Shown here: positions 1 through 64,000 of the stretch, piece by piece
How positions within the stretch are numbered: the first letter of the stretch is position 1
Layout: the number at the start of each line of letters is the position of its first letter
Assembly (NCBI RefSeq): GCF_026965535.1
Contig: NZ_CP114039.1
Coordinates: 7,750,001-7,814,000, forward strand
DNA length: 64,000 bases
Reading direction: 5' to 3'
DNA from: Corallococcus sp. NCRR
GTDB lineage: Bacteria > Myxococcota > Myxococcia > Myxococcales > Myxococcaceae
The notes under the pieces: generated by a model
The model's input: the letters and a program-made list of their open reading frames with translations, nothing else
Database searches by the model: none
What the model was told of the DNA's origin: nothing
Program-made: the position numbers and the translations under genes

Positions 1-342
1 GACTCCATCCCCGCCATCTTCGCGGTGACGCGCGACCCGTTCATCGTCTTCACGTCGAACATCTTCGCCATCCTCGGCCTGCGCTCGCTCTTCTTCCTGA
101 TGGCCGGCGCGATGGAGAAGTTCACCTACCTGAAGGTCGGCCTGTCCGGCGTGCTCGTCTTCGTGGGCGCGAAGATGGCGCTGGTGGACGTGGTGCACCT
201 GTCCCCGGCCATCTCCCTGGGCGTCATCGCGCTGGTGCTGGGCGCCAGCATCGTGGCCTCGCTGGTGAAGGCGAAGAACACGCCGCCGCACGCGCCCGGC
301 AGAGAGAACGCGCCGGACGCCCCGGCGCCCGCGAAGAGCTGA
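1..342 (+). CDS. TerC family integral membrane protein, C-terminal part
   Basis: The reading frame is open from base 1, so the gene begins upstream of the window and only its last 113 residues are present. The segment opens with [10 protein letters not shown] followed by a phenylalanine-rich hydrophobic stretch, the conserved signature of TerC/Alx membrane proteins, which are implicated in metal ion (manganese, tellurite) handling. Two or three further hydrophobic helices follow (about residues 48-65 and 68-85 of the fragment), then a polar Pro/Ala-rich cytoplasmic tail. A GTG at 25 is an internal valine, not a start. A strong terminator lies 57 bases downstream, so the gene does not run into the lanthipeptide locus. 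Family assignment is secure; substrate unknown. Confidence 0.85.
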
Positions 343-398
343 CGCTCTCGCGTCACTAAAATTTTCCGGCTGTGGGTCCCATGGGGTGTGGGGCTCCG

Positions 399-442
399 GG
401 CCCGGGCCTCCGAAGTGCATGGGGGCTCGGGCCTCTTTTTTT
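399..442 (+). terminator. Rho-independent terminator after the TerC gene
   Basis: A 13-pair stem (399-411 with 421-433, two G-U pairs) encloses a 9-base loop and is followed by a run of seven T (436-442). It separates the TerC gene from the downstream lanthipeptide locus. Confidence 0.85.
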
Positions 443-529
443 CCCTCTCAAGAACGTCAGCGATTCCAATGCCATAGGCCTTGCCACACCGCGTCTATCG
501 GCTTTTAAAGGCTTTCCTGCCCTGGAGGC

Positions 530-610
530 TTGACCAAATCTAGCTTGTCTATACAGTTGTCTCGCTTCACGAGAAAGCAGCCATTCACCCCCGTACCCAA
601 GGAGATAGCC
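530..610 (+). promoter_or_regulatory. Leader region of the lanthipeptide precursor gene: ribosome binding site and weak promoter candidate
   Basis: AAGGAG at 599-604 sits six bases before the ATG at 611 and is one of the best Shine-Dalgarno sites in the window; it fixes the start of the precursor. A TTGACC box (530-535) and TATACA box (550-555) are present, but only 14 bases apart, shorter than the usual 17, so the promoter assignment is tentative. Confidence 0.4.
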
Positions 611-751
611 ATGAAGAAGGTTCTCGAGCTTCAGAAGCTGCCCGTTGAGGAGACCACCGCGGTCAACGCCAGCGGCAGCAGCGTGGCGTGTATCATCATT
701 GGCGACGTTGGCGCTGGCGACAGCGGCTGCAGCGTTGGCTGTGGCGCCTAG
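611..751 (+). CDS. Class III lanthipeptide precursor peptide
   Basis: A 46-residue peptide starting at ATG 611 behind a strong AAGGAG site. The N-terminal half is a leader with the LELQKL segment, matching the LxLQ recognition motif of class III lanthipeptide leaders. The C-terminal half is rich in Ser, Cys and Gly. Ser21-Ser24-Cys27 and Ser38-Ser41-Cys44 each fit the SxxSxxC spacing from which labionin rings form; Ser23 and Cys40 are extra. The next genes encode a lanthionine lyase-kinase and a cyclase-like protein, which supports the assignment. No dedicated exporter or leader protease is visible in the flanks, so these would be encoded elsewhere. The ring pattern is inference. Confidence 0.85.
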   Translation: MKKVLELQKLPVEETTAVNASGSSVACIIIGDVGAGDSGCSVGCGA

Positions 752-790
752 CCGTCTCTGATCACCCAGGTTCGGAAGGCACTCACTTCC

Positions 791-809
791 ATCCGCTTCG
801 CAAGCGGAT
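791..809 (+). promoter_or_regulatory. Hairpin between precursor and synthetase genes
   Basis: A perfect 8-pair stem (ATCCGCTT / AAGCGGAT) with a three-base loop and no T-run. It lies between the precursor stop and the synthetase start. A likely role, inferred, is to protect the precursor transcript or reduce synthetase expression relative to the peptide. Confidence 0.55.
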
Positions 810-899
810 GCCTTGGGTGGTGGCCACCAGTTCCCGCCTGTCCGCGCAGGAGCTGGTGGCCGAAGTTGCTTTGGGACTTCGTCACGCGGTGCCAGCGAT

Positions 900-2399
900 G
901 TGGGGGACTTCTTGGAAGAGTTTTCGTTCTACACCCTGACCCACCCGGACTACTTCGAGACCCTGAGCCGCTTCCCGGTCTCCCAGACATACCCAGGACT
1001 GCTCAAGTCGCTCCTGCCCCCGGACTGGTCGATCTCCTCATTCGACGTCTTCCTCAAGGCAAGCTTTGAGCGCGCGGTCCTGACGCCGCAAGGCTTCAAG
1101 ATCCACGTCTCTTCTTCGGTGGCGGATGCGGAAACCGTCCTGCGGCGGGTCGTGCCGGAGTGCGTGCGCGCGGGAGTGACGTTCAAGATCGTCGCGGACC
1201 CCTTCCTGCTCCGCTTCCTGAACTCGAAGCGCTACTCGCGGGGCGGCTCGGGCAAGTTCGTGACCATCTACCCGCCTGACGAGCCCACGTTCCGCACGCT
1301 CATCGAAGCGATCCACCAGGCCACGAAGGACCTCAAGGGCCCCTACGTCCTGTCCGACAAACGCTACCGGGACAGCAAGCTGGTCTTCTACCGGTACGGT
1401 GGCTTCCAGCGGATGTACGAACAGCGCACCGATGGCATGAAGACCCTGATGATCCGCAAGCCAGACAACACGTGGGTGGCGGATGACAGGCTTCCCTATT
1501 TCAACCTCCCCTCGTGGGTCCAGGATCCCTTCCCCGAAGAGGAAGCGGGGCCGGGGAGTGACAGCGAACTCCTGAATGGCCGCTATGATGTTCAGGGAGC
1601 GTTTACCTTCACTAACACCGGTGGGGTGTACAAGGCGCTCGACCGCACCACCGGCCAGACCGTCGTCCTCAAGGAAGCGCGCCCCTATACCGAGGCCTGG
1701 ATGGGCGGGGACCGCACGGTCGACGCCATCGTCGCGCTCCGGCAGGAGCACGACATCCTGCAACGCCTTGGGGGCCTGCCCTGTGTCCCGCAGGTCGTCG
1801 AGCTCTTCCAGGAGTGGGAGCACACCTTCCTGGTCACGACGTTCTTCGAGGGCGTGTCCCTGGCCTCGCTGCGGGCGAGCGACGACTTCATTGTCATGAC
1901 GAACATGGATGATCCCGAGCGGATCACCCGGTTCTGCACGGAGTGGCGGGAGCTGGCGTTGCGCCTGCTCGACGCGGTGGAGTCCATCCACGCGCGCGGG
2001 GTGCTGGTGGGGGACATCTCGCCAGGCAATGTCCTGGCGAACCGGGAAACGAAAGAGATTGGCCTGATTGACTTCGAAGGGGCCCTGGTCCGCGGAGGGG
2101 ATTCGCCCTTCGAAGGCCAGTGGTTCAACCCCGGCTTCAGGAAGCCGGAGCGCCGCACGTCGCGCAAGCTGGAGCCCTTCGACGACTTCTATGCCTGCGG
2201 GATGCTGCTCTACAACCTCGTCTGCCCCATCCAGAACCTGCTCGAGCTCGACAAGGGTCAGCCGGCTTTTCGCATCCTCGACCACTTCATCGAGGCAGGG
2301 CTGCCGGAGCAGATCCGGACCCTCATCCGGGAACTGCTGGAAGGCCGTCCCCAGGCGGCCCGCCAGGTGGCGGAAGCCTGGAATCCCCAGACGCGCTAG
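900..2399 (+). CDS. Class III lanthipeptide synthetase, lyase-kinase part (LanKC without cyclase domain)
   Basis: The 499-residue product has the N-terminal two domains of LanKC enzymes. Residues about 1-210 form the phosphothreonine-lyase domain, including FKIHVSSS and RGGSGKF. Residues about 220-480 form a Ser/Thr kinase-like domain with a nucleotide-binding lysine in VVLKEARP (K258), the catalytic loop GDISPGN (D372) and the metal-binding IDFEG (D391, DFE in place of DFG). Such enzymes phosphorylate and eliminate Ser/Thr of the precursor. The protein ends in a TAG where a fused LanKC would continue into the cyclase; the cyclase-like gene follows in the same frame. GTG at 900 is chosen because homology begins there; a TTG at 813 would add 29 unconserved residues. 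Neither start has a good ribosome site. Confidence 0.85.
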   Translation: MGDFLEEFSFYTLTHPDYFETLSRFPVSQTYPGLLKSLLPPDWSISSFDVFLKASFERAVLTPQGFKIHVSSSVADAETVLRRVVPECVRAGVTFKIVADPFLLRFLNSKRYSRGGSGKFVTIYPPDEPTFRTLIEAIHQATKDLKGPYVLSDKRYRDSKLVFYRYGGFQRMYEQRTDGMKTLMIRKPDNTWVADDRLPYFNLPSWVQDPFPEEEAGPGSDSELLNGRYDVQGAFTFTNTGGVYKALDRTTGQTVVLKEARPYTEAWMGGDRTVDAIVALRQEHDILQRLGGLPCVPQVVELFQEWEHTFLVTTFFEGVSLASLRASDDFIVMTNMDDPERITRFCTEWRELALRLLDAVESIHARGVLVGDISPGNVLANRETKEIGLIDFEGALVRGGDSPFEGQWFNPGFRKPERRTSRKLEPFDDFYACGMLLYNLVCPIQNLLELDKGQPAFRILDHFIEAGLPEQIRTLIRELLEGRPQAARQVAEAWNPQTR

Positions 2400-2450
2400 C
2401 GCCTCCCTTCCCCGCCCCCTTGAATGCCAGCTCTCGCTGAAGGCCGCGCC

Positions 2451-3680
2451 ATGCCGACCATGAACACAGCTCTCCTTGCGGCACCGCCGGAAACCGAATC
2501 ATTCCGCGACGCGATCCAGGGCCTCGCGCGGCACATGCTGTCCTCGATGGACACCCACCGCGCGGACCGGCTCTTTCCCGCTGACGCCATGGTGTTCCAG
2601 ACCAACCCGCTCAACGTGGCGTACGGCGCCTGTGGGTCCGCCCTGTTTCTGCACGACGCGCTGGGCGAGCTCCCCCAGCCGGTGCGCGAGTGGCTCCTGG
2701 CCCAGCCCATCGACCTGGCCGCGTACCCGCCGGGGCTCTACTCCGGGCTCGCGGGCGTGGCCTGGAGCTTCGCCGAGATGGGGCTCCTGGACCGAGGGCT
2801 GGAGGTCTTCGACCTGGTGCCCAGATCCTCTCTGGCATTCCGGGCGCCGGACATCTTCGAGGGAGTTGCGGGCTGGGGACTGACCTCGCTGGCCTTCCAC
2901 CTGCGGACCCGGGACGAGAAGTTCCTGACGCTGGCCTGCCGGGCGGGTGAGCACCTGCTGAAGACCGCCGAGCGCGCGGACGCGGGGCTCTGGTGGCGCA
3001 CCAACAACGAGCCCGCGGCCCGGCTCGGGTTCGCGCTCGGAGCCAGCGGCATGGCCTTCTTCCTGCTCAACCTCTGGCGTGCCACGGGCGAAGCCCGCTA
3101 CCTGGAGGGCGCCAGGGGGGCCATGGACTTCGACATCGCCCAGGGACAGGAGCGGGGCGACACCCTGCTCTGGGGTGTCACGGAGGGGGCCCTGGGGCAT
3201 CGCCCCTACTGGCTGCGGGGAGGCGCGGGCGTGGCTTCGGCGCTCATCCGCTTCTTCCAGGTCTTGAAGGAGGAGCGCTACCTGCACCTGGCCCACAGGG
3301 CGGCGCGGGGATGCGAGGCCTTCTTCTCCGCGGCCCCGCACCTCTTCGAGGGGCTCGCGTCCATGGGCGAATCGCTCCTGGACATGTTCCAGGTGACCGG
3401 TGAGCGCCGCTACCTGGAGCTGGCGCGGCAGAAGGCACGCCAGACGCTGCTGTACCGCATCGAGCGTCCCGAGGGGCTCGCGTTCCCGGGGCGCTACCTC
3501 GTGCGAATCAGCCACGACTACGGCGTGGGCGGCGCGGGCATCGGGTCGTTCCTCCATCGGCTGGAGACGCTCCAGCCCCGGAGGTTCCACGACCTCGCGT
3601 TTGACGCGCCTCCGCCCCGCCAGGCCCCGGACCTGGCTCGAGCCCACCGGCGCTTCAGTGGGCCCGCGACAGCTCCATGA
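2451..3680 (+). CDS. LanC-like cyclase-domain protein of the class III lanthipeptide locus
   Basis: The 409-residue protein has the alpha/alpha-barrel repeats of LanC cyclases, with Gly-rich turns such as GLYSGLAGVAWS, GFALGASGMAFF, RGGAGVAS and FEGLASMGESLLD. At the places where zinc-dependent LanC enzymes carry Cys and Cys-His ligands it has LRGGAG and LFEGLAS, so the metal site is absent. The cyclase domains of class III enzymes, unlike those of class IV, also lack zinc ligands. It probably assists (methyl)lanthionine or labionin ring formation. It is separated from the lyase-kinase by two in-frame stops (TAG 2397, TGA 2421) and re-starts at ATG 2451 (or 2424). Its 3' end overlaps the convergent gene by 26 bases. 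Confidence 0.8.
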   Translation: MPTMNTALLAAPPETESFRDAIQGLARHMLSSMDTHRADRLFPADAMVFQTNPLNVAYGACGSALFLHDALGELPQPVREWLLAQPIDLAAYPPGLYSGLAGVAWSFAEMGLLDRGLEVFDLVPRSSLAFRAPDIFEGVAGWGLTSLAFHLRTRDEKFLTLACRAGEHLLKTAERADAGLWWRTNNEPAARLGFALGASGMAFFLLNLWRATGEARYLEGARGAMDFDIAQGQERGDTLLWGVTEGALGHRPYWLRGGAGVASALIRFFQVLKEERYLHLAHRAARGCEAFFSAAPHLFEGLASMGESLLDMFQVTGERRYLELARQKARQTLLYRIERPEGLAFPGRYLVRISHDYGVGGAGIGSFLHRLETLQPRRFHDLAFDAPPPRQAPDLARAHRRFSGPATAP

Positions 3681-3993
3681 ACTCCAGCCAGGAGCGGATG
3701 ACCTCCTCGAACTCCTCCAGGGGCAGGTCCTGGGAGCGTCCGGGGATGGCCACCTCGCTGTGGATGGAGGCCCGGGCCCGGTTGAGCTCCAGGCTCCAGG
3801 TCTCCCCGGTGACGTCCCAGCGCTCGCGCCGTCCCTGCCGCAGTGACGCCAGCACGTTCAGCATCCCCTGCGCCCGGTTCGCATCCGGCCGCAGCTCCTG
3901 GGCGAGGTAGTCCGCCAGCACGTCGTCGGGCGGCAGGCCACTCACGACCGCCCGTCCCTGCTGATCCCACGTGAATCGCAATGTCCTGGGCAC
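3655..3993 (-). CDS. YacL/UPF0231-like small protein
   Basis: A 112-residue soluble protein starting at GTG 3993 (MPRTLRFTWD). Its layout resembles the UPF0231/YacL family: a short N-terminal beta region with a G-x-A-V-V-S turn, a helix, a second beta region (WDVTGETWSLELN) and a C-terminal acidic LPLEEFEEVIRSW helix. The family has no established function. It converges on and slightly overlaps the LanC-like gene, so it is not part of the lanthipeptide operon. The family call is from memory and only moderately supported; the gene itself looks real. Confidence 0.55.
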   Translation of the reverse strand: MPRTLRFTWDQQGRAVVSGLPPDDVLADYLAQELRPDANRAQGMLNVLASLRQGRRERWDVTGETWSLELNRARASIHSEVAIPGRSQDLPLEEFEEVIRSWLEFMELSRAH

Positions 3994-4134
3994 GGCCGTG
4001 AAGGTCGCACAGTCCGTGGATCGCCGGCCACGCCCCGCCCCCGCCGATTGCGCCGGAACCCGACACTGCGGCCCGGCCGCGTGTGGCAGCCAACGGGCGC
4101 CTCCGCCCCGCGAACAACGGGCTGTTGGGAGCTG

Positions 4135-4175
4135 GAAAAGCGAAAGGCCGTGAGCCCCTGGGGACTCACGGCCTT
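4135..4175 (-). terminator. Terminator downstream of tRNA-Val
   Basis: An 11-pair perfect stem (4144-4154 with 4165-4175) with a 10-base loop. On the minus strand it is followed by TTTCGCTTTT. It lies eight bases past the 3' end of the tRNA gene. Confidence 0.8.
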
Positions 4176-4183
4176 GCTTTGAG

Positions 4184-4255
4184 TGGGCGCGGCAGGTTTC
4201 GAACCTGCGACCCCTGCCGTGTGAAGGCAGTGCTCTACCGCTGAGCTACGCGCCC
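4184..4255 (-). tRNA. tRNA-Val (anticodon CAC)
   Basis: The minus strand folds into a full cloverleaf: a 7-pair acceptor stem GGGCGCG/CGCGCCC with discriminator A, a D-arm with GCTCAGCGGTAGAGC, an anticodon stem CTGCC/GGCAG around a TTCACAC loop (anticodon CAC, reading GTG valine codons), and a T-arm with GGTTCGAAACC. The 3' CCA is not encoded. A terminator follows immediately. Confidence 0.95.
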
Positions 4256-4341
4256 TGCTGTCTGTGCCGCCCGCCGCGCGACCGCTGCGCAACGAACGCG
4301 GCGGTAAATGCCATTCGCCGCCGTGGGTGTCAACGCCTTTT

Positions 4342-4626
4342 CTACGAGGACTCCTCCGCGAGCGCTTCGAGCTTCGCGTCCAGTTCGCGCAGGCGGCGCT
4401 TGAGGCCCGAGAGCTGCTTCCCCACGGCCTTGAAGTCCCCCTTCGGCGCGAAGTGCAGGGCCTTCATGACCTCTTCCTGTCCGCGGTCCAGGGCCTGCTT
4501 CCCGCGCTGGACCCGGCCAATGGCCTGGGCCACGGCCATGGCGCGCTTCTCGTCGGCCATGAGCTTCTCCATGGCCATGCTGGACAACCCCAGCGCCTGC
4601 TTCTTCAAGTCGTCCCGGATGCCCAT
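4342..4626 (-). CDS. Small coiled-coil protein downstream of an SCP2/Hsp70 cluster
   Basis: A 94-residue, highly charged helical protein (MGIRDDLKKQALGL to LEALAEESS) without membrane segments. Heptad-like spacing in the last 30 residues suggests a coiled coil. An AGGAGG ribosome site eight bases before the ATG fixes the start. It lies 20 bases downstream of the SCP2-domain gene and is probably co-transcribed with it and the Hsp70 homologue. I do not recognise a family; a role as an adaptor or structural helper is only a guess from context. Confidence 0.75.
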   Translation of the reverse strand: MGIRDDLKKQALGLSSMAMEKLMADEKRAMAVAQAIGRVQRGKQALDRGQEEVMKALHFAPKGDFKAVGKQLSGLKRRLRELDAKLEALAEESS

Positions 4627-4646
4627 GGTCGCGGTCCTCCTGCCCC

Positions 4647-5072
4647 TCAGGGGCCGTCGGGGAACTCGGTCTTCAGCGCGGCGAAGACGCGGTCGGCGAT
4701 GCCCTTGTAGCGCATGCGTTCGATGAGCGGCTGCAGGTCCCCGCGCATGGAGATGCGGCGCTTGAGCACCGCCTCCACCGGATCCAGCGTGCCCAGCAAG
4801 AGCTGCTTCCAGACAGAGTACGGCGCGCGGGCCAAGTACACCGGCTCCAGCTCGTCCAGGTCGTCCGGATCCGACAGCACGCGGGCCCGCTTGATGTCGC
4901 AGTCCCCGGGCTCCACGTGGATGACGAAGGGCTTGTCCAGCTTGCCCTTCTCCGCGTCGATGATGGCCCCGAAGTCGCCCTTCCAGCCCTTGCCGGCGAT
5001 GGCGCACTCCGGGTCTGCATTGGTGAGCCGGACGGCTTCGTCCAGCCATTCCTTCGACGGAAACTTCGGCAT
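4647..5072 (-). CDS. SCP2 sterol-binding domain protein
   Basis: A 141-residue protein with the SCP2 fold pattern: an N-terminal helix (PSKEWLDEAVRLTN), a beta-rich middle that includes WKGDFGAIIDAEKG, and a C-terminal helical part with KQLLLGTLDPVEAVLKRRI, the DxxxAxxxGKI-like lipid-binding segment of this family. These proteins bind lipids or acyl chains. The ATG at 5072 has a GGGAGG site. It follows the Hsp70 homologue by nine bases and precedes the coiled-coil gene by 20, so the three likely form an operon. Confidence 0.75.
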   Translation of the reverse strand: MPKFPSKEWLDEAVRLTNADPECAIAGKGWKGDFGAIIDAEKGKLDKPFVIHVEPGDCDIKRARVLSDPDDLDELEPVYLARAPYSVWKQLLLGTLDPVEAVLKRRISMRGDLQPLIERMRYKGIADRVFAALKTEFPDGP

Positions 5073-5081
5073 CGCGCCTCC

Positions 5082-6704
5082 CTACCCCCTACGGAAGATG
5101 CTCTTGATGCTGGAGAAGAGGCCACGGTCGTCGCTCGGCCCGCTGCTGCTCGACGGAGCAGCCTGCGTGTTGCGCGAGGCGACTTCCTGCAGGGCCTTCT
5201 TCAACTGCTCGGGCGTGTCGCGGGTGGCCAGATCCACCTTGCGCGACATGCCGTTCGCGTCCTCCACCTGCACCTGGAGGAGACACTCCTCGGTGAGGCG
5301 GAAGTCGATCTTCCGGCCCGCGGCGGCGGCCGGCACGCGAACGGTGCCCAGGTACTCGTTGTCCACCATCAGGTCGCTGTCGCCCTGGTAGATGTCCAAC
5401 TCGATGAACTGCGAGCCCGGCTGCAGCGGCGGCGGCAGGCGGAAGCTCTTCACCATGGGGATCAGCGAGTTCTTCTCGATGATGCGCTTCACGCGGCCGT
5501 TGGGCATCGCGTAGCCAATGGGCATGGACAGCGCGTCCAAGAGCGTCACCGCGTCGATGCTGCCCAGCGAGTCGCCCAGCAGCGCGGCGCCCAGGGCCAC
5601 GCACTCGTCCGGGTGGACGCCCTTGCGCGGGGCCTTGCCGAAGTGGGCCTGGATCTTCTGCTGCACCAGCGGCATGCGGCTCTGGCCGCCCACCAGGATG
5701 ATCTCGTCGATCTCCGAGCGGCTGATGCCCTTCTCCGCGAGCACCCGGTCGCAGATGTCGAAGGTGCGGTCCACCAGGTCGCCGGTGAGGTTGTTGAGGT
5801 AGTCGCGGGTCAGCGGGATGCGCAGGTCCAGCGGCTTGCCCTTGCGCTCCTCGATGTAGGGCAGGTCGATGACGACGTTCGGGATGAGCGTCAGGTCGAT
5901 CTTCGCGGCCTCGGCGGCGTTCTTGATGCGCTGGAGGGCGATGGGGCTCTCGGTCAGGTCGACCTTGGTCTCGTCGCGGAAGCGCTCCAGCACGTACTCC
6001 ATGATGCGGTTGTCGAAGTCCGCGCCGCCCAGGAACGAGTCGCCGCCCGTGGCCAGCACCTCGAAGACGTTGCCCGCCAGGTGCAGCACGCTGACGTCGA
6101 AGGTGCCGCCGCCCAGGTCATAGACGAGGACCTTCTGATCCAGGCCCCGGTTGAAGCCGTACGCCAGCGCCGCGGCGGTGGGCTCGTTGACGATGCGCTT
6201 CACGTCGAAGCCGGCCAGCCGCCCGGCCTCCTTCACCGCGTTGCGCTGATTGTCGTTGTAGTAGGCGGGGACGGAGATGACGGCCGCGTCGATGGGGCCG
6301 CCCAGGAACTGCTCGGCGATGGTCTTCAGCTGCGACAGCACGAAGCTGGAGATCTGCGGCAGCGTGTAGAGCTTGCCGCCCAGGGTGACGGCGGCGTCCC
6401 CGTTGGCGTCCTCGACGATGTCGTAGGGGAAGTACCCCTTGAGGTCCTCCACCGCCTTCGAATGGTACTTGCGGCCGATCAGGCGCTTGGTGCCCCAGAG
6501 CGTATTCTTGGGGTTGGTCACCATCTGATCCTTGGCGACGCCGCCGACCAGCAGGTCGTTCTTGGCGGACAGCGCGACCACGGAGGGCAGGATGAGGTTG
6601 CCGCGATCCGTGGGGACGATCTTCGGGATGCGGTTGCGCACGGACGCCACCAGGGTGTTGGTGGTGCCCAGGTCAATCCCGACGATGCGAGGTCTGTCCG
6701 CCAT
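5082..6704 (-). CDS. Hsp70 family chaperone (DnaK-like)
   Basis: A 540-residue Hsp70 homologue with all ATPase signatures: GIDLGTTNTLVA (phosphate 1), VYDLGGGTFDVSV (phosphate 2), ILVGGQSRMPLVQ (adenosine) and NEPTAAALAYG. The substrate-binding beta-sandwich follows (about 370-470). The C-terminal helical lid is much reduced, and the protein ends in a Ser-rich linker plus a short basic tail (SIKSIFRRG), so it is shorter than housekeeping DnaK (about 610-640). The start is at MADRPRIVG. It heads a probable operon with the SCP2 and coiled-coil genes rather than grpE/dnaJ, suggesting a specialised paralogue. Confidence 0.9.
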   Translation of the reverse strand: MADRPRIVGIDLGTTNTLVASVRNRIPKIVPTDRGNLILPSVVALSAKNDLLVGGVAKDQMVTNPKNTLWGTKRLIGRKYHSKAVEDLKGYFPYDIVEDANGDAAVTLGGKLYTLPQISSFVLSQLKTIAEQFLGGPIDAAVISVPAYYNDNQRNAVKEAGRLAGFDVKRIVNEPTAAALAYGFNRGLDQKVLVYDLGGGTFDVSVLHLAGNVFEVLATGGDSFLGGADFDNRIMEYVLERFRDETKVDLTESPIALQRIKNAAEAAKIDLTLIPNVVIDLPYIEERKGKPLDLRIPLTRDYLNNLTGDLVDRTFDICDRVLAEKGISRSEIDEIILVGGQSRMPLVQQKIQAHFGKAPRKGVHPDECVALGAALLGDSLGSIDAVTLLDALSMPIGYAMPNGRVKRIIEKNSLIPMVKSFRLPPPLQPGSQFIELDIYQGDSDLMVDNEYLGTVRVPAAAAGRKIDFRLTEECLLQVQVEDANGMSRKVDLATRDTPEQLKKALQEVASRNTQAAPSSSSGPSDDRGLFSSIKSIFRRG

Positions 6705-6859
6705 GAAGGTCAACGTGCGCGGCTCAGGGGGAGAGGCCGCGCCCGTCCTCACTCTCTAGCACGTCGAGGCGTCGCGTGCGCGTTTCTAGGCGGACGCTTC
6801 CTCCCTGACTGTAGTTCTGGCCAGCCTGCCCACCAGGAGAGCTGATTCCGGGCCCCGGC

Positions 6860-8920
6860 CTACAGCTCCCGGTCGGGATCCGGCCCCAGGTCGCGCAGGC
6901 GGATCGGCCCGTCGGGCTCCGGGGGCGGGTGCGTCTCACACACCGCGTCAGGCCCCACGGGCAGCTCGGCCAGGAAGCGCGACGGGGTGAGCAGGAGCCG
7001 TCCGTCCTCCCGGGGCAGCGAGGTGTGGGGGTACACGAGCCACAGCGCCTCCCGGGCCCGGGTGACGGCGACATAGAAGAGGCGGCGCTCCTCCTCCTCG
7101 TTCTCCGGGGCGCGCGTGGCGAGCGACAGGGGGAACCTCCCGTCGGTGAGCCCCAGCACGAAGACGGTGGGCCACTCCAGCCCCTTGGCCTGGTGCACCG
7201 TGGTCAGGGTGAGGACGTCGTCCGGGGACTCGCCGTCGCCCTCCAGGGCGGCCCGGGCGGAGAACTCGGCCACCAGGGCGATGGCGGACAGGAAGCGGGG
7301 CACGTCCTCGAAGCGGCCGGCGAACTCCTGGAGCTGGCGCAGGTCCTCCGCGCGGGCGTCCGTCCCGTCCGGCGTGGCCTGGGGCTCGCGAGCCGCCAGC
7401 ACGTCCGCGAGCAGCGCGCCCGGGCTCCGGGGGCCTCCCGAGGACAGCGTGGTCATCAGGGCCTGGAAGCGCTGGAAGCCGGCCTGCGCCTTCTTCGGCA
7501 CGTGGGCCTGGACGTCCGGGTGGGCCAGCGCGTCCGCGAGGGACAGCTCCGGGGGCAGCGCGGACAGGGCGGTCCACAGGTGCTCCGTGCTGGCGGTGCC
7601 CACGCCGGAGAGCCGCCGCGCGAGCCGCTTGAAGGCCAGCTCGTCGCGCCGGTGGTGCGCCCATCGCAGGTGGGCGAGCGCGTCCTTGACGTGGGCCTGC
7701 TCGAAGAAGCGCACTCCGGAGCGCACGCGGAACGCAATCCCGTGGCGCGCCAGCTCCAACTGGAGTTCCAGCGAGTGCAGGTGGGCGCGATAGAGCACCG
7801 CCATGGACTCCAGGCGCTGTCCCCGGGCGCGCAGCTCCAGGATGCGCTCGGCGACGAAGGCGGCCTGGGCCTTCACGTCGCGGGTGGGCACCACCTGGGG
7901 CACGGGGCCGGGGGCGCCGTCGGATACGAGCGCCTTGGGGAACTGGCGGGTGTTGCGCGCGATGACGGCGTTGGCCAGCCGCAGCACCTGGGGCGTGGAG
8001 CGGTAGTTGCGCGTGAGCGGATAGATGCCGCAGCCGGGGTAGCGCTGGGGGAAGTCGATGATGTTGGTGAACTCCGCGCCCCGGAAGCTGTAGATGGACT
8101 GGCAGTCGTCGCCCACGACGGTGAGGTTCCTGCGCTCGCCCACGAGCAGGTCCACGAGGTCGCCCTGGAGGCGGTTCGTGTCCTGGTACTCGTCCACGAG
8201 CACGCCCTGGAAGCGCCCGGTGAGCTCCGCGCGGATGGACGGGTGGTCCTCCAGGAGCCGCTTCAGGTGCGCGAGCAGGTCGTCGTAGTCCATCAGGTGC
8301 AACTGCGCCTTGCGCTGCTGGAAGCGCCGCGCGGTGGCGAACACCTCCGGGGCCACGGGGAGCATCTCCCTGCGCCGGTCCACCAGCACCTGCGACACGG
8401 GCTGCTGGAGGTTGGTGGCCAGGGAGACCAGGTCCAGCAGCGCGTCCGGACGCGGGAAGCGCTTGTCGCTTCTGAGCTTCCGCTCCGCCAGGCACGTGGC
8501 CATCAGGTCGCGCGCGTCCTCGCGGTCCAGCACCGTGAAGCCGGTGGAGAAGCCCAGCGCGCCCGCGTGCTGGCGCAGGAGCACGTGCGCCGCGTGGTGG
8601 AAGGTGCCGCCGAGCAGGCTGCCCACGTCCGCGAAGCCGCCGGCCAGCTCCTCCACGCGGCGGATCATCTCGCGCGCGGCCTTGTTGGTGAACGTGAGCA
8701 GCAGCAGTGACGACGGCGGGACGCCCCGCTCCAACATGCGCGCCACGCGGTACGTGAGCGTGCGCGTCTTGCCGGAGCCCGCCCCGGCGATGACGAGCAC
8801 GGGCCCCTCCCCTGCTTCCACGGCCGCGCGCTGCTCGTCGTTGAGCGCGCCCTCCAGGTCCAGACGGCGCGAGGGCGCTCCGGCGGGGACGGCGTGGATC
8901 AGCGGCAGGGGGGCGGCCAT
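6860..8920 (-). CDS. UvrD/PcrA-like superfamily 1 DNA helicase
   Basis: A 686-residue ATP-dependent 3'-5' helicase. In order: the Q-motif region LNDEQRAAVEAG, Walker A AGAGSGKTRTL, DEYQDTNRLQ (motif II), VVGDDCQSIYSFRGA (motif III), LTRNYRSTPQ (motif IV), TVHQAKGLEWPTV (motif V) and RRLFYVAVTRAREALW (motif VI). It acts in repair or replication restart by unwinding DNA. It is somewhat shorter than typical UvrD and lacks a long C-terminal extension. ATG 8920 is the only plausible start. The 46 bases to the upstream lipoprotein gene leave little room for an independent promoter. Confidence 0.93.
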   Translation of the reverse strand: MAAPLPLIHAVPAGAPSRRLDLEGALNDEQRAAVEAGEGPVLVIAGAGSGKTRTLTYRVARMLERGVPPSSLLLLTFTNKAAREMIRRVEELAGGFADVGSLLGGTFHHAAHVLLRQHAGALGFSTGFTVLDREDARDLMATCLAERKLRSDKRFPRPDALLDLVSLATNLQQPVSQVLVDRRREMLPVAPEVFATARRFQQRKAQLHLMDYDDLLAHLKRLLEDHPSIRAELTGRFQGVLVDEYQDTNRLQGDLVDLLVGERRNLTVVGDDCQSIYSFRGAEFTNIIDFPQRYPGCGIYPLTRNYRSTPQVLRLANAVIARNTRQFPKALVSDGAPGPVPQVVPTRDVKAQAAFVAERILELRARGQRLESMAVLYRAHLHSLELQLELARHGIAFRVRSGVRFFEQAHVKDALAHLRWAHHRRDELAFKRLARRLSGVGTASTEHLWTALSALPPELSLADALAHPDVQAHVPKKAQAGFQRFQALMTTLSSGGPRSPGALLADVLAAREPQATPDGTDARAEDLRQLQEFAGRFEDVPRFLSAIALVAEFSARAALEGDGESPDDVLTLTTVHQAKGLEWPTVFVLGLTDGRFPLSLATRAPENEEEERRLFYVAVTRAREALWLVYPHTSLPREDGRLLLTPSRFLAELPVGPDAVCETHPPPEPDGPIRLRDLGPDPDREL

Positions 8921-8966
8921 GGGGGGCTGGGACTCTAACCGCCGCCGGTGGGTCCGCCAGTCCGTC

Positions 8967-10655
8967 TCAGGGAGGGGTGGATCCAGCCAACCGGGAGGCC
9001 GCCACGGCGCGGACCTCCGGGGAGGGATCCCGCTCGCGGGCCAGCTCCAGGAGCAGCGTGCCCACGGGCCTGGGCAGCTTCGAATTCGAGGCCTGCTGGA
9101 GCGCCTGGGTGCGCTCCTTCACGCCCTGGGACAGGCGCTCGGCGACCTGTTGATCCGCGCAGGTGCGCACGCCGGGGTGCTGCTGGCGCAGGAGCAGCTC
9201 CGCGTCCGCGAGCTTCGCCTCGGCGAGCCGCACGGCGTCCTGGGCCGTGCGCTCGAAGGTGGCCATGTCCTCGGGGAACTCCGTCTTCTGGTTGCGGACC
9301 CGGGCGAGGGCCTGGGCCGCGAAGCGCGCGTCCACCACCGCCGCGCAGAGCTGACGGGCCGACGCCAGGGGCACCCCACCCTCCGCGGACACGAGCTCCT
9401 CGCGCGCGGTCGTCTGGGCCCACACCGCGAGCTGCCGGGCCGCCACCGCCGCGGAGAACGCCTGGCGGCGCTGCTCGCGCAGCTGCACCCAGCGCCAGAG
9501 CACCACCGGATCCGTGCCGCCGGATTCATAGACGCGCTGGTACTGGCTGGCGGCCTGCTCCAGCTGGCCGCTCAGGTCCAGGAGCGCCGCCACGGTGATG
9601 TAGAGCTCCGGGCTGCTGGCGCGCTCACGCAGGGACTCCAGCCGCACGGCGACCTCATAGCCGGCCACGGGGGCGGGCAGCGCGGAGAGCACCGAGCGCA
9701 GCGACGACAGCGCGTTCTGGCGGATCAGCGGGTTGCGCGCCGTGCGCAGCGCCTCCAGCAGCGGATCCACCGCGCGCACGGAGACGTGCTGCCCCATCTC
9801 CTCCGCCGCCTGCCAGCGGTCCAGCGGATCCGGTGCCACGAGCGCGCGCTTCAGGTCCTCCAGGTCGCGCAGGTAGTGGCCCGCCAGCATCGCGCGGACG
9901 GCGGGCTCGGTGCGGGAGAGGACGCCCTGCTCCTCGCGGGCGCGGGCCAGGCGCGCGGGGAAGCCCGTCAGCTTCGGCCCCAACGGGTGGACCTTCACCT
10001 TCGCCTCGGCCTCGTCCACCAGCCCGGAGACGAGCAACCCCTCCACCTCCAGCTCCAGCAGCTTGACGCGGACCTCCTCGCGGTGCGCGCCCGCGGGGAA
10101 GTCGCGCAGGTAGGCGAAGAGCTTCCCGGCGTCCTTTGCCTGGGCGAAGGACTCGTCGTCCAGCTTGCGCTCCAGCTCCTCGCGGCGCGCACCGGCGGCC
10201 TCGCCCTGGAGGAGCTGGGACACGCGCTTGAGGTCGGTGGTCGTCTGGACGTCGCGCTCCTGGGCCGCCTGCAGCTTCGTGCGCGCCTCGTCGCGGTGGG
10301 CGCCGTCGGGGTGCTCGGCGAGGAACTGCCGCCACCCGGCCTCCGTGTCCGCCTCCTTCGCCGCGTTGAAGCGCAGGCCCTCCAGCAGCGACTTCACCCG
10401 AGGCTGCTGCGGCGCGTCCGGGTACCTCTCCAGGAAGCGCTTGTAGGCGATGACCGAGTGCAGCCGCTTCGCCTCGTCGAACTCCAGCCCCTCGATGCGC
10501 CCCTGGGCCGTGGTGGCCTCGGGATCATCCGGGTTTTCGCGCAGGAAGTCCTGGTAGGCCTGCACGGTGTCCAGCTCGCTGGCCTTGTCGAAGGACATGT
10601 GCGAGCAACCGGTGGCCAGGAGCACGAGGGCGAGGGCGCGGCGGAAGGTGGGCAT
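8967..10655 (-). CDS. HEAT-repeat lipoprotein
   Basis: A 562-residue secreted lipoprotein. MPTFRRALALVLLATGCSH is a signal peptide with lipobox LATGC. Residues about 25-130 hold repeated helical units of the form AYxxFLRExPDDP and AYKRFLERYPDAP, TPR-like repeats common in envelope lipoproteins. HEAT-like pairs follow near the middle (DPLDRWQAAEEMG, DPLLEALRTARNPLIRQNALSSLRSV), with another at the C-terminus (DPSPEVRAVAASRLAGS). The ORF could be extended upstream, but the signal peptide fixes ATG 10655. It probably acts as an assembly or scaffold lipoprotein; the specific role is unknown. It diverges from the NlpC/P60-like gene at 10789. Confidence 0.8.
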   Translation of the reverse strand: MPTFRRALALVLLATGCSHMSFDKASELDTVQAYQDFLRENPDDPEATTAQGRIEGLEFDEAKRLHSVIAYKRFLERYPDAPQQPRVKSLLEGLRFNAAKEADTEAGWRQFLAEHPDGAHRDEARTKLQAAQERDVQTTTDLKRVSQLLQGEAAGARREELERKLDDESFAQAKDAGKLFAYLRDFPAGAHREEVRVKLLELEVEGLLVSGLVDEAEAKVKVHPLGPKLTGFPARLARAREEQGVLSRTEPAVRAMLAGHYLRDLEDLKRALVAPDPLDRWQAAEEMGQHVSVRAVDPLLEALRTARNPLIRQNALSSLRSVLSALPAPVAGYEVAVRLESLRERASSPELYITVAALLDLSGQLEQAASQYQRVYESGGTDPVVLWRWVQLREQRRQAFSAAVAARQLAVWAQTTAREELVSAEGGVPLASARQLCAAVVDARFAAQALARVRNQKTEFPEDMATFERTAQDAVRLAEAKLADAELLLRQQHPGVRTCADQQVAERLSQGVKERTQALQQASNSKLPRPVGTLLLELARERDPSPEVRAVAASRLAGSTPP

Positions 10656-10788
10656 CCCCACCAGCAATACCCCACCCGCCCCCTGTCGAAAACCCGAGCC
10701 GCTCCGCCCGGTTGCCTGGGTGGTTTTCTTGCCTACACGCCCCAGCGGAGGGAGCCTCCGTCCCAGGACGCTACAGGACGAGGTGGCC

Positions 10789-11649
10789 ATGAAGCTGGGC
10801 GCATGGATGGCGATGCTGGCGATGACGACGGGCTGTGCGACGGGCTCCCCCACGGGGGCCTGGGTGGCGTCGGATGCCGTGCGCTACCGCTCCGCATCCC
10901 CGCCGGCCTTCCCGCGCGCCGCGCTGTCCGAGGAGGTGGCCGTCCGTGAGAGCGCGCCCGCCAAGCGCCCCGCGAAGGCCCCTGCCCCGAGCAAGTCCCC
11001 GGCGGTGGCGAAGGCCCCCGCCAAGGCCAGGCCGAAGCCGCGCGTCACGCCCGCGAAGCAGACGGCCGCGCGCCCTGCCCCCCCGGCCAATCCCCGCGAG
11101 CGCGTGCTGGACACGGCGCGCGCCCTGGTGGGCCAGTCCACCGTGCAGGTGAACGGCAAGCGCTACCCGGCGGACTGCACCGCGCTCATCGAGGCCACCT
11201 ACGCCCAGGCGGGCGTGAAGTTCCGGGGCACGCTCAAGCCCGGGGACAACGGCGTCACCGCGATGTACCGCTACGCCCAGGCGAACGGCCGCGTGTACAC
11301 GAGCGGGCGTCCCGTGCCGGGCGACCTGGTGTTCTTCCGCGAGACGTACGATCAGAACCGCGACGGCCGGCGCAACGACGGCCTCACCCACGTGGGCCTT
11401 GTGGACGGCGTGGACTCGGACGGCACGGTCACCGTCATCCACCGCGTGAAGCGCGGCGTGGCGCGCTACCGGATGAACCTGGCGCGGCCCCACATGGCCC
11501 GCGATCCGAAGACGGGCGAGATCCTCAACGACATGCTGCGCAGCCCCGCCCCCGGTCAGCCGCACGTGCTCACCGGCCAGCTCTTCGCCGCGTTCGGCAG
11601 CGTGCTGCCCTCCGGCCCGGCGAAGCCCATGGCCGTGGCGGCGCGCTGA
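10789..11649 (+). CDS. NlpC/P60 or CHAP-like cell wall hydrolase, lipoprotein
   Basis: The 286-residue protein starts at ATG 10789 with a signal peptide and a lipobox around TTGCATG. A Lys/Pro/Ala-rich low-complexity linker (about residues 60-105) precedes a C-terminal papain-like domain: the catalytic cysteine in YPADCTALIEATYAQAG, the PGDLVFF turn, and a catalytic histidine in GLTHVGLVDGV. This order is typical of NlpC/P60 and CHAP peptidoglycan hydrolases. The basic linker would suit binding to the cell wall or outer membrane. It is divergently transcribed from the HEAT-repeat lipoprotein. The exact subfamily is uncertain. Confidence 0.75.
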   Translation: MKLGAWMAMLAMTTGCATGSPTGAWVASDAVRYRSASPPAFPRAALSEEVAVRESAPAKRPAKAPAPSKSPAVAKAPAKARPKPRVTPAKQTAARPAPPANPRERVLDTARALVGQSTVQVNGKRYPADCTALIEATYAQAGVKFRGTLKPGDNGVTAMYRYAQANGRVYTSGRPVPGDLVFFRETYDQNRDGRRNDGLTHVGLVDGVDSDGTVTVIHRVKRGVARYRMNLARPHMARDPKTGEILNDMLRSPAPGQPHVLTGQLFAAFGSVLPSGPAKPMAVAAR

Positions 11650-11654
11650 AGCCG

Positions 11655-11726
11655 GAAAAGGAAAGCCCGCCGATTCCATCCGTGCGCTTCCGGAACCAGC
11701 CGGAGCGCCGCGGGGAACCGGCGGGC
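11655..11726 (-). terminator. Large hairpin, terminator for the glycosyltransferase gene
   Basis: Bases 11665-11677 pair with 11714-11726 (13 positions, one mismatch), and the interior can pair further. On the minus strand the stem is followed by TTTCCTTTTCC, so it most likely ends the glycosyltransferase transcript. It may also stop the convergent NlpC/P60-like transcript. Confidence 0.65.
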
Positions 11727-11750
11727 CTGGACTGCCAAATCCGTTGAAGG

Positions 11751-12947
11751 TCAGGTCGACGTGGACGTCGGCACGCGGGCGGTGCGGTCCCACGCGGCGC
11801 GCTGCGAGTTGCGCAGGAAGCGCCAGAAGCCCACGGCGATGGCCGCGTTCATGGTCACGAAGTAGTACGCGATGGACGTGGCCTTCTTCGCGGCGCCGCT
11901 CTTGAAGACACCGGAGCGGCCCAGGTACGCCAGGGCGTAGAAGCCCAGCTGCGCGCCCAGCGTGAAACGGTAGAACACGCTGTCGAGCAGGAACAGGTTG
12001 GCCACGAGCGCCAGTGCCATCAGCGCCGGAGCGCACCAGCGCAACAGCTTGTGCGACCAGAAGGCGAAGGCGGCGAAGCCCGCGGTGGGCAGGAGCAGCC
12101 CGGGCACGAGGCGCAGGCTCTGGAAGTTGCCCGCCGCGATGCGCGCGCGCCGGCCGAACTCCTTGCCGTAGTCCTCCGTCGTCTCCTCGTGGGCGACGGC
12201 GCCCTCCTCGTAGACGACCTTGTAGCCGCTCTCCAGGATGCGCAGCGGAATCACGAAGTCATCCACGATGGTGGACGGCGGCAGCTGCGTGAAGAGCGAG
12301 CGCCGGATGGCGTAGAGGCCGCCGTTGGCCCCCACCACCGCGCCGCGCCGGCCCTCGTACATCTTGATGAGGGACTCGTAGCTCCAGTACGCGCTCTCCT
12401 CGTAGTCCTGCTTCGTGGGGTTGTAGAGGCGCAGCTTGCCGCAGACGGCGCCGACCTCCGGATCCTCGAAGTGGCGGACGATCTTCCGCACCGCGTCCGC
12501 GTCGATCATCGTGTTCGCGTCCGACAGCAGGACGATGTCGCCGTGCGCGGACGGGATGCAGCGGTTGAGCACCGTCGTCTTGCCGGCGCGAGCCGCGGGC
12601 GACAGGCGCACGCGCGGATCCGTGCACTTCTGCACGAGCCCGTCCGTGCCGTCCGTGGAGCCGTCCGAGCCGATGACGACCTCGAAGCGGTCCGCCGGGT
12701 AGTCCAGCGCCAGGCTGTTCTTCAGCTTCGACTCGATGCAGTCCGCCTCGTTGTAGGCGGCCACCACCAGACTCACCGAGGGCAACGCGCCGGCCTTGAC
12801 GCCCGTCCTGGCGGCCTCGCCCGAGCGCATCTTCCGCAGGTTCTGGAAGACCTGGGCCGCGCCCTCCAGGGCGAACAGGCTCAAGGGATAGAGAAAATAC
12901 GTGTGTACGAGCGCAAGCGCCGCGCACCAGAAGAAGACCTCCGCCAT
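11751..12947 (-). CDS. Membrane-bound family 2 glycosyltransferase
   Basis: The 398-residue protein has an N-terminal membrane helix (VFFWCAALALVHTYFLYPLS). A GT-A catalytic domain follows: VSLVVAAYNEADCIESKL, the UDP-binding IGSDGSTDGTD, the metal-binding LSDANTMID, and the acceptor region STIVDDFVIPLRI. Two to three C-terminal membrane helices end the protein. This architecture belongs to processive or lipid-linked polysaccharide glycosyltransferases (exopolysaccharide synthesis). The QxxRW motif of cellulose and hyaluronan synthases is replaced by GRRARIAAGNFQ, so it may not be processive. ATG 12947 with a GGAGGG site is preferred over a longer ORF start. Confidence 0.88.
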   Translation of the reverse strand: MAEVFFWCAALALVHTYFLYPLSLFALEGAAQVFQNLRKMRSGEAARTGVKAGALPSVSLVVAAYNEADCIESKLKNSLALDYPADRFEVVIGSDGSTDGTDGLVQKCTDPRVRLSPAARAGKTTVLNRCIPSAHGDIVLLSDANTMIDADAVRKIVRHFEDPEVGAVCGKLRLYNPTKQDYEESAYWSYESLIKMYEGRRGAVVGANGGLYAIRRSLFTQLPPSTIVDDFVIPLRILESGYKVVYEEGAVAHEETTEDYGKEFGRRARIAAGNFQSLRLVPGLLLPTAGFAAFAFWSHKLLRWCAPALMALALVANLFLLDSVFYRFTLGAQLGFYALAYLGRSGVFKSGAAKKATSIAYYFVTMNAAIAVGFWRFLRNSQRAAWDRTARVPTSTST

Positions 12948-13102
12948 CGACCCACCCTCCGAACCCCGAGTCCTCGACGCCCAGGGACAAAGCAAGGTGC
13001 ATGCCTGGGCGTCCAGAGGCACTTCAGGGCGAGGGAGCCAGCGAGCCCCCGGGACGGACTGGAGTTTCTCCAGGGTGAGACGGAGGTGATCCGGTCAACG
13101 TT

Positions 13103-15313
13103 TCAGGGCGAGGGCGCGGAGGCGGCGATCTGAGCGAGCATGCGCCTGGCCAGGTCGTGCTTGGGATTGAGCGCCACCACTTCGTCCAGCAGCCCACGGG
13201 CCGTGTCCGGGTCGCCCTGGCGGAGGGCCAGCCGCGCGCCCAGGACGAAGGCGCGGAAGAGGTACCGGTCCTGCGCTCGCAGCGCGCCCAGCTCCTCGGA
13301 GACAGCCTGGATGGTGGCGGGCGAGCCGGAGCCGAGGGCGTATTCGGCGCGGGCGAGGACGCTCCAGACCGGCTTGAGCTCCGCCTGGCGGAGGCGTTCC
13401 GCGAGGGCCAGGGCGTTGGGGGCGCCCGTCACCGCGGCGTAAAGGGCCTGGGCCTTGAGGCGCGCGGCGACGGTGGCGGCGGGCTCCACGTCCGGAGCGG
13501 CCCGGAGGGTCTCCATCAGCGCGTCGAGCCCCTTGCGCCGCTCGGCGATCTCGGTGCGCAGGGGCTGCATGGCGCGCTCCGCTTCGCGCAGGTCGTCATG
13601 GAGCGCGTTGGACTGGGCCATCCATCCTGGCGACGCCTTCGCGGTGGTGACCTCGTCGATGTTCCGCTTGAGCGCGTTGGACTGGAGGGTCAGCCGGTCG
13701 AACTCGGCGTGCAGGTCGCCCAGTTGGAGGGTGTAGGCCACGGCCAGCTCGGCCTGGACCTCGGCGTACTTGGGGTGGGCGGTGGCCAGGGCCTTGAGGT
13801 TCTGGATGGCCTGTTCGCGCGAGGGAGCGTCATCGGAGCGAAGGGCCTGCACGGCCTCTTCCTTCTTCGCCACGGCCTCCACGGGCATGGCCGCGTTGCG
13901 GTCGCGGAAGACGGGATACGCCAGGTACCCGGCCAGGAGGATGCCCGCGAGCACCATGAGCCCGAGGAGCACCCAGCTCATCGAGGAGGACCGCCGGGTG
14001 CCGTCCTCGATGACGAGGGAGGCACCGCGTGAGGACGCCCCGAGCAGCTCCGGAGGCAGCTCGCCGGAGGGCTTCCGGGAGGGCAGCGGCCGGTCCAGAC
14101 CGCCCCCGAGCACCGACGCGCCGGAGGGCGAAGCCGCGGGCCTGGAGGGCTCGGTGGGAGCGAACGGAGCGTCATCGCCGGGAAGGGAGACGGTCGCGGT
14201 CGGCGCGGAGGTCGCCCAGGGCACGTCGGAGTGGCCGTCCGGAACGAGCTTGGAGCGTGAGCCGCCAGACGCCGACCACGGCGGATCCGCGGGGTCACCC
14301 GAAGGCGAGATGTCCTCGAAGGAACGGGGAGCGGACGCATGCGCCGAACCACCCGCCTCGACCGAACCGGAAGCCGCGGGATCCGACACCGCACCAAACG
14401 CCCGAGTAGATCCAATCGCGTCGGCCGCCGGTGACCCCGAGGGACCCGGCACGGCACCGAACGCTCGGGTGGATCCAATCCCCTCGGCCACCGGTGCACC
14501 CGAGGGCCCTGACACCGCGCCGAACGCACGGGTCGAGCCCATGCTCACGTCGGCTACACCGGAGGGCGCGGCTTCCGATACCGCACCGAACGCACGGGTG
14601 GATCCGATGGCCTCGGCCGCCGGAGCCCCCGAGGGGCCCGGCACCGCACCGAAAGCACGGGTAGAACCAATACCCGCATCAGTGGAACCCGAAGGCGCGG
14701 GGCCCGGCACCGCGCCGAACGCACGCGTCGCGCCCACCCCCTCCGGACCACGCGCTGAAGAACCCGGCTCCGCGAGGCGGAACGAACCCGAGGACGAAGC
14801 AGAGACAGCGCCGAACGCGCGCGTCGTCGCCCCAGGAGCCGCCCCCTGCCCCGCCGTCGCCGCGGGTGGCGCTGTCTCCGCGGTCCCCACGGCCCCGAAG
14901 GCCCGCGTCGTGCCCATCGCCGCCGGAGACAGTGTGCTGGACGCCGCGGGAGGTGGCGCCGCGACCGGAGCGATGGACGGAGGCGGAGCAATCACGCCGG
15001 ACGAAGTCAGCGAACCCGTGGCCGGTGTCGGCTGCGGAACGAACGACCCGGAGGCCGTGGTCGAACCCGCGAACAGGTTCGTGGACTTCAGGTTGGAAGC
15101 GCCCTCACCGCCGAAGATCTGGGTGGACGACTGCGCACCCGTCCGGTCTCCGCCACCCGCCGGAGGAATCTTCGGCGCGGGAGCCATGACACCGGTGGGC
15201 GAAGCCTTGAACACGTGGCCACACCGCGTGCACTGCACCGAAGCGCCGCCAGGCGGCAGGAGTCGGGCATCCAGCACGTACTGCATCGAGCATTGCGGGC
15301 AGGCGATCTGCAC
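13103..15313 (-). CDS. Zinc-ribbon / TRAFGAV-repeat / membrane / TPR protein
   Basis: A 736-residue multidomain protein. Residues 1-40 hold a CxxC-CxxC zinc ribbon (CPQCSMQY and CTRCGHVF) of the MJ0042 type common in myxobacterial regulators. A long Ala/Pro/Ser-rich, probably disordered region follows, with eight copies of TRAFGAV spaced by 20-35 residues. Residues about 445-469 form a single membrane helix (MSWVLLGLMVLAGILLAGYL). The last 267 residues are helical with TPR-like units (AIQNLKALATAHPKYAEVQAELAVAY) and a coiled-coil stretch. This would place the ribbon and repeats in the cytoplasm and the TPR part outside. Function unknown. Confidence 0.85.
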   Translation of the reverse strand: MQIACPQCSMQYVLDARLLPPGGASVQCTRCGHVFKASPTGVMAPAPKIPPAGGGDRTGAQSSTQIFGGEGASNLKSTNLFAGSTTASGSFVPQPTPATGSLTSSGVIAPPPSIAPVAAPPPAASSTLSPAAMGTTRAFGAVGTAETAPPAATAGQGAAPGATTRAFGAVSASSSGSFRLAEPGSSARGPEGVGATRAFGAVPGPAPSGSTDAGIGSTRAFGAVPGPSGAPAAEAIGSTRAFGAVSEAAPSGVADVSMGSTRAFGAVSGPSGAPVAEGIGSTRAFGAVPGPSGSPAADAIGSTRAFGAVSDPAASGSVEAGGSAHASAPRSFEDISPSGDPADPPWSASGGSRSKLVPDGHSDVPWATSAPTATVSLPGDDAPFAPTEPSRPAASPSGASVLGGGLDRPLPSRKPSGELPPELLGASSRGASLVIEDGTRRSSSMSWVLLGLMVLAGILLAGYLAYPVFRDRNAAMPVEAVAKKEEAVQALRSDDAPSREQAIQNLKALATAHPKYAEVQAELAVAYTLQLGDLHAEFDRLTLQSNALKRNIDEVTTAKASPGWMAQSNALHDDLREAERAMQPLRTEIAERRKGLDALMETLRAAPDVEPAATVAARLKAQALYAAVTGAPNALALAERLRQAELKPVWSVLARAEYALGSGSPATIQAVSEELGALRAQDRYLFRAFVLGARLALRQGDPDTARGLLDEVVALNPKHDLARRMLAQIAASAPSP
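14385..14910 (-). repeat. Eight-copy TRAFGAV coding repeat
   Basis: Within the zinc-ribbon protein gene the heptapeptide TRAFGAV occurs eight times, usually preceded by IGS and followed by PGPSG- or SEAAPSG-like spacers. The heptapeptide is strictly kept while the spacers and third codon positions vary, which suggests selection for the peptide rather than recent DNA duplication alone. Confidence 0.85.
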
Positions 15314-15322
15314 CGGCCGTGC

Positions 15323-15679
15323 TTACCACACGCCTCCATTGGCCGCCGCCGCGTCCAACACGGTGGCTGCCCGGAGGGTCTCCAACTTGGCAGCACCCAC
15401 CCCGGGCACCGCGTCCACATCCGCCCAACTGGAGAACCGGCCCTGCGCCTCGCGGGCGGACACCAGCTTCCGGGCGAGGTCACGGCCTACACCGGGCAGC
15501 AGGGCCAGCTCGGACTCGGAGGCCGCGTTGAGGTCCAGCTTGAGCCCCAGCGCGAGCGCCTGGGCCCCCTGGGGCACCGTCCCCGGACCACACGTGGCCA
15601 GCCCCGCCGCGTCCAGCCGCACGGCCTCCGGCGGGCAGTCGAGCGAGGGCCGCGAATCCGGCCACCGCGCCCGGGCCAT
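15323..15679 (-). CDS. ComEA-like helix-hairpin-helix protein
   Basis: The C-terminal 70 residues contain the ComEA-type helix-hairpin-helix pair: KLDLNAASESELALLPGVG then FSSWADVDAVPGVGAAKLETL. This is a DNA-binding fold found in competence and DNA-uptake proteins. The first ATG gives 118 residues, but in the same frame the sequence just upstream encodes a membrane helix (LAALSLGLLALGF) reaching back to a CTG at 15745 that overlaps the aspartate kinase TGA; no ATG, GTG or TTG lies between. The natural protein may therefore be 140 residues and membrane-anchored like ComEA. Confidence 0.75.
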   Translation of the reverse strand: MARARWPDSRPSLDCPPEAVRLDAAGLATCGPGTVPQGAQALALGLKLDLNAASESELALLPGVGRDLARKLVSAREAQGRFSSWADVDAVPGVGAAKLETLRAATVLDAAAANGGVW

Positions 15680-15741
15680 GAAGCCCAGGGCGAGCAGCCC
15701 CAGGGACAGCGCCGCGAGCGCGGACGTGCGCCCGAACCGCT

Positions 15742-17028
<1,287 letters not shown>

Positions 17029-17164
17029 GACCTCCCTGCACGGACGGCCGCAGGCTATATGGGCGCCGAGGCCTGGGTGTAAAGGGCCCTCAACCTGCCT
17101 GCCACGAATCCGCTAGCCTTCGTGGCCCAACGATTCCAAGCCGCATTCCCGGAGTAGCCAGAAC

Positions 17165-18688
17165 ATGTCCCGCCCCCGCCTCCTCATCGATGGTGACACC
17201 CTGAAGCTGGAGGAGATCCTCCAGGTCTCCCGCCACGAAGTCACGGTGGAGCTCGCCCCCGAAGCCGCGAAGCGGGTGCAGGCCTCGCGTGCGCTGGTGG
17301 ACCGGGTCGCCGCCGGGGACACGCCGTCCTACGGAATCAACACGGGCTTCGGCACGCTGGCGGAGGTGCGGATCGACCGGAAGGACCTGCGGGACCTGCA
17401 GCGAAACCTCATCCTGTCGCACGCCTGTGGCGTGGGAAATCCCCTGCCCCTGCCGGAAGCGCGCGTGCTCCTGCTGCTGAGGGCCAACGTGTTGGCGAAG
17501 GGCTTCAGCGGCATCCGGATGGAGACGCTGGGGCTTGCCATCGACATGTTGAACAAGGACGTGGTGCCGGTGGTCCCCGAGCGGGGAAGCGTGGGCGCGT
17601 CCGGAGACCTGGCCCCGCTGGCGCACCTGGCGCTGGTGCTGATTGGCGAGGGTGAGGCGTTCTTCGAAGGCGTGCGGATGCCGTCGAAGCAGGCGCTGGA
17701 GAAGGCGGGCCTGAAGCCGGTGGTGCTGGAGGCGAAGGAAGGCCTGACGCTGATCAACGGCACGCAGGCGATGTGCGCGGTGGGAACGCTGACGCAGCTG
17801 CGCGCGGAGCTGCTGGCGGACGTGGCGGACATCGCGGGAGCGATGACGGTGGAGGGCCTGTTGGGAAGCCACAAGCCGTTCCTGCCGGAGATCCACGCGG
17901 TGCGCCCGCACCAGGGCCAGAAGGCGGTGGCGGAGCACCTGCGGAGGATCCTGAAGGGCAGCGAACTGGTGGAGACGCACGTCAACTGCAGCAAGGTGCA
18001 GGACCCGTACAGCCTGCGGTGCATCCCGCAGGTGCACGGCTCGGCGCGAGAGGGATTGGCGTTCGCACGTCGAATCCTGGAGGTGGAGGTGAACAGCGGA
18101 ACGGACAACCCGCTGGTGTTCCCGGACACGGGAAACATCATCTCCGGAGGCAACTTCCACGGTCAGCCCATCTCCCTGGCCATGGACGTGGTGGCCATGG
18201 CCCTGACGCAGCTGTCGAGCATCAGCGAGCGCCGGGTGGAGCAGATGGTGAACCCGAGCCTGTCGGGTCTGCCCGCGTTCCTGGCGAAGAACAGTGGGTT
18301 GAACAGCGGGTTCATGATCGCCCAGGTGACCGCGGCGGCCCTGGTGGCCGAGTCGCGAATCCTGAGCCACCCGGCGTCAGTGGACTCCATCCCCTCCTCC
18401 GCAGGCCGCGAGGACCACGTGTCCATGGGCATGACGGCGGCGCTGAAGGGCCGTCAGGTGTCGGAGTTCGCGCGTTCGTGTCTGGCGATTGAGCTGCTGG
18501 TCGCGGCGCAGGCGCTGGACTTCCGTCAGCCGGTGAAGCCCGGCAAGGGCGTGCTCGCGGCGTACGAACTGATCCGCGGCAAGGTTCCGCACATGGACCG
18601 GGACCGCGAGCTGCATCACGACATCACTGCGGTCACCGCGCTGGTGGAGTCCGGGGCGATCCGTGAGGCGGTGCGGTCGGCAACATAG
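17165..18688 (+). CDS. hutH: Histidine ammonia-lyase
   Basis: A 507-residue member of the aromatic amino acid lyase family, which converts L-histidine to urocanate and ammonia. The autocatalytic MIO prosthetic group would form from A145-S146-G147 in [12 protein letters not shown]. Other family landmarks are [34 protein letters not shown] and [14 protein letters not shown]. Length and motifs fit HutH. The rest of the hut pathway is not adjacent: the upstream neighbour is divergent lysC and the downstream sequence abruptly becomes AT-rich foreign-looking DNA. GGAG lies upstream of ATG 17165. Confidence 0.95.
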
Positions 18689-18736
18689 CAACAAATACAA
18701 CTCAATCCACCAAACACACTTCCCCACCCAAAGCGC

Positions 18737-19606
18737 TTGAGAAAATTTAAAAAGCTAATAATCAAATTCAAGATCGCTTTTTTCGACACCACAGATCCCA
18801 AGCGAATCAGGCGCAGATTCAACAGATACAAACAAATAGAAGAAGAACTCAAAGCAACAGCCGCCAAACTGGAGTCCCAAGAAATAACAGACGCACTAGA
18901 GTCCAACAAACAACTACTGGAAAACTACGACGAAGCCCTCGAGACAATCAGAAACCTAGAGACACAACGACAGCAGAATCCACAAAACCTAACGCCAGAT
19001 GAAAAACTAAAACTCTCATCAGCCCGACAAAGGATAAACAACCTAACCCCACTCGCATCAAGAGCAAGATCCGCCAATGAGGACATCGAACAACTAGCAC
19101 TAAGAAATGCCAACTTAATACGCCGAATTCAAAAAACAAGAAGGAGGCACATTCGACTACTCGTAATATCAAACACGTACCTAACGATATACACAACGAT
19201 CGCCGTTGGATTTATCTGGCGCTCCGGCGCAGTTTCTAAGTTTCTCACGTTCGTTGTTTTGGGTGGCGCTCTCGCCAAAACAATCGGAGTAACTAGCGTT
19301 CTTGCGCTAGGTAGCGCACTCTATTGGCTTAGATCTAGATGGAGGAGAGTCTATGCGGCCACTGAGATTAGCGTAGCGCTAGTATCTGCATGGGTGGCCT
19401 TCAAGGATACAACGCTATTGTCTGACATCGAAAAGACCATTGGGCTTGCGGGCGCGACATACCTAGTGGTTCGCGCGCTCGATAATTTTGATCAAGGACA
19501 ACAGGCAGCTGAAAAGGCCCAGGCCAAAACTAGAAATCGGCGAACATCAAGACCACCGACCTCCAGCCAGTCACAACTCCCACAACCAGAATCAAAATCA
19601 ACTTAA
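18737..19606 (+). CDS. Coiled-coil membrane protein of foreign composition, unknown function
   Basis: The 289-residue product starts at TTG 18737 and contains no internal methionine. Residues 1-125 are highly charged and helical (YKQIEEELKATAAKLESQ and following), a probable coiled coil. Residues about 135-250 carry three or four hydrophobic segments (LLVISNTYLTIYTTIAVGF; FVVLGGALAKTIGVTSVLAL; IGLAGATYLVVRAL). The tail is Gln/Ser/Pro-rich. Codons favour A/T third positions, unlike every neighbour. The arrangement recalls small membrane effectors with a cytoplasmic coiled coil, but I do not recognise a family. Its location beside a toxin-immunity-like gene and an IS suggests an accessory or conflict role (inference). 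Confidence 0.7.
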   Translation: MRKFKKLIIKFKIAFFDTTDPKRIRRRFNRYKQIEEELKATAAKLESQEITDALESNKQLLENYDEALETIRNLETQRQQNPQNLTPDEKLKLSSARQRINNLTPLASRARSANEDIEQLALRNANLIRRIQKTRRRHIRLLVISNTYLTIYTTIAVGFIWRSGAVSKFLTFVVLGGALAKTIGVTSVLALGSALYWLRSRWRRVYAATEISVALVSAWVAFKDTTLLSDIEKTIGLAGATYLVVRALDNFDQGQQAAEKAQAKTRNRRTSRPPTSSQSQLPQPESKST

Positions 19607-19800
19607 GACAACAACCTTCCCATCAAGGCCAACCATCCGCACCCCGCAAACAATAAATGGCCAATAAAAACAGACCAAGCAATCCCAACCCCCCCCCAAT
19701 ACATCCACGACAACCCAGGCCGCCTGAATCGCACTACATAGTTAGACTTGTCCGAGAGTGCGGTCAGAACCTTGCCGCTGGAGTGTCCAGTGACGCTCAT
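19603..19800 (-). CDS. Possible small membrane protein
   Basis: A 65-residue ORF on the minus strand with a polar N-terminus (MSVTGHSSGKVLTALSDKSN), then a membrane-like stretch with GGVGIAWSVFIGHLLFAGCG. It begins with ATG 19800 and ends overlapping the stop of the coiled-coil gene. No clear ribosome site is seen, and the size allows chance occurrence. It sits in the 254-base gap between two plus-strand genes, where nothing else is visible. Confidence 0.3.
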   Translation of the reverse strand: MSVTGHSSGKVLTALSDKSNYVVRFRRPGLSWMYWGGVGIAWSVFIGHLLFAGCGWLALMGRLLS

Positions 19801-19860
19801 CAGAGCGCATAGAAACTAGCGGACCCCTACCTCCACGTTGTCATCATGGATTGGTGCTGA

Positions 19861-20622
19861 ATGCCCTCCAACCCCATCGAACTGGCAGTGATTGCTTATT
19901 CACTTGGTTCCCAGGGCAACGACGGTCGCGCACTCACCATCATTCACGGACTGGAGCGAGCACTACCCGGACTGCGCCTGAAGTGGACCTCTTCCGAAAC
20001 AGAGGAACTCATCCCGCTGTCCAACCGCGACGCGTGGGTTGTCGCCAACGGCCAGAGCGGCAACCTCCCCTTCCTGTGCAATGACGATGACAACAACCTC
20101 GTCACCATTTCAGGCTGGGAGAACCCGAACGGACTTGCTTCGGAGGGTCCACCGCACTTCGAGGTCCACGCTGATTTCCGGATGGAGGCTTTCAGCCCCA
20201 TCGACGCAGCGAATGCGCTGGAAGCCATCGCAGTCGGAGCTAGAGCAATCTGGGGTCATGCCACGCCATTGAAGGCGGCGGTCGAAATCGCGGAGCAGAC
20301 GGCCCCGACAATGGCCGGCCCCCCTTCCCCACCGAAAGGACTCCCAGCCCTCAAATGCTCTTGGGACATCTCCTCGCCTGAAATTCCACACCGCCTGGGG
20401 TGGCTGAACTATTGGTCGGCGGAGTCTGCGAGAGCGATCGGATTTCCTGATCCTTCGCGCGACGCGGACCTTCTCTCGCGGACACGACGCACAGCGAGGG
20501 ATGGCTGGCTCGTGAGCCTCACGGACGCGCCGCTTGATCTCGACAATCCCGCGCACCTGGACGCACTCCTGAGAGCCTACTCCTACAGCTGCAGTTTGAA
20601 CCGAGCCCTTCGGGCCCGATAG
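19861..20622 (+). pseudogene. DUF5953/Imm52-like gene, 3' end replaced by an IS insertion
   Basis: The 253-residue frame matches, from memory, the myxobacterial DUF5953 family, often linked with polymorphic-toxin immunity: DGRALTIIHGLERALPGLRL, VTISGWENPNG, ARAIWGHATP, APTMAGPPSPPKGLPALK and PHRLGWLNYWSAESARAIGF. After LRAY (codon ending at 20580) the frame enters the IS and adds 13 foreign residues before stopping. Beyond the IS, 22067-22096 encodes ERFPKIGGR and a stop, so removal of the element plus one CTAC copy restores a 249-residue protein ending RAYERFPKIGGR. The product differs only at its C-terminus and might retain function. ATG 19861 is the start. Confidence 0.8.
20577..20580 (+). 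repeat. Target site duplication CTAC, left copy
   Basis: CTAC immediately precedes the left inverted repeat and recurs directly after the right end of the element (22063-22066). Four-base duplications fit IS701-type transposition. Confidence 0.85.
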
Positions 20623-22062
20623 TGGCACTGCATGGCCACGGCTTGGTGGTGGCGTCGCCAGCGACTCCACGCGAGGACATGCGCAAGCGGAGCCGCCACA
20701 CGCCGCAGAAGCGCTACCAGAAGCACTCGCACTTCCTGGACGGAGTAGCGGACGAAGGCCGTTAGTGAAGGCCGCGCCGGGCGAGAAACGCGCGCATGGG
20801 GTTTCTGCGCCTCGGCAGGCCGAGTGCTTTTGGGGGCAGGCCCTCCTGGAGTTGCTGATTGGCCACGGCACGCGCGGCGGCGAGAAAGACGTGGGCCACC
20901 AGGCACAGCGTCATATGCCGGTGCCAGGCCGTCCAGGTGCGCACCTCATAGTCGGCGAGGCCCACCTCGTTCTTGGCGGATTCGAAGTCCTCCTCCACGG
21001 CCCACCGGCTGCCCGCGGCGCGCACCATCGACTCCAGTGAGGCATTGCGCCGGGCATGGGCGACGTAGAAGGCCACCTTGCCGTCCGCGAGGCCTCTGCG
21101 AAAGAGCAGCCACCGCGACAGGCCCAGGTGCCGGTTGAGCCGCATGCGCGCCCAATCATAGAGGCGAGGGCCCTTGGTGCCCGCGCCTGCGGACAGACGT
21201 GTCCAGTCCTCCGGAGGGACCTCCTCCACCATGTCTCCAGGCTTCACCTGGTAGAAGCCGCGCCAGACGTGCGTATTGGAGGCCACCGCCAGCACGTAGG
21301 GCTGGTGCAAGTCTTCGAGGAAGCGGCGCAGGGTGCTGTCGCGTCCATAGACTTCGTCCCCCACCACCCACGCCGGCTTCAGTCCCGCGCCCAGCGCCCG
21401 CTGCAGCATGCCTTGCGCGAGGGCCGGTTTGGATTCGAAGCCCACTTCGTCCGGAATCCCTCCCGCTTTGCGGCGGGCCGCATCCTCCGTCCAGGGCTCC
21501 GGCAGGTACAGTTCCCGGTCCACCAGCGCATGCCCGCGAGGCGTCACGTACGAGAGGAAGACGCCCACTTGCGCGTTCTCCACCTTGCCCGCGGTGCCCG
21601 TGTACTGGCGCGCCACGCCCACGGACTTCTCTCCTTTCTTCAGGAAGCCCGTCTCGTCCATCGCCAGGATGCCGCCTTCGCCCAACGCCCTGCGCGCGTA
21701 CTCCAGCACGTCGTCGCGTACTGCATCCGCGTCCCACTTCGCTCGCAGCAGCAGGTGCTGGAAGGCATAGGGCGCTTGATGCCCCGCATCCTCCGAAAGG
21801 CCCCACACATTCTTGCGCTGTGCCCGTCCCAGGAGGGCCTTCACGTACTCGACCGCAGTGGCGTGCGCCTCGCGCCTGCGGAAGTGCGGCTGCAGCCAGG
21901 CGCCTATCTCCTCCAGCTCCGTCACGAGACGGCCAACCAGCCGGACTTCCGGTGCCTGCGCTTCTGTGGCTGATGGCTGCTGCATGGGAGGTCTCGTTCC
22001 TCCCCCTCCTGTTTCTTCAACAGGAGGAAGCCTGCGGAGTCTTCCGAACTACAGCTGTAGGA
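20581..22062 (-). mobile_element. IS701-like insertion sequence, complete
   Basis: A 1,482-base element. Its ends are imperfect inverted repeats: TCCTACAGCTGCAGTTTGAA at the left and, read inward from 22062, TCCTACAGCTGTAGTTCGGA at the right. The first 11 bases are identical. CTAC duplications flank it. It carries one intact transposase gene on the minus strand. The 180 bases between the left end and the transposase stop hold no convincing gene. The element is inserted ten codons before the end of the DUF5953-type gene (nine sense codons plus the stop). Confidence 0.9.
20762..21985 (-). CDS. IS701-family transposase (DDE endonuclease)
   Basis: A 407-residue transposase with an RNase H-like DDE core: the first Asp in GILAMDETGFLKKG, the second in AWVVGDEVYGRD, and the Glu near WAVEEDFESAKNEVG. 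Typical IS701 landmarks are SVGVARQYTGTAGKVENAQV and DRELYLPEPWTED. The frame is intact from ATG 21985 to TAA, with no frameshift, so the element may still be active. Composition is GC-rich like the host, unlike the AT-rich island beside it, suggesting a later arrival. Confidence 0.93.
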   Translation of the reverse strand: MQQPSATEAQAPEVRLVGRLVTELEEIGAWLQPHFRRREAHATAVEYVKALLGRAQRKNVWGLSEDAGHQAPYAFQHLLLRAKWDADAVRDDVLEYARRALGEGGILAMDETGFLKKGEKSVGVARQYTGTAGKVENAQVGVFLSYVTPRGHALVDRELYLPEPWTEDAARRKAGGIPDEVGFESKPALAQGMLQRALGAGLKPAWVVGDEVYGRDSTLRRFLEDLHQPYVLAVASNTHVWRGFYQVKPGDMVEEVPPEDWTRLSAGAGTKGPRLYDWARMRLNRHLGLSRWLLFRRGLADGKVAFYVAHARRNASLESMVRAAGSRWAVEEDFESAKNEVGLADYEVRTWTAWHRHMTLCLVAHVFLAAARAVANQQLQEGLPPKALGLPRRRNPMRAFLARRGLH

Positions 22063-22066
22063 CTAC

Positions 22067-22096
22067 GAGCGATTTCCGAAGATCGGTGGACGCTGA
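22067..22096 (+). pseudogene. Displaced 3' end of the DUF5953-type gene
   Basis: Immediately after the right CTAC duplication the sequence reads in frame as E-R-F-P-K-I-G-G-R-stop, which continues the LRAY end of the interrupted gene at 20580. This remnant is the direct evidence that the IS split the gene. Confidence 0.85.
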
Positions 22097-22204
22097 GGAC
22101 GCAGGGCGGATCCTTTGAGTCGATTTCATGCAATCAGCGTCGACGCCCGACGTACGCAGGATTCGACTGACCAACTCTAGGCCCCACATCCATCGAGGCA
22201 CCTC

Positions 22205-23302
22205 TTGCCCGTAAACCACTTCAAGGTGACCTGCCTGGGGCTGACTGTCAGCCTCTGCTTCGCACTTCCTGCGCATGCGGAGGATCAGCTCAAGGTGCAG
22301 GTTCAGCAGTTCGCCGCGGACACGGACTTCAACGGTGTCGCCCTGGTGGGCAAGGGCTCGCATGTCGAGTACGTCGAGACGTTCGGAGTCATGGACGCCG
22401 ATTCGGCGAAGCGGCTCAAGCGGAACAGCCGCTTCTTCGTGGGGTCGGTGAGCAAGTGGCTGTCGTCCATCGTGGTCCTCCGGCTGGTGGATGACGGGAA
22501 ACTGTCGCTCGACGAGCCCATTCTCACGTACCTCCCGGAGTACCGCGCGGACACGGGGAAGCAGCTCACCCTGCGCCACCTGATCAGCCATGGCAGCGGC
22601 CTGCCCAATGGGCTCATGGACGCGGCCAAGAAGGACCCCAGCATCGAAAAGGAAACGCGCCCCACCGCCGAAGCCGTGACCCGGTACGCGAGCGGTGACC
22701 TGGTGTTCACGCCGGGCACCCGGTTTGACTACAACATCACCAACTGGATCCTCGTGCAGGCGATCCTCGAGCGCGTTTCCGGAGGCTCCTACTCAGAGCT
22801 CGCTCAGCGCCTTGTGTTCAAGCCCTTGCGCATGACCGACAGCGGCATCGCGGCGGGCGAAGCCGGGAACGTTCCCAACCTCGCGTTGGGTTACCGCTCG
22901 CTGAAGCCCAAGGCGGAGCGTCGGGTCTACACGCTCCCGAACTACCTCGTGACAGCTGGCGGCTTCTACAGCACCGCGGATGACATGCTCCGGCTGAATC
23001 ACGGTGTGCTCTCGGGGAAGCTCCTGTCGCCCGAGTCCAGGAAGGCGCTTCTGACGGTCGAGCGTCCCGAGTCCTCGTACGCCTTGGGTGGACGCGTCCG
23101 GACCTTCAAGAACAAGAGACTGGTGACCCAGAACGCCGCGACGAACGATGGAACGTGCGGCGCCTATCGCACCATCTCCTGGCGCATCATCGAAGATGGC
23201 CGCACCGTCATCTTCCTGAGCAACCTGCGGCCGGATGATTCGAAGCTCTTCGCCTTCACGGAATCGCTCCTGGAGATTCCGAGCGCCCAACAGGAAAACT
23301 GA
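22205..23302 (+). CDS. Serine beta-lactamase-like hydrolase (class C/esterase type), copy 1
   Basis: A 365-residue exported protein with a signal peptide ending at ALPAHA (about residue 25). The catalytic SxxK is S81-V-S-K84. LRHLISHGSGLP is the usual post-active-site segment. The second motif, YxN in most members, reads Y176-N-I in FDYNITNW, so the general-base region is altered. Such proteins are D-aminopeptidases, esterases or peptidoglycan-active enzymes more often than true antibiotic-resistance enzymes. The start is TTG 22205 with GAGG upstream. It is followed two bases later by a second, divergent family member, so the pair is probably co-expressed. Confidence 0.85.
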   Translation: MPVNHFKVTCLGLTVSLCFALPAHAEDQLKVQVQQFAADTDFNGVALVGKGSHVEYVETFGVMDADSAKRLKRNSRFFVGSVSKWLSSIVVLRLVDDGKLSLDEPILTYLPEYRADTGKQLTLRHLISHGSGLPNGLMDAAKKDPSIEKETRPTAEAVTRYASGDLVFTPGTRFDYNITNWILVQAILERVSGGSYSELAQRLVFKPLRMTDSGIAAGEAGNVPNLALGYRSLKPKAERRVYTLPNYLVTAGGFYSTADDMLRLNHGVLSGKLLSPESRKALLTVERPESSYALGGRVRTFKNKRLVTQNAATNDGTCGAYRTISWRIIEDGRTVIFLSNLRPDDSKLFAFTESLLEIPSAQQEN

Positions 23303-23304
23303 CC

Positions 23305-24690
23305 ATGTCCCTTCACAGATGGGGCCTGCTGTTTCTGCTCGGGTGGTCGCAGTGGGCCTGGGCCGGCTCGGATAAGGCGGATGCGTTCCTGCGCGCGGAG
23401 ATGGCTCGCAATCACATCCCTGGCGCCGCTATTGCCGTAATCCGTGACGGCAAGGTCATCAAGCTCGCTGCCTATGGCACGGCGAACCTAGAGTGGAAGG
23501 CACCCGCGAGTACCCGCACGGCGTTCCAGATTGCCTCCGGCACCAAGATGTTCACGGCGGTCCTGCTGATGGACCTCGTGGGCCAGGGGAAGCTCCGGCT
23601 GGAGGACCGCGTCTGTCAGTACATCTCCGAGTGTCCTCCGGCCTGGAGGGACATCACCCTGCGCCACCTCGCCAGTCACACGTCTGGCCTGCGCCCTGGC
23701 CCCGTGGACGCGGACAACGCCAGCGTCACGGCCGCGATCGATGCGGCGAAGAGGGCTCCGCTTGCGTCAGCTCCTGGCGAGAAGAACGCCTATGGGTCGG
23801 ACGGCTTCGTGCTCCTCACCCATGTCCTGGAGAAGGCCGGCGGCGCCCCCTACGAGCAGCTTCTGCGAGATCGCATCTTCACGCCCCTGGGCATGACGAA
23901 CAGCGGCTTCGACCATGCCACCCTCACCGAGCAGCACGTCGTCCTGACCAGCGACGTCGTCACGGAACGCTCGGCGACCTACCAGTGGAAGACGGATCAC
24001 CAGCAGCAATACTGGTTCATTTACCCGTACTACACGCTGTCGGCCGGCGGCCTGTTCTCCTCCGTGACGGACATGTCCCGGTTCGTGTCCGCGCTGATGA
24101 GCGACAAGCTTCTGAACGCGGACCTGCGCTCCGCCATGTGGACGCCGCCCAAGCTCAACGACGGCAAGGCCAGCGGCTTCGCGGTGGGCTGGACCGTGGG
24201 TCAGTACAGGGGACGTCGTGAGGTGGCCCACAGCGGCGGTCCGGCGCTCTCCGACACGGTCTACTACCCGGACGACAAGCTGGCCGTGGTGGTGCTGACG
24301 AACCAGCGGAAGCTGGTCCCAGCCCTTGCCCACGGCGTGGCGAACTTCTACCTGCCGCCTCCGCCCTTCCTGCACGAGCCCGGCATTGCCGACTCCACTC
24401 CCGATCGAACAGAGACCATCAAGGCCCTCGTGCCCGCACTGAGCCAGGGCAAGGCGGAAGCCCGCCACTTCACCGGGACCGCGAAAGACGAGCTCGCGGA
24501 CATGAACGATTGGTTCCGCATGAAGCTCGGCGGAATGCCTCCGCTGAGCCGGTGGGTCCTCGTGGAGGACTCCACGGACCACCTGTCACGGACCTACCGC
24601 GCGGTTTACGGCAAGGACGTGACCCAGCGATGGAAGGTCACGTTCGATGCAACAGGCCTGATCGCGGAACTGGACGTCACGGACGAGTAA
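23305..24690 (+). CDS. Serine beta-lactamase-like hydrolase, copy 2
   Basis: A 461-residue exported protein with signal peptide MSLHRWGLLFLLGWSQWAWA. The active site is S78-G-T-K81 with Y163-G-S as second motif and a C-terminal VAHSGGPALSDTVYY (HxG) segment, so all three family motifs are present. After about residue 350 a 110-residue extension (TIKALVPALSQGKAEARHFT onward) resembles the domain appended to some eukaryotic-like and bacterial esterase members. It starts two bases after the previous gene. Natural substrate unknown; peptides, esters or cell-wall fragments are plausible. Confidence 0.87.
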   Translation: MSLHRWGLLFLLGWSQWAWAGSDKADAFLRAEMARNHIPGAAIAVIRDGKVIKLAAYGTANLEWKAPASTRTAFQIASGTKMFTAVLLMDLVGQGKLRLEDRVCQYISECPPAWRDITLRHLASHTSGLRPGPVDADNASVTAAIDAAKRAPLASAPGEKNAYGSDGFVLLTHVLEKAGGAPYEQLLRDRIFTPLGMTNSGFDHATLTEQHVVLTSDVVTERSATYQWKTDHQQQYWFIYPYYTLSAGGLFSSVTDMSRFVSALMSDKLLNADLRSAMWTPPKLNDGKASGFAVGWTVGQYRGRREVAHSGGPALSDTVYYPDDKLAVVVLTNQRKLVPALAHGVANFYLPPPPFLHEPGIADSTPDRTETIKALVPALSQGKAEARHFTGTAKDELADMNDWFRMKLGGMPPLSRWVLVEDSTDHLSRTYRAVYGKDVTQRWKVTFDATGLIAELDVTDE

Positions 24691-24693
24691 CGC

Positions 24694-24729
24694 CAGGGGA
24701 GCCAATCGCCTGTCCGCCTGCCTCCCCTG
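24694..24729 (+). terminator. Inverted repeat after the beta-lactamase-like pair
   Basis: CAGGGGAG (24694-24701) pairs with CTCCCCTG (24722-24729) across a 20-base loop, directly after the stop. There is no T-run, so terminator function is uncertain. Confidence 0.35.
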
Positions 24730-24838
24730 CACTCAAATCGCCAGGAAAGACGGGAAGTTGAGGGGCCGGGCGAGCGCGTGGTACGAACTCCCGTTCAGTC
24801 TCCCCCTCTCAATTTCAAAGTGCCTGGAGCCGGCTTCC

Positions 24839-27800
24839 ATGAGCGAGCGCAATGACGTCACGCGGCCTTCGTCCCCCGCATCGGTGCCTCCCCCCGGGGC
24901 CCCCGAGGCTGGCGCGGTCCAGGCACTCGCACAGAACGTGAGCACCCTCCCCGCCCCCGTCCCCCAAGCCAGCGCCGAGGACGATGCCCGCGAGCGCATC
25001 GCTTCCATGGAGCGCGAGGCCAAGGCCCTTGCCACCACCGAGCCGCAGACCGCCGCCCTCCTGTTCCATGAGGTCGGTCTGCTCTGGGAAGAGCCTCTCA
25101 AGAATCCTCGCAACGCCGCGGTCGCGTTCCAGAACGCGTACAAGCTGGCTCCGCGCTTCCTCGCCAACATCCGCGCCGCCCGCCGCCTCTTCGCTGACGT
25201 CGGCAACTGGCAGATGGTCGTGCAGCTCATCGACGCGGAACTCTCCGCCTCCGAGGATCCTCGCCAGCAGGCGTCCCTCCTCTTCGAGAAGGGGCAGATC
25301 CTCGAGGAGCGCCTGTCGCGCGACAACGATGCCGCGGATGCCCTTCGCCAGGCCCTGGACCGCAAGCCCACGGACGTCACCCTCCTCACCCAGCTCGAAT
25401 CCGTCTATGCCGCGCGCAACGACGCGGGCGCGCTGGTGGAGATCTACCGGCTGCTCGCCACCGCCGTCGTCCCTCCCTCCCTTCGCGCCCACTACCTCAC
25501 CTCCGCGGGCATGCTCCTGGAGGAGCGCCTCAAGCAGAAGGAGGCCGCCGCCGCTGCGTTCCGTGAGGCCTTCGCGCTCGACCGCTCCGACCCGCTGCTC
25601 CAGGCCGCCATCAAGCGCGCCGCCGAGCGCGAGGGCCGCACCGACGAACTCCTCTCCGCCCTCCTCTCCGAGGCCGAGGGCCAGGGCTCCCAGGGCGCTC
25701 CCGCTTACCTCCACATCGCCAAGGTCCATGACCGCCTGGGCCGCAAGGACGATGCCCTTTCCGCGCTGCTCGCCGCTCGCCGCGTGAGCCCTCATGAGCC
25801 GCTCGTGCTGAGCGCGCTCGCCGGCATCTACGAGACCCAGGGCCGCTTCGAGGAGCTGGCCGACGTGCTGCTCGCGTGGGTCGGTTCCATCAACGACGAG
25901 AGCGAGCTCGTCGCCATCAACCTGCGCCTCGCCGCGCTGTACGAGGACGACCTCAAGCGCGACCAGGAGGCCGCCGCCCGCTATCAGGCCATCCTATCCC
26001 GCATCCCCAGCCATGCCGCCGCGCTCGCGGGCCTGGGCAAGCTTTCGTACCGGATGCAGAACTGGGAAGGGCTCGTCGCCGTCTTCGACGCGGAGGTCAC
26101 CGCCGCCGAGGACGCCAAGGGCAAGGCCGCTCGCATGTACAAGGCGGCGGAGATCCTGGAAGAGCGCCTGGGCCGCCAGGAGGACGCCATTGCTCGCTAC
26201 AACGCGTGCCTCCAGCTCCAGCCGGGCTACCTCCCCGCGCAGAAGGCCCTCACCCGCCTCTACGAGCGCCAGGGCCGCTTCGCCGAGCTGGTCCAGATGT
26301 TCGAGCAGGACCTGCTCCAGACGTCCGACCGTGATCAGGTCATCACCACGCTCAACAAGATGGCGGTCATCTACGAGGACCGCCTCGGGGACCTGGACCA
26401 CGCCATCGAGTGCATGAAGCGCATCCTCGACCTGGCGTCGGATCACCTGCCCACGCTGCGCAACCTGGCCCGCCTCTACGAGCGCGCCGGGCGCTTCCGT
26501 GAGCTGCTGGAGACCAATGACCTGGAGGCGTCGTTCGCCGGTGACACCAAGCAGGTGCTGTCGCTGCTCCACCGCAACGCGGAGATCCTCGACGAGAACC
26601 TGAAGGACCGCGTGGGCGCCATCACCGCGTATGAGCGCGTGCTCGCGCTGTCGCCCTCATACCTGCCCGCGCTCAAGGCCCTGGGCCGGCTGTACGCGCA
26701 GGACGGCCGGTGGGAGAAGCTCATCGACATGTACCGCGCGGAGTCGGAGATCTCTCCGTCCACCGACGCGGCCGCCGCGCTCATCTACAAGATCGGCGAG
26801 CTGTACGAGCACCGCCTCAAGCAGGAGAACGAGGCGCTCGCGTCGTACCAGGAGGCGCTGATGCTGGCGCCCAGCTACTTCCCGGCGCTGCGCGCGCTCG
26901 CCCGCATCCACCGGGCGCATGGTGCCTGGGAGAGCCTCGTGGAGGTGCTCCGCGCGGACGCCGCCAACCGCACGGATCCGCTGGAGCGCGCCAACGCGAT
27001 GTACCAGGCCGCCGCCATCTGGGAGGACCAGCTGGGCCGCCCGGAGCTGGCCATCGAGGGCTACCAGGAGGTCCTGCGCCTCACGCCGGGCCACGCCGCC
27101 ACGCTGCGCGCGCTGGAGCGCCTGTACGTCGCCCAGGACAACGTGAAGGAGCTGGTGTCCATCCTCGACCGCGAGACGCAGGTGGGCCAGACGCCCGCGG
27201 CCAAGGTGACCGCGTACCTCAAGCTCGCGCGCCTGTACCTGGACCGCTTCCAGGAGCCGTCCCGCGCCGCGCAGTGCTGCGAGTCCGTGCTGGGCCTGGA
27301 GCCCGGCAACCTCACCGCCCTCACGCTGCTGGAGCGCATCCGCGTGTCGGACCGCGTCCGCCGCGCGGAGCTGCGCGTCCGCATCGCCGAGCGCGTCACC
27401 GACACGCGCCTGTCCAGCGCCCTGCGCATCCTGGCCGCCGCGGATCAGGAGAAGGGCCCGCCCTCCGAGCGCACCCTGGAGGTCTACCAGCGCGCCTTCG
27501 ACGCGGACCCTTCCGACGCGCGCCTCGCCTTCGGCCTGGAGCGCGTGCTGCGCCAGAGCGGTGACACCGCCGCCCTGTCGCGCATGTACGGCATGCGGCT
27601 GGCCGTCACCACCGACGCCACGGAGGCGCTGGAGCTGCTCCTGCGCGCCGCCGAGCTCGCGGAGAAGAACCCCGACCAGGAGCAGGCCGCCGCGCTGTAC
27701 CGGCAGGCGCTGGAGCTCCAGGCGCAGTGCCTCCCCGCGCTCCAGGGCGCCCGCCGCGTGGCCCTGCGCCGAGGCGACTTCGCCACCGCTCGCGCCATGA

Positions 27801-29908
27801 TGGAGACCGAGGCCCGCGCGAGCCGCGACACCAAGAGCGCCATCGAGGGCTTCGTCACCGCCGCGAAGCTCGCGGCCCAGAAGCTCAATGACCCCGACGG
27901 CGCCGCGGCCCTCTACCGCCTGGCGCTGGAGCGCGACCCGCTGCACCCGGGCGCCGCCACCGGCCTGGAGGAGCTGCTCGCGCAGCGCGGCGGTTCCTCC
28001 GACCTCGCGGCCCTGCATGAGCGGCGCGCGGAGGCCCGGCTCGCTCAGCGCGACGTGGAGGCCGCCGCGGCGGCGTACGTCACCGCGGCCCGCCTGCACA
28101 ACGTGGCGCTGGGTGACCGCGCCCGTGCGCTCGAGGTGCTGGAGAAGGCCCTGGCGGCCCGGCCCGGCTTCCCCGACGCGCTGGAGACCCGCGGCCTGCT
28201 CCTCCTGGAGGCGCAGCAGTACGCGGAGGCCGCGCAGATGCTCGGCCAGCGCGTGCAGCAGGGCGGAGACCCTCGCGTGCTCGCGCAGCACCACCTGACG
28301 CTGGGCGCGCTCTACCAGCAGCACCTCAATGATCCGGGCCGCGCGGCGGCGCACCTCCAGACGGCGCTGGCCACCCTGCCCCGTCACCCGGAGGCGCTGG
28401 AGCGGCTGGCCACGGTGTACGCGCAGGGCCGTAACTTCGGCGGCGCGGTGGACTGCCTGCGGCGGCTGCTGGATCAGGACCTGCCCAACGACGCCCGCGC
28501 TCGCTTCACCGTGGAGCTGGCGCGCATCCATGAAGAGGGCCTGGGCGACGTCGCCTCCGCCACGGCGCTCTACAAGAAGGCGCTGGAGCTGACGCCGGGC
28601 GAGCCCGCGCTGGTGGACCGGCTGGTGGTCCTCTACGAGCGCCAGCGCAACCTGCCGGAGCTGGCGCAGATGCTGGAGGCCCAGGCAGCCGCAACCGCGT
28701 CCACGGACGTCAAGCGCGCCGCGGCCCTGCGCATCCGCGTGGCGAGCTTCTACGCGGGCCCGCTGGCGGAGCCTGCCCGCGCCACCGTCATCTACCGGCA
28801 GCTCGTGGAGCAGGACCCGCAGAACCTCCAGGCCCGCGCCGCGCTGGCGGACCTGTACGGCCGCGACATGACCAGCTACCCGCTGGCCATCGAGGAGCAC
28901 CGGCAGATCCTGCGCCAGGACCCCGCTCGCGTGGACAGCCTGCATGCGCTGTTCAAGCTGTGGGATGCCCAGAAGCAGCAGGACAAGGCGTTCGCCGTCG
29001 CCGCGGTGCTGACCTTCATGCGCGCCACCAACGAGGTGGAGCAGGCCTTCTACTCGGAGGCTCGCGCCCGGCAGCCGCAGGAGCCGCGGGAGGCGCTGCC
29101 CGCCGCGGACGTGGACACCGTCCTCATGCACCCGGCCGCACGCGGCCCGCTGACGGACCTGCTGCGCGCCATGGGTGAGCACCTGGGCAAGGTGTACCCG
29201 CCGCAGTTCGAGATGCTCGGCGTCAACCCGAAGCAGGACAAGCTCAAGCCGGACTCGGCCGTGTTCAAGGCCGTGCGCGCGGTGGCGCAGACATTCGGCG
29301 TGGAGGAGTTCGAGGTCTACCTCGCCCGGCGCGGCATGTTGCAGCCGGAGACGACGGAGCCCCTGTCCCTGTGCGTGGGCCAGGACGTCGTGCGCCGCTT
29401 CAACGCCCGTGAGCAGAAGTTCCTCATCGGCAAGGCAGTGCTGGGCCTGCTCAACAAGACGGCCGTCCTCTCCAAGCTGTCCCAGGGCGAGACGGTGGAC
29501 CTGTTCGGCAACGCCATCCGCGTCCACGAGCAGCAGTTCAACGGCCTGGGCCGGCGCAACGACGAGATGACGAAGCAGCTCAAGAAGGCCTTCAGCCGCA
29601 AGGCGATGAAGGCCTCGGAAGGCCCCGCGCAGACGCTGTCCACGCAGCCGAAGATCGACGTGGCGACGGTGGTGGACGCGCTCGGCTTCTCCGCGGACCG
29701 CGCGGGCCTGCTCGTCTGCGGCGACCCGTCCGTGGGCCTCACCATGGTGCTGCGCGAGGATCCGAACATCGTGGCCAACCGCCAGGACGGCAGCACCGAC
29801 GCCATCCTCCAGGCGGTGCGCGAGCGCGCGGACCTGAAGGCCCTGCTGTCGTGGCTGCTGACGGATGACTTCTTCCGCCTGCGCCAGCGCATCGGCCTGG
29901 CGCTGTAG
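24839..29908 (+). CDS. Giant TPR-repeat protein
   Basis: A 1,689-residue soluble protein almost entirely made of tetratricopeptide units of the form LYExRxxxDxAIxxYExALxLxPxYLPALKAL, often with an inserted EERLGRQEDAI-type helix. The N-terminal 60 residues are Pro/Ala-rich. The last 230 or so residues depart from the repeat: TVLMHPAARGPLTDLLRAMG, EFEVYLARRGMLQP and the end ASVLTDD-like region LLSWLLTDDFFRLRQRIGL form a separate conserved module. No signal peptide or membrane helix is visible. ATG 24839 is preferred to an upstream in-frame ATG at 24758. Large TPR scaffolds are common in myxobacteria; the partner is unknown. It converges on the CinA-like gene 12 bases away. Confidence 0.85.
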   Translation: MSERNDVTRPSSPASVPPPGAPEAGAVQALAQNVSTLPAPVPQASAEDDARERIASMEREAKALATTEPQTAALLFHEVGLLWEEPLKNPRNAAVAFQNAYKLAPRFLANIRAARRLFADVGNWQMVVQLIDAELSASEDPRQQASLLFEKGQILEERLSRDNDAADALRQALDRKPTDVTLLTQLESVYAARNDAGALVEIYRLLATAVVPPSLRAHYLTSAGMLLEERLKQKEAAAAAFREAFALDRSDPLLQAAIKRAAEREGRTDELLSALLSEAEGQGSQGAPAYLHIAKVHDRLGRKDDALSALLAARRVSPHEPLVLSALAGIYETQGRFEELADVLLAWVGSINDESELVAINLRLAALYEDDLKRDQEAAARYQAILSRIPSHAAALAGLGKLSYRMQNWEGLVAVFDAEVTAAEDAKGKAARMYKAAEILEERLGRQEDAIARYNACLQLQPGYLPAQKALTRLYERQGRFAELVQMFEQDLLQTSDRDQVITTLNKMAVIYEDRLGDLDHAIECMKRILDLASDHLPTLRNLARLYERAGRFRELLETNDLEASFAGDTKQVLSLLHRNAEILDENLKDRVGAITAYERVLALSPSYLPALKALGRLYAQDGRWEKLIDMYRAESEISPSTDAAAALIYKIGELYEHRLKQENEALASYQEALMLAPSYFPALRALARIHRAHGAWESLVEVLRADAANRTDPLERANAMYQAAAIWEDQLGRPELAIEGYQEVLRLTPGHAATLRALERLYVAQDNVKELVSILDRETQVGQTPAAKVTAYLKLARLYLDRFQEPSRAAQCCESVLGLEPGNLTALTLLERIRVSDRVRRAELRVRIAERVTDTRLSSALRILAAADQEKGPPSERTLEVYQRAFDADPSDARLAFGLERVLRQSGDTAALSRMYGMRLAVTTDATEALELLLRAAELAEKNPDQEQAAALYRQALELQAQCLPALQGARRVALRRGDFATARAMMETEARASRDTKSAIEGFVTAAKLAAQKLNDPDGAAALYRLALERDPLHPGAATGLEELLAQRGGSSDLAALHERRAEARLAQRDVEAAAAAYVTAARLHNVALGDRARALEVLEKALAARPGFPDALETRGLLLLEAQQYAEAAQMLGQRVQQGGDPRVLAQHHLTLGALYQQHLNDPGRAAAHLQTALATLPRHPEALERLATVYAQGRNFGGAVDCLRRLLDQDLPNDARARFTVELARIHEEGLGDVASATALYKKALELTPGEPALVDRLVVLYERQRNLPELAQMLEAQAAATASTDVKRAAALRIRVASFYAGPLAEPARATVIYRQLVEQDPQNLQARAALADLYGRDMTSYPLAIEEHRQILRQDPARVDSLHALFKLWDAQKQQDKAFAVAAVLTFMRATNEVEQAFYSEARARQPQEPREALPAADVDTVLMHPAARGPLTDLLRAMGEHLGKVYPPQFEMLGVNPKQDKLKPDSAVFKAVRAVAQTFGVEEFEVYLARRGMLQPETTEPLSLCVGQDVVRRFNAREQKFLIGKAVLGLLNKTAVLSKLSQGETVDLFGNAIRVHEQQFNGLGRRNDEMTKQLKKAFSRKAMKASEGPAQTLSTQPKIDVATVVDALGFSADRAGLLVCGDPSVGLTMVLREDPNIVANRQDGSTDAILQAVRERADLKALLSWLLTDDFFRLRQRIGLAL

Positions 29909-29920
29909 TCGTCCTCGAAG

Positions 29921-30658
29921 CTACTCCCGGCGGACCAGCGCGTCCGCCGGGAACCCCGCGAGCAGCCGGCCCACGGCGTCGTCCACGTGGGCCCGCTCCG
30001 GGGCCTCCACCGTCACCTTCACGCGGTAGTCCATGGCCGCGTCGAAGACGGGATAGGAGCCGATGGCCACGTGGGGCATGTCCAGCGCCACGCGGTCCAG
30101 CACGGCGGCCAGGGCGCTCTCGCCCAGGTTGAAGTACAGGTTGACCAGGTGCACCGGCGTGCCGCTCAGCCGTGAGAGCACCGTCTCCAGCTGCAGCCGG
30201 AAGAGCTGCGGCACCCCCGGCAGCAGGAACATGTCCCCCACCGTCAGCACGGGGAACCACATGCCCGGCTGGGCGAGGAGCACCGCGCCCTCGGGCGCGT
30301 CCGCCAGGCGCAGGGACTCCGGCGTCACCGGTGACGTGCCGGCGCGGGCCTGGATGGCCGACACCATCTCCGGCAGCCGCACCACGGGCCGGCCCAGGGC
30401 GAGCGCCACCGCGCGCACCGTGACGTCGTCGTGGGTGGGGCCGATGCCGCCGCTGGTGAAGACGTAGCGGGCCTTGCGCCGGGCGCGGGACACCGCGTCC
30501 ACGATGGCGTCCACGTCGTCCAGGATGGTCTCCACCGAGACGAGCGGGATGCCCAGCTCCCGCAGCCGCTGGATGAGGTGGGGGCCGTTCTCGTCCTTCA
30601 CCTTCGCGGTGAGGACCTCGTTGCCAATGATGATCGCCGCCGCGCCGGTCCGCTCCAT
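29921..30658 (-). CDS. CinA-type molybdopterin-binding domain protein
   Basis: A 245-residue protein matching the N-terminal (MoCF/molybdopterin-binding) domain of CinA: AAIIIGNEVLTAKVKDENG, VFTSGGIGPTHDDVTVRAVA, and a FLLPGVPQLFRLQLE segment. In CinA-type proteins this fold is linked to pyrophosphatase activity on ADP-ribose or CoA-like compounds and to nicotinamide recycling. The C-terminal deamidase domain of full CinA is absent, as in eukaryotic FAD1-type and many stand-alone bacterial homologues. It starts at ATG 30658. Confidence 0.85.
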   Translation of the reverse strand: MERTGAAAIIIGNEVLTAKVKDENGPHLIQRLRELGIPLVSVETILDDVDAIVDAVSRARRKARYVFTSGGIGPTHDDVTVRAVALALGRPVVRLPEMVSAIQARAGTSPVTPESLRLADAPEGAVLLAQPGMWFPVLTVGDMFLLPGVPQLFRLQLETVLSRLSGTPVHLVNLYFNLGESALAAVLDRVALDMPHVAIGSYPVFDAAMDYRVKVTVEAPERAHVDDAVGRLLAGFPADALVRRE

Positions 30659-30692
30659 GGGACCGTGGATTCTACTCCAACGGCCCCCGCCG

Positions 30693-32477
30693 TCAGTACG
30701 GATGGAAGCGGGTCACGAAGGGCACGGCCTCGCTCTTGCCCTCCGGGATTCGCGTCCCGGCGACGCGCAGGTAGCCCTGCGCATCCAGCCGTGCGGCCGT
30801 GGGCTGCTCGTCACCGGGCAGGTCCGTCCGGTGCGAGCGGAGGATGCTGGCGCCGTTCGGGGCCAGGTGGACGACGCCCAGCCCGGATGCGCCCTTCGCA
30901 TCCTGGCTCCAGGTGGCGACCGCGAGGGTCCCATCCGCCAGCAAGCCCGTGCCCACGACCGTGTCCCGCACGCCCGTCAACCCCGCCGTGAAGTAGGTGT
31001 AGCCCTCGTTGCCGAAGGTCGTGTCCTGCCCCGCGCTCGCGGTCAGACGCGCCACCACGGCCTGGGTGTCCCCGTCGGAGAACACCGCCTTTCCGCCCAC
31101 CAGCCAGCTCCCGTTCGACAGCCGCTGCAAGGTCCGCGGCGTGAGGTCCGGCGAGCTGAACGACGACAGGTAGCGGAAGCTGTTGTCCAGGGTGCCGTTG
31201 GCATTGAAGCGGCGCACGACCAGCGTGTCGAGGCTGCCCGTGGAGGCGCCGGCCACGACGACCTTGCCGTCGGGTTCGGCGACGACGCACAGGCCGTCAT
31301 CCTCGCGGCCCACGTCCACGGTCGCCACGCCGTCCGCGCTGAAGGTCGTGTCCGGGACCCCGGCCGGCGTCAGGCGGACCACCACCAGGTCCAGGCCGTC
31401 GTTGTCGACGGTGCCCGCGCCGATGATGTTGCCATTGGCGTCGAGGGTGACCGCGTGCAGGGTGGAGATGCCCGTGGAGAGCTGGAAGGTGCGCACGCCC
31501 GTCCCACCGAACGTGGTGTCCAGCACGCCTGCCTGCGTGTACCGCGCCAGCAGCACGCTCTGATACTTCGGCCCCGCGCAGGTGTTCGTGCCGGAGATGG
31601 CTCCGCCCGCGACGACGATGCGGCCATCCGACTGCACGGCGACGGCGTCCACGTAGTCATCGCCTCCGCAGATGTCGCTGACCACCACGCCCTGCGTGCC
31701 GAACGTGGCGTCCAGCGTCCCATCCGCGAGCAGGCGCGCCACCAGCACGTCCCGCTGACCCGTGGTTCCGGTGGAGCCCACGAGGATCCATTTGCCGTCG
31801 GATTGCTCGGCCATGCCGGTGATCTTCACCGACGGAAGGCCGAACTCCGGCGCCGCCACGCCTTCTGTTCCGAAGGCACTGTCCAGCGCGGCCGACGCGG
31901 GCTCCACCTTCAGGGTGAGCGGAAACTCGACGCGCTCTCCGTCCCCCACGCCCACCAGCTTGAGAGCGAACTGGCCATAGGCCGCGAACTCATCCGGGAC
32001 GTAGCCCAGCGGCGTCGAAGCCGCTCCCTCGGGGATGATCACCGGCAGCGCCTGGGTGGTGCGCACGTGGGGAGGCAGACCTTCCACCGAGAGCGAGACC
32101 TCTCCCGTGAAGTCCGGATGCCGGAGGACCTGGACCGCGAACGCGGTCGACGTCGAAGGATTGAAGCGCACCGTCTGCTCGGAGGCCGTCGACAGGGTGA
32201 ACGCGGGAGGCGTCTCCCCTGCGTCTGGCGTCGTGGGCTCGGTGCCGCCGTCCTGCTCCTGCGTGCCCCCATCCGAGCCGCCATCCGAGGTCCCCGTCCC
32301 TGCATCCACCACCCCAGCATCACGGGTCGGCGTCGGGGACGGACTCGTGGGCTCATCCGACGAGCCGCAGGCGGCCGCCAGCAGGGCGGCCATCATCAGC
32401 GTGAGCGCGGAGAGGCTTCGGAGATGGAACGGCGAGCGGCGGCCAGGAGCCGGGGAACGAAGGACGATTGGGCGCAT
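30693..32477 (-). CDS. Delta-60 repeat lipoprotein
   Basis: A 594-residue lipoprotein with signal peptide and lipobox LLAAACGSS, then an acidic Ser/Thr/Pro/Asp-Gly-rich linker (about 45-90) and an Ig-like region (FTLSTASEQTVRFNPSTSTA). The remainder consists of delta-60 repeats, each built around LDxTFGxxGV and an iAvQsDGkIvvaG core; examples are LDATFGTQGVVVS, AVQSDGRIVVAGG, LDTTFGGTGV and PDTTFSADGV. The repeats probably form a beta-propeller or solenoid at the cell surface. Function unknown; such proteins are expanded in Myxococcota. Confidence 0.88.
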   Translation of the reverse strand: MRPIVLRSPAPGRRSPFHLRSLSALTLMMAALLAAACGSSDEPTSPSPTPTRDAGVVDAGTGTSDGGSDGGTQEQDGGTEPTTPDAGETPPAFTLSTASEQTVRFNPSTSTAFAVQVLRHPDFTGEVSLSVEGLPPHVRTTQALPVIIPEGAASTPLGYVPDEFAAYGQFALKLVGVGDGERVEFPLTLKVEPASAALDSAFGTEGVAAPEFGLPSVKITGMAEQSDGKWILVGSTGTTGQRDVLVARLLADGTLDATFGTQGVVVSDICGGDDYVDAVAVQSDGRIVVAGGAISGTNTCAGPKYQSVLLARYTQAGVLDTTFGGTGVRTFQLSTGISTLHAVTLDANGNIIGAGTVDNDGLDLVVVRLTPAGVPDTTFSADGVATVDVGREDDGLCVVAEPDGKVVVAGASTGSLDTLVVRRFNANGTLDNSFRYLSSFSSPDLTPRTLQRLSNGSWLVGGKAVFSDGDTQAVVARLTASAGQDTTFGNEGYTYFTAGLTGVRDTVVGTGLLADGTLAVATWSQDAKGASGLGVVHLAPNGASILRSHRTDLPGDEQPTAARLDAQGYLRVAGTRIPEGKSEAVPFVTRFHPY

Positions 32478-32633
32478 ACCAGTCAGGAATGAGGGGTGCG
32501 CCGCACCTGATAAGTGCCTCCGGCACCAGCGATAAATGGATCCGGAGAGCCATGCCCCAGGCGCGAAGGTGGATGTCAGACCCGTGGGCCATCATCCGCG
32601 ACAATCTATTCTTCCTGGTTTGGTGGATTGTTC

Positions 32634-33926
32634 ATGGATACAGCGGAGAACGGCGAAGACCTCTTCCATTCGACCATCCACCTCGCGGACCTGCTCTATC
32701 CCCATGCGGAGCGGTTGGGAGAAGGCTCCTCCGAGGAGTGGAGCGCCTCACTCCTGGACACCCGGGCGCGGGCGCTGGGGACGTGGCTGAGGACGCTGAA
32801 CGCGGCCGGCGAACGGGTGCTGCTGCTGTATCCCCCGGGCCTCGAATACGTCGTGGGGTTCATGGGCTGCCTGTACGTGGGCGCCATCGCGGTGCCGTGC
32901 CACCCGCCGGATCCTTCCCGCTTGGACAGCGCCCTGCACCAGCTCCTTGCCATCGCTCGGGATTGCGGCGCGCGCTTCGTGCTGACGACGAGCAACCTCC
33001 TGGAGCTGTCCCCTTGTCTCACGTCGGAGGCGCCGGAGCTGGGTGGGCTCCACTGGGTGGCCACGGACATGGTTCCGACGTCGCTCGCGGAGGACTGGAA
33101 ACCGCCAGCGCGAGCGCCGGAGGCCTTGCCTCCTGTGTCCATGGACGCGCCGCTGCTCGACACGGACGAACGGTACATGCGGCTTCACGAGTCGCACGAC
33201 CCGGCGCCGCTGGATGACTCGCGCTGCATCCCAGCGCGGTTCCGCGCGCAGGCGGCTCGCACGCCGGACGCGGTCGCGGTGGCGGCGGACGATGAAGCGC
33301 TCACCTACGCACAGCTGGATGCGGCCAGCGATGCGCTGGCATGGCACCTGCGCGAGCACGGCGTCGCGCGGGACGTGCGCGTGGGCCTGTGCGTGGAGCG
33401 CGCCACCCGCATGGTGGTGGCGATGCTCGGCATCCTCAAGGCAGGCGGCGCGTTCGTGCCGCTGGATCCAGACGGCTCGCGGGAACAGCTGGCCGCGATG
33501 ATGGAGGACTCACGGGCGCGGGTGCTCGTCACGCAGTCTCACCTGGTCGAGCACCTGCCCACGGACGGTGTGCGCACCGTCGTGCTGGACTCGGAGGATG
33601 CGTTCGAACTGGACGTGCTTGGGCCTCCGCGCGCGGGCTCGACGCTGGATGACCCTGCATACGTCCTCTACTCGTCCGGTGCCTCCGGTAAGCCCTCAGG
33701 CGTGGTGGTGCCGCACCGGAGCGTGGCGGACTTCTTCAGCGCCATGGACTCACGGGTGGGTGCTGCGCCCGAGGGCACATGGCTCGCCGTCAGCCGCGCC
33801 TTCTGCGACAGCTCCGTGCTGGAGCTGTTGTGGACGCTCGTCTGCGGCTTCCGCGTCGGTGGAGCCCCCCACCGCCAGCAACCGGGGCTCAGCGCTTGCG
33901 CGCGAGCAACCGCCGCACTTCCTTGA
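32634..33926 (+). pseudogene. FAAL/NRPS adenylation fragment, truncated
   Basis: The 430-residue frame joins two incomplete adenylate-forming modules. Residues about 1-180 match the start of a fatty acyl-AMP ligase (LLYPPGLEYVVGFMGCLYVG, PCHPPDPSR). Residues about 200-410 match an NRPS adenylation domain from its N-terminus (FRAQAARTPDAVAV, A2 LGILKAGGAFVPLDPD, A3-like LYSSGASGKPSGVVV), where the usual PKG lysine is Ser. The frame then leaves homology at CGFRVGG and ends inside the antisense 3' end of tmk. No A5-A10 motifs, carrier or condensation domain remain. This looks like a decayed relic of a lipopeptide synthetase created by deletion, though a small expressed protein cannot be excluded. 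ATG 32634 is the likely start. Confidence 0.75.
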
Positions 33927-34545
33927 GGCACGCGTCCGTCACGCCCTCCACGGACAGCTCACCGTCGATGTGCACGATGCGCTCGCGCTTCGCTCGCAGC
34001 GTGATGGCCTTGAGGTACTGCTTCGCGATCCGCCGCTGGGCCTCGTCCGCTTCGAACAGCTCCGCGGGGCCTCCGCGCACGGCCCGGCGCTTCGCCGCGA
34101 CCTTGGGGTCCACGCCCACGAACAGCGTCAGGTCCGGCGACACCGCGTGCGCGTTCACCGTGTCCACCCACGCCATGGGCAGGCTCGCGCCCTGGTACGC
34201 CAGCGAGGACAGCACGTAGCGGTCGCACAGCACCACCTTGCCCTCCTCCAGCGCCGGCAACACCCTCGCGTGCAGGTGGTCCGTCCGGTCCGCCGCGAAC
34301 AGCAGCGCCAGGGTCTCCTGCGCCAGCGCTCCCCGGCCGTGCGGCAGGCCCAGGCGGCCCGTGAGCGCCTGGCGCAGCATCGTCCCCACCGGACCGTCGG
34401 ACGGCTCGCGCGTCGTCACCACCGCGTGCCCCTCCGCCCTCAGCACGGACGCAAGGCGCTCCGTCTGCGTGGTGGTGCCCGCGCCGTCCAGGCCCTCCAA
34501 CACGATGAATCGCCCCGGCAGGGCGACCTTCCTGGCGGCGCTCAC
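33889..34545 (-). CDS. tmk: Thymidylate kinase
   Basis: A 218-residue dTMP kinase, making dTDP from dTMP and ATP. The P-loop is LEGLDGAGTTTQ. The DR(Y) motif appears as VVLCDRYVLSSLAYQGA and the base-binding TREPSDGPVG is present; all are typical of bacterial Tmk. GTG 34545 overlaps the stop of the upstream membrane-protein gene (GTGA), implying translational coupling. The 3' end overlaps the antisense FAAL/NRPS relic by 38 bases. Confidence 0.93.
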   Translation of the reverse strand: MSAARKVALPGRFIVLEGLDGAGTTTQTERLASVLRAEGHAVVTTREPSDGPVGTMLRQALTGRLGLPHGRGALAQETLALLFAADRTDHLHARVLPALEEGKVVLCDRYVLSSLAYQGASLPMAWVDTVNAHAVSPDLTLFVGVDPKVAAKRRAVRGGPAELFEADEAQRRIAKQYLKAITLRAKRERIVHIDGELSVEGVTDACLKEVRRLLARKR

Positions 34546-34892
34546 CGGGGGAGGAGCGCGGCGGGGTTGTCCAGGTGCAGCTCGCGGCGCAGCGCCAGCA
34601 GCGCTTCGTACCGCTGCAGCTCCTCCGTCAGCACCGCGCGGCCCTTGCGGTAGCTGATGAAGGCGTACGCCAGGAGCCCCAGCGCCAGGAGCGTGGCACC
34701 CCAGGCGAGCAGCGGCGTGCGCAACGAGTCGTAGAACAGCTTCCCCGCCGCCCCTGAAATCAACATGAAGGCGATGAGGGAAACACCCGCGTGGGTGAAG
34801 TGGGTGGTGCTCTGCCGGGTCGACAGGCTCTCCTGCAACTGGTCGAACCGGGCCCGCTTGTCCTGAATGTCTGCGCTCACGGAGCCGAGCAC
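34542..34892 (-). CDS. Two-helix membrane protein upstream of tmk
   Basis: A 116-residue protein with two membrane helices (GVSLIAFMLISGAAGKLFY; LLAWGATLLALGLLAYAFI) between charged N- and C-terminal helices (QDKRARFDQLQESLS; LTEELQRYEALLALRREL). It starts at GTG 34892, with an alternative GTG four codons later. Its stop overlaps the tmk start by four bases. Family not recognised; the layout suggests a small inner-membrane protein with cytoplasmic coiled-coil ends. Confidence 0.75.
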   Translation of the reverse strand: MLGSVSADIQDKRARFDQLQESLSTRQSTTHFTHAGVSLIAFMLISGAAGKLFYDSLRTPLLAWGATLLALGLLAYAFISYRKGRAVLTEELQRYEALLALRRELHLDNPAALLPR

Positions 34893-35079
34893 CCTACATC
34901 ACGTGCCCCAGCCCGTCGAGTCGGCCGCCCGTCAGCACCCACCTACACGGACGCGCAGTCCCAGCTCCCGCTCATCCCAGCCATTGAACGGACGCACGCT
35001 CGCTCCCCGAGCATGGCTTGCCACCCCACCCCCCTCGCGTTACATGCCGCGAACCATGCCTCTCCACGTCGTCAGCAGG

Positions 35080-36222
35080 ATGAGTTCCCCCGACATGAGC
35101 CGTGACTCCGAGTTGAACACCATCGAGGAGGCCATCCGCGACATCCAGGCCGGCAAGTGCGTCATCGTCGCCGACGACGAGGATCGCGAGAACGAAGGCG
35201 ACCTCATCATGGCCGCCGAGCTCGCCACCCCGGAGATGCTGGCGTTCATGGTCCGCCACACCAGCGGCATCATCTGCCAGCCCATGCTCGCCGAGCGGCT
35301 GGACGCGCTGCGCCTGCCCCAGATGGTGGCGGAGAACACCGAGTCCCACCGGACGGCCTTCACCGTCTCCGTGGACTTCCGCCACGGCACCACCACCGGC
35401 GTCTCCGCCAGCGACCGCACCAAGACGATCCGCGCGCTCGCCGACCCGAACAGCACCGCGGACGACTTCCTGCGCCCCGGCCACATCTTCCCGCTGCGCT
35501 ACCGCGAAGGCGGCGTGCTGCGCCGCGCGGGCCACACCGAGGCGGCCGTGGACCTGGCGCGGCTCGCGGGCCTGCAGCCGTCCGGCATCCTCTGCGAGCT
35601 GGTGAAGGACGACGGCACCATGCAGCGCATGCCGGACCTGAAGCAGTTCGCGCGCGAGCACGACCTCAAGCTCGTCACCATCGCGGACCTCATCGAGTAC
35701 CGCAGCCGCAAGGACCGCCTGGTGCGCCGGGAGTCCGGCCAGAGCGTCGTGCGCACCCGCCACGGTGAGTTCACCGCCCTCACGTACACGTGGACGCCCG
35801 ACGGCGCGAAGTCCCTGGTCCTGGTGAAGGGCGACCCGTCGAAGCCCCAGCCCGCGCCGCTGGTGCGCCTGCACGGCGCCTGCGCCATGGGCGACGTGTT
35901 CGGGTCGCCGGACTGCAAGTGCAACCTGCTGCTGGACCGCGCGATGGAGACCGTGGCGCGCGAGGGCACGGGCGTCATCGTCTACCTGCCCGGCATGCAC
36001 GGCAACGACTTCGGCATCCACCACAAGCGCGCGGGCGACGGCAGCAACGCGTCCGTCAGTCGCGCGGCCAACGAGTCGCGCGACGTGGGCATGGGCTGCC
36101 AGATCCTCACGGACCTGGGCGTCAGCACCATGCGCGTCATGTCCAACACGGACATGACCTACCGGGGCCTCTCCGGCTTCGGTCTCACCATCGAGTCGCG
36201 CCTGCCGCTCGAGGTCGAGTAG
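35080..36222 (+). CDS. ribBA: RibBA: DHBP synthase with atypical GTP cyclohydrolase II domain
   Basis: The N-terminal half (about residues 10-215) is a canonical 3,4-dihydroxy-2-butanone-4-phosphate synthase: DDEDRENEGDLIMAAE, TGVSASDRTKTI, HIFPLRYREGGVLRRAGHTE. The C-terminal half is a GTP cyclohydrolase II fold with the zinc cysteines kept (CAMGDVFGSPDCKC), but the catalytic RQEGRGIG segment is replaced by LPGMHGNDFGI and the DxR pair by ESR before the conserved GMGCQILTDLG end. It may therefore be mono-functional or altered. Possible starts are ATG 35044, 35056, 35080 or 35095; homology begins just after 35095. I see no FMN riboswitch in the 190 bases upstream. Confidence 0.88.
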   Translation: MSSPDMSRDSELNTIEEAIRDIQAGKCVIVADDEDRENEGDLIMAAELATPEMLAFMVRHTSGIICQPMLAERLDALRLPQMVAENTESHRTAFTVSVDFRHGTTTGVSASDRTKTIRALADPNSTADDFLRPGHIFPLRYREGGVLRRAGHTEAAVDLARLAGLQPSGILCELVKDDGTMQRMPDLKQFAREHDLKLVTIADLIEYRSRKDRLVRRESGQSVVRTRHGEFTALTYTWTPDGAKSLVLVKGDPSKPQPAPLVRLHGACAMGDVFGSPDCKCNLLLDRAMETVAREGTGVIVYLPGMHGNDFGIHHKRAGDGSNASVSRAANESRDVGMGCQILTDLGVSTMRVMSNTDMTYRGLSGFGLTIESRLPLEVE

Positions 36223-36246
36223 CGAAGGCCCGGGACGCGCGAGGCT

Positions 36247-37578
36247 TCAGCCCAGGTCCTTCAGGGCCTCGCGCACCGCGGACAGGTCCGCGGGCAACTC
36301 CACCGGCGGGTTCGCGTGCGCGGCCTTCACGTCGCTCAGCGTCTGCCGGTGGTAGCCCACCTTGAAGTCCGCGAACTTCAGCCCGTGCGCGGTGGCCACC
36401 ACCGCGACGCTGGACCCCTTCGCCATCACGCCCGACGCGGCCAGCTTCTCCACCGCCGCCAGCGCGACGCCCGTCTGGGGACAGGCGAAGGTGCCTTCAC
36501 GGTCCGCCCGGGCCGCGGCGTTGGCCAGCTCCGACTCCGTCGCCTCCTCCACCACGCCGTCGAACGCGCGCAGCATCCGCACCGCGCGGCGGAAGGACAC
36601 CGGGTTGCCAATCTGGATGGCGGACGCGAGCGTCGCTTCCGCCTGCATGGGCGCCAGCTCCTGGAAGCCGCCCCGGAACGCGCGCGCCAGGGGGTTCGCC
36701 CGCTGCGCCTGCGCCACCGCGATGCGCGGCCTGCGGGTGATGAGCCCCAGGTTGAAGAGCAGATCCAACCCACGGCCCAGGGCGCTCGCGTTGCCCAGGT
36801 TACCACCCGGGATGACGATCCAATCCGGAGGCTCCCAGCCCAGGTCCTGGCACAGCTCGATGGCGATCATCTTCTGGCCCTCGATGCGCAGCGAGTTCAT
36901 CGAGTTCGCCAGGTACAGCCCCGTGTCCGCAGTCACCGCCTGCACCAGCTTCATGCAGCCGTCGAAGTCCGTGTCCAGCGACAGCACGCGCGCCCCGTTG
37001 GCGATGGGCTGCACCAACTGCGCGAGCGACACCTTGTTCTTCGGCAGGAACACCACCGCCGGGATGCCCGCCGCCGCGGCGTACGCGGACAGCGCCGCGG
37101 ACGTGTCGCCCGTGGACGCGCACGCCACCGCGCGGATGGGCGTGCCGCGCGAGCGCAGGTGCTTCACCGCGGACACCAGGACCGTCATCCCCCAGTCCTT
37201 GAAGCTGCCCGTCGGAGAGACGCCGCACTCCTTCAACATCAGCGAGCCCAACCCCAGCTCCGCCGCCATGCGCGGCAGCGGCTTGAGCGGCACGCGCCCT
37301 TCTCCCAGCGAGACGATGTCCTCCGCCGGCAGCTCGGGCAGCGCCCACTCGCGCTTGCCCCAGACGCCGGAGCCGTCCGGCAGCCGGGACGTCGCGAAGC
37401 GGGATTCGAAGCGGCGCTTCCACTCCGCCGCGGGGATGGCGCGCAGGGCGGCCTCGTCGTGGGCGACCTCCAGCAGGCCTTCACAGCGCGGGCAGCGGTA
37501 GACGACGTCCCACAGCGAGGCGGTGAAGCCGCAGCCCTCGCTGCACGCGTAGCCCGCCTTGAGCGCCGGAGCCGTCAC
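36247..37578 (-). CDS. thrC: Threonine synthase
   Basis: A 443-residue PLP enzyme converting O-phosphohomoserine to threonine. An N-terminal zinc-ribbon-like segment (CSEGCGFTASLWDVVYRCPRCEG) precedes the fold. The PLP lysine is in SPTGSFKDWG; ACASTGDTSAALSAYAAAAG and the glycine-rich IPGGNLGNASALGRG bind the cofactor phosphate. GTG 37578 overlaps the TGA of the upstream zinc-ribbon gene, so the long ORF extension is not used. With lysC in the same window the aspartate family pathway is partly represented, but the genes are not linked. Confidence 0.93.
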   Translation of the reverse strand: MTAPALKAGYACSEGCGFTASLWDVVYRCPRCEGLLEVAHDEAALRAIPAAEWKRRFESRFATSRLPDGSGVWGKREWALPELPAEDIVSLGEGRVPLKPLPRMAAELGLGSLMLKECGVSPTGSFKDWGMTVLVSAVKHLRSRGTPIRAVACASTGDTSAALSAYAAAAGIPAVVFLPKNKVSLAQLVQPIANGARVLSLDTDFDGCMKLVQAVTADTGLYLANSMNSLRIEGQKMIAIELCQDLGWEPPDWIVIPGGNLGNASALGRGLDLLFNLGLITRRPRIAVAQAQRANPLARAFRGGFQELAPMQAEATLASAIQIGNPVSFRRAVRMLRAFDGVVEEATESELANAAARADREGTFACPQTGVALAAVEKLAASGVMAKGSSVAVVATAHGLKFADFKVGYHRQTLSDVKAAHANPPVELPADLSAVREALKDLG

Positions 37579-38141
37579 GCCTCCACCTCCACCTTCGTGC
37601 CGCACGCCACGCACGCGCGGCCCGGCCAGGCCGGCACGTGGCAGGAGGGACAGGGCACTCGCTCGCCGTCGTCCGCGCCCGCGCGCTTCGCCGTCACGGG
37701 CGCCGCCGCCCGCACGCGGGGCAGCCGCATGCCGCAGCCGTCGCACAGGAGGCCCTCCGCCTGGACGTTGCGGCAGTAGCGGCACGTCACCGCTCCCACC
37801 GGGGCGGCGGTGCGCACGCCGTCATCCTGCGCGCGGCCCGAGTCCAGGTCCGTCATCTGGGCGACGGGCACGTCGCCCGTGGCACCGGCACGGGTCAGCT
37901 CCAGGTCGGGCACGGACATCGCCGGCAGGTCCGGCCCCGAGCGCAGCCGCGTCAGGTCCAGCTCCGGCAGCACGGGCGCGTCCACCGGCACGCGGCCCCC
38001 CGCGTGGTGCGTCAACTCCAGCTCCGGCAACGGGGCCACGGCCGGCACGGGGATGTTCATGAGGCCGGGGAAGCGCTTGCCACAGCCTTCGCACTCTTCG
38101 CCTTCCGACTGCACGTGGTCGCAGACCGGGCAGATGATCAT
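37575..38141 (-). CDS. Multi-zinc-ribbon protein upstream of threonine synthase
   Basis: A 188-residue protein with three small zinc-ribbon modules: CPVCDHVQSEGEECEGCG at the N-terminus, CRYCRNVQAEGLLCDGCG in the middle and CPSCHVPAWPGRACVACG at the C-terminus. Between the first and second lies a region with repeated PELELT / PELDLT / PDLELT motifs. No catalytic domain is seen. It overlaps threonine synthase by four bases (GTGA), so the two are translationally coupled. It probably mediates protein or nucleic-acid contacts; function unknown. Confidence 0.8.
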   Translation of the reverse strand: MIICPVCDHVQSEGEECEGCGKRFPGLMNIPVPAVAPLPELELTHHAGGRVPVDAPVLPELDLTRLRSGPDLPAMSVPDLELTRAGATGDVPVAQMTDLDSGRAQDDGVRTAAPVGAVTCRYCRNVQAEGLLCDGCGMRLPRVRAAAPVTAKRAGADDGERVPCPSCHVPAWPGRACVACGTKVEVEA

Positions 38142-38232
38142 GGGCGGGACGTTACCGGTCCCCTCTCCGCTCGGCAACGCGACCCCAGGACGCGGAGAGA
38201 GGGCGTGCAGGCGCGCGGCCTGTCGCACCCGC

Positions 38233-38868
38233 TCAGCCCGGGGCGGAAGCCAGGCCCGTCATGGGGACGAAGCGCACCGGCAGCAGGTGGTCCACGCGGG
38301 GCAGCATCCCCGGCTGTCCCCGGCGGATGCGCAGCAGCTCCTGTGTCTCGTGCACGGAGCCCACCGGGATGACCATCCGCCCCCCGGGCCTCAGCTGACG
38401 CAAGAGCTCCCGGGGGATGTCCGCCGGCGCGGCGGTAGCGATGATGGCATCGAAGGGCGCGGCCTGGGCCCAGCCCCGGGAGCCATCCCCCTCGCGGTAG
38501 AACACGTTGGTGAAGCCCAGCCGGTGGAGGAGCCTCCGGGCGGGCCGGGCCAGCTCCGGGACGATCTCCACCGTGAAGACCTCTCGGGCCAACTGCGCCA
38601 GCACCGCCGTCTGGTAGCCGGAGCCGGTGCCAATCTCGAGTACGCGCTCACCGCCGCGCAGGCGCAGGGCCTCCGTCATCAGGGCGACCACATAGGGCTG
38701 GCTGATGGTCTGCCCATGGCCAATGGGCAACGGCACGTCCTGATGGGCCGACGCCCGCTCGCCCACCGGCACGAAGTCCGCGCGGCTCAGGTTGGCGATC
38801 GCCGCGAGCACCCGTCGATCCCGGATGCCCTGCCGCGCCAGGTACTCCGCTCGGCTCCAATCTCCCAT
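38233..38868 (-). CDS. pcm: Protein-L-isoaspartate O-methyltransferase
   Basis: A 211-residue SAM-dependent methyltransferase that repairs isoaspartyl residues in aged proteins. The SAM-binding motif ERVLEIGTGSGYQTAVLAQL and the upstream QTISQPYVVALMTEALRL segment are diagnostic; FDAIIATAAPADIP and RLRPGGRMVIPVG follow. ATG 38868 (MGDWSRAEYLARQGI) is chosen over an ORF start 20 codons upstream because homology begins there. It lies between the zinc-ribbon gene and recG on the same strand. Confidence 0.92.
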   Translation of the reverse strand: MGDWSRAEYLARQGIRDRRVLAAIANLSRADFVPVGERASAHQDVPLPIGHGQTISQPYVVALMTEALRLRGGERVLEIGTGSGYQTAVLAQLAREVFTVEIVPELARPARRLLHRLGFTNVFYREGDGSRGWAQAAPFDAIIATAAPADIPRELLRQLRPGGRMVIPVGSVHETQELLRIRRGQPGMLPRVDHLLPVRFVPMTGLASAPG

Positions 38869-38958
38869 TGCGTGCGTCCCCCTTGATCCTCCCGCGGCGA
38901 AAGTAAGCACGACGACAGTCGGGGACAATCCGGGGTTCGGGGGCGGGCCTCCTCGGCT

Positions 38959-41850
<2,892 letters not shown>

Positions 41851-41895
41851 GCGGGATTTCCAGCCTCCATCCTACGAAGCGCTCCTGACGCCGCG

Positions 41896-41939
41896 GGGAA
41901 AACGAAACCGGGGGAGCGAGCCATGGGCCCGCTCCCCCG
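41896..41939 (-). terminator. Rho-independent terminator after greA
   Basis: A perfect 10-pair stem (41909-41918 with 41930-41939). On the minus strand it is followed by GGTTTCGTTTTCC. It lies 29 bases past the greA stop and before recG, so recG needs its own promoter or readthrough. Confidence 0.75.
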
Positions 41940-41968
41940 AAGGACACCCGGCCAGCCGGGCACCCGCG

Positions 41969-42475
41969 CTAGCTGGCGGGCTCTTCCTTGGGGTCCTCGA
42001 AGCTGATGGAGACGACCTCCAGCTCACGCACGCCGCCGGGGCTCTGCACCGTGGCGATGTCGCCCACCTTCTTGCCGATGAGCGCGCGCGCCACCGGCGA
42101 GGTCACCGCGATCCACCGCTTCTTCAGGTCGGCCTCCGTCTCCCCGACCAGGCGGTAGCTGATGGTCTTGTCGTTCTCCGTGTCCACCAGCTCCACGGTG
42201 GCGCCGAAGACAACCTTGTCGCCGCCCAGCTTCGCCGGGTCGATGACCTCCGCGCGGGCAATCCAGTCGCCGAGGGTCAGGATGCGCCCCTCGATGTGCG
42301 ACTGCTTCTCCTTGGCCGCGTGGTACTCCGCGTTCTCACGCAGGTCGCCGTGCGCACGGGCGACCTCGATTTCACGCGAAATCTTGCCCCGCTCCACGGA
42401 CTGGAGGTGCTTCAGCTCGTCCTTGAGCTTCTGCAGACCGTGGGGGGTCATCGGGATGTTGTCGCTCCCGCTCAT
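41969..42475 (-). CDS. greA: Transcription elongation factor GreA
   Basis: A 168-residue GreA/GreB factor that reactivates backtracked RNA polymerase. The N-terminal coiled coil has IPMTPHGLQKLKDELKHLQ and the tip acidic residues in RAHGDLRENAEYHAAKE; the C-terminal FKBP-like domain has FGATVELVDTEN and SPVARALIGKKVGD. The length is typical. ATG 42475 is chosen at MSGSDNIPMT. It diverges from the FHA gene. Confidence 0.94.
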   Translation of the reverse strand: MSGSDNIPMTPHGLQKLKDELKHLQSVERGKISREIEVARAHGDLRENAEYHAAKEKQSHIEGRILTLGDWIARAEVIDPAKLGGDKVVFGATVELVDTENDKTISYRLVGETEADLKKRWIAVTSPVARALIGKKVGDIATVQSPGGVRELEVVSISFEDPKEEPAS

Positions 42476-42658
42476 CGAACCACCGCTCCTTCCATCACCT
42501 GGCTGCGCATCGGAGGTCCGGCGTTCCCTCCTGGAACCCGGCCCGCGACTCGAAAGGATCAATGTAGGGAACGAGTGACTGGCCGGTCAACGAAAGCCGT
42601 ACAACCATCGTCAGGTAGTGGCTGGGCGCCCGACGGCCGACCCGTTAGGCTGCCCCAC

Positions 42659-43189
42659 GTGCTGTCCGTCCAGGAATTGCGCGCGCTCGCCTCCGCACTC
42701 CCCGTGGGTGCCTTTCAACATCAGTTGGGTCCCTTCGCGCTGGTGCAGCGCCCGCCGTCGGAGCTGTCCGCCGCCGCGCTCGCGCCCACCCGCATGGCCG
42801 ACCCGGGCGACGTCGAGCAGGGCATGCTCGCCCTGCTCTTCGAGTTCGACGACCTGCTCGTCGCCACGCTCCCCACCCTCAAGGATTCGGACGCGCTGCG
42901 CATTGGCCGGCGGCTGGACTGCGAGCTGGTGCTGGACGACGCGTCCGTGTCCAAGCAGCACGCGGAGCTCAAGTGGAGCCGCGCGGCGGGCCGCTGCACC
43001 GTGCGCGACCTGGGCTCCACCAACGGCACCTTCGTGAATGCCAGCACCATCGGGCAGCGCGAGGTGCCGCTCCGGGGCGGCGACATCCTCAGCTTCGGCA
43101 ACGTCCAGTTCTGGTACCTGCTCACGGACGCGCTCCATGAGCGGCTGCGCGCGGGCGCGGCCTCCGGCCTGGGCTCCCACTCTGGCTGA
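42659..43189 (+). CDS. FHA domain protein
   Basis: A 176-residue protein whose C-terminal 95 residues form a forkhead-associated domain: LRIGRRLDCELVLDD, the phosphothreonine-binding SVSKQHAEL, and DLGSTNGTFVNAS. The N-terminal 80 residues are unrecognised (VQELRALASALPVGAFQHQ). FHA domains read phosphothreonine marks set by Ser/Thr kinases, which are very numerous in myxobacteria. The start is GTG 42659, where the conserved part begins; the frame stays open far upstream but antisense to greA. No kinase gene is adjacent. Confidence 0.85.
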   Translation: MLSVQELRALASALPVGAFQHQLGPFALVQRPPSELSAAALAPTRMADPGDVEQGMLALLFEFDDLLVATLPTLKDSDALRIGRRLDCELVLDDASVSKQHAELKWSRAAGRCTVRDLGSTNGTFVNASTIGQREVPLRGGDILSFGNVQFWYLLTDALHERLRAGAASGLGSHSG

Positions 43190-43207
43190 AGGCCGCCCGC
43201 GCTCACC

Positions 43208-44152
43208 TCACGGACAGGCGCCGCAGTCCGCCGCGCACGCGTCGTAGGTGTTGGACGCCCCGCAGGACTCCGTCACCTGGCAGACGCCGTCACCGCACAC
43301 CGCCAGGTCCGCGGCGCGCACGCGCGTGGTGAGCGGCTGGAAGCTCACGCCGCCCACCGTGCAGCTCGTGAACGCCGCTCCCGTCTGCGTGCACACGTCC
43401 GAGCAGCTCCCCACGTAGACGAGCGGCGCGCACGTCATGCGCGGCATCCCGGTGCCATCCACCACCGCGCACGCGCGCGTCGTGCTCTGGGTCGCGTCCA
43501 GGGGCGGGTTCTGGCTGCCCGCGTAGAGCCCCTGCCCCTGGAAGAGGTTGCCGAAGAAGCACGACTCCGGCCGGGCGAAGGTCGCCAGCTCTCCCTCGGA
43601 GGCGGGGATCGCCGCCCCCAGCCCGTTCCGTCCCAGCACGGAGATGGGCACGCTCACGCCGAAGGGATTGCTGTGCGCCGCGAGACACGCGGAGACGATC
43701 TGCTGTTCGGCCTCCGTCGCGGGCGCCCCATTCGCCCAGCCCGGCGCCAGGCCCAGGAGGCCCGTCCAGGTGTGCACCGTGTTCGTCTGCGGATCCGTGT
43801 ACGTGCGCGTCTGCCCTTGAGGGACGGCGCAGCGCACGATGTAACGCATGACCTCGTCCGCGAGCGCAGGATCCGCGCCGTACCACGACGCGAAGTCGAG
43901 GGATGACAAGCCATTGAAAGACAGGCCGTTGAAGGACAGCCCGTTGAAGGACAGCCCGTTGAAGGACAGTCCGTTGTACGAAAGGCTGTTGTAGCTGAGC
44001 GCTGCCTGCTCCTGCGTGCCTGGCGGATCCGCTGGCGTGGGCTCCCGGGCTCCCGGGCCACAGCCCGCTCCCATCACAGCCAGAGCCAGTCCCCACGCCC
44101 ACCGAGAGAGCCCTCCCACGCCACGACGACGCCCGTTCTCCACGTTCCCCAT
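43208..44152 (-). CDS. Lipoprotein with SFNGL tandem repeat and Cys-rich C-terminus
   Basis: A 314-residue lipoprotein with lipobox VMGAGCGPG. Residues about 50-82 are a tandem pentapeptide (LSYNS, LSYNG, then LSFNG four times). The middle, including FASWYGADPALADEVMRY and PGWANGAPATEAEQQIVSAC, is a conserved-looking globular region. The C-terminus is Cys-rich (VCGDGVCQVTESCGASN, CAADCGACP), like the calcium or carbohydrate modules at the end of many myxobacterial secreted proteins. Likely surface-exposed; function unknown. It converges on the FHA gene 18 bases away. Confidence 0.8.
   Translation of the reverse strand: MGNVENGRRRGVGGLSRWAWGLALAVMGAGCGPGAREPTPADPPGTQEQAALSYNSLSYNGLSFNGLSFNGLSFNGLSFNGLSSLDFASWYGADPALADEVMRYIVRCAVPQGQTRTYTDPQTNTVHTWTGLLGLAPGWANGAPATEAEQQIVSACLAAHSNPFGVSVPISVLGRNGLGAAIPASEGELATFARPESCFFGNLFQGQGLYAGSQNPPLDATQSTTRACAVVDGTGMPRMTCAPLVYVGSCSDVCTQTGAAFTSCTVGGVSFQPLTTRVRAADLAVCGDGVCQVTESCGASNTYDACAADCGACP
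43906..43995 (-). repeat. 15-base tandem repeat encoding SFNGL units
   Basis: Six consecutive 15-base units. The units at 43936 and 43951 are identical and the one at 43921 differs from them by one base; the outer ones have diverged. All keep the reading frame, so copy-number change would only add or remove pentapeptides. Confidence 0.9.
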
Positions 44153-44465
44153 GTGTGCAACCTCCTGCTGCCGCGGGCACTCCGGCCTCGACCCACGGAC
44201 GTTTGGACTAGGAGGGCGTCAAAGACAAACGGGCGAGCAGCGCCCCCTCACGCACGAAAAGTGTGAGCACGTTGTACGTGTGGCAAGGCGCGAGAGGTGC
44301 GGGAAACACGGGAGCGAAGTCAGGGCAGACACTCCGGGCGTCTGGGGTTGAACGCGTGGGCTGGCGTTCATCCAGGAACGTGAAGGCCGTGGCCCTCCGG
44401 GGCGAGGAGACATGTCCCCACCCCGGCGCCACGGCCGTCCGGTCCTTCCGCCAGGAGGCTCGCGA
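44153..44465. other. Intergenic region between two minus-strand secreted-protein genes
   Basis: No convincing gene. It holds an inverted repeat, GGCCGTGGC (44385-44393) with GCCACGGCC (44428-44436), whose inner part can extend through CCGGGG/CCCCGG. This may end the upstream minus-strand transcript, although no T-run follows. The part next to 44152 should contain the promoter of the SFNGL lipoprotein gene. Confidence 0.45.
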
Positions 44466-44984
44466 TTACCGCTGGGCCTGGGTGGCGATCTTCACCTGGG
44501 ACTTGTTCAGCTTCAGGCTGCCCAGCTCCCGGTTGATGTTGGCCAGGTCCGTCTGGGTGAGGCGCGGGCCCGGATCATGTCCGCCCGGGGGGCCTCCGCC
44601 CTTGGGGCGCGGGCCTTCAGGGGCGACGGCGCCGCCGCGGTCCGGATCCACGAAGGACTTGCCGCCATCGGCCTCCACGAGCGACAGCGCCTTGAAGCCG
44701 GCGGTGGAGCTGGCCGCTTCCCGCTGGGTGAGCTGCTTCACCAGCGTGAGCTTCCCGCTGCTCCGGTCGTACCGGTACATGCGGGTGCCCTTGGCGCCCT
44801 CGTCCACGGCCACGTCCACGGAGCCGGTGGCCTTCGCCGTCGCCGGGCTCGAGATGGGCTTCGCCGGAGCGAGCTTCACCGGGGTGTTCTGGGCCCTCGC
44901 GGGCTGGGCTCCGGCCTGCGCCGCCGACAGGGCGACAACCCCCACGGCCATCCTTCCCACTGCGGACTTCCAACGCGTGTTCAT
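44466..44984 (-). CDS. Small secreted protein downstream of the CHAT gene
   Basis: A 172-residue protein with a signal peptide (MNTRWKSAVGRMAVGVVALS, cleavage near AGAQPARA). The mature part is hydrophilic: a KLAPAKPISSPATAKATGSV stretch, a beta-like middle (TRMYRYDRSSGKLTLVKQL), a Gly/Pro-rich loop, and a C-terminal TDLANINRELGSLKLNKSQV segment. No family recognised. It lies 50 bases downstream of the anti-sigma-CHAT gene on the same strand and may be the last gene of that operon, which makes it a candidate partner or substrate (inference). Confidence 0.7.
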   Translation of the reverse strand: MNTRWKSAVGRMAVGVVALSAAQAGAQPARAQNTPVKLAPAKPISSPATAKATGSVDVAVDEGAKGTRMYRYDRSSGKLTLVKQLTQREAASSTAGFKALSLVEADGGKSFVDPDRGGAVAPEGPRPKGGGPPGGHDPGPRLTQTDLANINRELGSLKLNKSQVKIATQAQR

Positions 44985-45034
44985 GATTCCTCCCGGCTCC
45001 CTTACGCGCGGCGGCGCGGATATTCGCCGGGACT

Positions 45035-48000
45035 CTATTCGAACGCGACCAGGTCCTGGACCCACCGGGCGCTGCCCTGCTGGAGCCACCGGGCGCGGGT
45101 GTCCCGGAGCGCCTGGGCCGGCGGGGTGCCGCGCCGCAGGGACTCCACCAGCGCCTGGAAGAAGGCCCCGGCCTCCACGTCCGGCACCTCCGTGGAGGGC
45201 GCGACCACGGCCCGCGCGCCCGCCTGGATGAGCGCGGAGGGAAGGCTCGACACCGCGTGGTAGCGCCACGCGCCCACGTTCGCGTCGCAGGCGGCCAGCA
45301 TCACCACCGGCGAGCCCCGGAGCGTGTGTCCCTCCAGCTCCTCCGCGGTGAGCGCGAAGCGGCCGGCCGCGTCCGGGGACAGCGCCAGGAAGGCCGCGTC
45401 GGACACGGTGCCGGCCATGCCGTGCGTGTGCAGCTCCACCTCCGTGGCGTCCTCCATCTCCGCGAGCACCGCCTCCGGCGTCGCCGCGCGGCCCCGCAGG
45501 TGGACGTCACCCGGCCCCGTCATGCCCTTCCACGGCATCAGGCGCGGCAGCCCCAGCGTCGCGGGCGGCTCCACGTCCGACACCACCAGCCGCTTGGGGA
45601 CGGGCGCCACGGCCGGGGCCTCCACGCGGTGGCCGCCCGGCGCCAGGTAGCTCCACGCCCGGTCCGCGGGCAGCAGCCCCGGGCGCCCCTGGAGGATGGG
45701 CTCCGCGAGCACCCGCACCACGTCGCAGCCGCCGAGCACCTGCAGCAGCGGCCCGGGCACCTCCGGCACCCTCTCGCGCAGGGGCTGCTTGAGGGCGTGG
45801 AGGTACAGCCCGCTGCTCGCGCCGGTAGGGCCCCGGGCGACGAAGAGCATCCGTTCGTCCTGGCCAGCCAGCGCCAGCAGGCATGACGTGGGCGCGGTGC
45901 GGTCTACCTCCTGGGCGAGCAGGTCCACCGCCGGGCCCCACTCCTTCGCCCGGCCCGCGTCCATCACCAGCACGTGGTGGCTGTGGGCCCAGGCCTTGCG
46001 CGCCTCGATGTCCGTGGAGCGGTGGAGCGCCGAGCCGGTGATGACCCCTCGCAACAGCTTCTGCCCCTCCTCGCGGTCGCGCTCGATGAGGATGCGCCCT
46101 TCGATGTGGTCCACGAGCAGCTTCTCGCCGGTGGTCAGCGACGGGTCCTGACGCAGCACCCGGATGCGCTCGCGCACGCGGTCCAGCTCGCGGCCCGGCA
46201 CCGTGGCGCCCTCCAGCCGCAGCAGGTCTCCCGCGACGGCGACCTCCATGAGCGTGGGCGCGGTGGGACAGGTGAGCGCGTCCTGCACCTCGCGCCGGGC
46301 CCGCTTCGCGTCCAGATCCTCCACGAAGAGGAGCGCCCGGGCGTGGTGGTACTCCGACCGGCGTGCGCAGTCCTCCGGCGAGTGCTGGAGGTATTCGTCC
46401 AGGTAGGCGCGGGCCAGCGCCGGGGCGTGGCTCAGCCGCGCGCTCGTCACCAGGTCCGCCAGGAGCAGCTCCTCCTGGTACCAGCTGTCGCTTCGGAACG
46501 CCTCCTCCAGCGCGGAGCGCGCCAGGGACTCGGCCTCCTTGCGGCGATCCATGCGGTTGTAGAGCGAGGCCAGGTGCCGCTGGAGGTCCACGCAGCGATA
46601 CCCGAAGCCCGCGCTCCGGCACGCCGCCAGCCCGTTCTTGAGCGACGTCTCCGCCGTCTCCAGGTCCCCCCGGTCCTGCGCCGCCTGCGCCCTGCCCCGG
46701 GCCAGCGGAGCGTCGTACCAGGCGGGCTCGCCGGAATGACGGACCAGCGCCGCCAGCTCGTCGACGAAGCGGTCCTCGTGGTGGAGCAGCAGGATGGCGC
46801 CCAGCAAGAGATCGCGCTCGCCGGAGCGCCGCAGCCGGGCGAGGAACGCGTCCGCCTCCGCGCCCTCCAGCGAAAGCGTGCCGGCCAGCAGCTCACGGTA
46901 GGTGTTGGCCAGCGGGCCGCGCTTGTGGAAGTCCGCCGCCACCACGCGCGCCACGTAGGCGCTCGCCGTCTTCGTGCGGGTGACGTCGTCCAGCAGCGCG
47001 GCCAGCGGGGCCAGCGTCCGCACGCGCTCCACGGAAGGGGCCGCGCGCAGCGCGTGGTAGAGGTACAGCCGCGCCAGGTCCGGGTTGCGCCGCGCCATCG
47101 AGCCCGGGTACGGCGTGCCGTCCAGCGCCAGCTCCATGCCGGCCGCGTTCATCGCCTGCCACGAGTCCCGCCGCGCCAGCGCGCCCTTGCGCAGGCCGTC
47201 CGCGCGCTCGGTGGCCTCGGTGCTCCAGCCGGGCTCCTTCGCCTGCGCCACGAGGGAGAACTCCGACGCGGCGGCCAGCTCCAGCGAGAGCGCCTGGAGC
47301 GCGAGGCCCCGGTTCCAGTGCAGCCGCGCGTCGTCCGGCGCGGTCTCCAGCCCCTTCTCCAGGAACGTCAGCGCGCGCTCGGGCTGGGCACGGCCCAGGG
47401 CCGCCAGCGCCAGGTCGCCCATGACGGCGGGCGACGCGGGCAGCTTCTCCAGGATGCGCTCGGCGCGCTCGAAGTCCCCGGCCGCGAGCCACGCGGTCGC
47501 GACGCCGTGCAGGTCCCCCTTCGCCTCCAGCTCCGACAGGACCTTGAGATCCAGCTCCGGCCGTCCATCGGTGCCACCGCGCATCGTGCCCGTGGCCCGG
47601 TGGTCCGCGAGGCCCGGGTGACTGAGCCGGCCCTCCAGCGGGCGCGTGGCGGCCAGCGCGAAGGGCAGCGCGCGCTCGGCCTCCGTGGAGCGCCAGGGAC
47701 GTCCCACCAGCAGCACCGCGAGCACCACCGCCGCGGCCGCCGCAGCGAAGCCCGCGACACGGCGGCGATCCCACGCCGCACGGCCGCGCGGTCGAGCGCG
47801 CGTCCCGGCATCAGGCACGGGTTCCGGCCGGCCGCCGGTCCCGGGGACGGCCCGGAGTCCTGGACCCGCGGGGCCACCTTCCGAACCGGGAGACACCACG
47901 GGCCGTGCGTCCGTGCCGGGAGGCCTCACGGTCTCACCCGCGCCGGACATGGCGCGCGCGTCCGCGGCGGCCTGCACGAGGAGGCTCGCCTGCACCTGGT

Positions 48001-48118
48001 CCTCCAGGGCGGCCTGGCACTCCGCGCAGGTCGCGAGGTGGAACTGGAAGGCCTCGGCCTCTTCAGGCGGAAGCTCCCCGTCCACGAAGGCGGCGAGCTG
48101 TTCACACGAGACGGTCAC
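45035..48118 (-). CDS. Anti-sigma (zinc finger) - membrane helix - TPR - CHAT protease fusion
   Basis: The 1,027-residue protein begins at GTG 48118, overlapping the sigma gene stop (GTGA). Residues 1-40 are a zinc anti-sigma domain: C5 and H27-x3-C31-x2-C34 in FQFHLATCAECQA. A Pro/Gly-rich linker leads to one membrane helix (about 121-140, GFAAAAAAVVLAVLLVG). A large helical TPR-like region (about 200-780) follows. The C-terminal domain is a CHAT peptidase with catalytic His899 in VELHTHGMAG and Cys944 in VVMLAACDAN, plus LIQAGARAVVAPSTEVPD. This implies a cytoplasmic sigma-binding end and an extracytoplasmic caspase-like protease. It may control the adjacent sigma factor by proteolysis (inference). 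Confidence 0.88.
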   Translation of the reverse strand: MTVSCEQLAAFVDGELPPEEAEAFQFHLATCAECQAALEDQVQASLLVQAAADARAMSGAGETVRPPGTDARPVVSPGSEGGPAGPGLRAVPGTGGRPEPVPDAGTRARPRGRAAWDRRRVAGFAAAAAAVVLAVLLVGRPWRSTEAERALPFALAATRPLEGRLSHPGLADHRATGTMRGGTDGRPELDLKVLSELEAKGDLHGVATAWLAAGDFERAERILEKLPASPAVMGDLALAALGRAQPERALTFLEKGLETAPDDARLHWNRGLALQALSLELAAASEFSLVAQAKEPGWSTEATERADGLRKGALARRDSWQAMNAAGMELALDGTPYPGSMARRNPDLARLYLYHALRAAPSVERVRTLAPLAALLDDVTRTKTASAYVARVVAADFHKRGPLANTYRELLAGTLSLEGAEADAFLARLRRSGERDLLLGAILLLHHEDRFVDELAALVRHSGEPAWYDAPLARGRAQAAQDRGDLETAETSLKNGLAACRSAGFGYRCVDLQRHLASLYNRMDRRKEAESLARSALEEAFRSDSWYQEELLLADLVTSARLSHAPALARAYLDEYLQHSPEDCARRSEYHHARALLFVEDLDAKRARREVQDALTCPTAPTLMEVAVAGDLLRLEGATVPGRELDRVRERIRVLRQDPSLTTGEKLLVDHIEGRILIERDREEGQKLLRGVITGSALHRSTDIEARKAWAHSHHVLVMDAGRAKEWGPAVDLLAQEVDRTAPTSCLLALAGQDERMLFVARGPTGASSGLYLHALKQPLRERVPEVPGPLLQVLGGCDVVRVLAEPILQGRPGLLPADRAWSYLAPGGHRVEAPAVAPVPKRLVVSDVEPPATLGLPRLMPWKGMTGPGDVHLRGRAATPEAVLAEMEDATEVELHTHGMAGTVSDAAFLALSPDAAGRFALTAEELEGHTLRGSPVVMLAACDANVGAWRYHAVSSLPSALIQAGARAVVAPSTEVPDVEAGAFFQALVESLRRGTPPAQALRDTRARWLQQGSARWVQDLVAFE

Positions 48119-48726
48119 GCCGGGCCCCCCGCGGTGCCTTCCCGGGCGAGGAGCAGCTCCTTGAGCTTCTTGCGCGCGCGGAACAGACGGGTGCCCACCG
48201 TCATGGACGGGATGCCGAGCCGCCGGCCGATCTCCGCGTAGCTCTGTCGCTCCATGTCCTTCATGCGGACCACCTCGCGCAGCTCCGGGGGAAGCTGTTC
48301 CACCGCCTGCCACACGTCGTCCAACGTGTAGCGCGCCCATGTCTCCGGGGCGGCTTCGGCCTCCGCCAGGGTGTCCCCCATCGCGTCGGTGAATTCCTCC
48401 TGGGGGTGGCGCCGGTCGTGCCGGCACCAGTCGAGGAAGCGTCGAACGAGGATGGACGCCAGCCACGCCATGGGAGGCGCGGACCGGTCATACGTATGAA
48501 ACGCGCGGAAGGCCCGCTCGTAGGTCTCCTGCAACAGGTCCTTCGCGTCCGACGGGTTGCGGCCCCGGCAGAGGATGCGGGCCCGCTCCTCCAACGCCGG
48601 AGCGCACCGCGCGATGAGCGCCTGGAACTCCGCGGCGTCCTCACGGGAGGCCGAAGGCACCTCCGGCTCGGATGCGGAGGACTCCCCGGGCGGGACGGCG
48701 CGGGGCGATCGCGGGCGGAAGACCAC
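48115..48726 (-). CDS. ECF-type RNA polymerase sigma factor
   Basis: A 203-residue sigma-70 family protein with only regions 2 and 4, as in ECF factors. Region 2 has SDAKDLLQETYERAFRAFHT and PMAWLASILVRRFLDWCR; region 4 has LPPELREVVRMKDMERQSYA and the helix-turn-helix EIGRRLGIPSMTVGTRLFRA. GTG 48726 with an AGGAA site is preferred; longer starts (48774, 48816) add only low-complexity residues. The stop overlaps the start of the anti-sigma-CHAT gene by four bases, the usual arrangement of a sigma factor with its cognate anti-sigma factor. The region upstream of 48727 would contain its own, probably autoregulated, promoter. Confidence 0.92.
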   Translation of the reverse strand: MVFRPRSPRAVPPGESSASEPEVPSASREDAAEFQALIARCAPALEERARILCRGRNPSDAKDLLQETYERAFRAFHTYDRSAPPMAWLASILVRRFLDWCRHDRRHPQEEFTDAMGDTLAEAEAAPETWARYTLDDVWQAVEQLPPELREVVRMKDMERQSYAEIGRRLGIPSMTVGTRLFRARKKLKELLLAREGTAGGPA

Positions 48727-48830
48727 GGGGGCGTTCCTAGCAGGAGCCGCCCCGCCCGCGAAGTCCGTCGACACCCTCCCCGGCGCTTCCCACCTGGGAG
48801 GTGGGAGGCCCGGCACGGTGGCCCGGAGGG

Positions 48831-49451
48831 CTAGCAGGGGCCGTTGCCCAGCCGCACGCCCGTGCGGACCCGGCCCTTGAAGACGCCCAGCGCCGCCCCG
48901 AGCCCCGTCACCCGCACCTTGCTGTAGCTCGACCCGCCCGTGCCGATGTTGACGCGCAGCGAGCAGTGGGCCGGCCAGAAGGGGCTCGCCGGGTACCAGG
49001 TGCCGGTCGTGCTCACCGAGCCCATGGCGTACCAGAAGCCGCTCTTGAAGCCGAACGCCGCGCCGGAGATCGCGATGCCCTTGCAGGCGCTCTCGGTGAC
49101 GTTGCTCGTCGCGGGGATGACCTCCACGAACGGCTGGACGTAGGCGCCGCCCAGGCCGGTGACCTCCGTCACGAAGCGGTGCGGGCAGGACGGCTGATCA
49201 TACGTGCCGTCGTTGGAGGCCGCCGACGCGTCCGCGTACGAGCAGTGGGGGAACACGGCGGTGACGACCGCGCCGTCCGGCTGCGCCAGCACCACGTCCG
49301 GGCCCACGCAGGACTCGTCGATGGCCTGCTCCTGGCTGGCGACGGACTCGTCCACGACCTCGGCGCCAGGGGTCTCCTCCTCGAGGGGGCCTCCACAGGC
49401 GGTGGCGAGCGAGGCGGCGAACACAAACGCGGCGGTAGGGATGAAGCGCAT
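48831..49451 (-). CDS. Secreted lipoprotein of unknown function
   Basis: A 206-residue lipoprotein: MRFIPTAAFVFAASLATACGG has a lipobox LATACG. An acidic segment (EEETPGAEVVDESVASQEQA) precedes a mature domain with several Cys (DESCVGPDV, FPHCSYAD, PSCPHRF, SACKGIA, AHCSLRV) likely forming disulfides, and with beta-rich stretches near the end. The VASQEQA-I pattern after the lipobox is common in myxobacterial surface proteins. It lies about 100 bases upstream of the sigma gene on the same strand but is probably separately transcribed. Confidence 0.75.
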   Translation of the reverse strand: MRFIPTAAFVFAASLATACGGPLEEETPGAEVVDESVASQEQAIDESCVGPDVVLAQPDGAVVTAVFPHCSYADASAASNDGTYDQPSCPHRFVTEVTGLGGAYVQPFVEVIPATSNVTESACKGIAISGAAFGFKSGFWYAMGSVSTTGTWYPASPFWPAHCSLRVNIGTGGSSYSKVRVTGLGAALGVFKGRVRTGVRLGNGPC

Positions 49452-49566
49452 GGGTGACTCCGGAAGAGAAAGCCCATCCACGGGCTCCTCCCTGTTACGT
49501 CCGGTGCCGCGCTTATTCCCCCGCGCCATTTCCACGCCGTTTTTCGGCCGTGCTAAGGCACCGCAC

Positions 49567-50580
49567 GTGGACATCGCCAAGCCCTATCTGCTCTTCCTCG
49601 GAGACGTGAAGGATCAGCTCGCGGCCAAGACGGCCCACGGCATCGTGGACTGGCGGCCCGACTGGTGCGTGGGTCAGCTGCGCCTCCCGGGCTGCGTAGC
49701 GGACTGTGGTCTGCCGGACATGGACCTCGCCCAGGCGAAAGCGAAGGGCGCGCGCACGCTGGTGGTGGGCGTGGTGAACCCGGGCGGCGTGCTGGCGGAC
49801 GCGTGGGTGGACACGCTGACGCGGGCGCTGGAGGCCGGGATGGACGTGGCCACCGGGCTGCACAGGCGGCTTTCGTCGTTCCCCGCCGTGGCCGCCGTGG
49901 CGGCGAAGCACGGGCGCGGGCTGCACGACGTGCGCTTCCCGGACCGGGACTTCGCCACCGGCCAGGGCACGAAGCGCCCCGGCCTGCGCGTGCTGACCGT
50001 GGGCACCGACTGCGCGGTGGGCAAGAAGTACACGGCGCTGGCGCTGGAGAAGGAGCTGCGTCAGCGCGGGTGGAAGGCGGACTTCCGGGCCACCGGGCAG
50101 ACGGGCATCCTCATCTCCGGGCGCGGCGTGGCGCTGGATGCCGTCGTGTCCGACTTCGTCTCCGGCGCGGCGGAGTGGCTCACGCCCGCGAACGACGCGG
50201 ACCACTGGGACGTGGTGGAGGGCCAGGGGTCGCTGTTCCACCCCTCCTTCGCGGGCGTCACGCTGGGCCTGCTGCACGGCGCGCAGCCAGACGCGTTCAT
50301 CGTCTGCCATGAGCCCACGCGCACCCGGATGCGCGGCGTACAGCACCCGCTGCCGTCCATCCAGGACGTCATCGACCGGACGGTGCTGGAGGGCCGGCTG
50401 ACGAACCCGGCCATCCAGTGCACGGGCATCGCCATCAACACGGAACACCTGGGCGAGGCCGAGGCGCTCTCGCTGCTGGAGGCCACCGGCAGGGCGCATG
50501 GCCTGCCCTGCGTGGACCCCCTGCGCACGGGCGCGGGCCCCCTGGCCGACGCGCTGGCGAGCCGCTTCCCGCGCGGCTGA
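49567..50580 (+). CDS. DUF1611 / DgcN-like protein
   Basis: A 337-residue protein of the DUF1611 family: PYLLFLGDVKDQLAAKTAHG at the N-terminus, a P-loop VGTDCAVGKKYTALAL, and FRATGQTGILISGRGVALDA, WDVVEGQGSLFHPSFAGVTL and AFIVCHEPTRTRMRG in the C-terminal domain. The family includes DgcN, reported to act in D-glutamate catabolism with the partner DgcA. That partner, normally adjacent, is not seen here. The start is GTG 49567. It is divergent from the lipoprotein at 48831 and 60 bases upstream of yebC. Confidence 0.85.
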   Translation: MDIAKPYLLFLGDVKDQLAAKTAHGIVDWRPDWCVGQLRLPGCVADCGLPDMDLAQAKAKGARTLVVGVVNPGGVLADAWVDTLTRALEAGMDVATGLHRRLSSFPAVAAVAAKHGRGLHDVRFPDRDFATGQGTKRPGLRVLTVGTDCAVGKKYTALALEKELRQRGWKADFRATGQTGILISGRGVALDAVVSDFVSGAAEWLTPANDADHWDVVEGQGSLFHPSFAGVTLGLLHGAQPDAFIVCHEPTRTRMRGVQHPLPSIQDVIDRTVLEGRLTNPAIQCTGIAINTEHLGEAEALSLLEATGRAHGLPCVDPLRTGAGPLADALASRFPRG

Positions 50581-50640
50581 CACACACGCTCCTGCCGAAA
50601 GCCTCTCCACGGGAGCGGCTCACGGTATATTGAGGACACC

Positions 50641-51369
50641 ATGGGACGCATTTTCGAGACACGCAAGGCGACGATGTTCGCCCGCTGGAACAAGATGGCG
50701 AAGGTCTTCACGCGCATCACGAAGGACATCGTGATCGCGGTGAAGGCGGGCGGGCCGAACATCGAGTCGAACCCCGCGCTGCGCCGGGCCGTGCAGAACG
50801 CCCGCGCGGCGAACATGCCCAAGACCAACGTGGACGCCGCCATCAAGCGCGCCAGTGGTCAGGACCAGGCCGACTACCAGATCCTCCTCTACGAAGGCTT
50901 CGCGCCCCACGGCGTGGGCATCCTGGTGGAGGCGGCCACGGACAACGTCACGCGCACCGTGGCCAACGTCCGCTTCCCCTTCACCAAGCTGGGCGGGAGC
51001 ATGGGCACGGCGGGCAGCGTGTCCCGCCTCTTCGAGCACATGGGCGCCATCCGCCTGGACGCCGAGGGCGTGAACCAGGAGGAGCTGGAGCTGGAGCTCA
51101 TCGACCACGGCCTGGAGGAGATGGGCGAGACGACGGGCGAGAAGGGCGAGAAGCAGCTGCTCCTGCGCTGCAAGTTCGCCGACTTCGGCAAGCTCATGTC
51201 GGCGATTGAAGCCAAGGGCATCGCGCCCGTGTCCACGCAGTCCGAGTACATCCCCCTGCCCGGCACCCTGAAGGAGCTGCCCGAGGAGCAGGCCACGGAG
51301 GTGCTCAAGCTGGTGGACATGCTGGAGCAGGACGACGACGTGCAGCACGTCTTCCACAACCTCGCCTGA
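50641..51369 (+). CDS. yebC: YebC/PmpR family regulator or translation factor
   Basis: A 242-residue member of the YebC family: [20 protein letters not shown] at the start, [40 protein letters not shown] and [12 protein letters not shown]. YebC proteins have been described as transcription regulators and, more recently, as factors relieving ribosome stalling at proline stretches. GAGGACACC precedes the ATG. This variant has RIFETRK in place of the commoner SKWANIKHRK start, so it is a divergent paralogue. Confidence 0.9.
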
Positions 51370-51380
51370 AGCAAAGGCAT

Positions 51381-51411
51381 CCGGTCCCCGAGCGCGCTCG
51401 CCGGGGGCCGG
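51381..51411 (+). terminator. Hairpin downstream of yebC
   Basis: CCGGTCCCCG (51381-51390) can pair with CGGGGGCCGG (51402-51411), including one G-U pair. It is followed by GC-rich sequence without T-run, so it may be a weak or Rho-assisted terminator. Confidence 0.4.
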
Positions 51412-51461
51412 TGCCACGCCCGCGCGGCGTCTGAGCTGCTGAAGCTCCGCCGAGGAGAGCC

Positions 51462-53099
51462 ATGGCCGACGAGGGTAACGGGCAGGAACTGCGGGACACG
51501 GTGAAGCGGTTGGAGGCGACGGTCGCGGCCCTGGAGACGCGGCTCGCGAGCCTGGAGGCCCGGGAGGCGCCGCGCCCGGGGGTCTCGCCCATTGCAACCC
51601 CTGTCACGCCCCCGGTGGCCGCGCCCGAGCAGCGCGACCTGGAGGCGCATGTCGGCACCTACTGGTTGAGCCGCCTGGGCATCGTGGCGCTCATCATCGG
51701 CATCGCGTACCTCATCACGTACCACTTCGGGGAGCTGGGGGTGCTGGCGCGCGTGGGCGCGGGCTACCTGCTCAGCGCGGGGCTGGGCGCGTTCGGGTTG
51801 TGGCTGGCGCGGCGGCATCAACTCTTCGGGCGCATCGTCTTCGGCGGAGGCCTGGCGCTCGCGTACTTCGTCACCTACGCGCTGCACTTCATCCCAGCGG
51901 TGCGGGTCATCGACAGCGAGGTGCTGGCGCTGGTGCTGCTGGCGGGGTTCGTGGTGGCCATCGTCACCATCGCGCACCGGATGCAGTCGGAGACGGTGGC
52001 GGGCATCGCGCTGTTCCTGGGGCTTCACACGGGGATGCTCAGCGACATCACCGCGTTCACGCTGCTGTCCACGACGCTGCTCGCGGCGGGCGCGCTGTTC
52101 TTCCTGGTGCGCAACCGCTGGGTCATCGTGCCGCTGTCCAGCCTGGTGGCCGTGTACAGCACGCACGTCGTCTGGGCGGTGCGCACGGGCCACATGGCGC
52201 CGGGCGCGCCCGAGGACGACCGGCTCCTGTTGAGCCTGGGCTTCCTCGCGCTCTACTTCCTGCTGTTCTCCGTGGCGCTGCTGGTGCGCCCGCGCGACCT
52301 GCCCGTGCGCGCGAGCCTCGCCTTCACCCTGCTCAACTGGGTGGGCCTGACGTCATTGGGCGCGTACGAGGTCTCCCAGGAGCCGGACTCGCACCTCTTC
52401 GGTTTCCTCCTCGTCGTCGCGCTGGCGCATGGCGCGGGGGCCGCCGTGTCGAGGCTCCAGCGTGCTCCCACGGCGTTGATCCACGCGTACCTGGCGCTGA
52501 CGGCGGTGACGCTCGCGCTGGCCATGCCCGCGCGCTACGACGACGTCGCGCTGGTGGCGGCGTGGACGGTGACGGGGCTGGTCGCGGGGCTGGCCGCGCG
52601 CGGGGTGGAGTCCCCGGTGCTGCGGGGCGTGGGCGTGCTCATCCTCTATGTGGCGCTGGGGGCGTGTGAATGGGAGACGCCGGGGCGCATGACGTTGCTC
52701 ACCGGGCTGGTGGTGGCGTTCGTGCTGGTGGAGCGAGGCGGGACGGTGCGCGTCGCGGGCCTGCCAGCCCCCGAGGCCCGGACGCCCTTCACCGCCATCT
52801 GCGCGGCGGGCGCGGGGCTGTCGCTGGTGGCGCTGGTGGGCGCACGGATGCCCGAGGGGCTCGTCACCCTGGGTTGGGTCATCGCCGCCTTCCTCCTCTT
52901 CGGCGTGGGCTTCGCGGTGCGCGAGCGCTGGTACCGGCTGGCCGCGCTGGCGGTGCTGGGGCTCGCCCTGGGGCGGCTGGTGCTGGTGGACGTGGCGAAG
53001 CTGCCGCCGGATCAACGGGTGCTCACGTTCATCCTGCTGGGCGTCATGCTGCTGCTCGTCTCATACACATACACACGGCTGCGCGACCGGCGCGGGTGA
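51462..53099 (+). CDS. DUF2339 polytopic membrane protein
   Basis: A 545-residue inner-membrane protein. The N-terminus is a coiled coil (LRDTVKRLEATVAALETRLA) with a Pro-rich linker; about 16 hydrophobic segments follow, beginning with LSRLGIVALIIGIAYLITYH. This is the layout of DUF2339 proteins, predicted transporters or membrane scaffolds of unknown role. The second half alternates short loops and helices through a last helix near VLTFILLGVMLLLVSYTYTR. It starts at ATG 51462 behind AGGAG. Confidence 0.87.
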   Translation: MADEGNGQELRDTVKRLEATVAALETRLASLEAREAPRPGVSPIATPVTPPVAAPEQRDLEAHVGTYWLSRLGIVALIIGIAYLITYHFGELGVLARVGAGYLLSAGLGAFGLWLARRHQLFGRIVFGGGLALAYFVTYALHFIPAVRVIDSEVLALVLLAGFVVAIVTIAHRMQSETVAGIALFLGLHTGMLSDITAFTLLSTTLLAAGALFFLVRNRWVIVPLSSLVAVYSTHVVWAVRTGHMAPGAPEDDRLLLSLGFLALYFLLFSVALLVRPRDLPVRASLAFTLLNWVGLTSLGAYEVSQEPDSHLFGFLLVVALAHGAGAAVSRLQRAPTALIHAYLALTAVTLALAMPARYDDVALVAAWTVTGLVAGLAARGVESPVLRGVGVLILYVALGACEWETPGRMTLLTGLVVAFVLVERGGTVRVAGLPAPEARTPFTAICAAGAGLSLVALVGARMPEGLVTLGWVIAAFLLFGVGFAVRERWYRLAALAVLGLALGRLVLVDVAKLPPDQRVLTFILLGVMLLLVSYTYTRLRDRRG

Positions 53100-53148
53100 A
53101 GACAGACACCGGCTCGCGTTAAACCTGTTATCCCGCTATGCTGGCGGT

Positions 53149-54777
53149 ATGCCCCGGTCCTGCCTGGATGCGTTGTTGGCCGCCGTTCACCCGCGAGTGT
53201 TGGGCCTGATGGCCTGGGGCGTGTTCGCGACCCAGGCGGCCTGCGCGTCCCTCCCCGAGTCCGAGCAGGACGACCTGGAGAGCACCACCGCCGCGGTCAC
53301 CAGCGGGAACATCCTCTTCGTGGGCAACAGCTTCACGCACGGCAACGAGGAGCCCGTCTATTCGTACAACAAGGCCGCCGTCACCGACACGAACGGCTCT
53401 GGCCAGGGCGGCATCCCAGGCATCTTCAAGAAGCTGACCACGCAGGCCGGCTTCACGTTCAACGTGAGCCTGGAGACGGCCAGCGGTCAGACGCTCCGGT
53501 GGCACCACACGAACCGGGCCTCCACCATCGGCCAGGCGACGTGGAACACCGTCGTGCTCCAGGAGCAGAGCACGACGCCCCTGCCCACTTCACGAGGTGG
53601 CTCACCCACGGCCTTCACGGAGGCGGCGCGCGACCTGCGCATGCTGGTGCGCGCCGCGAACCCTTCCGCGAACCTGTATCTGTATGAGACGTGGTCCTCG
53701 CCCACGTCCGTGAGCGCGCAGGGCTACCCGAGCGGGACCGCGGGGCTCCAGGCGATGCAGACCGACCTGCGCGACGCGTACTTCAAGGCCTCCCGCGACC
53801 TGGGCTTCACGGGCGTGGCCCGCGTGGGCGAGGGCTACATGCGCGCGGTGGACCAGAACCTGGCCGACCCGAATCCCGCGGATGGCATCTCACCGGGGAT
53901 GTTCAACCTGTGGAGCGCGCAGGACAGCCGTCACTCCAGCAAGTACGGCAGCTACCTGTCCGCAGCGGTGTTGTTCGCGAAGCTCACCCAGGCGGATCCC
54001 CGAGGATTGGCGACGGGCACGGGCAGCGCGGCGGCGGACCTGGGCATCAGCGCGGCCGACGCGGCGAACCTCCACCGCATCGCCTACGAAATCACCGCGC
54101 TGCCGGACCCGGTCGCGAACGCTCCCACGCGCCTGCGCGTCACGGGCGCGACCTTCACGGGCTCGGTGACGGCGGGGACGCCATCCAACATCACCGGCAA
54201 CGCGCAACTGGCGTCGCTCACGACGTCGGAGGGCACGTTCACGAACCTCGTGGGCGCGACGGCCAACGGCATCACGAGCACCAACACGCCCAGCGCGCGG
54301 GGCACGGTGCCCGCGAACGCCAACGCGGCCTCCACCGGGCTGGGCATCCACGACGGCACGAACAACCTGAACGCCGGCAACTTCCAGTTCAATGCGGCGT
54401 TCACCCCGAAGACGCGCTTCTTCATCGTGGACAGCACGCCCACCTCCACGACGCTCGGTGACGACGCCACGGTGACGCTCATCAACGCGTCCAACCAGGT
54501 CGTGGGAAGCTACTCGCTGGCATTGCTCGCAAGCGACTTCACCTCTTCGGCGGCGGGCAACACCACCACGGCGCTCGCGACCCTTTCCTATACGAGCGGC
54601 GTGGCGAGCCTCACCGGCAACCCGGTGGGCACGGTGCAGTCCAAGCTCGGCGGCGTGTCGTTCTCACTGGCGGACCTGGGCGTGACGGACGCCGCGAGCA
54701 TCAGCACCGCCACCGGCCTGCGCATCTCCAGCGCCACGCTGGACCCGAACGTCGTCGGCCTCTACACCGTCCCCTAG
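53149..54777 (+). CDS. Secreted SGNH/GDSL-type hydrolase with beta-rich C-terminal domain
   Basis: The 542-residue protein has an N-terminal signal region with a lipobox-like TQAACASL. The catalytic domain starts at about residue 50 with block I ILFVGNSFTHGN (GNS in place of GDS) and ends with the His block DSRHSSKYGSYLSAAVLF, where Asp and His sit three apart. This order matches SGNH esterases. Residues about 325-542 form one or two beta-rich repeats (RLRVTGATFTGSV, NLNAGNFQFNAAFTPKTRFF, LRISSATLDPNVVGLYTV) that may anchor or bind carbohydrate. Substrate unknown. Its 3' end overlaps the convergent lipoprotein gene by four bases. Confidence 0.8.
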   Translation: MPRSCLDALLAAVHPRVLGLMAWGVFATQAACASLPESEQDDLESTTAAVTSGNILFVGNSFTHGNEEPVYSYNKAAVTDTNGSGQGGIPGIFKKLTTQAGFTFNVSLETASGQTLRWHHTNRASTIGQATWNTVVLQEQSTTPLPTSRGGSPTAFTEAARDLRMLVRAANPSANLYLYETWSSPTSVSAQGYPSGTAGLQAMQTDLRDAYFKASRDLGFTGVARVGEGYMRAVDQNLADPNPADGISPGMFNLWSAQDSRHSSKYGSYLSAAVLFAKLTQADPRGLATGTGSAAADLGISAADAANLHRIAYEITALPDPVANAPTRLRVTGATFTGSVTAGTPSNITGNAQLASLTTSEGTFTNLVGATANGITSTNTPSARGTVPANANAASTGLGIHDGTNNLNAGNFQFNAAFTPKTRFFIVDSTPTSTTLGDDATVTLINASNQVVGSYSLALLASDFTSSAAGNTTTALATLSYTSGVASLTGNPVGTVQSKLGGVSFSLADLGVTDAASISTATGLRISSATLDPNVVGLYTVP

Positions 54778-55040
54778 ATGTCGGTCTCCTTCCGCTCCGT
54801 CACCCGGTACTCCTGCCGGTAGGCCTTGCCCCCACGCTCGAAGGTCTCCACCACGGTGACGCCGTCCTCGGAGAGGAAGAGGCGATAGTTCGTGTCCGCC
54901 GTGGAGGTGCTCACCCCGTAGTTTCCGAAGGGCAGCTTGAAGACCACGCGCGGGGGACGGTCCGGACAACAGGCCGTCAACAGCGTGGAGGCCAGGGCAC
55001 TCGTCAGCATGCCCGCGAGCACGATGCCTAGCTTCCTCAT
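54774..55040 (-). CDS. Small lipoprotein
   Basis: An 88-residue lipoprotein: MRKLGIVLAGMLTSALASTL then lipobox LTACC. The mature 60 residues are beta-rich (VVFKLPFGNYGVSTSTADTN, FLSEDGVTVVETFERGG). ATG 55040 overlaps the TGA of the preceding small gene (ATGA). Family not recognised. Confidence 0.7.
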   Translation of the reverse strand: MRKLGIVLAGMLTSALASTLLTACCPDRPPRVVFKLPFGNYGVSTSTADTNYRLFLSEDGVTVVETFERGGKAYRQEYRVTERKETDI

Positions 55041-55279
55041 GGCTGCCTCTGGAGGCTGAGGTTCCGGTAGAGTTCTCCCGTGCCTTCCGTCGGCTCGGCT
55101 TCAAAGAGCGTGGCCTTCGCGAAGTCGCCGGTCGCTCCCGCCTCTGGCCGCACGGCCCACACGTTGAAGACGGCGCCAATGGGGCCTGTCCCCTGCGCGG
55201 GGATGATGGAAACGCCGTCCGCCGTGGCCGACACGAGCCGCACCCGGATGCCTTCGGCTTCATCATTCAGCGGATCCAC
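55037..55279 (-). CDS. Small hypothetical protein in a three-gene overlapping cluster
   Basis: An 80-residue soluble protein beginning at GTG 55279 with GGGGGAG four bases upstream. The sequence (IRVRLVSATADGVSIIPAQG, GAVFNVWAVRPEAGATG) looks like a beta-sandwich. It has no signal peptide itself; the preceding gene encodes a single membrane helix and overlaps it by 13 bases in another frame. A sequencing or real frameshift joining the two into one anchored protein is possible. Its stop overlaps the start of the downstream lipoprotein gene. Confidence 0.55.
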   Translation of the reverse strand: MDPLNDEAEGIRVRLVSATADGVSIIPAQGTGPIGAVFNVWAVRPEAGATGDFAKATLFEAEPTEGTGELYRNLSLQRQP

Positions 55280-55389
55280 ACTCCCCCCTGGAGCTTCGCG
55301 CCCGCGAACAGGGGCCAGCCCAGCGCGAGCCCCGCGCAGAAGAGTGCTGTCGATGCGACCTTGCGCCGATGCGAGGAAGGAATGGGCAT
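55267..55389 (-). CDS. Tiny membrane-anchor ORF at the head of the overlapping cluster
   Basis: A 40-residue ORF, MPIPSSHRRKVAST followed by the membrane helix ALFCAGLALGWPLFAGA and a short basic tail. It ends inside the start of the next gene. Taken alone it looks like the N-terminal anchor that the next protein lacks, so the two may be one frameshifted gene or a coupled pair. No good ribosome site is seen. Confidence 0.45.
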   Translation of the reverse strand: MPIPSSHRRKVASTALFCAGLALGWPLFAGAKLQGGVWIR

Positions 55390-55599
55390 GGGAGGGGAGC
55401 CTCGCCCAACCCCCATGCGCCGCACCATCCCCCCTGGGTCCACGTCGTCATGCCGCGTACCGGCGGGACGCGGCGCGTCCCGCATCGACGCGCAGGGGGA
55501 CGGAGACGCCGCCTGCTTCCTGGGGGCTCAGGGTGGCATGGCGGATGCTCATCTGGCCTAAGCTCCCGCCGTCCTCCCCGCCGCGCCTCGAATACCCCC

Positions 55600-57207
55600 A
55601 TGAGCCAAGACTCCGCAGTTCCTGTCTCCGTGAAACACGGTCCACTTGGGCCGCTCGCGCTGTGTCTGTCCGGTGGAGGTTACCGCGCGGCGGCGTTCCA
55701 CCTGGGGACGCTGCGGTTCCTCGACACCGTGGGACTTCTCTCCGATGTCGTGGGCCTGTCCACGGTGTCCGGCGGGACGCTCACGGGGCTGGCCTGGGTG
55801 GTGAGCCAACTGGACGGCAAGCCGTTCAAGGCGTTTCACGAGACGTTCTCGGCGTATCTGCTGCGGACGAACGTGATTGCGGAGGCCCTGACCGGACTGA
55901 CCACCAACCGCGACCACGGCAGCCATGCGTGGGCCAGCCTCATCCGCTCCGCCGCGGACGTCTACGCCCGGCCCGACTTCCTGGGCGACCGGCGCTTCGG
56001 TGAGGTCCTGGACGCGCGCGGGCTCCAGTTCCAGGAGGCCATCTTCAACACCACCGAGTTCCACACCGGCCTGGACTTCCGCTTCCGGCGCAGCAACAAC
56101 CCGGGCACCGTCCTGGGCAACAACGGCCACCGGATGCCGCGCCCGGTGGCCAGCCACGCCCGGCTGGCGGACATCGCCGCCGCGTCGTCGTGCTTCCCCG
56201 GCGGCTTCGAGCCGCTGGTGTTCCCGCAGCAGTTCCACTGGCCCCAGGACTACCCGCTCGACACCGCGCTCGCGGCCCTGGGCCCGGGCTTCCAGAACGG
56301 ACTGCCGCTGATGGACGGCGGCATCTACGACAACCAGGGCATCGACAGCCTGCTGCTCGCGTTCAACCGGACGGATCCGCCGCCCACGCTCGTCATCTCC
56401 GACGTCAGCGTGCAGAACCCGGAGATGTACAACGTCCCGGAGAACCCGACGAAGCGCGGCTGGGTGACGCTGAACGGCGTGTCGTGGTTGGCCTACGGCC
56501 TCTTCTTCCTCACCCTGCTCTCCGCCGCCATCCTCGCGTGGCGCGGATTCGAGACCGCGCGCGAGGGCACCTGGGAGCCTCGGGACTACTTCCTGTATCT
56601 CATCCCCGGCGTGCTGACCGCGTCGGTGGCGACGGCGCTGGTCTGGGTGCGTGCGCGGCTCACGGACGTCATCACGCTGGTGAAGCGGCAGATGGACCTG
56701 GACGTCTGGCCGTCGTTCAAGAAGCTCACCGTGCCGGAGTTCGCGCAGATGCTGGTGCTCCGCGCGACGTCGCTCCTGGCGCTGACGTCCAAGGTGTTCA
56801 TGAAGCGGGTGCGCGGGCTCGTGTTCGGTCAGGTGTATGGGGATTCGCGGTTCAAGGACCGGCGCATCTCCAACCTCATCTCCGCGCTCACGGTGGACCG
56901 GCCCAACCTGTTCGCGAAGCACCCGTGGCTCAAGCCCGGCGCGCACCTGGTGGACATGGGCACAAAGGCCTGTCAGATGCCCACCACGCTCTGGTTCACG
57001 GACGCGGCGCAGTTCACCGCCGTGGAGAAAACGGGCGCGGCCACCATCTGCTACGTGCTCCTGCGCCACATCGTGGAGCACCACGCCGGGCAGTACGAAG
57101 CGACAGGTCAGCCGTTGAATGCCCTGTACGAGCGCCTGCGCCAGGAATGGGCGGTGTTCAACCAGGCCGGCGCGCCGTCGCAAGAGCGGCAGTCCGTGGC
57201 GGCATGA
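55600..57207 (+). CDS. Patatin-like phospholipase with membrane helices
   Basis: The 535-residue protein has patatin (cPLA2-like) catalytic motifs: oxyanion loop LCLSGGGYRAAAFHLG, nucleophile serine in GLSTVSGGTLTG and the Asp of the dyad in LMDGGIYDNQG. Between the catalytic core and the C-terminal third, two membrane helices are inserted (WLAYGLFFLTLLSAAILAW; IPGVLTASVATALVWV). It probably cleaves membrane lipids at the inner membrane. ATG 55600 is chosen; the open frame upstream lacks homology. It overlaps the next gene by four bases (ATGA). Confidence 0.87.
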   Translation: MSQDSAVPVSVKHGPLGPLALCLSGGGYRAAAFHLGTLRFLDTVGLLSDVVGLSTVSGGTLTGLAWVVSQLDGKPFKAFHETFSAYLLRTNVIAEALTGLTTNRDHGSHAWASLIRSAADVYARPDFLGDRRFGEVLDARGLQFQEAIFNTTEFHTGLDFRFRRSNNPGTVLGNNGHRMPRPVASHARLADIAAASSCFPGGFEPLVFPQQFHWPQDYPLDTALAALGPGFQNGLPLMDGGIYDNQGIDSLLLAFNRTDPPPTLVISDVSVQNPEMYNVPENPTKRGWVTLNGVSWLAYGLFFLTLLSAAILAWRGFETAREGTWEPRDYFLYLIPGVLTASVATALVWVRARLTDVITLVKRQMDLDVWPSFKKLTVPEFAQMLVLRATSLLALTSKVFMKRVRGLVFGQVYGDSRFKDRRISNLISALTVDRPNLFAKHPWLKPGAHLVDMGTKACQMPTTLWFTDAAQFTAVEKTGAATICYVLLRHIVEHHAGQYEATGQPLNALYERLRQEWAVFNQAGAPSQERQSVAA

Positions 57208-57962
57208 CCATGCTCCTTTCCAAGAACGACTTCCTTCCGCGCGCGGAGGCCACGCTTGCCCGACTGGACGGTGCCCTCCGGGATGCGCTCTCACATCAGG
57301 GCACGCCCCGGGTCACGACCCTGGAGAGGGCGTTCTCCAAGGACGCGTCCCTCCAGCCCGCCGCGCTCGCGAAGGCGCTGTGTCCCGGCCCCGTGTCGCA
57401 TGTCGCCCTGGCCGCCGTGGTGATGCGCGAGCTCCTCGAGCCCGTGGACGCCGTACTGGAGGCGTCGCTGTCCAAGGCAACGGTGGTGACGGGCAACGCG
57501 AAGGCTCCCGGCTCGCTGCTCGTCACCTGTCCCCTCCTCGTGCTGGGCGACCTGGAGGTCGATGGAGTCCTGGACGACTGCGGACCGGATTCGACCGTCG
57601 TGGTCCTGGGCCGATGTGTCGCGCAGGGACTTCGGACGTCGGGGAACTTCCTGGTCCTGGGCGACCTGGTGGTCCGGGACGTCATCCAGGGCGTCTACAA
57701 CGATGAGAGCCTCATCGTGGCGGGCAACCTGGAGACGCGCTTCCTGGACGAGAACGATCACGAGGTCGCGTGCTACGGCGCAATCCGCGCGGAGCATCGC
57801 TTCGAGAACGGGCGCTCCGACGAGGAGGCCGCGTCGCTGGCCTCCGCCTTCCTGGTGCCCGGCCTCTGGAACATCGACCTCGGCGAAATCGACCACGACG
57901 AACTCTTCGATCGCATCCGGAAGAACGAGCCGGTCTTCAGCGAAACGAAGAAGCACCCTTGA
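57204..57962 (+). CDS. Beta-helix-like protein coupled to the patatin-like lipase
   Basis: A 252-residue protein starting at ATG 57204 within the stop of the lipase gene, so translation is coupled. The middle (about residues 85-185) has repeated short beta rungs with LLVLGDLEVDGVL, VVVLGRCVAQGL, FLVLGDLVVRDVI and LIVAGNLETRFL, which resemble a right-handed beta-helix as in polymer-forming cytoskeletal (bactofilin-like) proteins. The C-terminus is acidic (NIDLGEIDHDELFDRI). It may organise or regulate the lipase; this is inference from coupling. Confidence 0.75.
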   Translation: MTMLLSKNDFLPRAEATLARLDGALRDALSHQGTPRVTTLERAFSKDASLQPAALAKALCPGPVSHVALAAVVMRELLEPVDAVLEASLSKATVVTGNAKAPGSLLVTCPLLVLGDLEVDGVLDDCGPDSTVVVLGRCVAQGLRTSGNFLVLGDLVVRDVIQGVYNDESLIVAGNLETRFLDENDHEVACYGAIRAEHRFENGRSDEEAASLASAFLVPGLWNIDLGEIDHDELFDRIRKNEPVFSETKKHP

Positions 57963-58057
57963 GCTGAAGGGCCCCGGGGTTGGCGGACGCCTCGGGTTTC
58001 GCGTGCATCGGTGGATGCCATGAGTAGGATTCTGGCGGCCTTCAGCCCGGAGCCCCG

Positions 58058-58459
58058 ATGGCATCCCCCACCGACACGCAGGACCCGTACGAGCGCATCT
58101 ACCGCGTCTGCGAACAGGTGCCCTCCGGACAGGTGGCCACCTACGGAGACATCGCCACCATCGTCGGCGGGGCCTGTGATGCGCGCACCGTGGGCCATGC
58201 GATGGCGGCGCTGGGGTCGCGCGCGGCGGCCGTGCCGTGGCAGCGCATCATCAACCGCACGGGAGGCATCAGCACCTCCGGCAACCGTCAGCGCGAGCTG
58301 CTGGAGGCCGAGGGCGTCGCCTTCGACGACGCGGGCCACGTGCGCATGGACGCGCACCACTGGAGGGGCCCGAGCGAGGCCTGGGCACGCGCCCACGGCT
58401 TCAGCGTGCTGCCTCCCCGGGACGCGCCCGCACCCGACGCGCAGCTCAAGCTCTTCTGA
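58058..58459 (+). CDS. Alkyltransferase-like (ATL) DNA lesion-binding protein
   Basis: A 133-residue protein with the DNA-binding fold of O6-alkylguanine-DNA alkyltransferase: RIYRVCEQVPSGQVATYGDI, ARTVGHAMAAL and the active-site segment PWQRIINRTGGIS. The usual PCHR nucleophile Cys is Trp, the hallmark of ATL proteins, which bind alkylated guanines and hand them to nucleotide excision repair without transferring the group. It starts at ATG 58058. It stands alone between the beta-helix gene and the convergent ketosynthase gene. Confidence 0.9.
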   Translation: MASPTDTQDPYERIYRVCEQVPSGQVATYGDIATIVGGACDARTVGHAMAALGSRAAAVPWQRIINRTGGISTSGNRQRELLEAEGVAFDDAGHVRMDAHHWRGPSEAWARAHGFSVLPPRDAPAPDAQLKLF

Positions 58460-58502
58460 GCGGCGCGGGAAGGGCGCGCGCCGGCACCCCAATGCAGGCG
58501 CT

Positions 58503-59777
58503 TCAGAGCGCCGCCATCACCAAGGCGGAATGGATGCCAGAGAAGCTGTTGCACAGCTTCAACGCGTGCTGGAACGAGCCGGAGCGAGCCTCCTTCGCGA
58601 CATAGTCCAGATCGCATCCCTCCCCGGGCTCATCCAGGTTGATGGTCGGGTGGTGACGCTGGTGTGCAAGCGACAGCGCGCAGGCGACGACCTCCAGGGC
58701 GTTGGACGCCCCCAGCGCATGGCCCAGCATGGACTTGAGCGAGTTGACGGTGATGCGGCGCGCACGGGCCCCCAGCGCCACCTTGATGGCGTTCGTCTCG
58801 AACAAGTCGTTTTGCGGTGTGGAGCTGCCGTGCGCGCTGACGTGGTCCACCGCATCCGGCGGCAGTCGGGCATCCTCCAGCGCCAAGCGGATGCAATGGG
58901 CCAGGTCCTCGCCGTCAACCGTGAGGTTCGTCATGTGGTAGGCGTTGCAGGAGGACGCCGCGCCCACCAGCTCCGCGAGGATGCGCGCCCCACGGGCCCG
59001 CGCCCGCTCTAACTCCTCCAACACCACGATGGCCGCGCCCTCCGCGGCGACGAAACCATCACGCTGCTTGTCGAAAGGCCGCGACGCCGTGGCGGGGCTG
59101 TCATTGCGCCGGCTGGTCGCGCCAATGACGTCGAATGACGCGAAGCACATGGACGTGAGCGGCGCCTCGGCCGAGCCTGTCACCGCGACATCCACCTGCC
59201 CCGAGCGCACCAGATCGAACGCGGCGGAGATGGCATCCAGCGAGGCGGTGCAGCCCGTGGACATCGTGAGCACCAGCCCCTCCGCGCCACAGCGCGCCGC
59301 CAGCTCGTGCGCCACCGTGTGGTAGGAGAACTGCCTGGCCAGGCTCCCCGGCGCCTCCACGGGACGCGCGGAGGGCTCCCGCTCACGCGCGCGGAAAGCG
59401 GCCTCCATCGCCATCACCGCGCCGACGGCGTTGCCCATGACGACCGCGGAGCGTGCGCCCTCCAGGCTGCGCAGGTCCGCGTCACGCAGCGCCAGGTCCA
59501 ACGCCAGCTCCGCCAGCAGCCCCCGCCGGTCCGTCACCCGTCGAGGGTCCTCGGGCAGCAGGGCATCCGGGATGATGCCGGCCACCCGTGAGCGCAGGGT
59601 CTCCACGGGAAAGCCGCCCGGCAGCGAGGTGAGCGCCACCGTTCCGCTGCGCCCCTCCTGGATGGCGTTCCAGAAGGACTGGCGTCCCACGGCCACGGGA
59701 GAGACGGGCCCCACGCCCGTGATGACGACGCGACGACGTCTGGGAGCGCTGGATGTGGGGGAGGACAAGGGCTTCAT
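58503..59777 (-). CDS. Beta-ketoacyl-ACP synthase (KS-alpha / KAS II type)
   Basis: The 424-residue condensing enzyme has a complete Cys-His-His triad: C176 in TMSTGCTASLDAI, H316 in VSAHGSSTPQND and H353 in SMLGHALGASNALE. Other KAS II landmarks are VVITGVGPVSPVA and PFDKQRDGFVAAEGAA. It catalyses Claisen condensation on ACP-bound chains. It is the third gene of a minus-strand set after an ACP and a degenerate KS, the composition of a minimal type II polyketide synthase. GAGG precedes ATG 59777. No ketoreductase, cyclase or malonyl transferase lies nearby. Confidence 0.9.
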   Translation of the reverse strand: MKPLSSPTSSAPRRRRVVITGVGPVSPVAVGRQSFWNAIQEGRSGTVALTSLPGGFPVETLRSRVAGIIPDALLPEDPRRVTDRRGLLAELALDLALRDADLRSLEGARSAVVMGNAVGAVMAMEAAFRAREREPSARPVEAPGSLARQFSYHTVAHELAARCGAEGLVLTMSTGCTASLDAISAAFDLVRSGQVDVAVTGSAEAPLTSMCFASFDVIGATSRRNDSPATASRPFDKQRDGFVAAEGAAIVVLEELERARARGARILAELVGAASSCNAYHMTNLTVDGEDLAHCIRLALEDARLPPDAVDHVSAHGSSTPQNDLFETNAIKVALGARARRITVNSLKSMLGHALGASNALEVVACALSLAHQRHHPTINLDEPGEGCDLDYVAKEARSGSFQHALKLCNSFSGIHSALVMAAL

Positions 59778-59846
59778 GGGGACCTCGGGTCGAGGGAGGG
59801 GTTCGACACAGCTCCGGGCGGACGACGTGCCCGGGGATGACCGCGG

Positions 59847-60125
59847 TCACACGGCGCCTGACGAAGGGAGGCCGGGACGAGAGTCGCCAACGAGCGGTTG
59901 GATGCGCTCGGCCAGCTCCGCGACGGTGCGCACGCCCCGGATGTCGGGCGCGGCCTGGGGCGGAACGCCCAGCGTCTTGCAGACCGTCGCGGCGAGCTCC
60001 ACGGCGTCGATGGAGTCGATGCCCAGCTCCTCGTAGAGCTGGGTGGTGGGCGTGACACCGCCTGGCGAATGCCCGAGCGCGTACAGCGCGCCGAAGACGG
60101 TCTCGACGACGTCATCCTTGTTCAT
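59847..60125 (-). CDS. Acyl carrier protein
   Basis: A 92-residue acyl carrier protein with the phosphopantetheine serine S38 in LGIDSIDAVEL and the usual four-helix pattern. GGAG seven bases before the ATG at 60125 makes this the start rather than the ATG at 60137. It lies between the two ketosynthase-like genes: 12 bases after the KS/CLF-like stop and 69 bases before the KS start. It is therefore most likely dedicated to them rather than to primary fatty acid synthesis. Confidence 0.9.
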   Translation of the reverse strand: MNKDDVVETVFGALYALGHSPGGVTPTTQLYEELGIDSIDAVELAATVCKTLGVPPQAAPDIRGVRTVAELAERIQPLVGDSRPGLPSSGAV

Positions 60126-60137
60126 GCCACGCTCCAT

Positions 60138-61178
60138 TCACGAGTGAAGCCACGACACGTCCACGCACTGCTCCCCCAGCGACAGCACGAGCACGGAGCG
60201 GGCGGCGCTCTCCCGCGCGAGCAGCTCGCACGCGAGGGCCATCGCGACCCCGCTGCCTGCTCCCAGGGAGTCCCCCAGCGTTCGACACGGCCACAGCCGA
60301 GGCACCGTGGCGCCCAGCCTCCGCTGCACCAGCGTCTCCAGCGCCTGTTCGTCCTCGCTCGCCGGGCGCGCGTCGCACACCACGGCCGCCAGCGGGGGCG
60401 TTCCTTCCATCCCCTCCAGGAACTCCGCCAGCCCCGCCTCCGTCCGCTCCGGACGGACCCGGCGGAAGGAGGTGTGCGCCCGCAGCACGCACGCGCCCTC
60501 CGAGGCCTCCACGCCTCGCGTCAGCAGGAGGAAGCCGGCGGCCTCGCTCAGCCACGGCACCCAGTCCACCCCGGCGTCCTCCAGCACGGCTCGCACCAGC
60601 GGCGTCACGGGCGCCTCGGAGCCTCCGGCGACGAAGGGCCCCTGCCCTCCCTGGAGGAGCCGATGGAGCCCCCACCCGATGGCCTGCCCTCCCGAGCACC
60701 GGTCCGTGGTCACCGTCTTGGAGTGGCCGTGCATGCCCATGGCCAGGGTGACGTGGCCCTGAGCGGCGGCGGGAAACCAGGCGGTGGCCATGAACGGGCT
60801 GACGGGAGCCCCCTGGCCATACAAGACGCGCAGCTGCGGCTCCGTGAAGGTCCAGCCGGCCATCGTGTTGCCCACGAGCAGCCCGCAGTGCCAACGCGCC
60901 TCGGCGGAGAGCGGGTAGGACGACAGCACCTCGGACACCGCGGCGAGCGCCAGCAGGGAGAAGCGGTCGAGCCTGCGCGCCTCGACGGACGACAGCCGGG
61001 CCCGCGAAAGAAGCGCCTCCGTCTCGAGCTGGCGGTGCTTCGCGGGCTCGAAGCGCCTCCCCTCCTGGACCTCCGCCAGGAGCGACTCCGTGGTCATGCC
61101 CCGGGCCGACACCACGGCGCGGGCCTGGACGAGGACGGCGGACTCGACTTGCTCGGCTGAAAGTTCGGGAGTGCGCAT
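60138..61178 (-). CDS. Degenerate ketosynthase / chain-length-factor-like protein
   Basis: A 346-residue thiolase-fold protein that aligns with ketosynthases but lacks the catalytic residues. The TACAS nucleophile position reads TTDRCSGGQAIGWG, with Arg160 where the Cys belongs. The first His motif is replaced by VVCDARPASEDEQ and the second by LGDSLGAGSG. This pattern is that of KS-beta/chain length factors, which pair with an active KS-alpha and set chain length. It is shorter than actinobacterial CLFs (about 400). AGGA precedes ATG 61178. It is first in the KS-beta, ACP, KS-alpha order. Confidence 0.8.
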   Translation of the reverse strand: MRTPELSAEQVESAVLVQARAVVSARGMTTESLLAEVQEGRRFEPAKHRQLETEALLSRARLSSVEARRLDRFSLLALAAVSEVLSSYPLSAEARWHCGLLVGNTMAGWTFTEPQLRVLYGQGAPVSPFMATAWFPAAAQGHVTLAMGMHGHSKTVTTDRCSGGQAIGWGLHRLLQGGQGPFVAGGSEAPVTPLVRAVLEDAGVDWVPWLSEAAGFLLLTRGVEASEGACVLRAHTSFRRVRPERTEAGLAEFLEGMEGTPPLAAVVCDARPASEDEQALETLVQRRLGATVPRLWPCRTLGDSLGAGSGVAMALACELLARESAARSVLVLSLGEQCVDVSWLHS

Positions 61179-61293
61179 GGCGGTCCTGGAAGGGCGGTCT
61201 CCAACCCGGTGAGGCCTGACGGGACAGGGGACAGTATCGAAAGAGCACGGAACGTCGGGAGGCGCGCCACGGGGGGGCGCGGCCTCCCCGGGT

Positions 61294-61875
61294 TCACGGC
61301 AGGCCGAGCAGGGTCAACGTTGTCAGCCCGGACATCTGGGTGAGGCCCTCGGGTGAGGTGCAGGCATCGAGGTCCGTGGAGAGGTACGTCAGCGTCCGGA
61401 GGGCGACGGCCCCCCTGTACTTGCCGGACTCCACCGTGCCCACGTACGTGATGACGATGGTGGTGGAGCCGACCTGCGAGGACACCCGGGTCTGGACCAG
61501 CGTTGACGTCTCCCCCGTGTTCCACGTCACCACCGTGCGCGCCGAGCCGATCTCCAGCAGGTCATTGCAGGTATAGGCGGTGGTGTTGATGGTGAAGTTG
61601 TTCGTCGCGGACGTCAGGCCCGGGTCGAACACGGAGACGCAGTTGGAGAAGGTCGCCTGGCCCTGGATTGTCACCGCCTGGGGCGTGCTCCGCAGCGGGG
61701 GTGAATAATTGGTGACCACCGCACCCACCGGGCAGCTCACCAGCGCCAACAGCTTCTGCTCCTGCTGTGCGGTGGGCTCCGCGGGTGCGCGGGCGGAAGG
61801 CTCGTCACCGCAACCAGACAGCAGCCCCCCCGCAAGACAGGACGACAACACAATGAAACTGGACAGTCGACGCAT
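61294..61875 (-). CDS. Secreted lipoprotein of unknown function
   Basis: A 193-residue lipoprotein: MRRLSSFIVLSSCLAGGLLS then lipobox LLSGCGDE. A short polar linker (EPTAQQEQ) is followed by a beta-rich mature domain with Thr-rich strands (VTIQGQATFSNCVSVFDPGL, NNFTINTTAYTCNDL, GSTTIVITYVGTVESG). Several Cys may form disulfides. ATG 61875 is chosen over an ORF start 50 codons upstream because the signal peptide begins there. It resembles other small surface lipoproteins in this window only in style. Confidence 0.75.
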   Translation of the reverse strand: MRRLSSFIVLSSCLAGGLLSGCGDEPSARAPAEPTAQQEQKLLALVSCPVGAVVTNYSPPLRSTPQAVTIQGQATFSNCVSVFDPGLTSATNNFTINTTAYTCNDLLEIGSARTVVTWNTGETSTLVQTRVSSQVGSTTIVITYVGTVESGKYRGAVALRTLTYLSTDLDACTSPEGLTQMSGLTTLTLLGLP

Positions 61876-62275
61876 GGCGCTCCCGGCGATGCAAGTGAAA
61901 GGCATTGATAAAGCCAAACACCTGACCGGGCAATGTGGGCGCGCCGCGCCGTCCGCGAACCAACGCGGACCCTGCCTCGCGGGATGAGCGGTGAAGTGAG
62001 TGCGACCCCGAAACAAGACAGTCACGGCGGGATGACAGGGTGCCCCCTCCCCGCTCAGCGGTGCGCCGTCGCGCCGCCAGCGACAGGGCCAGGGCTCTGC
62101 GCTCGTGTTGGAGGGTGCTCTTGTTCCTACCGGGGCAGGACGGTCGGTCGCACGGGGCTCACGGAGCGTCCGGGCGGCCGGACACGAGGCAAAAGCGCTC
62201 GCCAGGCCGCCTGCTTTTCAGCGCGGAATAAAGGCGGCAGCCTCGGGTCCTCGCCCACTGCTTGGACCTCGAAGA
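61876..62275. other. Divergent intergenic region
   Basis: About 400 bases between the lipoprotein gene (minus) and the carboxypeptidase gene (plus). Open frames across it lack coding-like features and overlap in several frames. It should contain both divergent promoters, but I cannot assign boxes confidently. Confidence 0.5.
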
Positions 62276-62821
62276 ATGTCCTCTCCCCTGCTCCGCTGGG
62301 GCCTCGTGCTCCTCATCTGTCTGCTGGCACCCGTCGGGTTCGCGAAGGAAGCGAAGGTCCGCAGGGCCAAGGCGAAGACACCGCGCCTGGTGCGGATCCA
62401 CAGCGGCCACCGGCTCCACCGCGACGCGGCGGCCGCCTTCGAGCGCATGGCCGCGGAGGCGCGCACGGCGGGGCAGCCGCTGCTCGTCACCAGCGGGTGG
62501 CGTTCGTATCAGCAGCAGCGCTTCCTGTGGCGCCGCTACCGCAAGGGGCTGGGCCCCAAGGCCGCGCGGCCGGGCCGCTCCAATCACAACCGCGGGCTCG
62601 CGGTGGACCTGGTGGTGGGCAGCGAGGAGGCGTCCCCCACGTATGACTGGCTCGCGGGCAACGCGTGCCGCTTCGGCTTCCGCCGCACCGTGAAGTCGGA
62701 GCCGTGGCACTGGGAGTACCGGCCCAGGAGCACCTCCGCGCCCGAGGCCGGAGAGGACTGCCTGGGCCGCCCCCTGGAGGTGGAGCCCGCGCCCGCCGTG
62801 GTCCGCCAGGACGCGAGCTAG
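62276..62821 (+). CDS. VanY-type D-alanyl-D-alanine carboxypeptidase
   Basis: A 181-residue exported protein. MSSPLLRWGLVLLICLLAPV is a signal peptide. The M15B peptidase domain has TSGWRSYQQQRFLWRRY, the zinc motif SNHNRGLAVDL (SxHxxGxAxD) and the C-terminal EPWHWEYR. Such zinc enzymes trim the terminal D-Ala of peptidoglycan stem peptides. ATG 62276 is chosen for the signal peptide. Its stop overlaps that of the convergent histidine kinase. Confidence 0.88.
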   Translation: MSSPLLRWGLVLLICLLAPVGFAKEAKVRRAKAKTPRLVRIHSGHRLHRDAAAAFERMAAEARTAGQPLLVTSGWRSYQQQRFLWRRYRKGLGPKAARPGRSNHNRGLAVDLVVGSEEASPTYDWLAGNACRFGFRRTVKSEPWHWEYRPRSTSAPEAGEDCLGRPLEVEPAPAVVRQDAS

Positions 62822-64000
62822 GCCACGCGCGGCGGCAGCTCCACGATGAACCTCGCGCCGTGCCCCGGCTCGCTCTCGACGCGGATGCTTCCACCGTGCG
62901 CCTCGACGATGCGGCGTGTGATGAAGAGCCCCAGGCCGAGCCCTCCGTAGTTGAGGGAGGCGGCGCGCTCGAAGCGCTCGAAGATGCGGGCCTGGGATTC
63001 GAAGGGAATGCCCAGGCCGTGGTCCTCGACGATGAGCCGGGCCCTGTCCGCGTGCTTCACGACCTCCATCCGGATGGGGTGCCCCGCTCCGTACTTCATC
63101 GCGTTGGTCAGCAGGTTGAGCATGACCTGCTCCATCCGGAGGCGATCCCAGCGGCCCCAGACCGGCTCCGGGGCCACCAGCTCGAACTCGCAGCCCGCCT
63201 TCTGGAGCGACTCCGCGATGTGGCCCGCCATGTGCCGGGCGACCGTCACCAGGTCCAGCGCCTCGAGACGCAGGTCGATCCGCTTCTCGTGGACGCGTGA
63301 AACATCGAGCAGGTGGTCCGCCAGGTTCGACAAGCGTTGGAGCTGATCCTGGAAGACCTCCAGCATCCGCGTCACCCGCTCCGCGGACAGGGGCCGCGCC
63401 CCCGTGAGCAGCGCGGACTCCATCTGCTGCACCCGCAGCCGCATGGACGTCAGCGGGGTCTTCAGCTCATGGGAGGCAATGGACAGGAATTCATCCCGCG
63501 CGCGGATGGACTCCTGCGCCGAGCAATAGAGCCGCGCATTGTCGATGGCGAACGCGGCCCGGCGCCCGAGCTCCTCCGTCAACGTCAGGTCCTCCGGCGC
63601 ATACGTGCGCCCCGGTGCGGGAGACAGGAGGTACAGCACGCCCAGGGGGCGGCCTCGTGCCTGGAGGGGCACCCCCAGCGAAGGGCGGTCCAGGAGCGGC
63701 CTCAGCGCCTCCGGCAGCGCCCTGGAATCCCACAGGCCCCGTGACGCTTCGGACACCTCTGAGACTCCCGTGGCCAACACCCGGGCCGGACCGTGAGGGG
63801 CGTTCGGGTCCGGCGGGTGGCGTCGCAGGAACTCCCGCACGCTCGCGGCACGGGCCGGCGACCGGTCCGCCACCGCCACCGCCGCAGGCCGCAGGCCCAC
63901 GCCCTCCGTCCGCACGAAAAAGACACACAGCTCCGCCAGCAGGGGCACGGCCAGCTCGGCGACCCGCTGGAGCGTGATTTCAGGGTCGAGCGAGGCCACC
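62818..64000 (-). CDS. GAF-domain sensor histidine kinase, N-terminus beyond window
   Basis: Nearly 394 residues are visible and the frame is open to the window edge, so the start may lie outside. A GAF-like sensory domain (about 1-155, with GVPLQARGRPLGVLYLL and LGRRAAFAIDNARLY) precedes the HisKA dimerisation helix with the phospho-His in IASHELKTPLTSMR. The HATPase domain has the N box LLTNAMKYG, G1 VEDHGLGIPF and G2 GGLGLGLFITRRIV. No receiver domain or membrane helix is seen in this part. It is a soluble two-component kinase; its response regulator is not in the window. Confidence 0.88.
   Translation of the reverse strand, partial: VASLDPEITLQRVAELAVPLLAELCVFFVRTEGVGLRPAAVAVADRSPARAASVREFLRRHPPDPNAPHGPARVLATGVSEVSEASRGLWDSRALPEALRPLLDRPSLGVPLQARGRPLGVLYLLSPAPGRTYAPEDLTLTEELGRRAAFAIDNARLYCSAQESIRARDEFLSIASHELKTPLTSMRLRVQQMESALLTGARPLSAERVTRMLEVFQDQLQRLSNLADHLLDVSRVHEKRIDLRLEALDLVTVARHMAGHIAESLQKAGCEFELVAPEPVWGRWDRLRMEQVMLNLLTNAMKYGAGHPIRMEVVKHADRARLIVEDHGLGIPFESQARIFERFERAASLNYGGLGLGLFITRRIVEAHGGSIRVESEPGHGARFIVELPPRVA

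Follow-up and report, generated by a model that had tools for sequence, protein, structure and literature searches.

A minimal class III lanthipeptide cassette in Corallococcus with an apparently natural two-protein LanKC

Organization of the locus

Corallococcus is a soil predator bacterium. Near one end of the 64,000-nucleotide stretch of Corallococcus sp. NCRR DNA analysed here (the window; NZ_CP114039.1, positions 7,750,001 to 7,814,000), three genes encode a putative lanthipeptide precursor, a lyase-kinase and a stand-alone cyclase. In window coordinates, the features are:

398..434, + strand: terminator-like hairpin and T run at the 3' end of an upstream terC-family gene (sequence); the insertion lies at the T run
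441..3653 (approximate ends), no strand assigned: inserted cassette with promoter-like site, precursor, lyase-kinase and cyclase (15/15 empty sites, blastn span)
530..557, + strand: sigma-70-like promoter candidate, TTGACC-16-TACAGT (pattern match only)
599..604, + strand: Shine-Dalgarno-like AAGGAG ahead of the precursor (sequence)
611..751, + strand: putative class III lanthipeptide precursor, 46 aa, MKKVLELQKLPVEETTAVNASGSSVACIIIGDVGAGDSGCSVGCGA (ORF; NCBIfam matches below cut-off; similar precursors in the clade)
752..911, + strand: strongly structured spacer between precursor and lyase-kinase (for example, arms 822-837 and 846-861)
912..2399, + strand: lyase-kinase, i.e. LanKC lyase and kinase domains without the cyclase domain, 495 aa, TTG start, TAG stop (Pfam, NCBIfam, alignments)
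2424..3680, + strand: alternative cyclase reading from ATG 2424, 418 aa, without a Shine-Dalgarno-like sequence
2451..3680, + strand: stand-alone class III (zinc-ligand-free) LanC-like cyclase, 409 aa, its TGA stop in host DNA (Pfam, NCBIfam, motifs)

This layout agrees with the preliminary description of the locus, which had the precursor at 611-751, a TAG at 2397-2399, a further in-frame TGA at 2421-2423 and the end of the cyclase at 3680. The extent given there, 611-3680, does hold the three genes, but the cassette reaches further, to about 441-3653 as judged by the insertion ends. The insertion measures 3.2 kb, its cargo consists of the precursor, lyase-kinase and cyclase genes only, and these are inherited together; the site is without the cassette in all 15 other Corallococcus genomes examined. 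Homology by blastn to the nearest relative (G015) is confined to 520-3613, and the last cyclase codons fall within host DNA past the insertion end at about 3653. A search for inverted repeats as a sign of a transposon listed none that links the two ends (441 and 3653); no target duplication was seen at the joins, where the overlap in several loci is no more than about 2 bp. No protease or transporter gene lies within the three-gene cassette. A scan of 300-4300 for the sigma-70-like pattern found one instance, with 0.2 expected.

For the lyase-kinase, TTG 912 is the preferred start and coincides in the alignment with the ATG at which relatives begin (MEE...). For the cyclase, ATG 2451 is the probable start rather than ATG 2424, as the former is preceded by GAAGG and aligns with the ATG used by the nearest relative.

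One synthetase model shared by two proteins

The first protein matches Pfam RamC_N (2.6e-59, nearly full-length at 7-185 of 191) and Pkinase (1.3e-16), and the second matches LANC_like (4.6e-22). The NCBIfam LanKC model NF038151 is divided between them, with model positions 3-469 of 833 on the first protein (437.6 bits) and 478-833 on the second (257 bits), so that either half alone falls short of the curated cut-off of 575 bits.

The active-site residues of the lyase-kinase are intact. By alignment, 14 of the 15 lyase and kinase residues checked against ThurKC, with roles as given in PMC10604976, are identical, and these 14 are invariant across the five split lyase-kinases aligned. They include all eight lyase residues that the same paper names for ThurKC and the kinase equivalents of Lys257, Glu279, Asp364 and Asp382-Phe383-Glu384; the position of Arg275 is occupied by Ala. 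An AlphaFold model of this protein was unusable (pLDDT 37) and was set aside.

In the cyclase, the motifs YWLRGGAG and HLFEGL, which we take to be the zinc-ligand sites, contain no Cys ligand, and the class III model outscores the class IV model NF038150 (257 against 201.7 bits); both observations led to the rejection of class IV (LanL). The predicted cyclase structure, a mediocre model with a pLDDT of only 63, matches 8cav and 8sam. The Phe-Asp pair of the class III structure 9wop corresponds to Phe-Glu in the window cyclase.

Precursor and spacer

The precursor scores below cut-off with both NCBIfam models, lanthi_III_b (24.9 bits; cut-off 30) and lanthi_III_a (21.1 bits; cut-off 22). It has an LQ-type leader (VLELQKL) and a core segment, SGSSVAC, that fits the motif SxxSx(2-5)C; a second segment, SGCSVGC, has an internal Cys and thus falls outside the strict motif as worded in PMC11251773. 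A similar precursor precedes the enzyme genes in all eight loci of the clade.

The spacer that follows (752-911) folds with an MFE of -79.7 and a z-score of -3.56. Corresponding spacers have z-scores of -1.8 to -5.3 in seven of the eight clade loci, and that of the fused locus is -0.24. At gathering thresholds, a tRNA was the sole Rfam match.

Split and fused forms in the family

Among 22 LanKC-type loci read in genomes of the family, seven, in six genomes and three genera, have two genes and 15 are fused. The fused loci comprise one close relative (L074) and 14 more distant members of the family. The search covered 23 loci; L043 (genome G033), without a cyclase, was left out of the trees, and its open frame was taken as 555 (one listing printed 836). 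Counted by cyclase, 96 family genomes gave 21 matches, seven stand-alone and 14 fused, and each stand-alone cyclase is adjoined by a lyase-kinase. All seven two-gene loci are split at the identical domain boundary. Stops confined to this strain, which the preliminary description named as refuting its reading, are not what the six other split loci show, though the close relative L074 does have an uninterrupted gene.

A single clade of split loci is rejected by tree tests (AU p 0.014-0.034), implying two fissions or one re-fusion; 16 of the 22 rows entered the trees of the separate halves. With the exception of one orthologous pair, the clade loci share no neighbours in a comparison of ORFs of at least 80 aa, chosen by a G+C rule, across stretches of 16-19 kb.

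A scan of genome contigs returned two Corallococcus loci only. Plasmid searches gave 94 records in one case (60 listed) and 39 in another, and three were examined. The unannotated Streptomyces locus from the plasmid search (L087) is fused, with 897 codons; a Salipiger plasmid protein has RamC_N and Pkinase, and no cyclase is annotated within its 9.3-kb stretch; a Lactococcus plasmid protein has a short LANC_like match only.

Relation to known lanthipeptide systems

The window pair resembles LanKC enzymes (ThurKC; CuvL, structures 8cav/8car) in its three domains and their order, in its zinc-free cyclase, in sharing one LanKC model, and in its LQ-type leader and labionin-type core motif. LanKCs, however, are described in the sources drawn on here as one chain, whereas the window has two proteins from two genes. 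As the three domains are spread over two ORFs rather than one polypeptide, the pair is, on gene layout, filed as a two-chain variant that would work like a LanKC and not as an ordinary LanKC. A close parallel is the artificially divided ThurKC (Met1-Gln486 plus Thr487-Ile872; PMC10604976), likewise cut at the kinase-cyclase boundary, although that split is a laboratory construct of a Bacillus enzyme and the window split is natural and inherited.

Other classes also divide the work. In class V (LanK, LanY, LanX), separate proteins are described, including an aminoglycoside-phosphotransferase-like kinase and a HopA1-like lyase (PMC9486802); here, in contrast, the lyase (RamC_N) and kinase (Pkinase) form one protein and the LanC-like cyclase alone stands apart. 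The window's Pfam list has no HopA1 family, and APH appears only as a sub-threshold overlap on the kinase; class V was rejected on these grounds. Class I also has its dehydratase and cyclase as separate proteins, LanB and LanC (PMC7268733), but these are a glutamyl-tRNA dehydratase and a zinc LanC, in contrast to the phospho-dehydration domains and the lack of zinc ligands here. Class VI was rejected: its streptococcal synthetase is described as a kinase with truncated cyclase and lyase domains (PMC10676316), and both the lyase match and the separate cyclase match to the LanKC model are near full-length in the window. A myxobacterial class III lanthipeptide has a precedent in the boletupeptin cluster of Melittangium boletus, as cited in PMC12328550.

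A proposed route to the product

The best explanation, to which we give a probability of roughly 0.8, is a minimal three-gene cassette for a class III lanthipeptide in which LanKC is naturally two proteins, a lyase-kinase and a zinc-free cyclase. When ThurKC was cut at the kinase-cyclase boundary, the lyase-kinase alone was inactive and its mixture with the cyclase was active, and according to the same report the pieces formed no stable complex (PMC10604976). By analogy with this artificially split enzyme, the window cyclase would act in trans; activity and product are both inferred. Dehydration does not always depend on the cyclase, going by PMC10676384. The same paper reports that dehydration and class III cyclase pieces of the hybrid enzyme CcaM failed in trans.

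In such a route, the lyase-kinase would bind the leader VLELQKL of the precursor, its kinase domain would phosphorylate core Ser residues, and its lyase domain would eliminate the phosphate to yield dehydroalanine. The cyclase, docking in trans, would aid dehydration and join Cys to dehydroalanine, so that the SGSSVAC and SGCSVGC segments acquire lanthionine or labionin rings. Genes elsewhere in the genome would take care of leader cleavage and export.

Alternative explanations

The preliminary description favoured a functional two-part LanKC over recent inactivation, and its suggestion of looking for the two-gene arrangement in related genomes has borne this out in large part. A broken gene or a sequencing error would fit the two in-frame stops between halves of one shared frame, and the close fused relative; recoding, in which read-through or frameshifting yields some fused LanKC, with the cyclase's own start of secondary importance, would fit the shared frame in the window and in G104 and the 22-nt overlap of the ORFs in G013b and G121b, as counted from the chosen cyclase ATG. 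However, in five of the seven split loci the cyclase is out of frame with the lyase-kinase, and the junctions differ, with gaps of 30-56 nt in five and overlaps in two. The conserved split speaks strongly against inactivation, and no one type of recoding fits in-frame stops in two loci and two different out-of-frame relations in the other five. Nor do the differing frames support stops within one frame as the means of splitting that had been proposed; the shared frame and in-frame stops of the window are incidental. Every cyclase moreover has its own ATG, taken in the other six split loci as the in-frame ATG that comes first near where homology begins, and a Shine-Dalgarno-like motif precedes all seven against 20 of 166 other ATGs, a count in which the window is not independent as ATG 2451 was chosen partly by this motif. 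Finally, dN/dS between the window and G015 (0.23 for the lyase-kinase, 0.29 for the cyclase) and between G013a and G010 (0.15 and 0.18) show both halves under purifying selection. Pseudogene, sequencing error and recoding are all rejected on these grounds; inactivation or error is highly improbable, and recoding equally so. Since some related bacteria also have it, the two-piece form looks like a working design, not a broken gene.

A different doubt concerns the product: the lyase-kinase could make a dehydrated linear peptide, with the cyclase homologue serving as scaffold or activator. Cyclase mutations are reported to impair dehydration by ThurKC (PMC10604976), and the carnazolamide enzyme is described as having a class III cyclase domain and a product without lanthionine rings (PMC10676384). 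Paired Ser and Cys are nevertheless retained in the cores of all eight clade precursors, consistent with thioether rings, and we regard a scaffold or activator role as unlikely.

Implications

In a broader reading, which we hold to be somewhat better than an even bet, the cassette represents a natural two-component LanKC subclass with a dissociable cyclase acting in trans, in which fission occurred at least twice, or was undone once, within a small myxobacterial clade, and which mining rules that look for kinase and LanC domains on one protein would leave unclassified. The ThurKC paper names as an open question how substrate moves among the three LanKC active sites, and does not explain the activity of mixed pieces without a stable complex (PMC10604976). 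A natural two-chain enzyme would allow mixing, swapping and titration of the halves with no engineering, and within the clade seven split loci can be compared directly with a fused one. The split also suggests that such clusters would go unclassified in surveys that require the two domains on a single protein, as under the rules described in PMC7268733.

Organization of the divided synthetase

All three ORFs of the preliminary description were found in the window, which spans positions 7750001-7814000 of the single 9.79 Mb contig of the host genome.

Features of the cassette
611-751, (+) strand: class III lanthipeptide precursor
912-2399, (+) strand: lyase-kinase, 495 aa, preferred start TTG GAA GAG at 912
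2424, 2451 or 2460, (+) strand: candidate ATG starts of the LanC-like cyclase

The start at 912 is preferred because TTG GAA GAG matches the position of the ATG and MEE of relatives. The lyase-kinase matches the Pfam families RamC_N and Pkinase and the second protein matches LANC_like. The NCBIfam model of LanKC, the class III synthetase that is normally one chain, has 833 positions, of which 3-469 fall on the lyase-kinase and 478-833 on the cyclase with zero overlap; since the model divides between the two proteins in this way, the break lies at the kinase-cyclase domain boundary. Among the cyclase starts, ATG 2451 follows a Shine-Dalgarno-like GAAGG and aligns with the position where the nearest relative begins its cyclase, whereas ATG 2424 has no such motif. 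With ATG 2451 as the start, the TGA at 2421-2423 therefore has no special role. Three further LanC-like matches, in ORFs of 1114, 1027 and 493 codons, occur in the host genome.

Of 15 lyase and kinase residues checked against ThurKC, a Bacillus LanKC, 14 are identical; Arg275 aligns with Ala. The identities are Lys65, His67, Lys94, Lys108, Lys117, Asp152, Arg163, Arg191, Lys257, Glu279, Asp364 and Asp382-Phe383-Glu384 (published numbering, chain index + 3). No Cys is found at the cyclase motif sites, presumed zinc-ligand sites, and the window cyclase has Phe-Glu where structure 9wop has Phe-Asp, a site that probably corresponds to ThurKC Phe770-Asp771. A Foldseek search with a mediocre model of the cyclase placed it nearest to CuvL (8cav, 8car), followed by ThurKC (8sam) and LanCL1.

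Conservation of the split among relatives

Two named records carry this locus, Corallococcus llansteffanensis CA051B and Corallococcus sp. AS-1-6. Searching 79 related genomes gave lyase-kinase ORFs of 516-545 codons in the window genome (G000), in G015 and G010 of the same genus, and twice in G013; the five next matches, with 34-37% identity at almost complete coverage, fall in ORFs of 905-946 codons. The LanKC model run over 147 genomes of the class and a cyclase profile run over 96 genomes of the family both agree with this picture. Among the matches listed for 195 phylum genomes, those above the family cut-off come from 14 genomes, every one of them in the window's family, Myxococcaceae, and the best listed match outside it reaches 95 bits. 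Both halves are present in 22 of the 23 loci read, 15 of them fused and 7 split (G000, G015, G010, G013a, G013b, G121b and G104). The two-gene arrangement is thus conserved in related genomes, the check that the preliminary description had named, and the split is a real feature. At the remaining locus, L043 of genome G033, the RamC_N and Pkinase protein (8509-10125 of the 18 kb read) has 538 aa, counted from its ATG, and there is no cyclase match below E 0.1 in those 18 kb. A 9.3 kb stretch of a Salipiger plasmid (L085) likewise carries a RamC_N and Pkinase protein without a cyclase domain (3860-5431 of the stretch), and no cyclase is annotated there.

The division point is common to all split loci and the junction details vary, with stop-to-start gaps of 51, 56, 38, 40 and 30 nt in five and a 22-nt overlap in two. 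The halves had been placed in one frame, which is true of the window and G104 but not as a general trait, the other five split loci having them in different frames. A Shine-Dalgarno-like tetramer lies 4-14 nt before the cyclase ATG in 7/7 split loci, the window's start having been picked partly for this motif, versus 20/166 other nearby ATGs. Between the window and G015, the Nei-Gojobori dN/dS ratio comes to 0.234 in the lyase-kinase and 0.289 in the cyclase; the corresponding values between G013a and G010 are 0.151 and 0.175. These motifs and ratios are signs of two functioning genes rather than of decay. Together with the conserved split, they support the functional reading that the preliminary description had favoured over a recent inactivation, and the cassette is very probably functional, with a chemistry that we infer.

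Fission, possible re-fusion and mobility

In a tree of 22 rows, the seven split loci group with a single fused one, L074 of genome G121, in a clade supported at 100/100; L074 shares 67% and 74% identity with the window halves. It is placed inside the clade of split loci, with a root that presumes the outside fused loci to be the outgroup. A constraint that keeps all seven split rows in one group is rejected for the whole alignment (AU p 0.014) and, with 16 of the 22 rows, for the lyase-kinase (p 0.016) and the cyclase (p 0.034). Accordingly, there were either at least two fissions or one fission followed by re-fusion. The fork uniting L074 with five split rows has support of 88/98, and the inner branch order is not firmly settled. 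With 16 of 22 rows, the test does not reject a grouping of L032, L073 and L074, which have a precursor type in common (p 0.246 for one half and 0.157 for the other). Genome G121 holds one split (L073) and one fused (L074) member of this clade.

The flanks of the cassette adjoin without it in 15/15 other genomes of the genus drawn. These empty sites follow the window from roughly -1000 (-750 in one genome) to roughly 441 (286 in one genome) and resume within 35 bp at 3647-3655. The inserted segment is 3.2 kb long, starting at the T run of a terC-family terminator and ending within the cyclase tail, so that the final codons and stop of the cyclase are host DNA. Blastn homology between the window and G015 is confined to 520-3613, and among the eight clade loci only the orthologous pair G013a-G010 has neighbouring genes in common. 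From the insertion limits, the extent of homology and the unshared neighbours, the travelling unit comprises the promoter region and the genes for precursor, lyase-kinase and cyclase; the insertion showed no mobile-element ends. Elsewhere in the window, G+C drops to 0.55 at 18001-20000 against a background near 0.70, adjoining genes for a DUF5953 protein (19861-20622) and a DDE transposase (20762-21985), and two neighbouring beta-lactamase family PF00144 genes occupy 22205-24690.

Precursors and spacers

A precursor lies 200-301 nt upstream of the lyase-kinase in all eight clade loci; each begins with MKK or VKKM, followed by a leader of the form (V/I)LxLQxL. Pattern search recovered six of them, whereas the L073 precursor and the L074 precursor, which starts with GTG, emerged only from a list of small ORFs. 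The window precursor scores below the cut-offs of curated precursor models. SxSSVxC and SGCSVGC are kept in the cores of five loci; the other three retain S(T/A)SSxxC, with a second Cys in a tail that is shorter. In PMC11251773, the class III core motif is SxxSx(2-5)C, with non-Cys spacers in its predictor; SGSSVAC fits this motif, whereas SGCSVGC deviates by an extra internal Cys. Genome G013 carries two different split cassettes (L032, L033) whose precursors differ.

The window spacer between precursor and lyase-kinase (752-911) folds strongly, with z of -3.56 and -4.49 in two runs. Values for the six other split loci (L035, L033, L034, L032, L073 and L075) range from -1.84 to -5.32, L075 being the weakest, and the fused L074 is the exception at -0.24, giving stable hairpins in 7/8 clade loci. 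Conceivably, such hairpins could keep the precursor transcript in excess.

A proposed two-component LanKC

According to PMC10604976, the lyase-kinase piece of ThurKC (Met1-Gln486) is inactive alone and activity is regained on adding the cyclase piece as a separate protein, with no stable complex observed. The window proteins end and begin at the same domain boundary as this divided ThurKC, but here the division is natural. The simplest reading is that the window would encode a two-component LanKC, its cyclase working in trans. Two other lanthipeptide classes differ from it: class V has different parts separate (PMC9486802), and in class VI the lyase and cyclase domains are truncated (PMC10676316).

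Searches of an open-access library turned up no account of a LanKC that is split in nature. PMC12328550 cites the myxobacterial boletupeptin; if its cluster were two-chained, the present cassette would join something already known. The two-protein LanKC is what is new within class III lanthipeptide biosynthesis. In PMC7268733, a protein had to contain both a kinase and a LanC-like domain to be assigned to class III or IV, and 3052 sequences were left unclassified; under that rule, a split locus would land among the unclassified.
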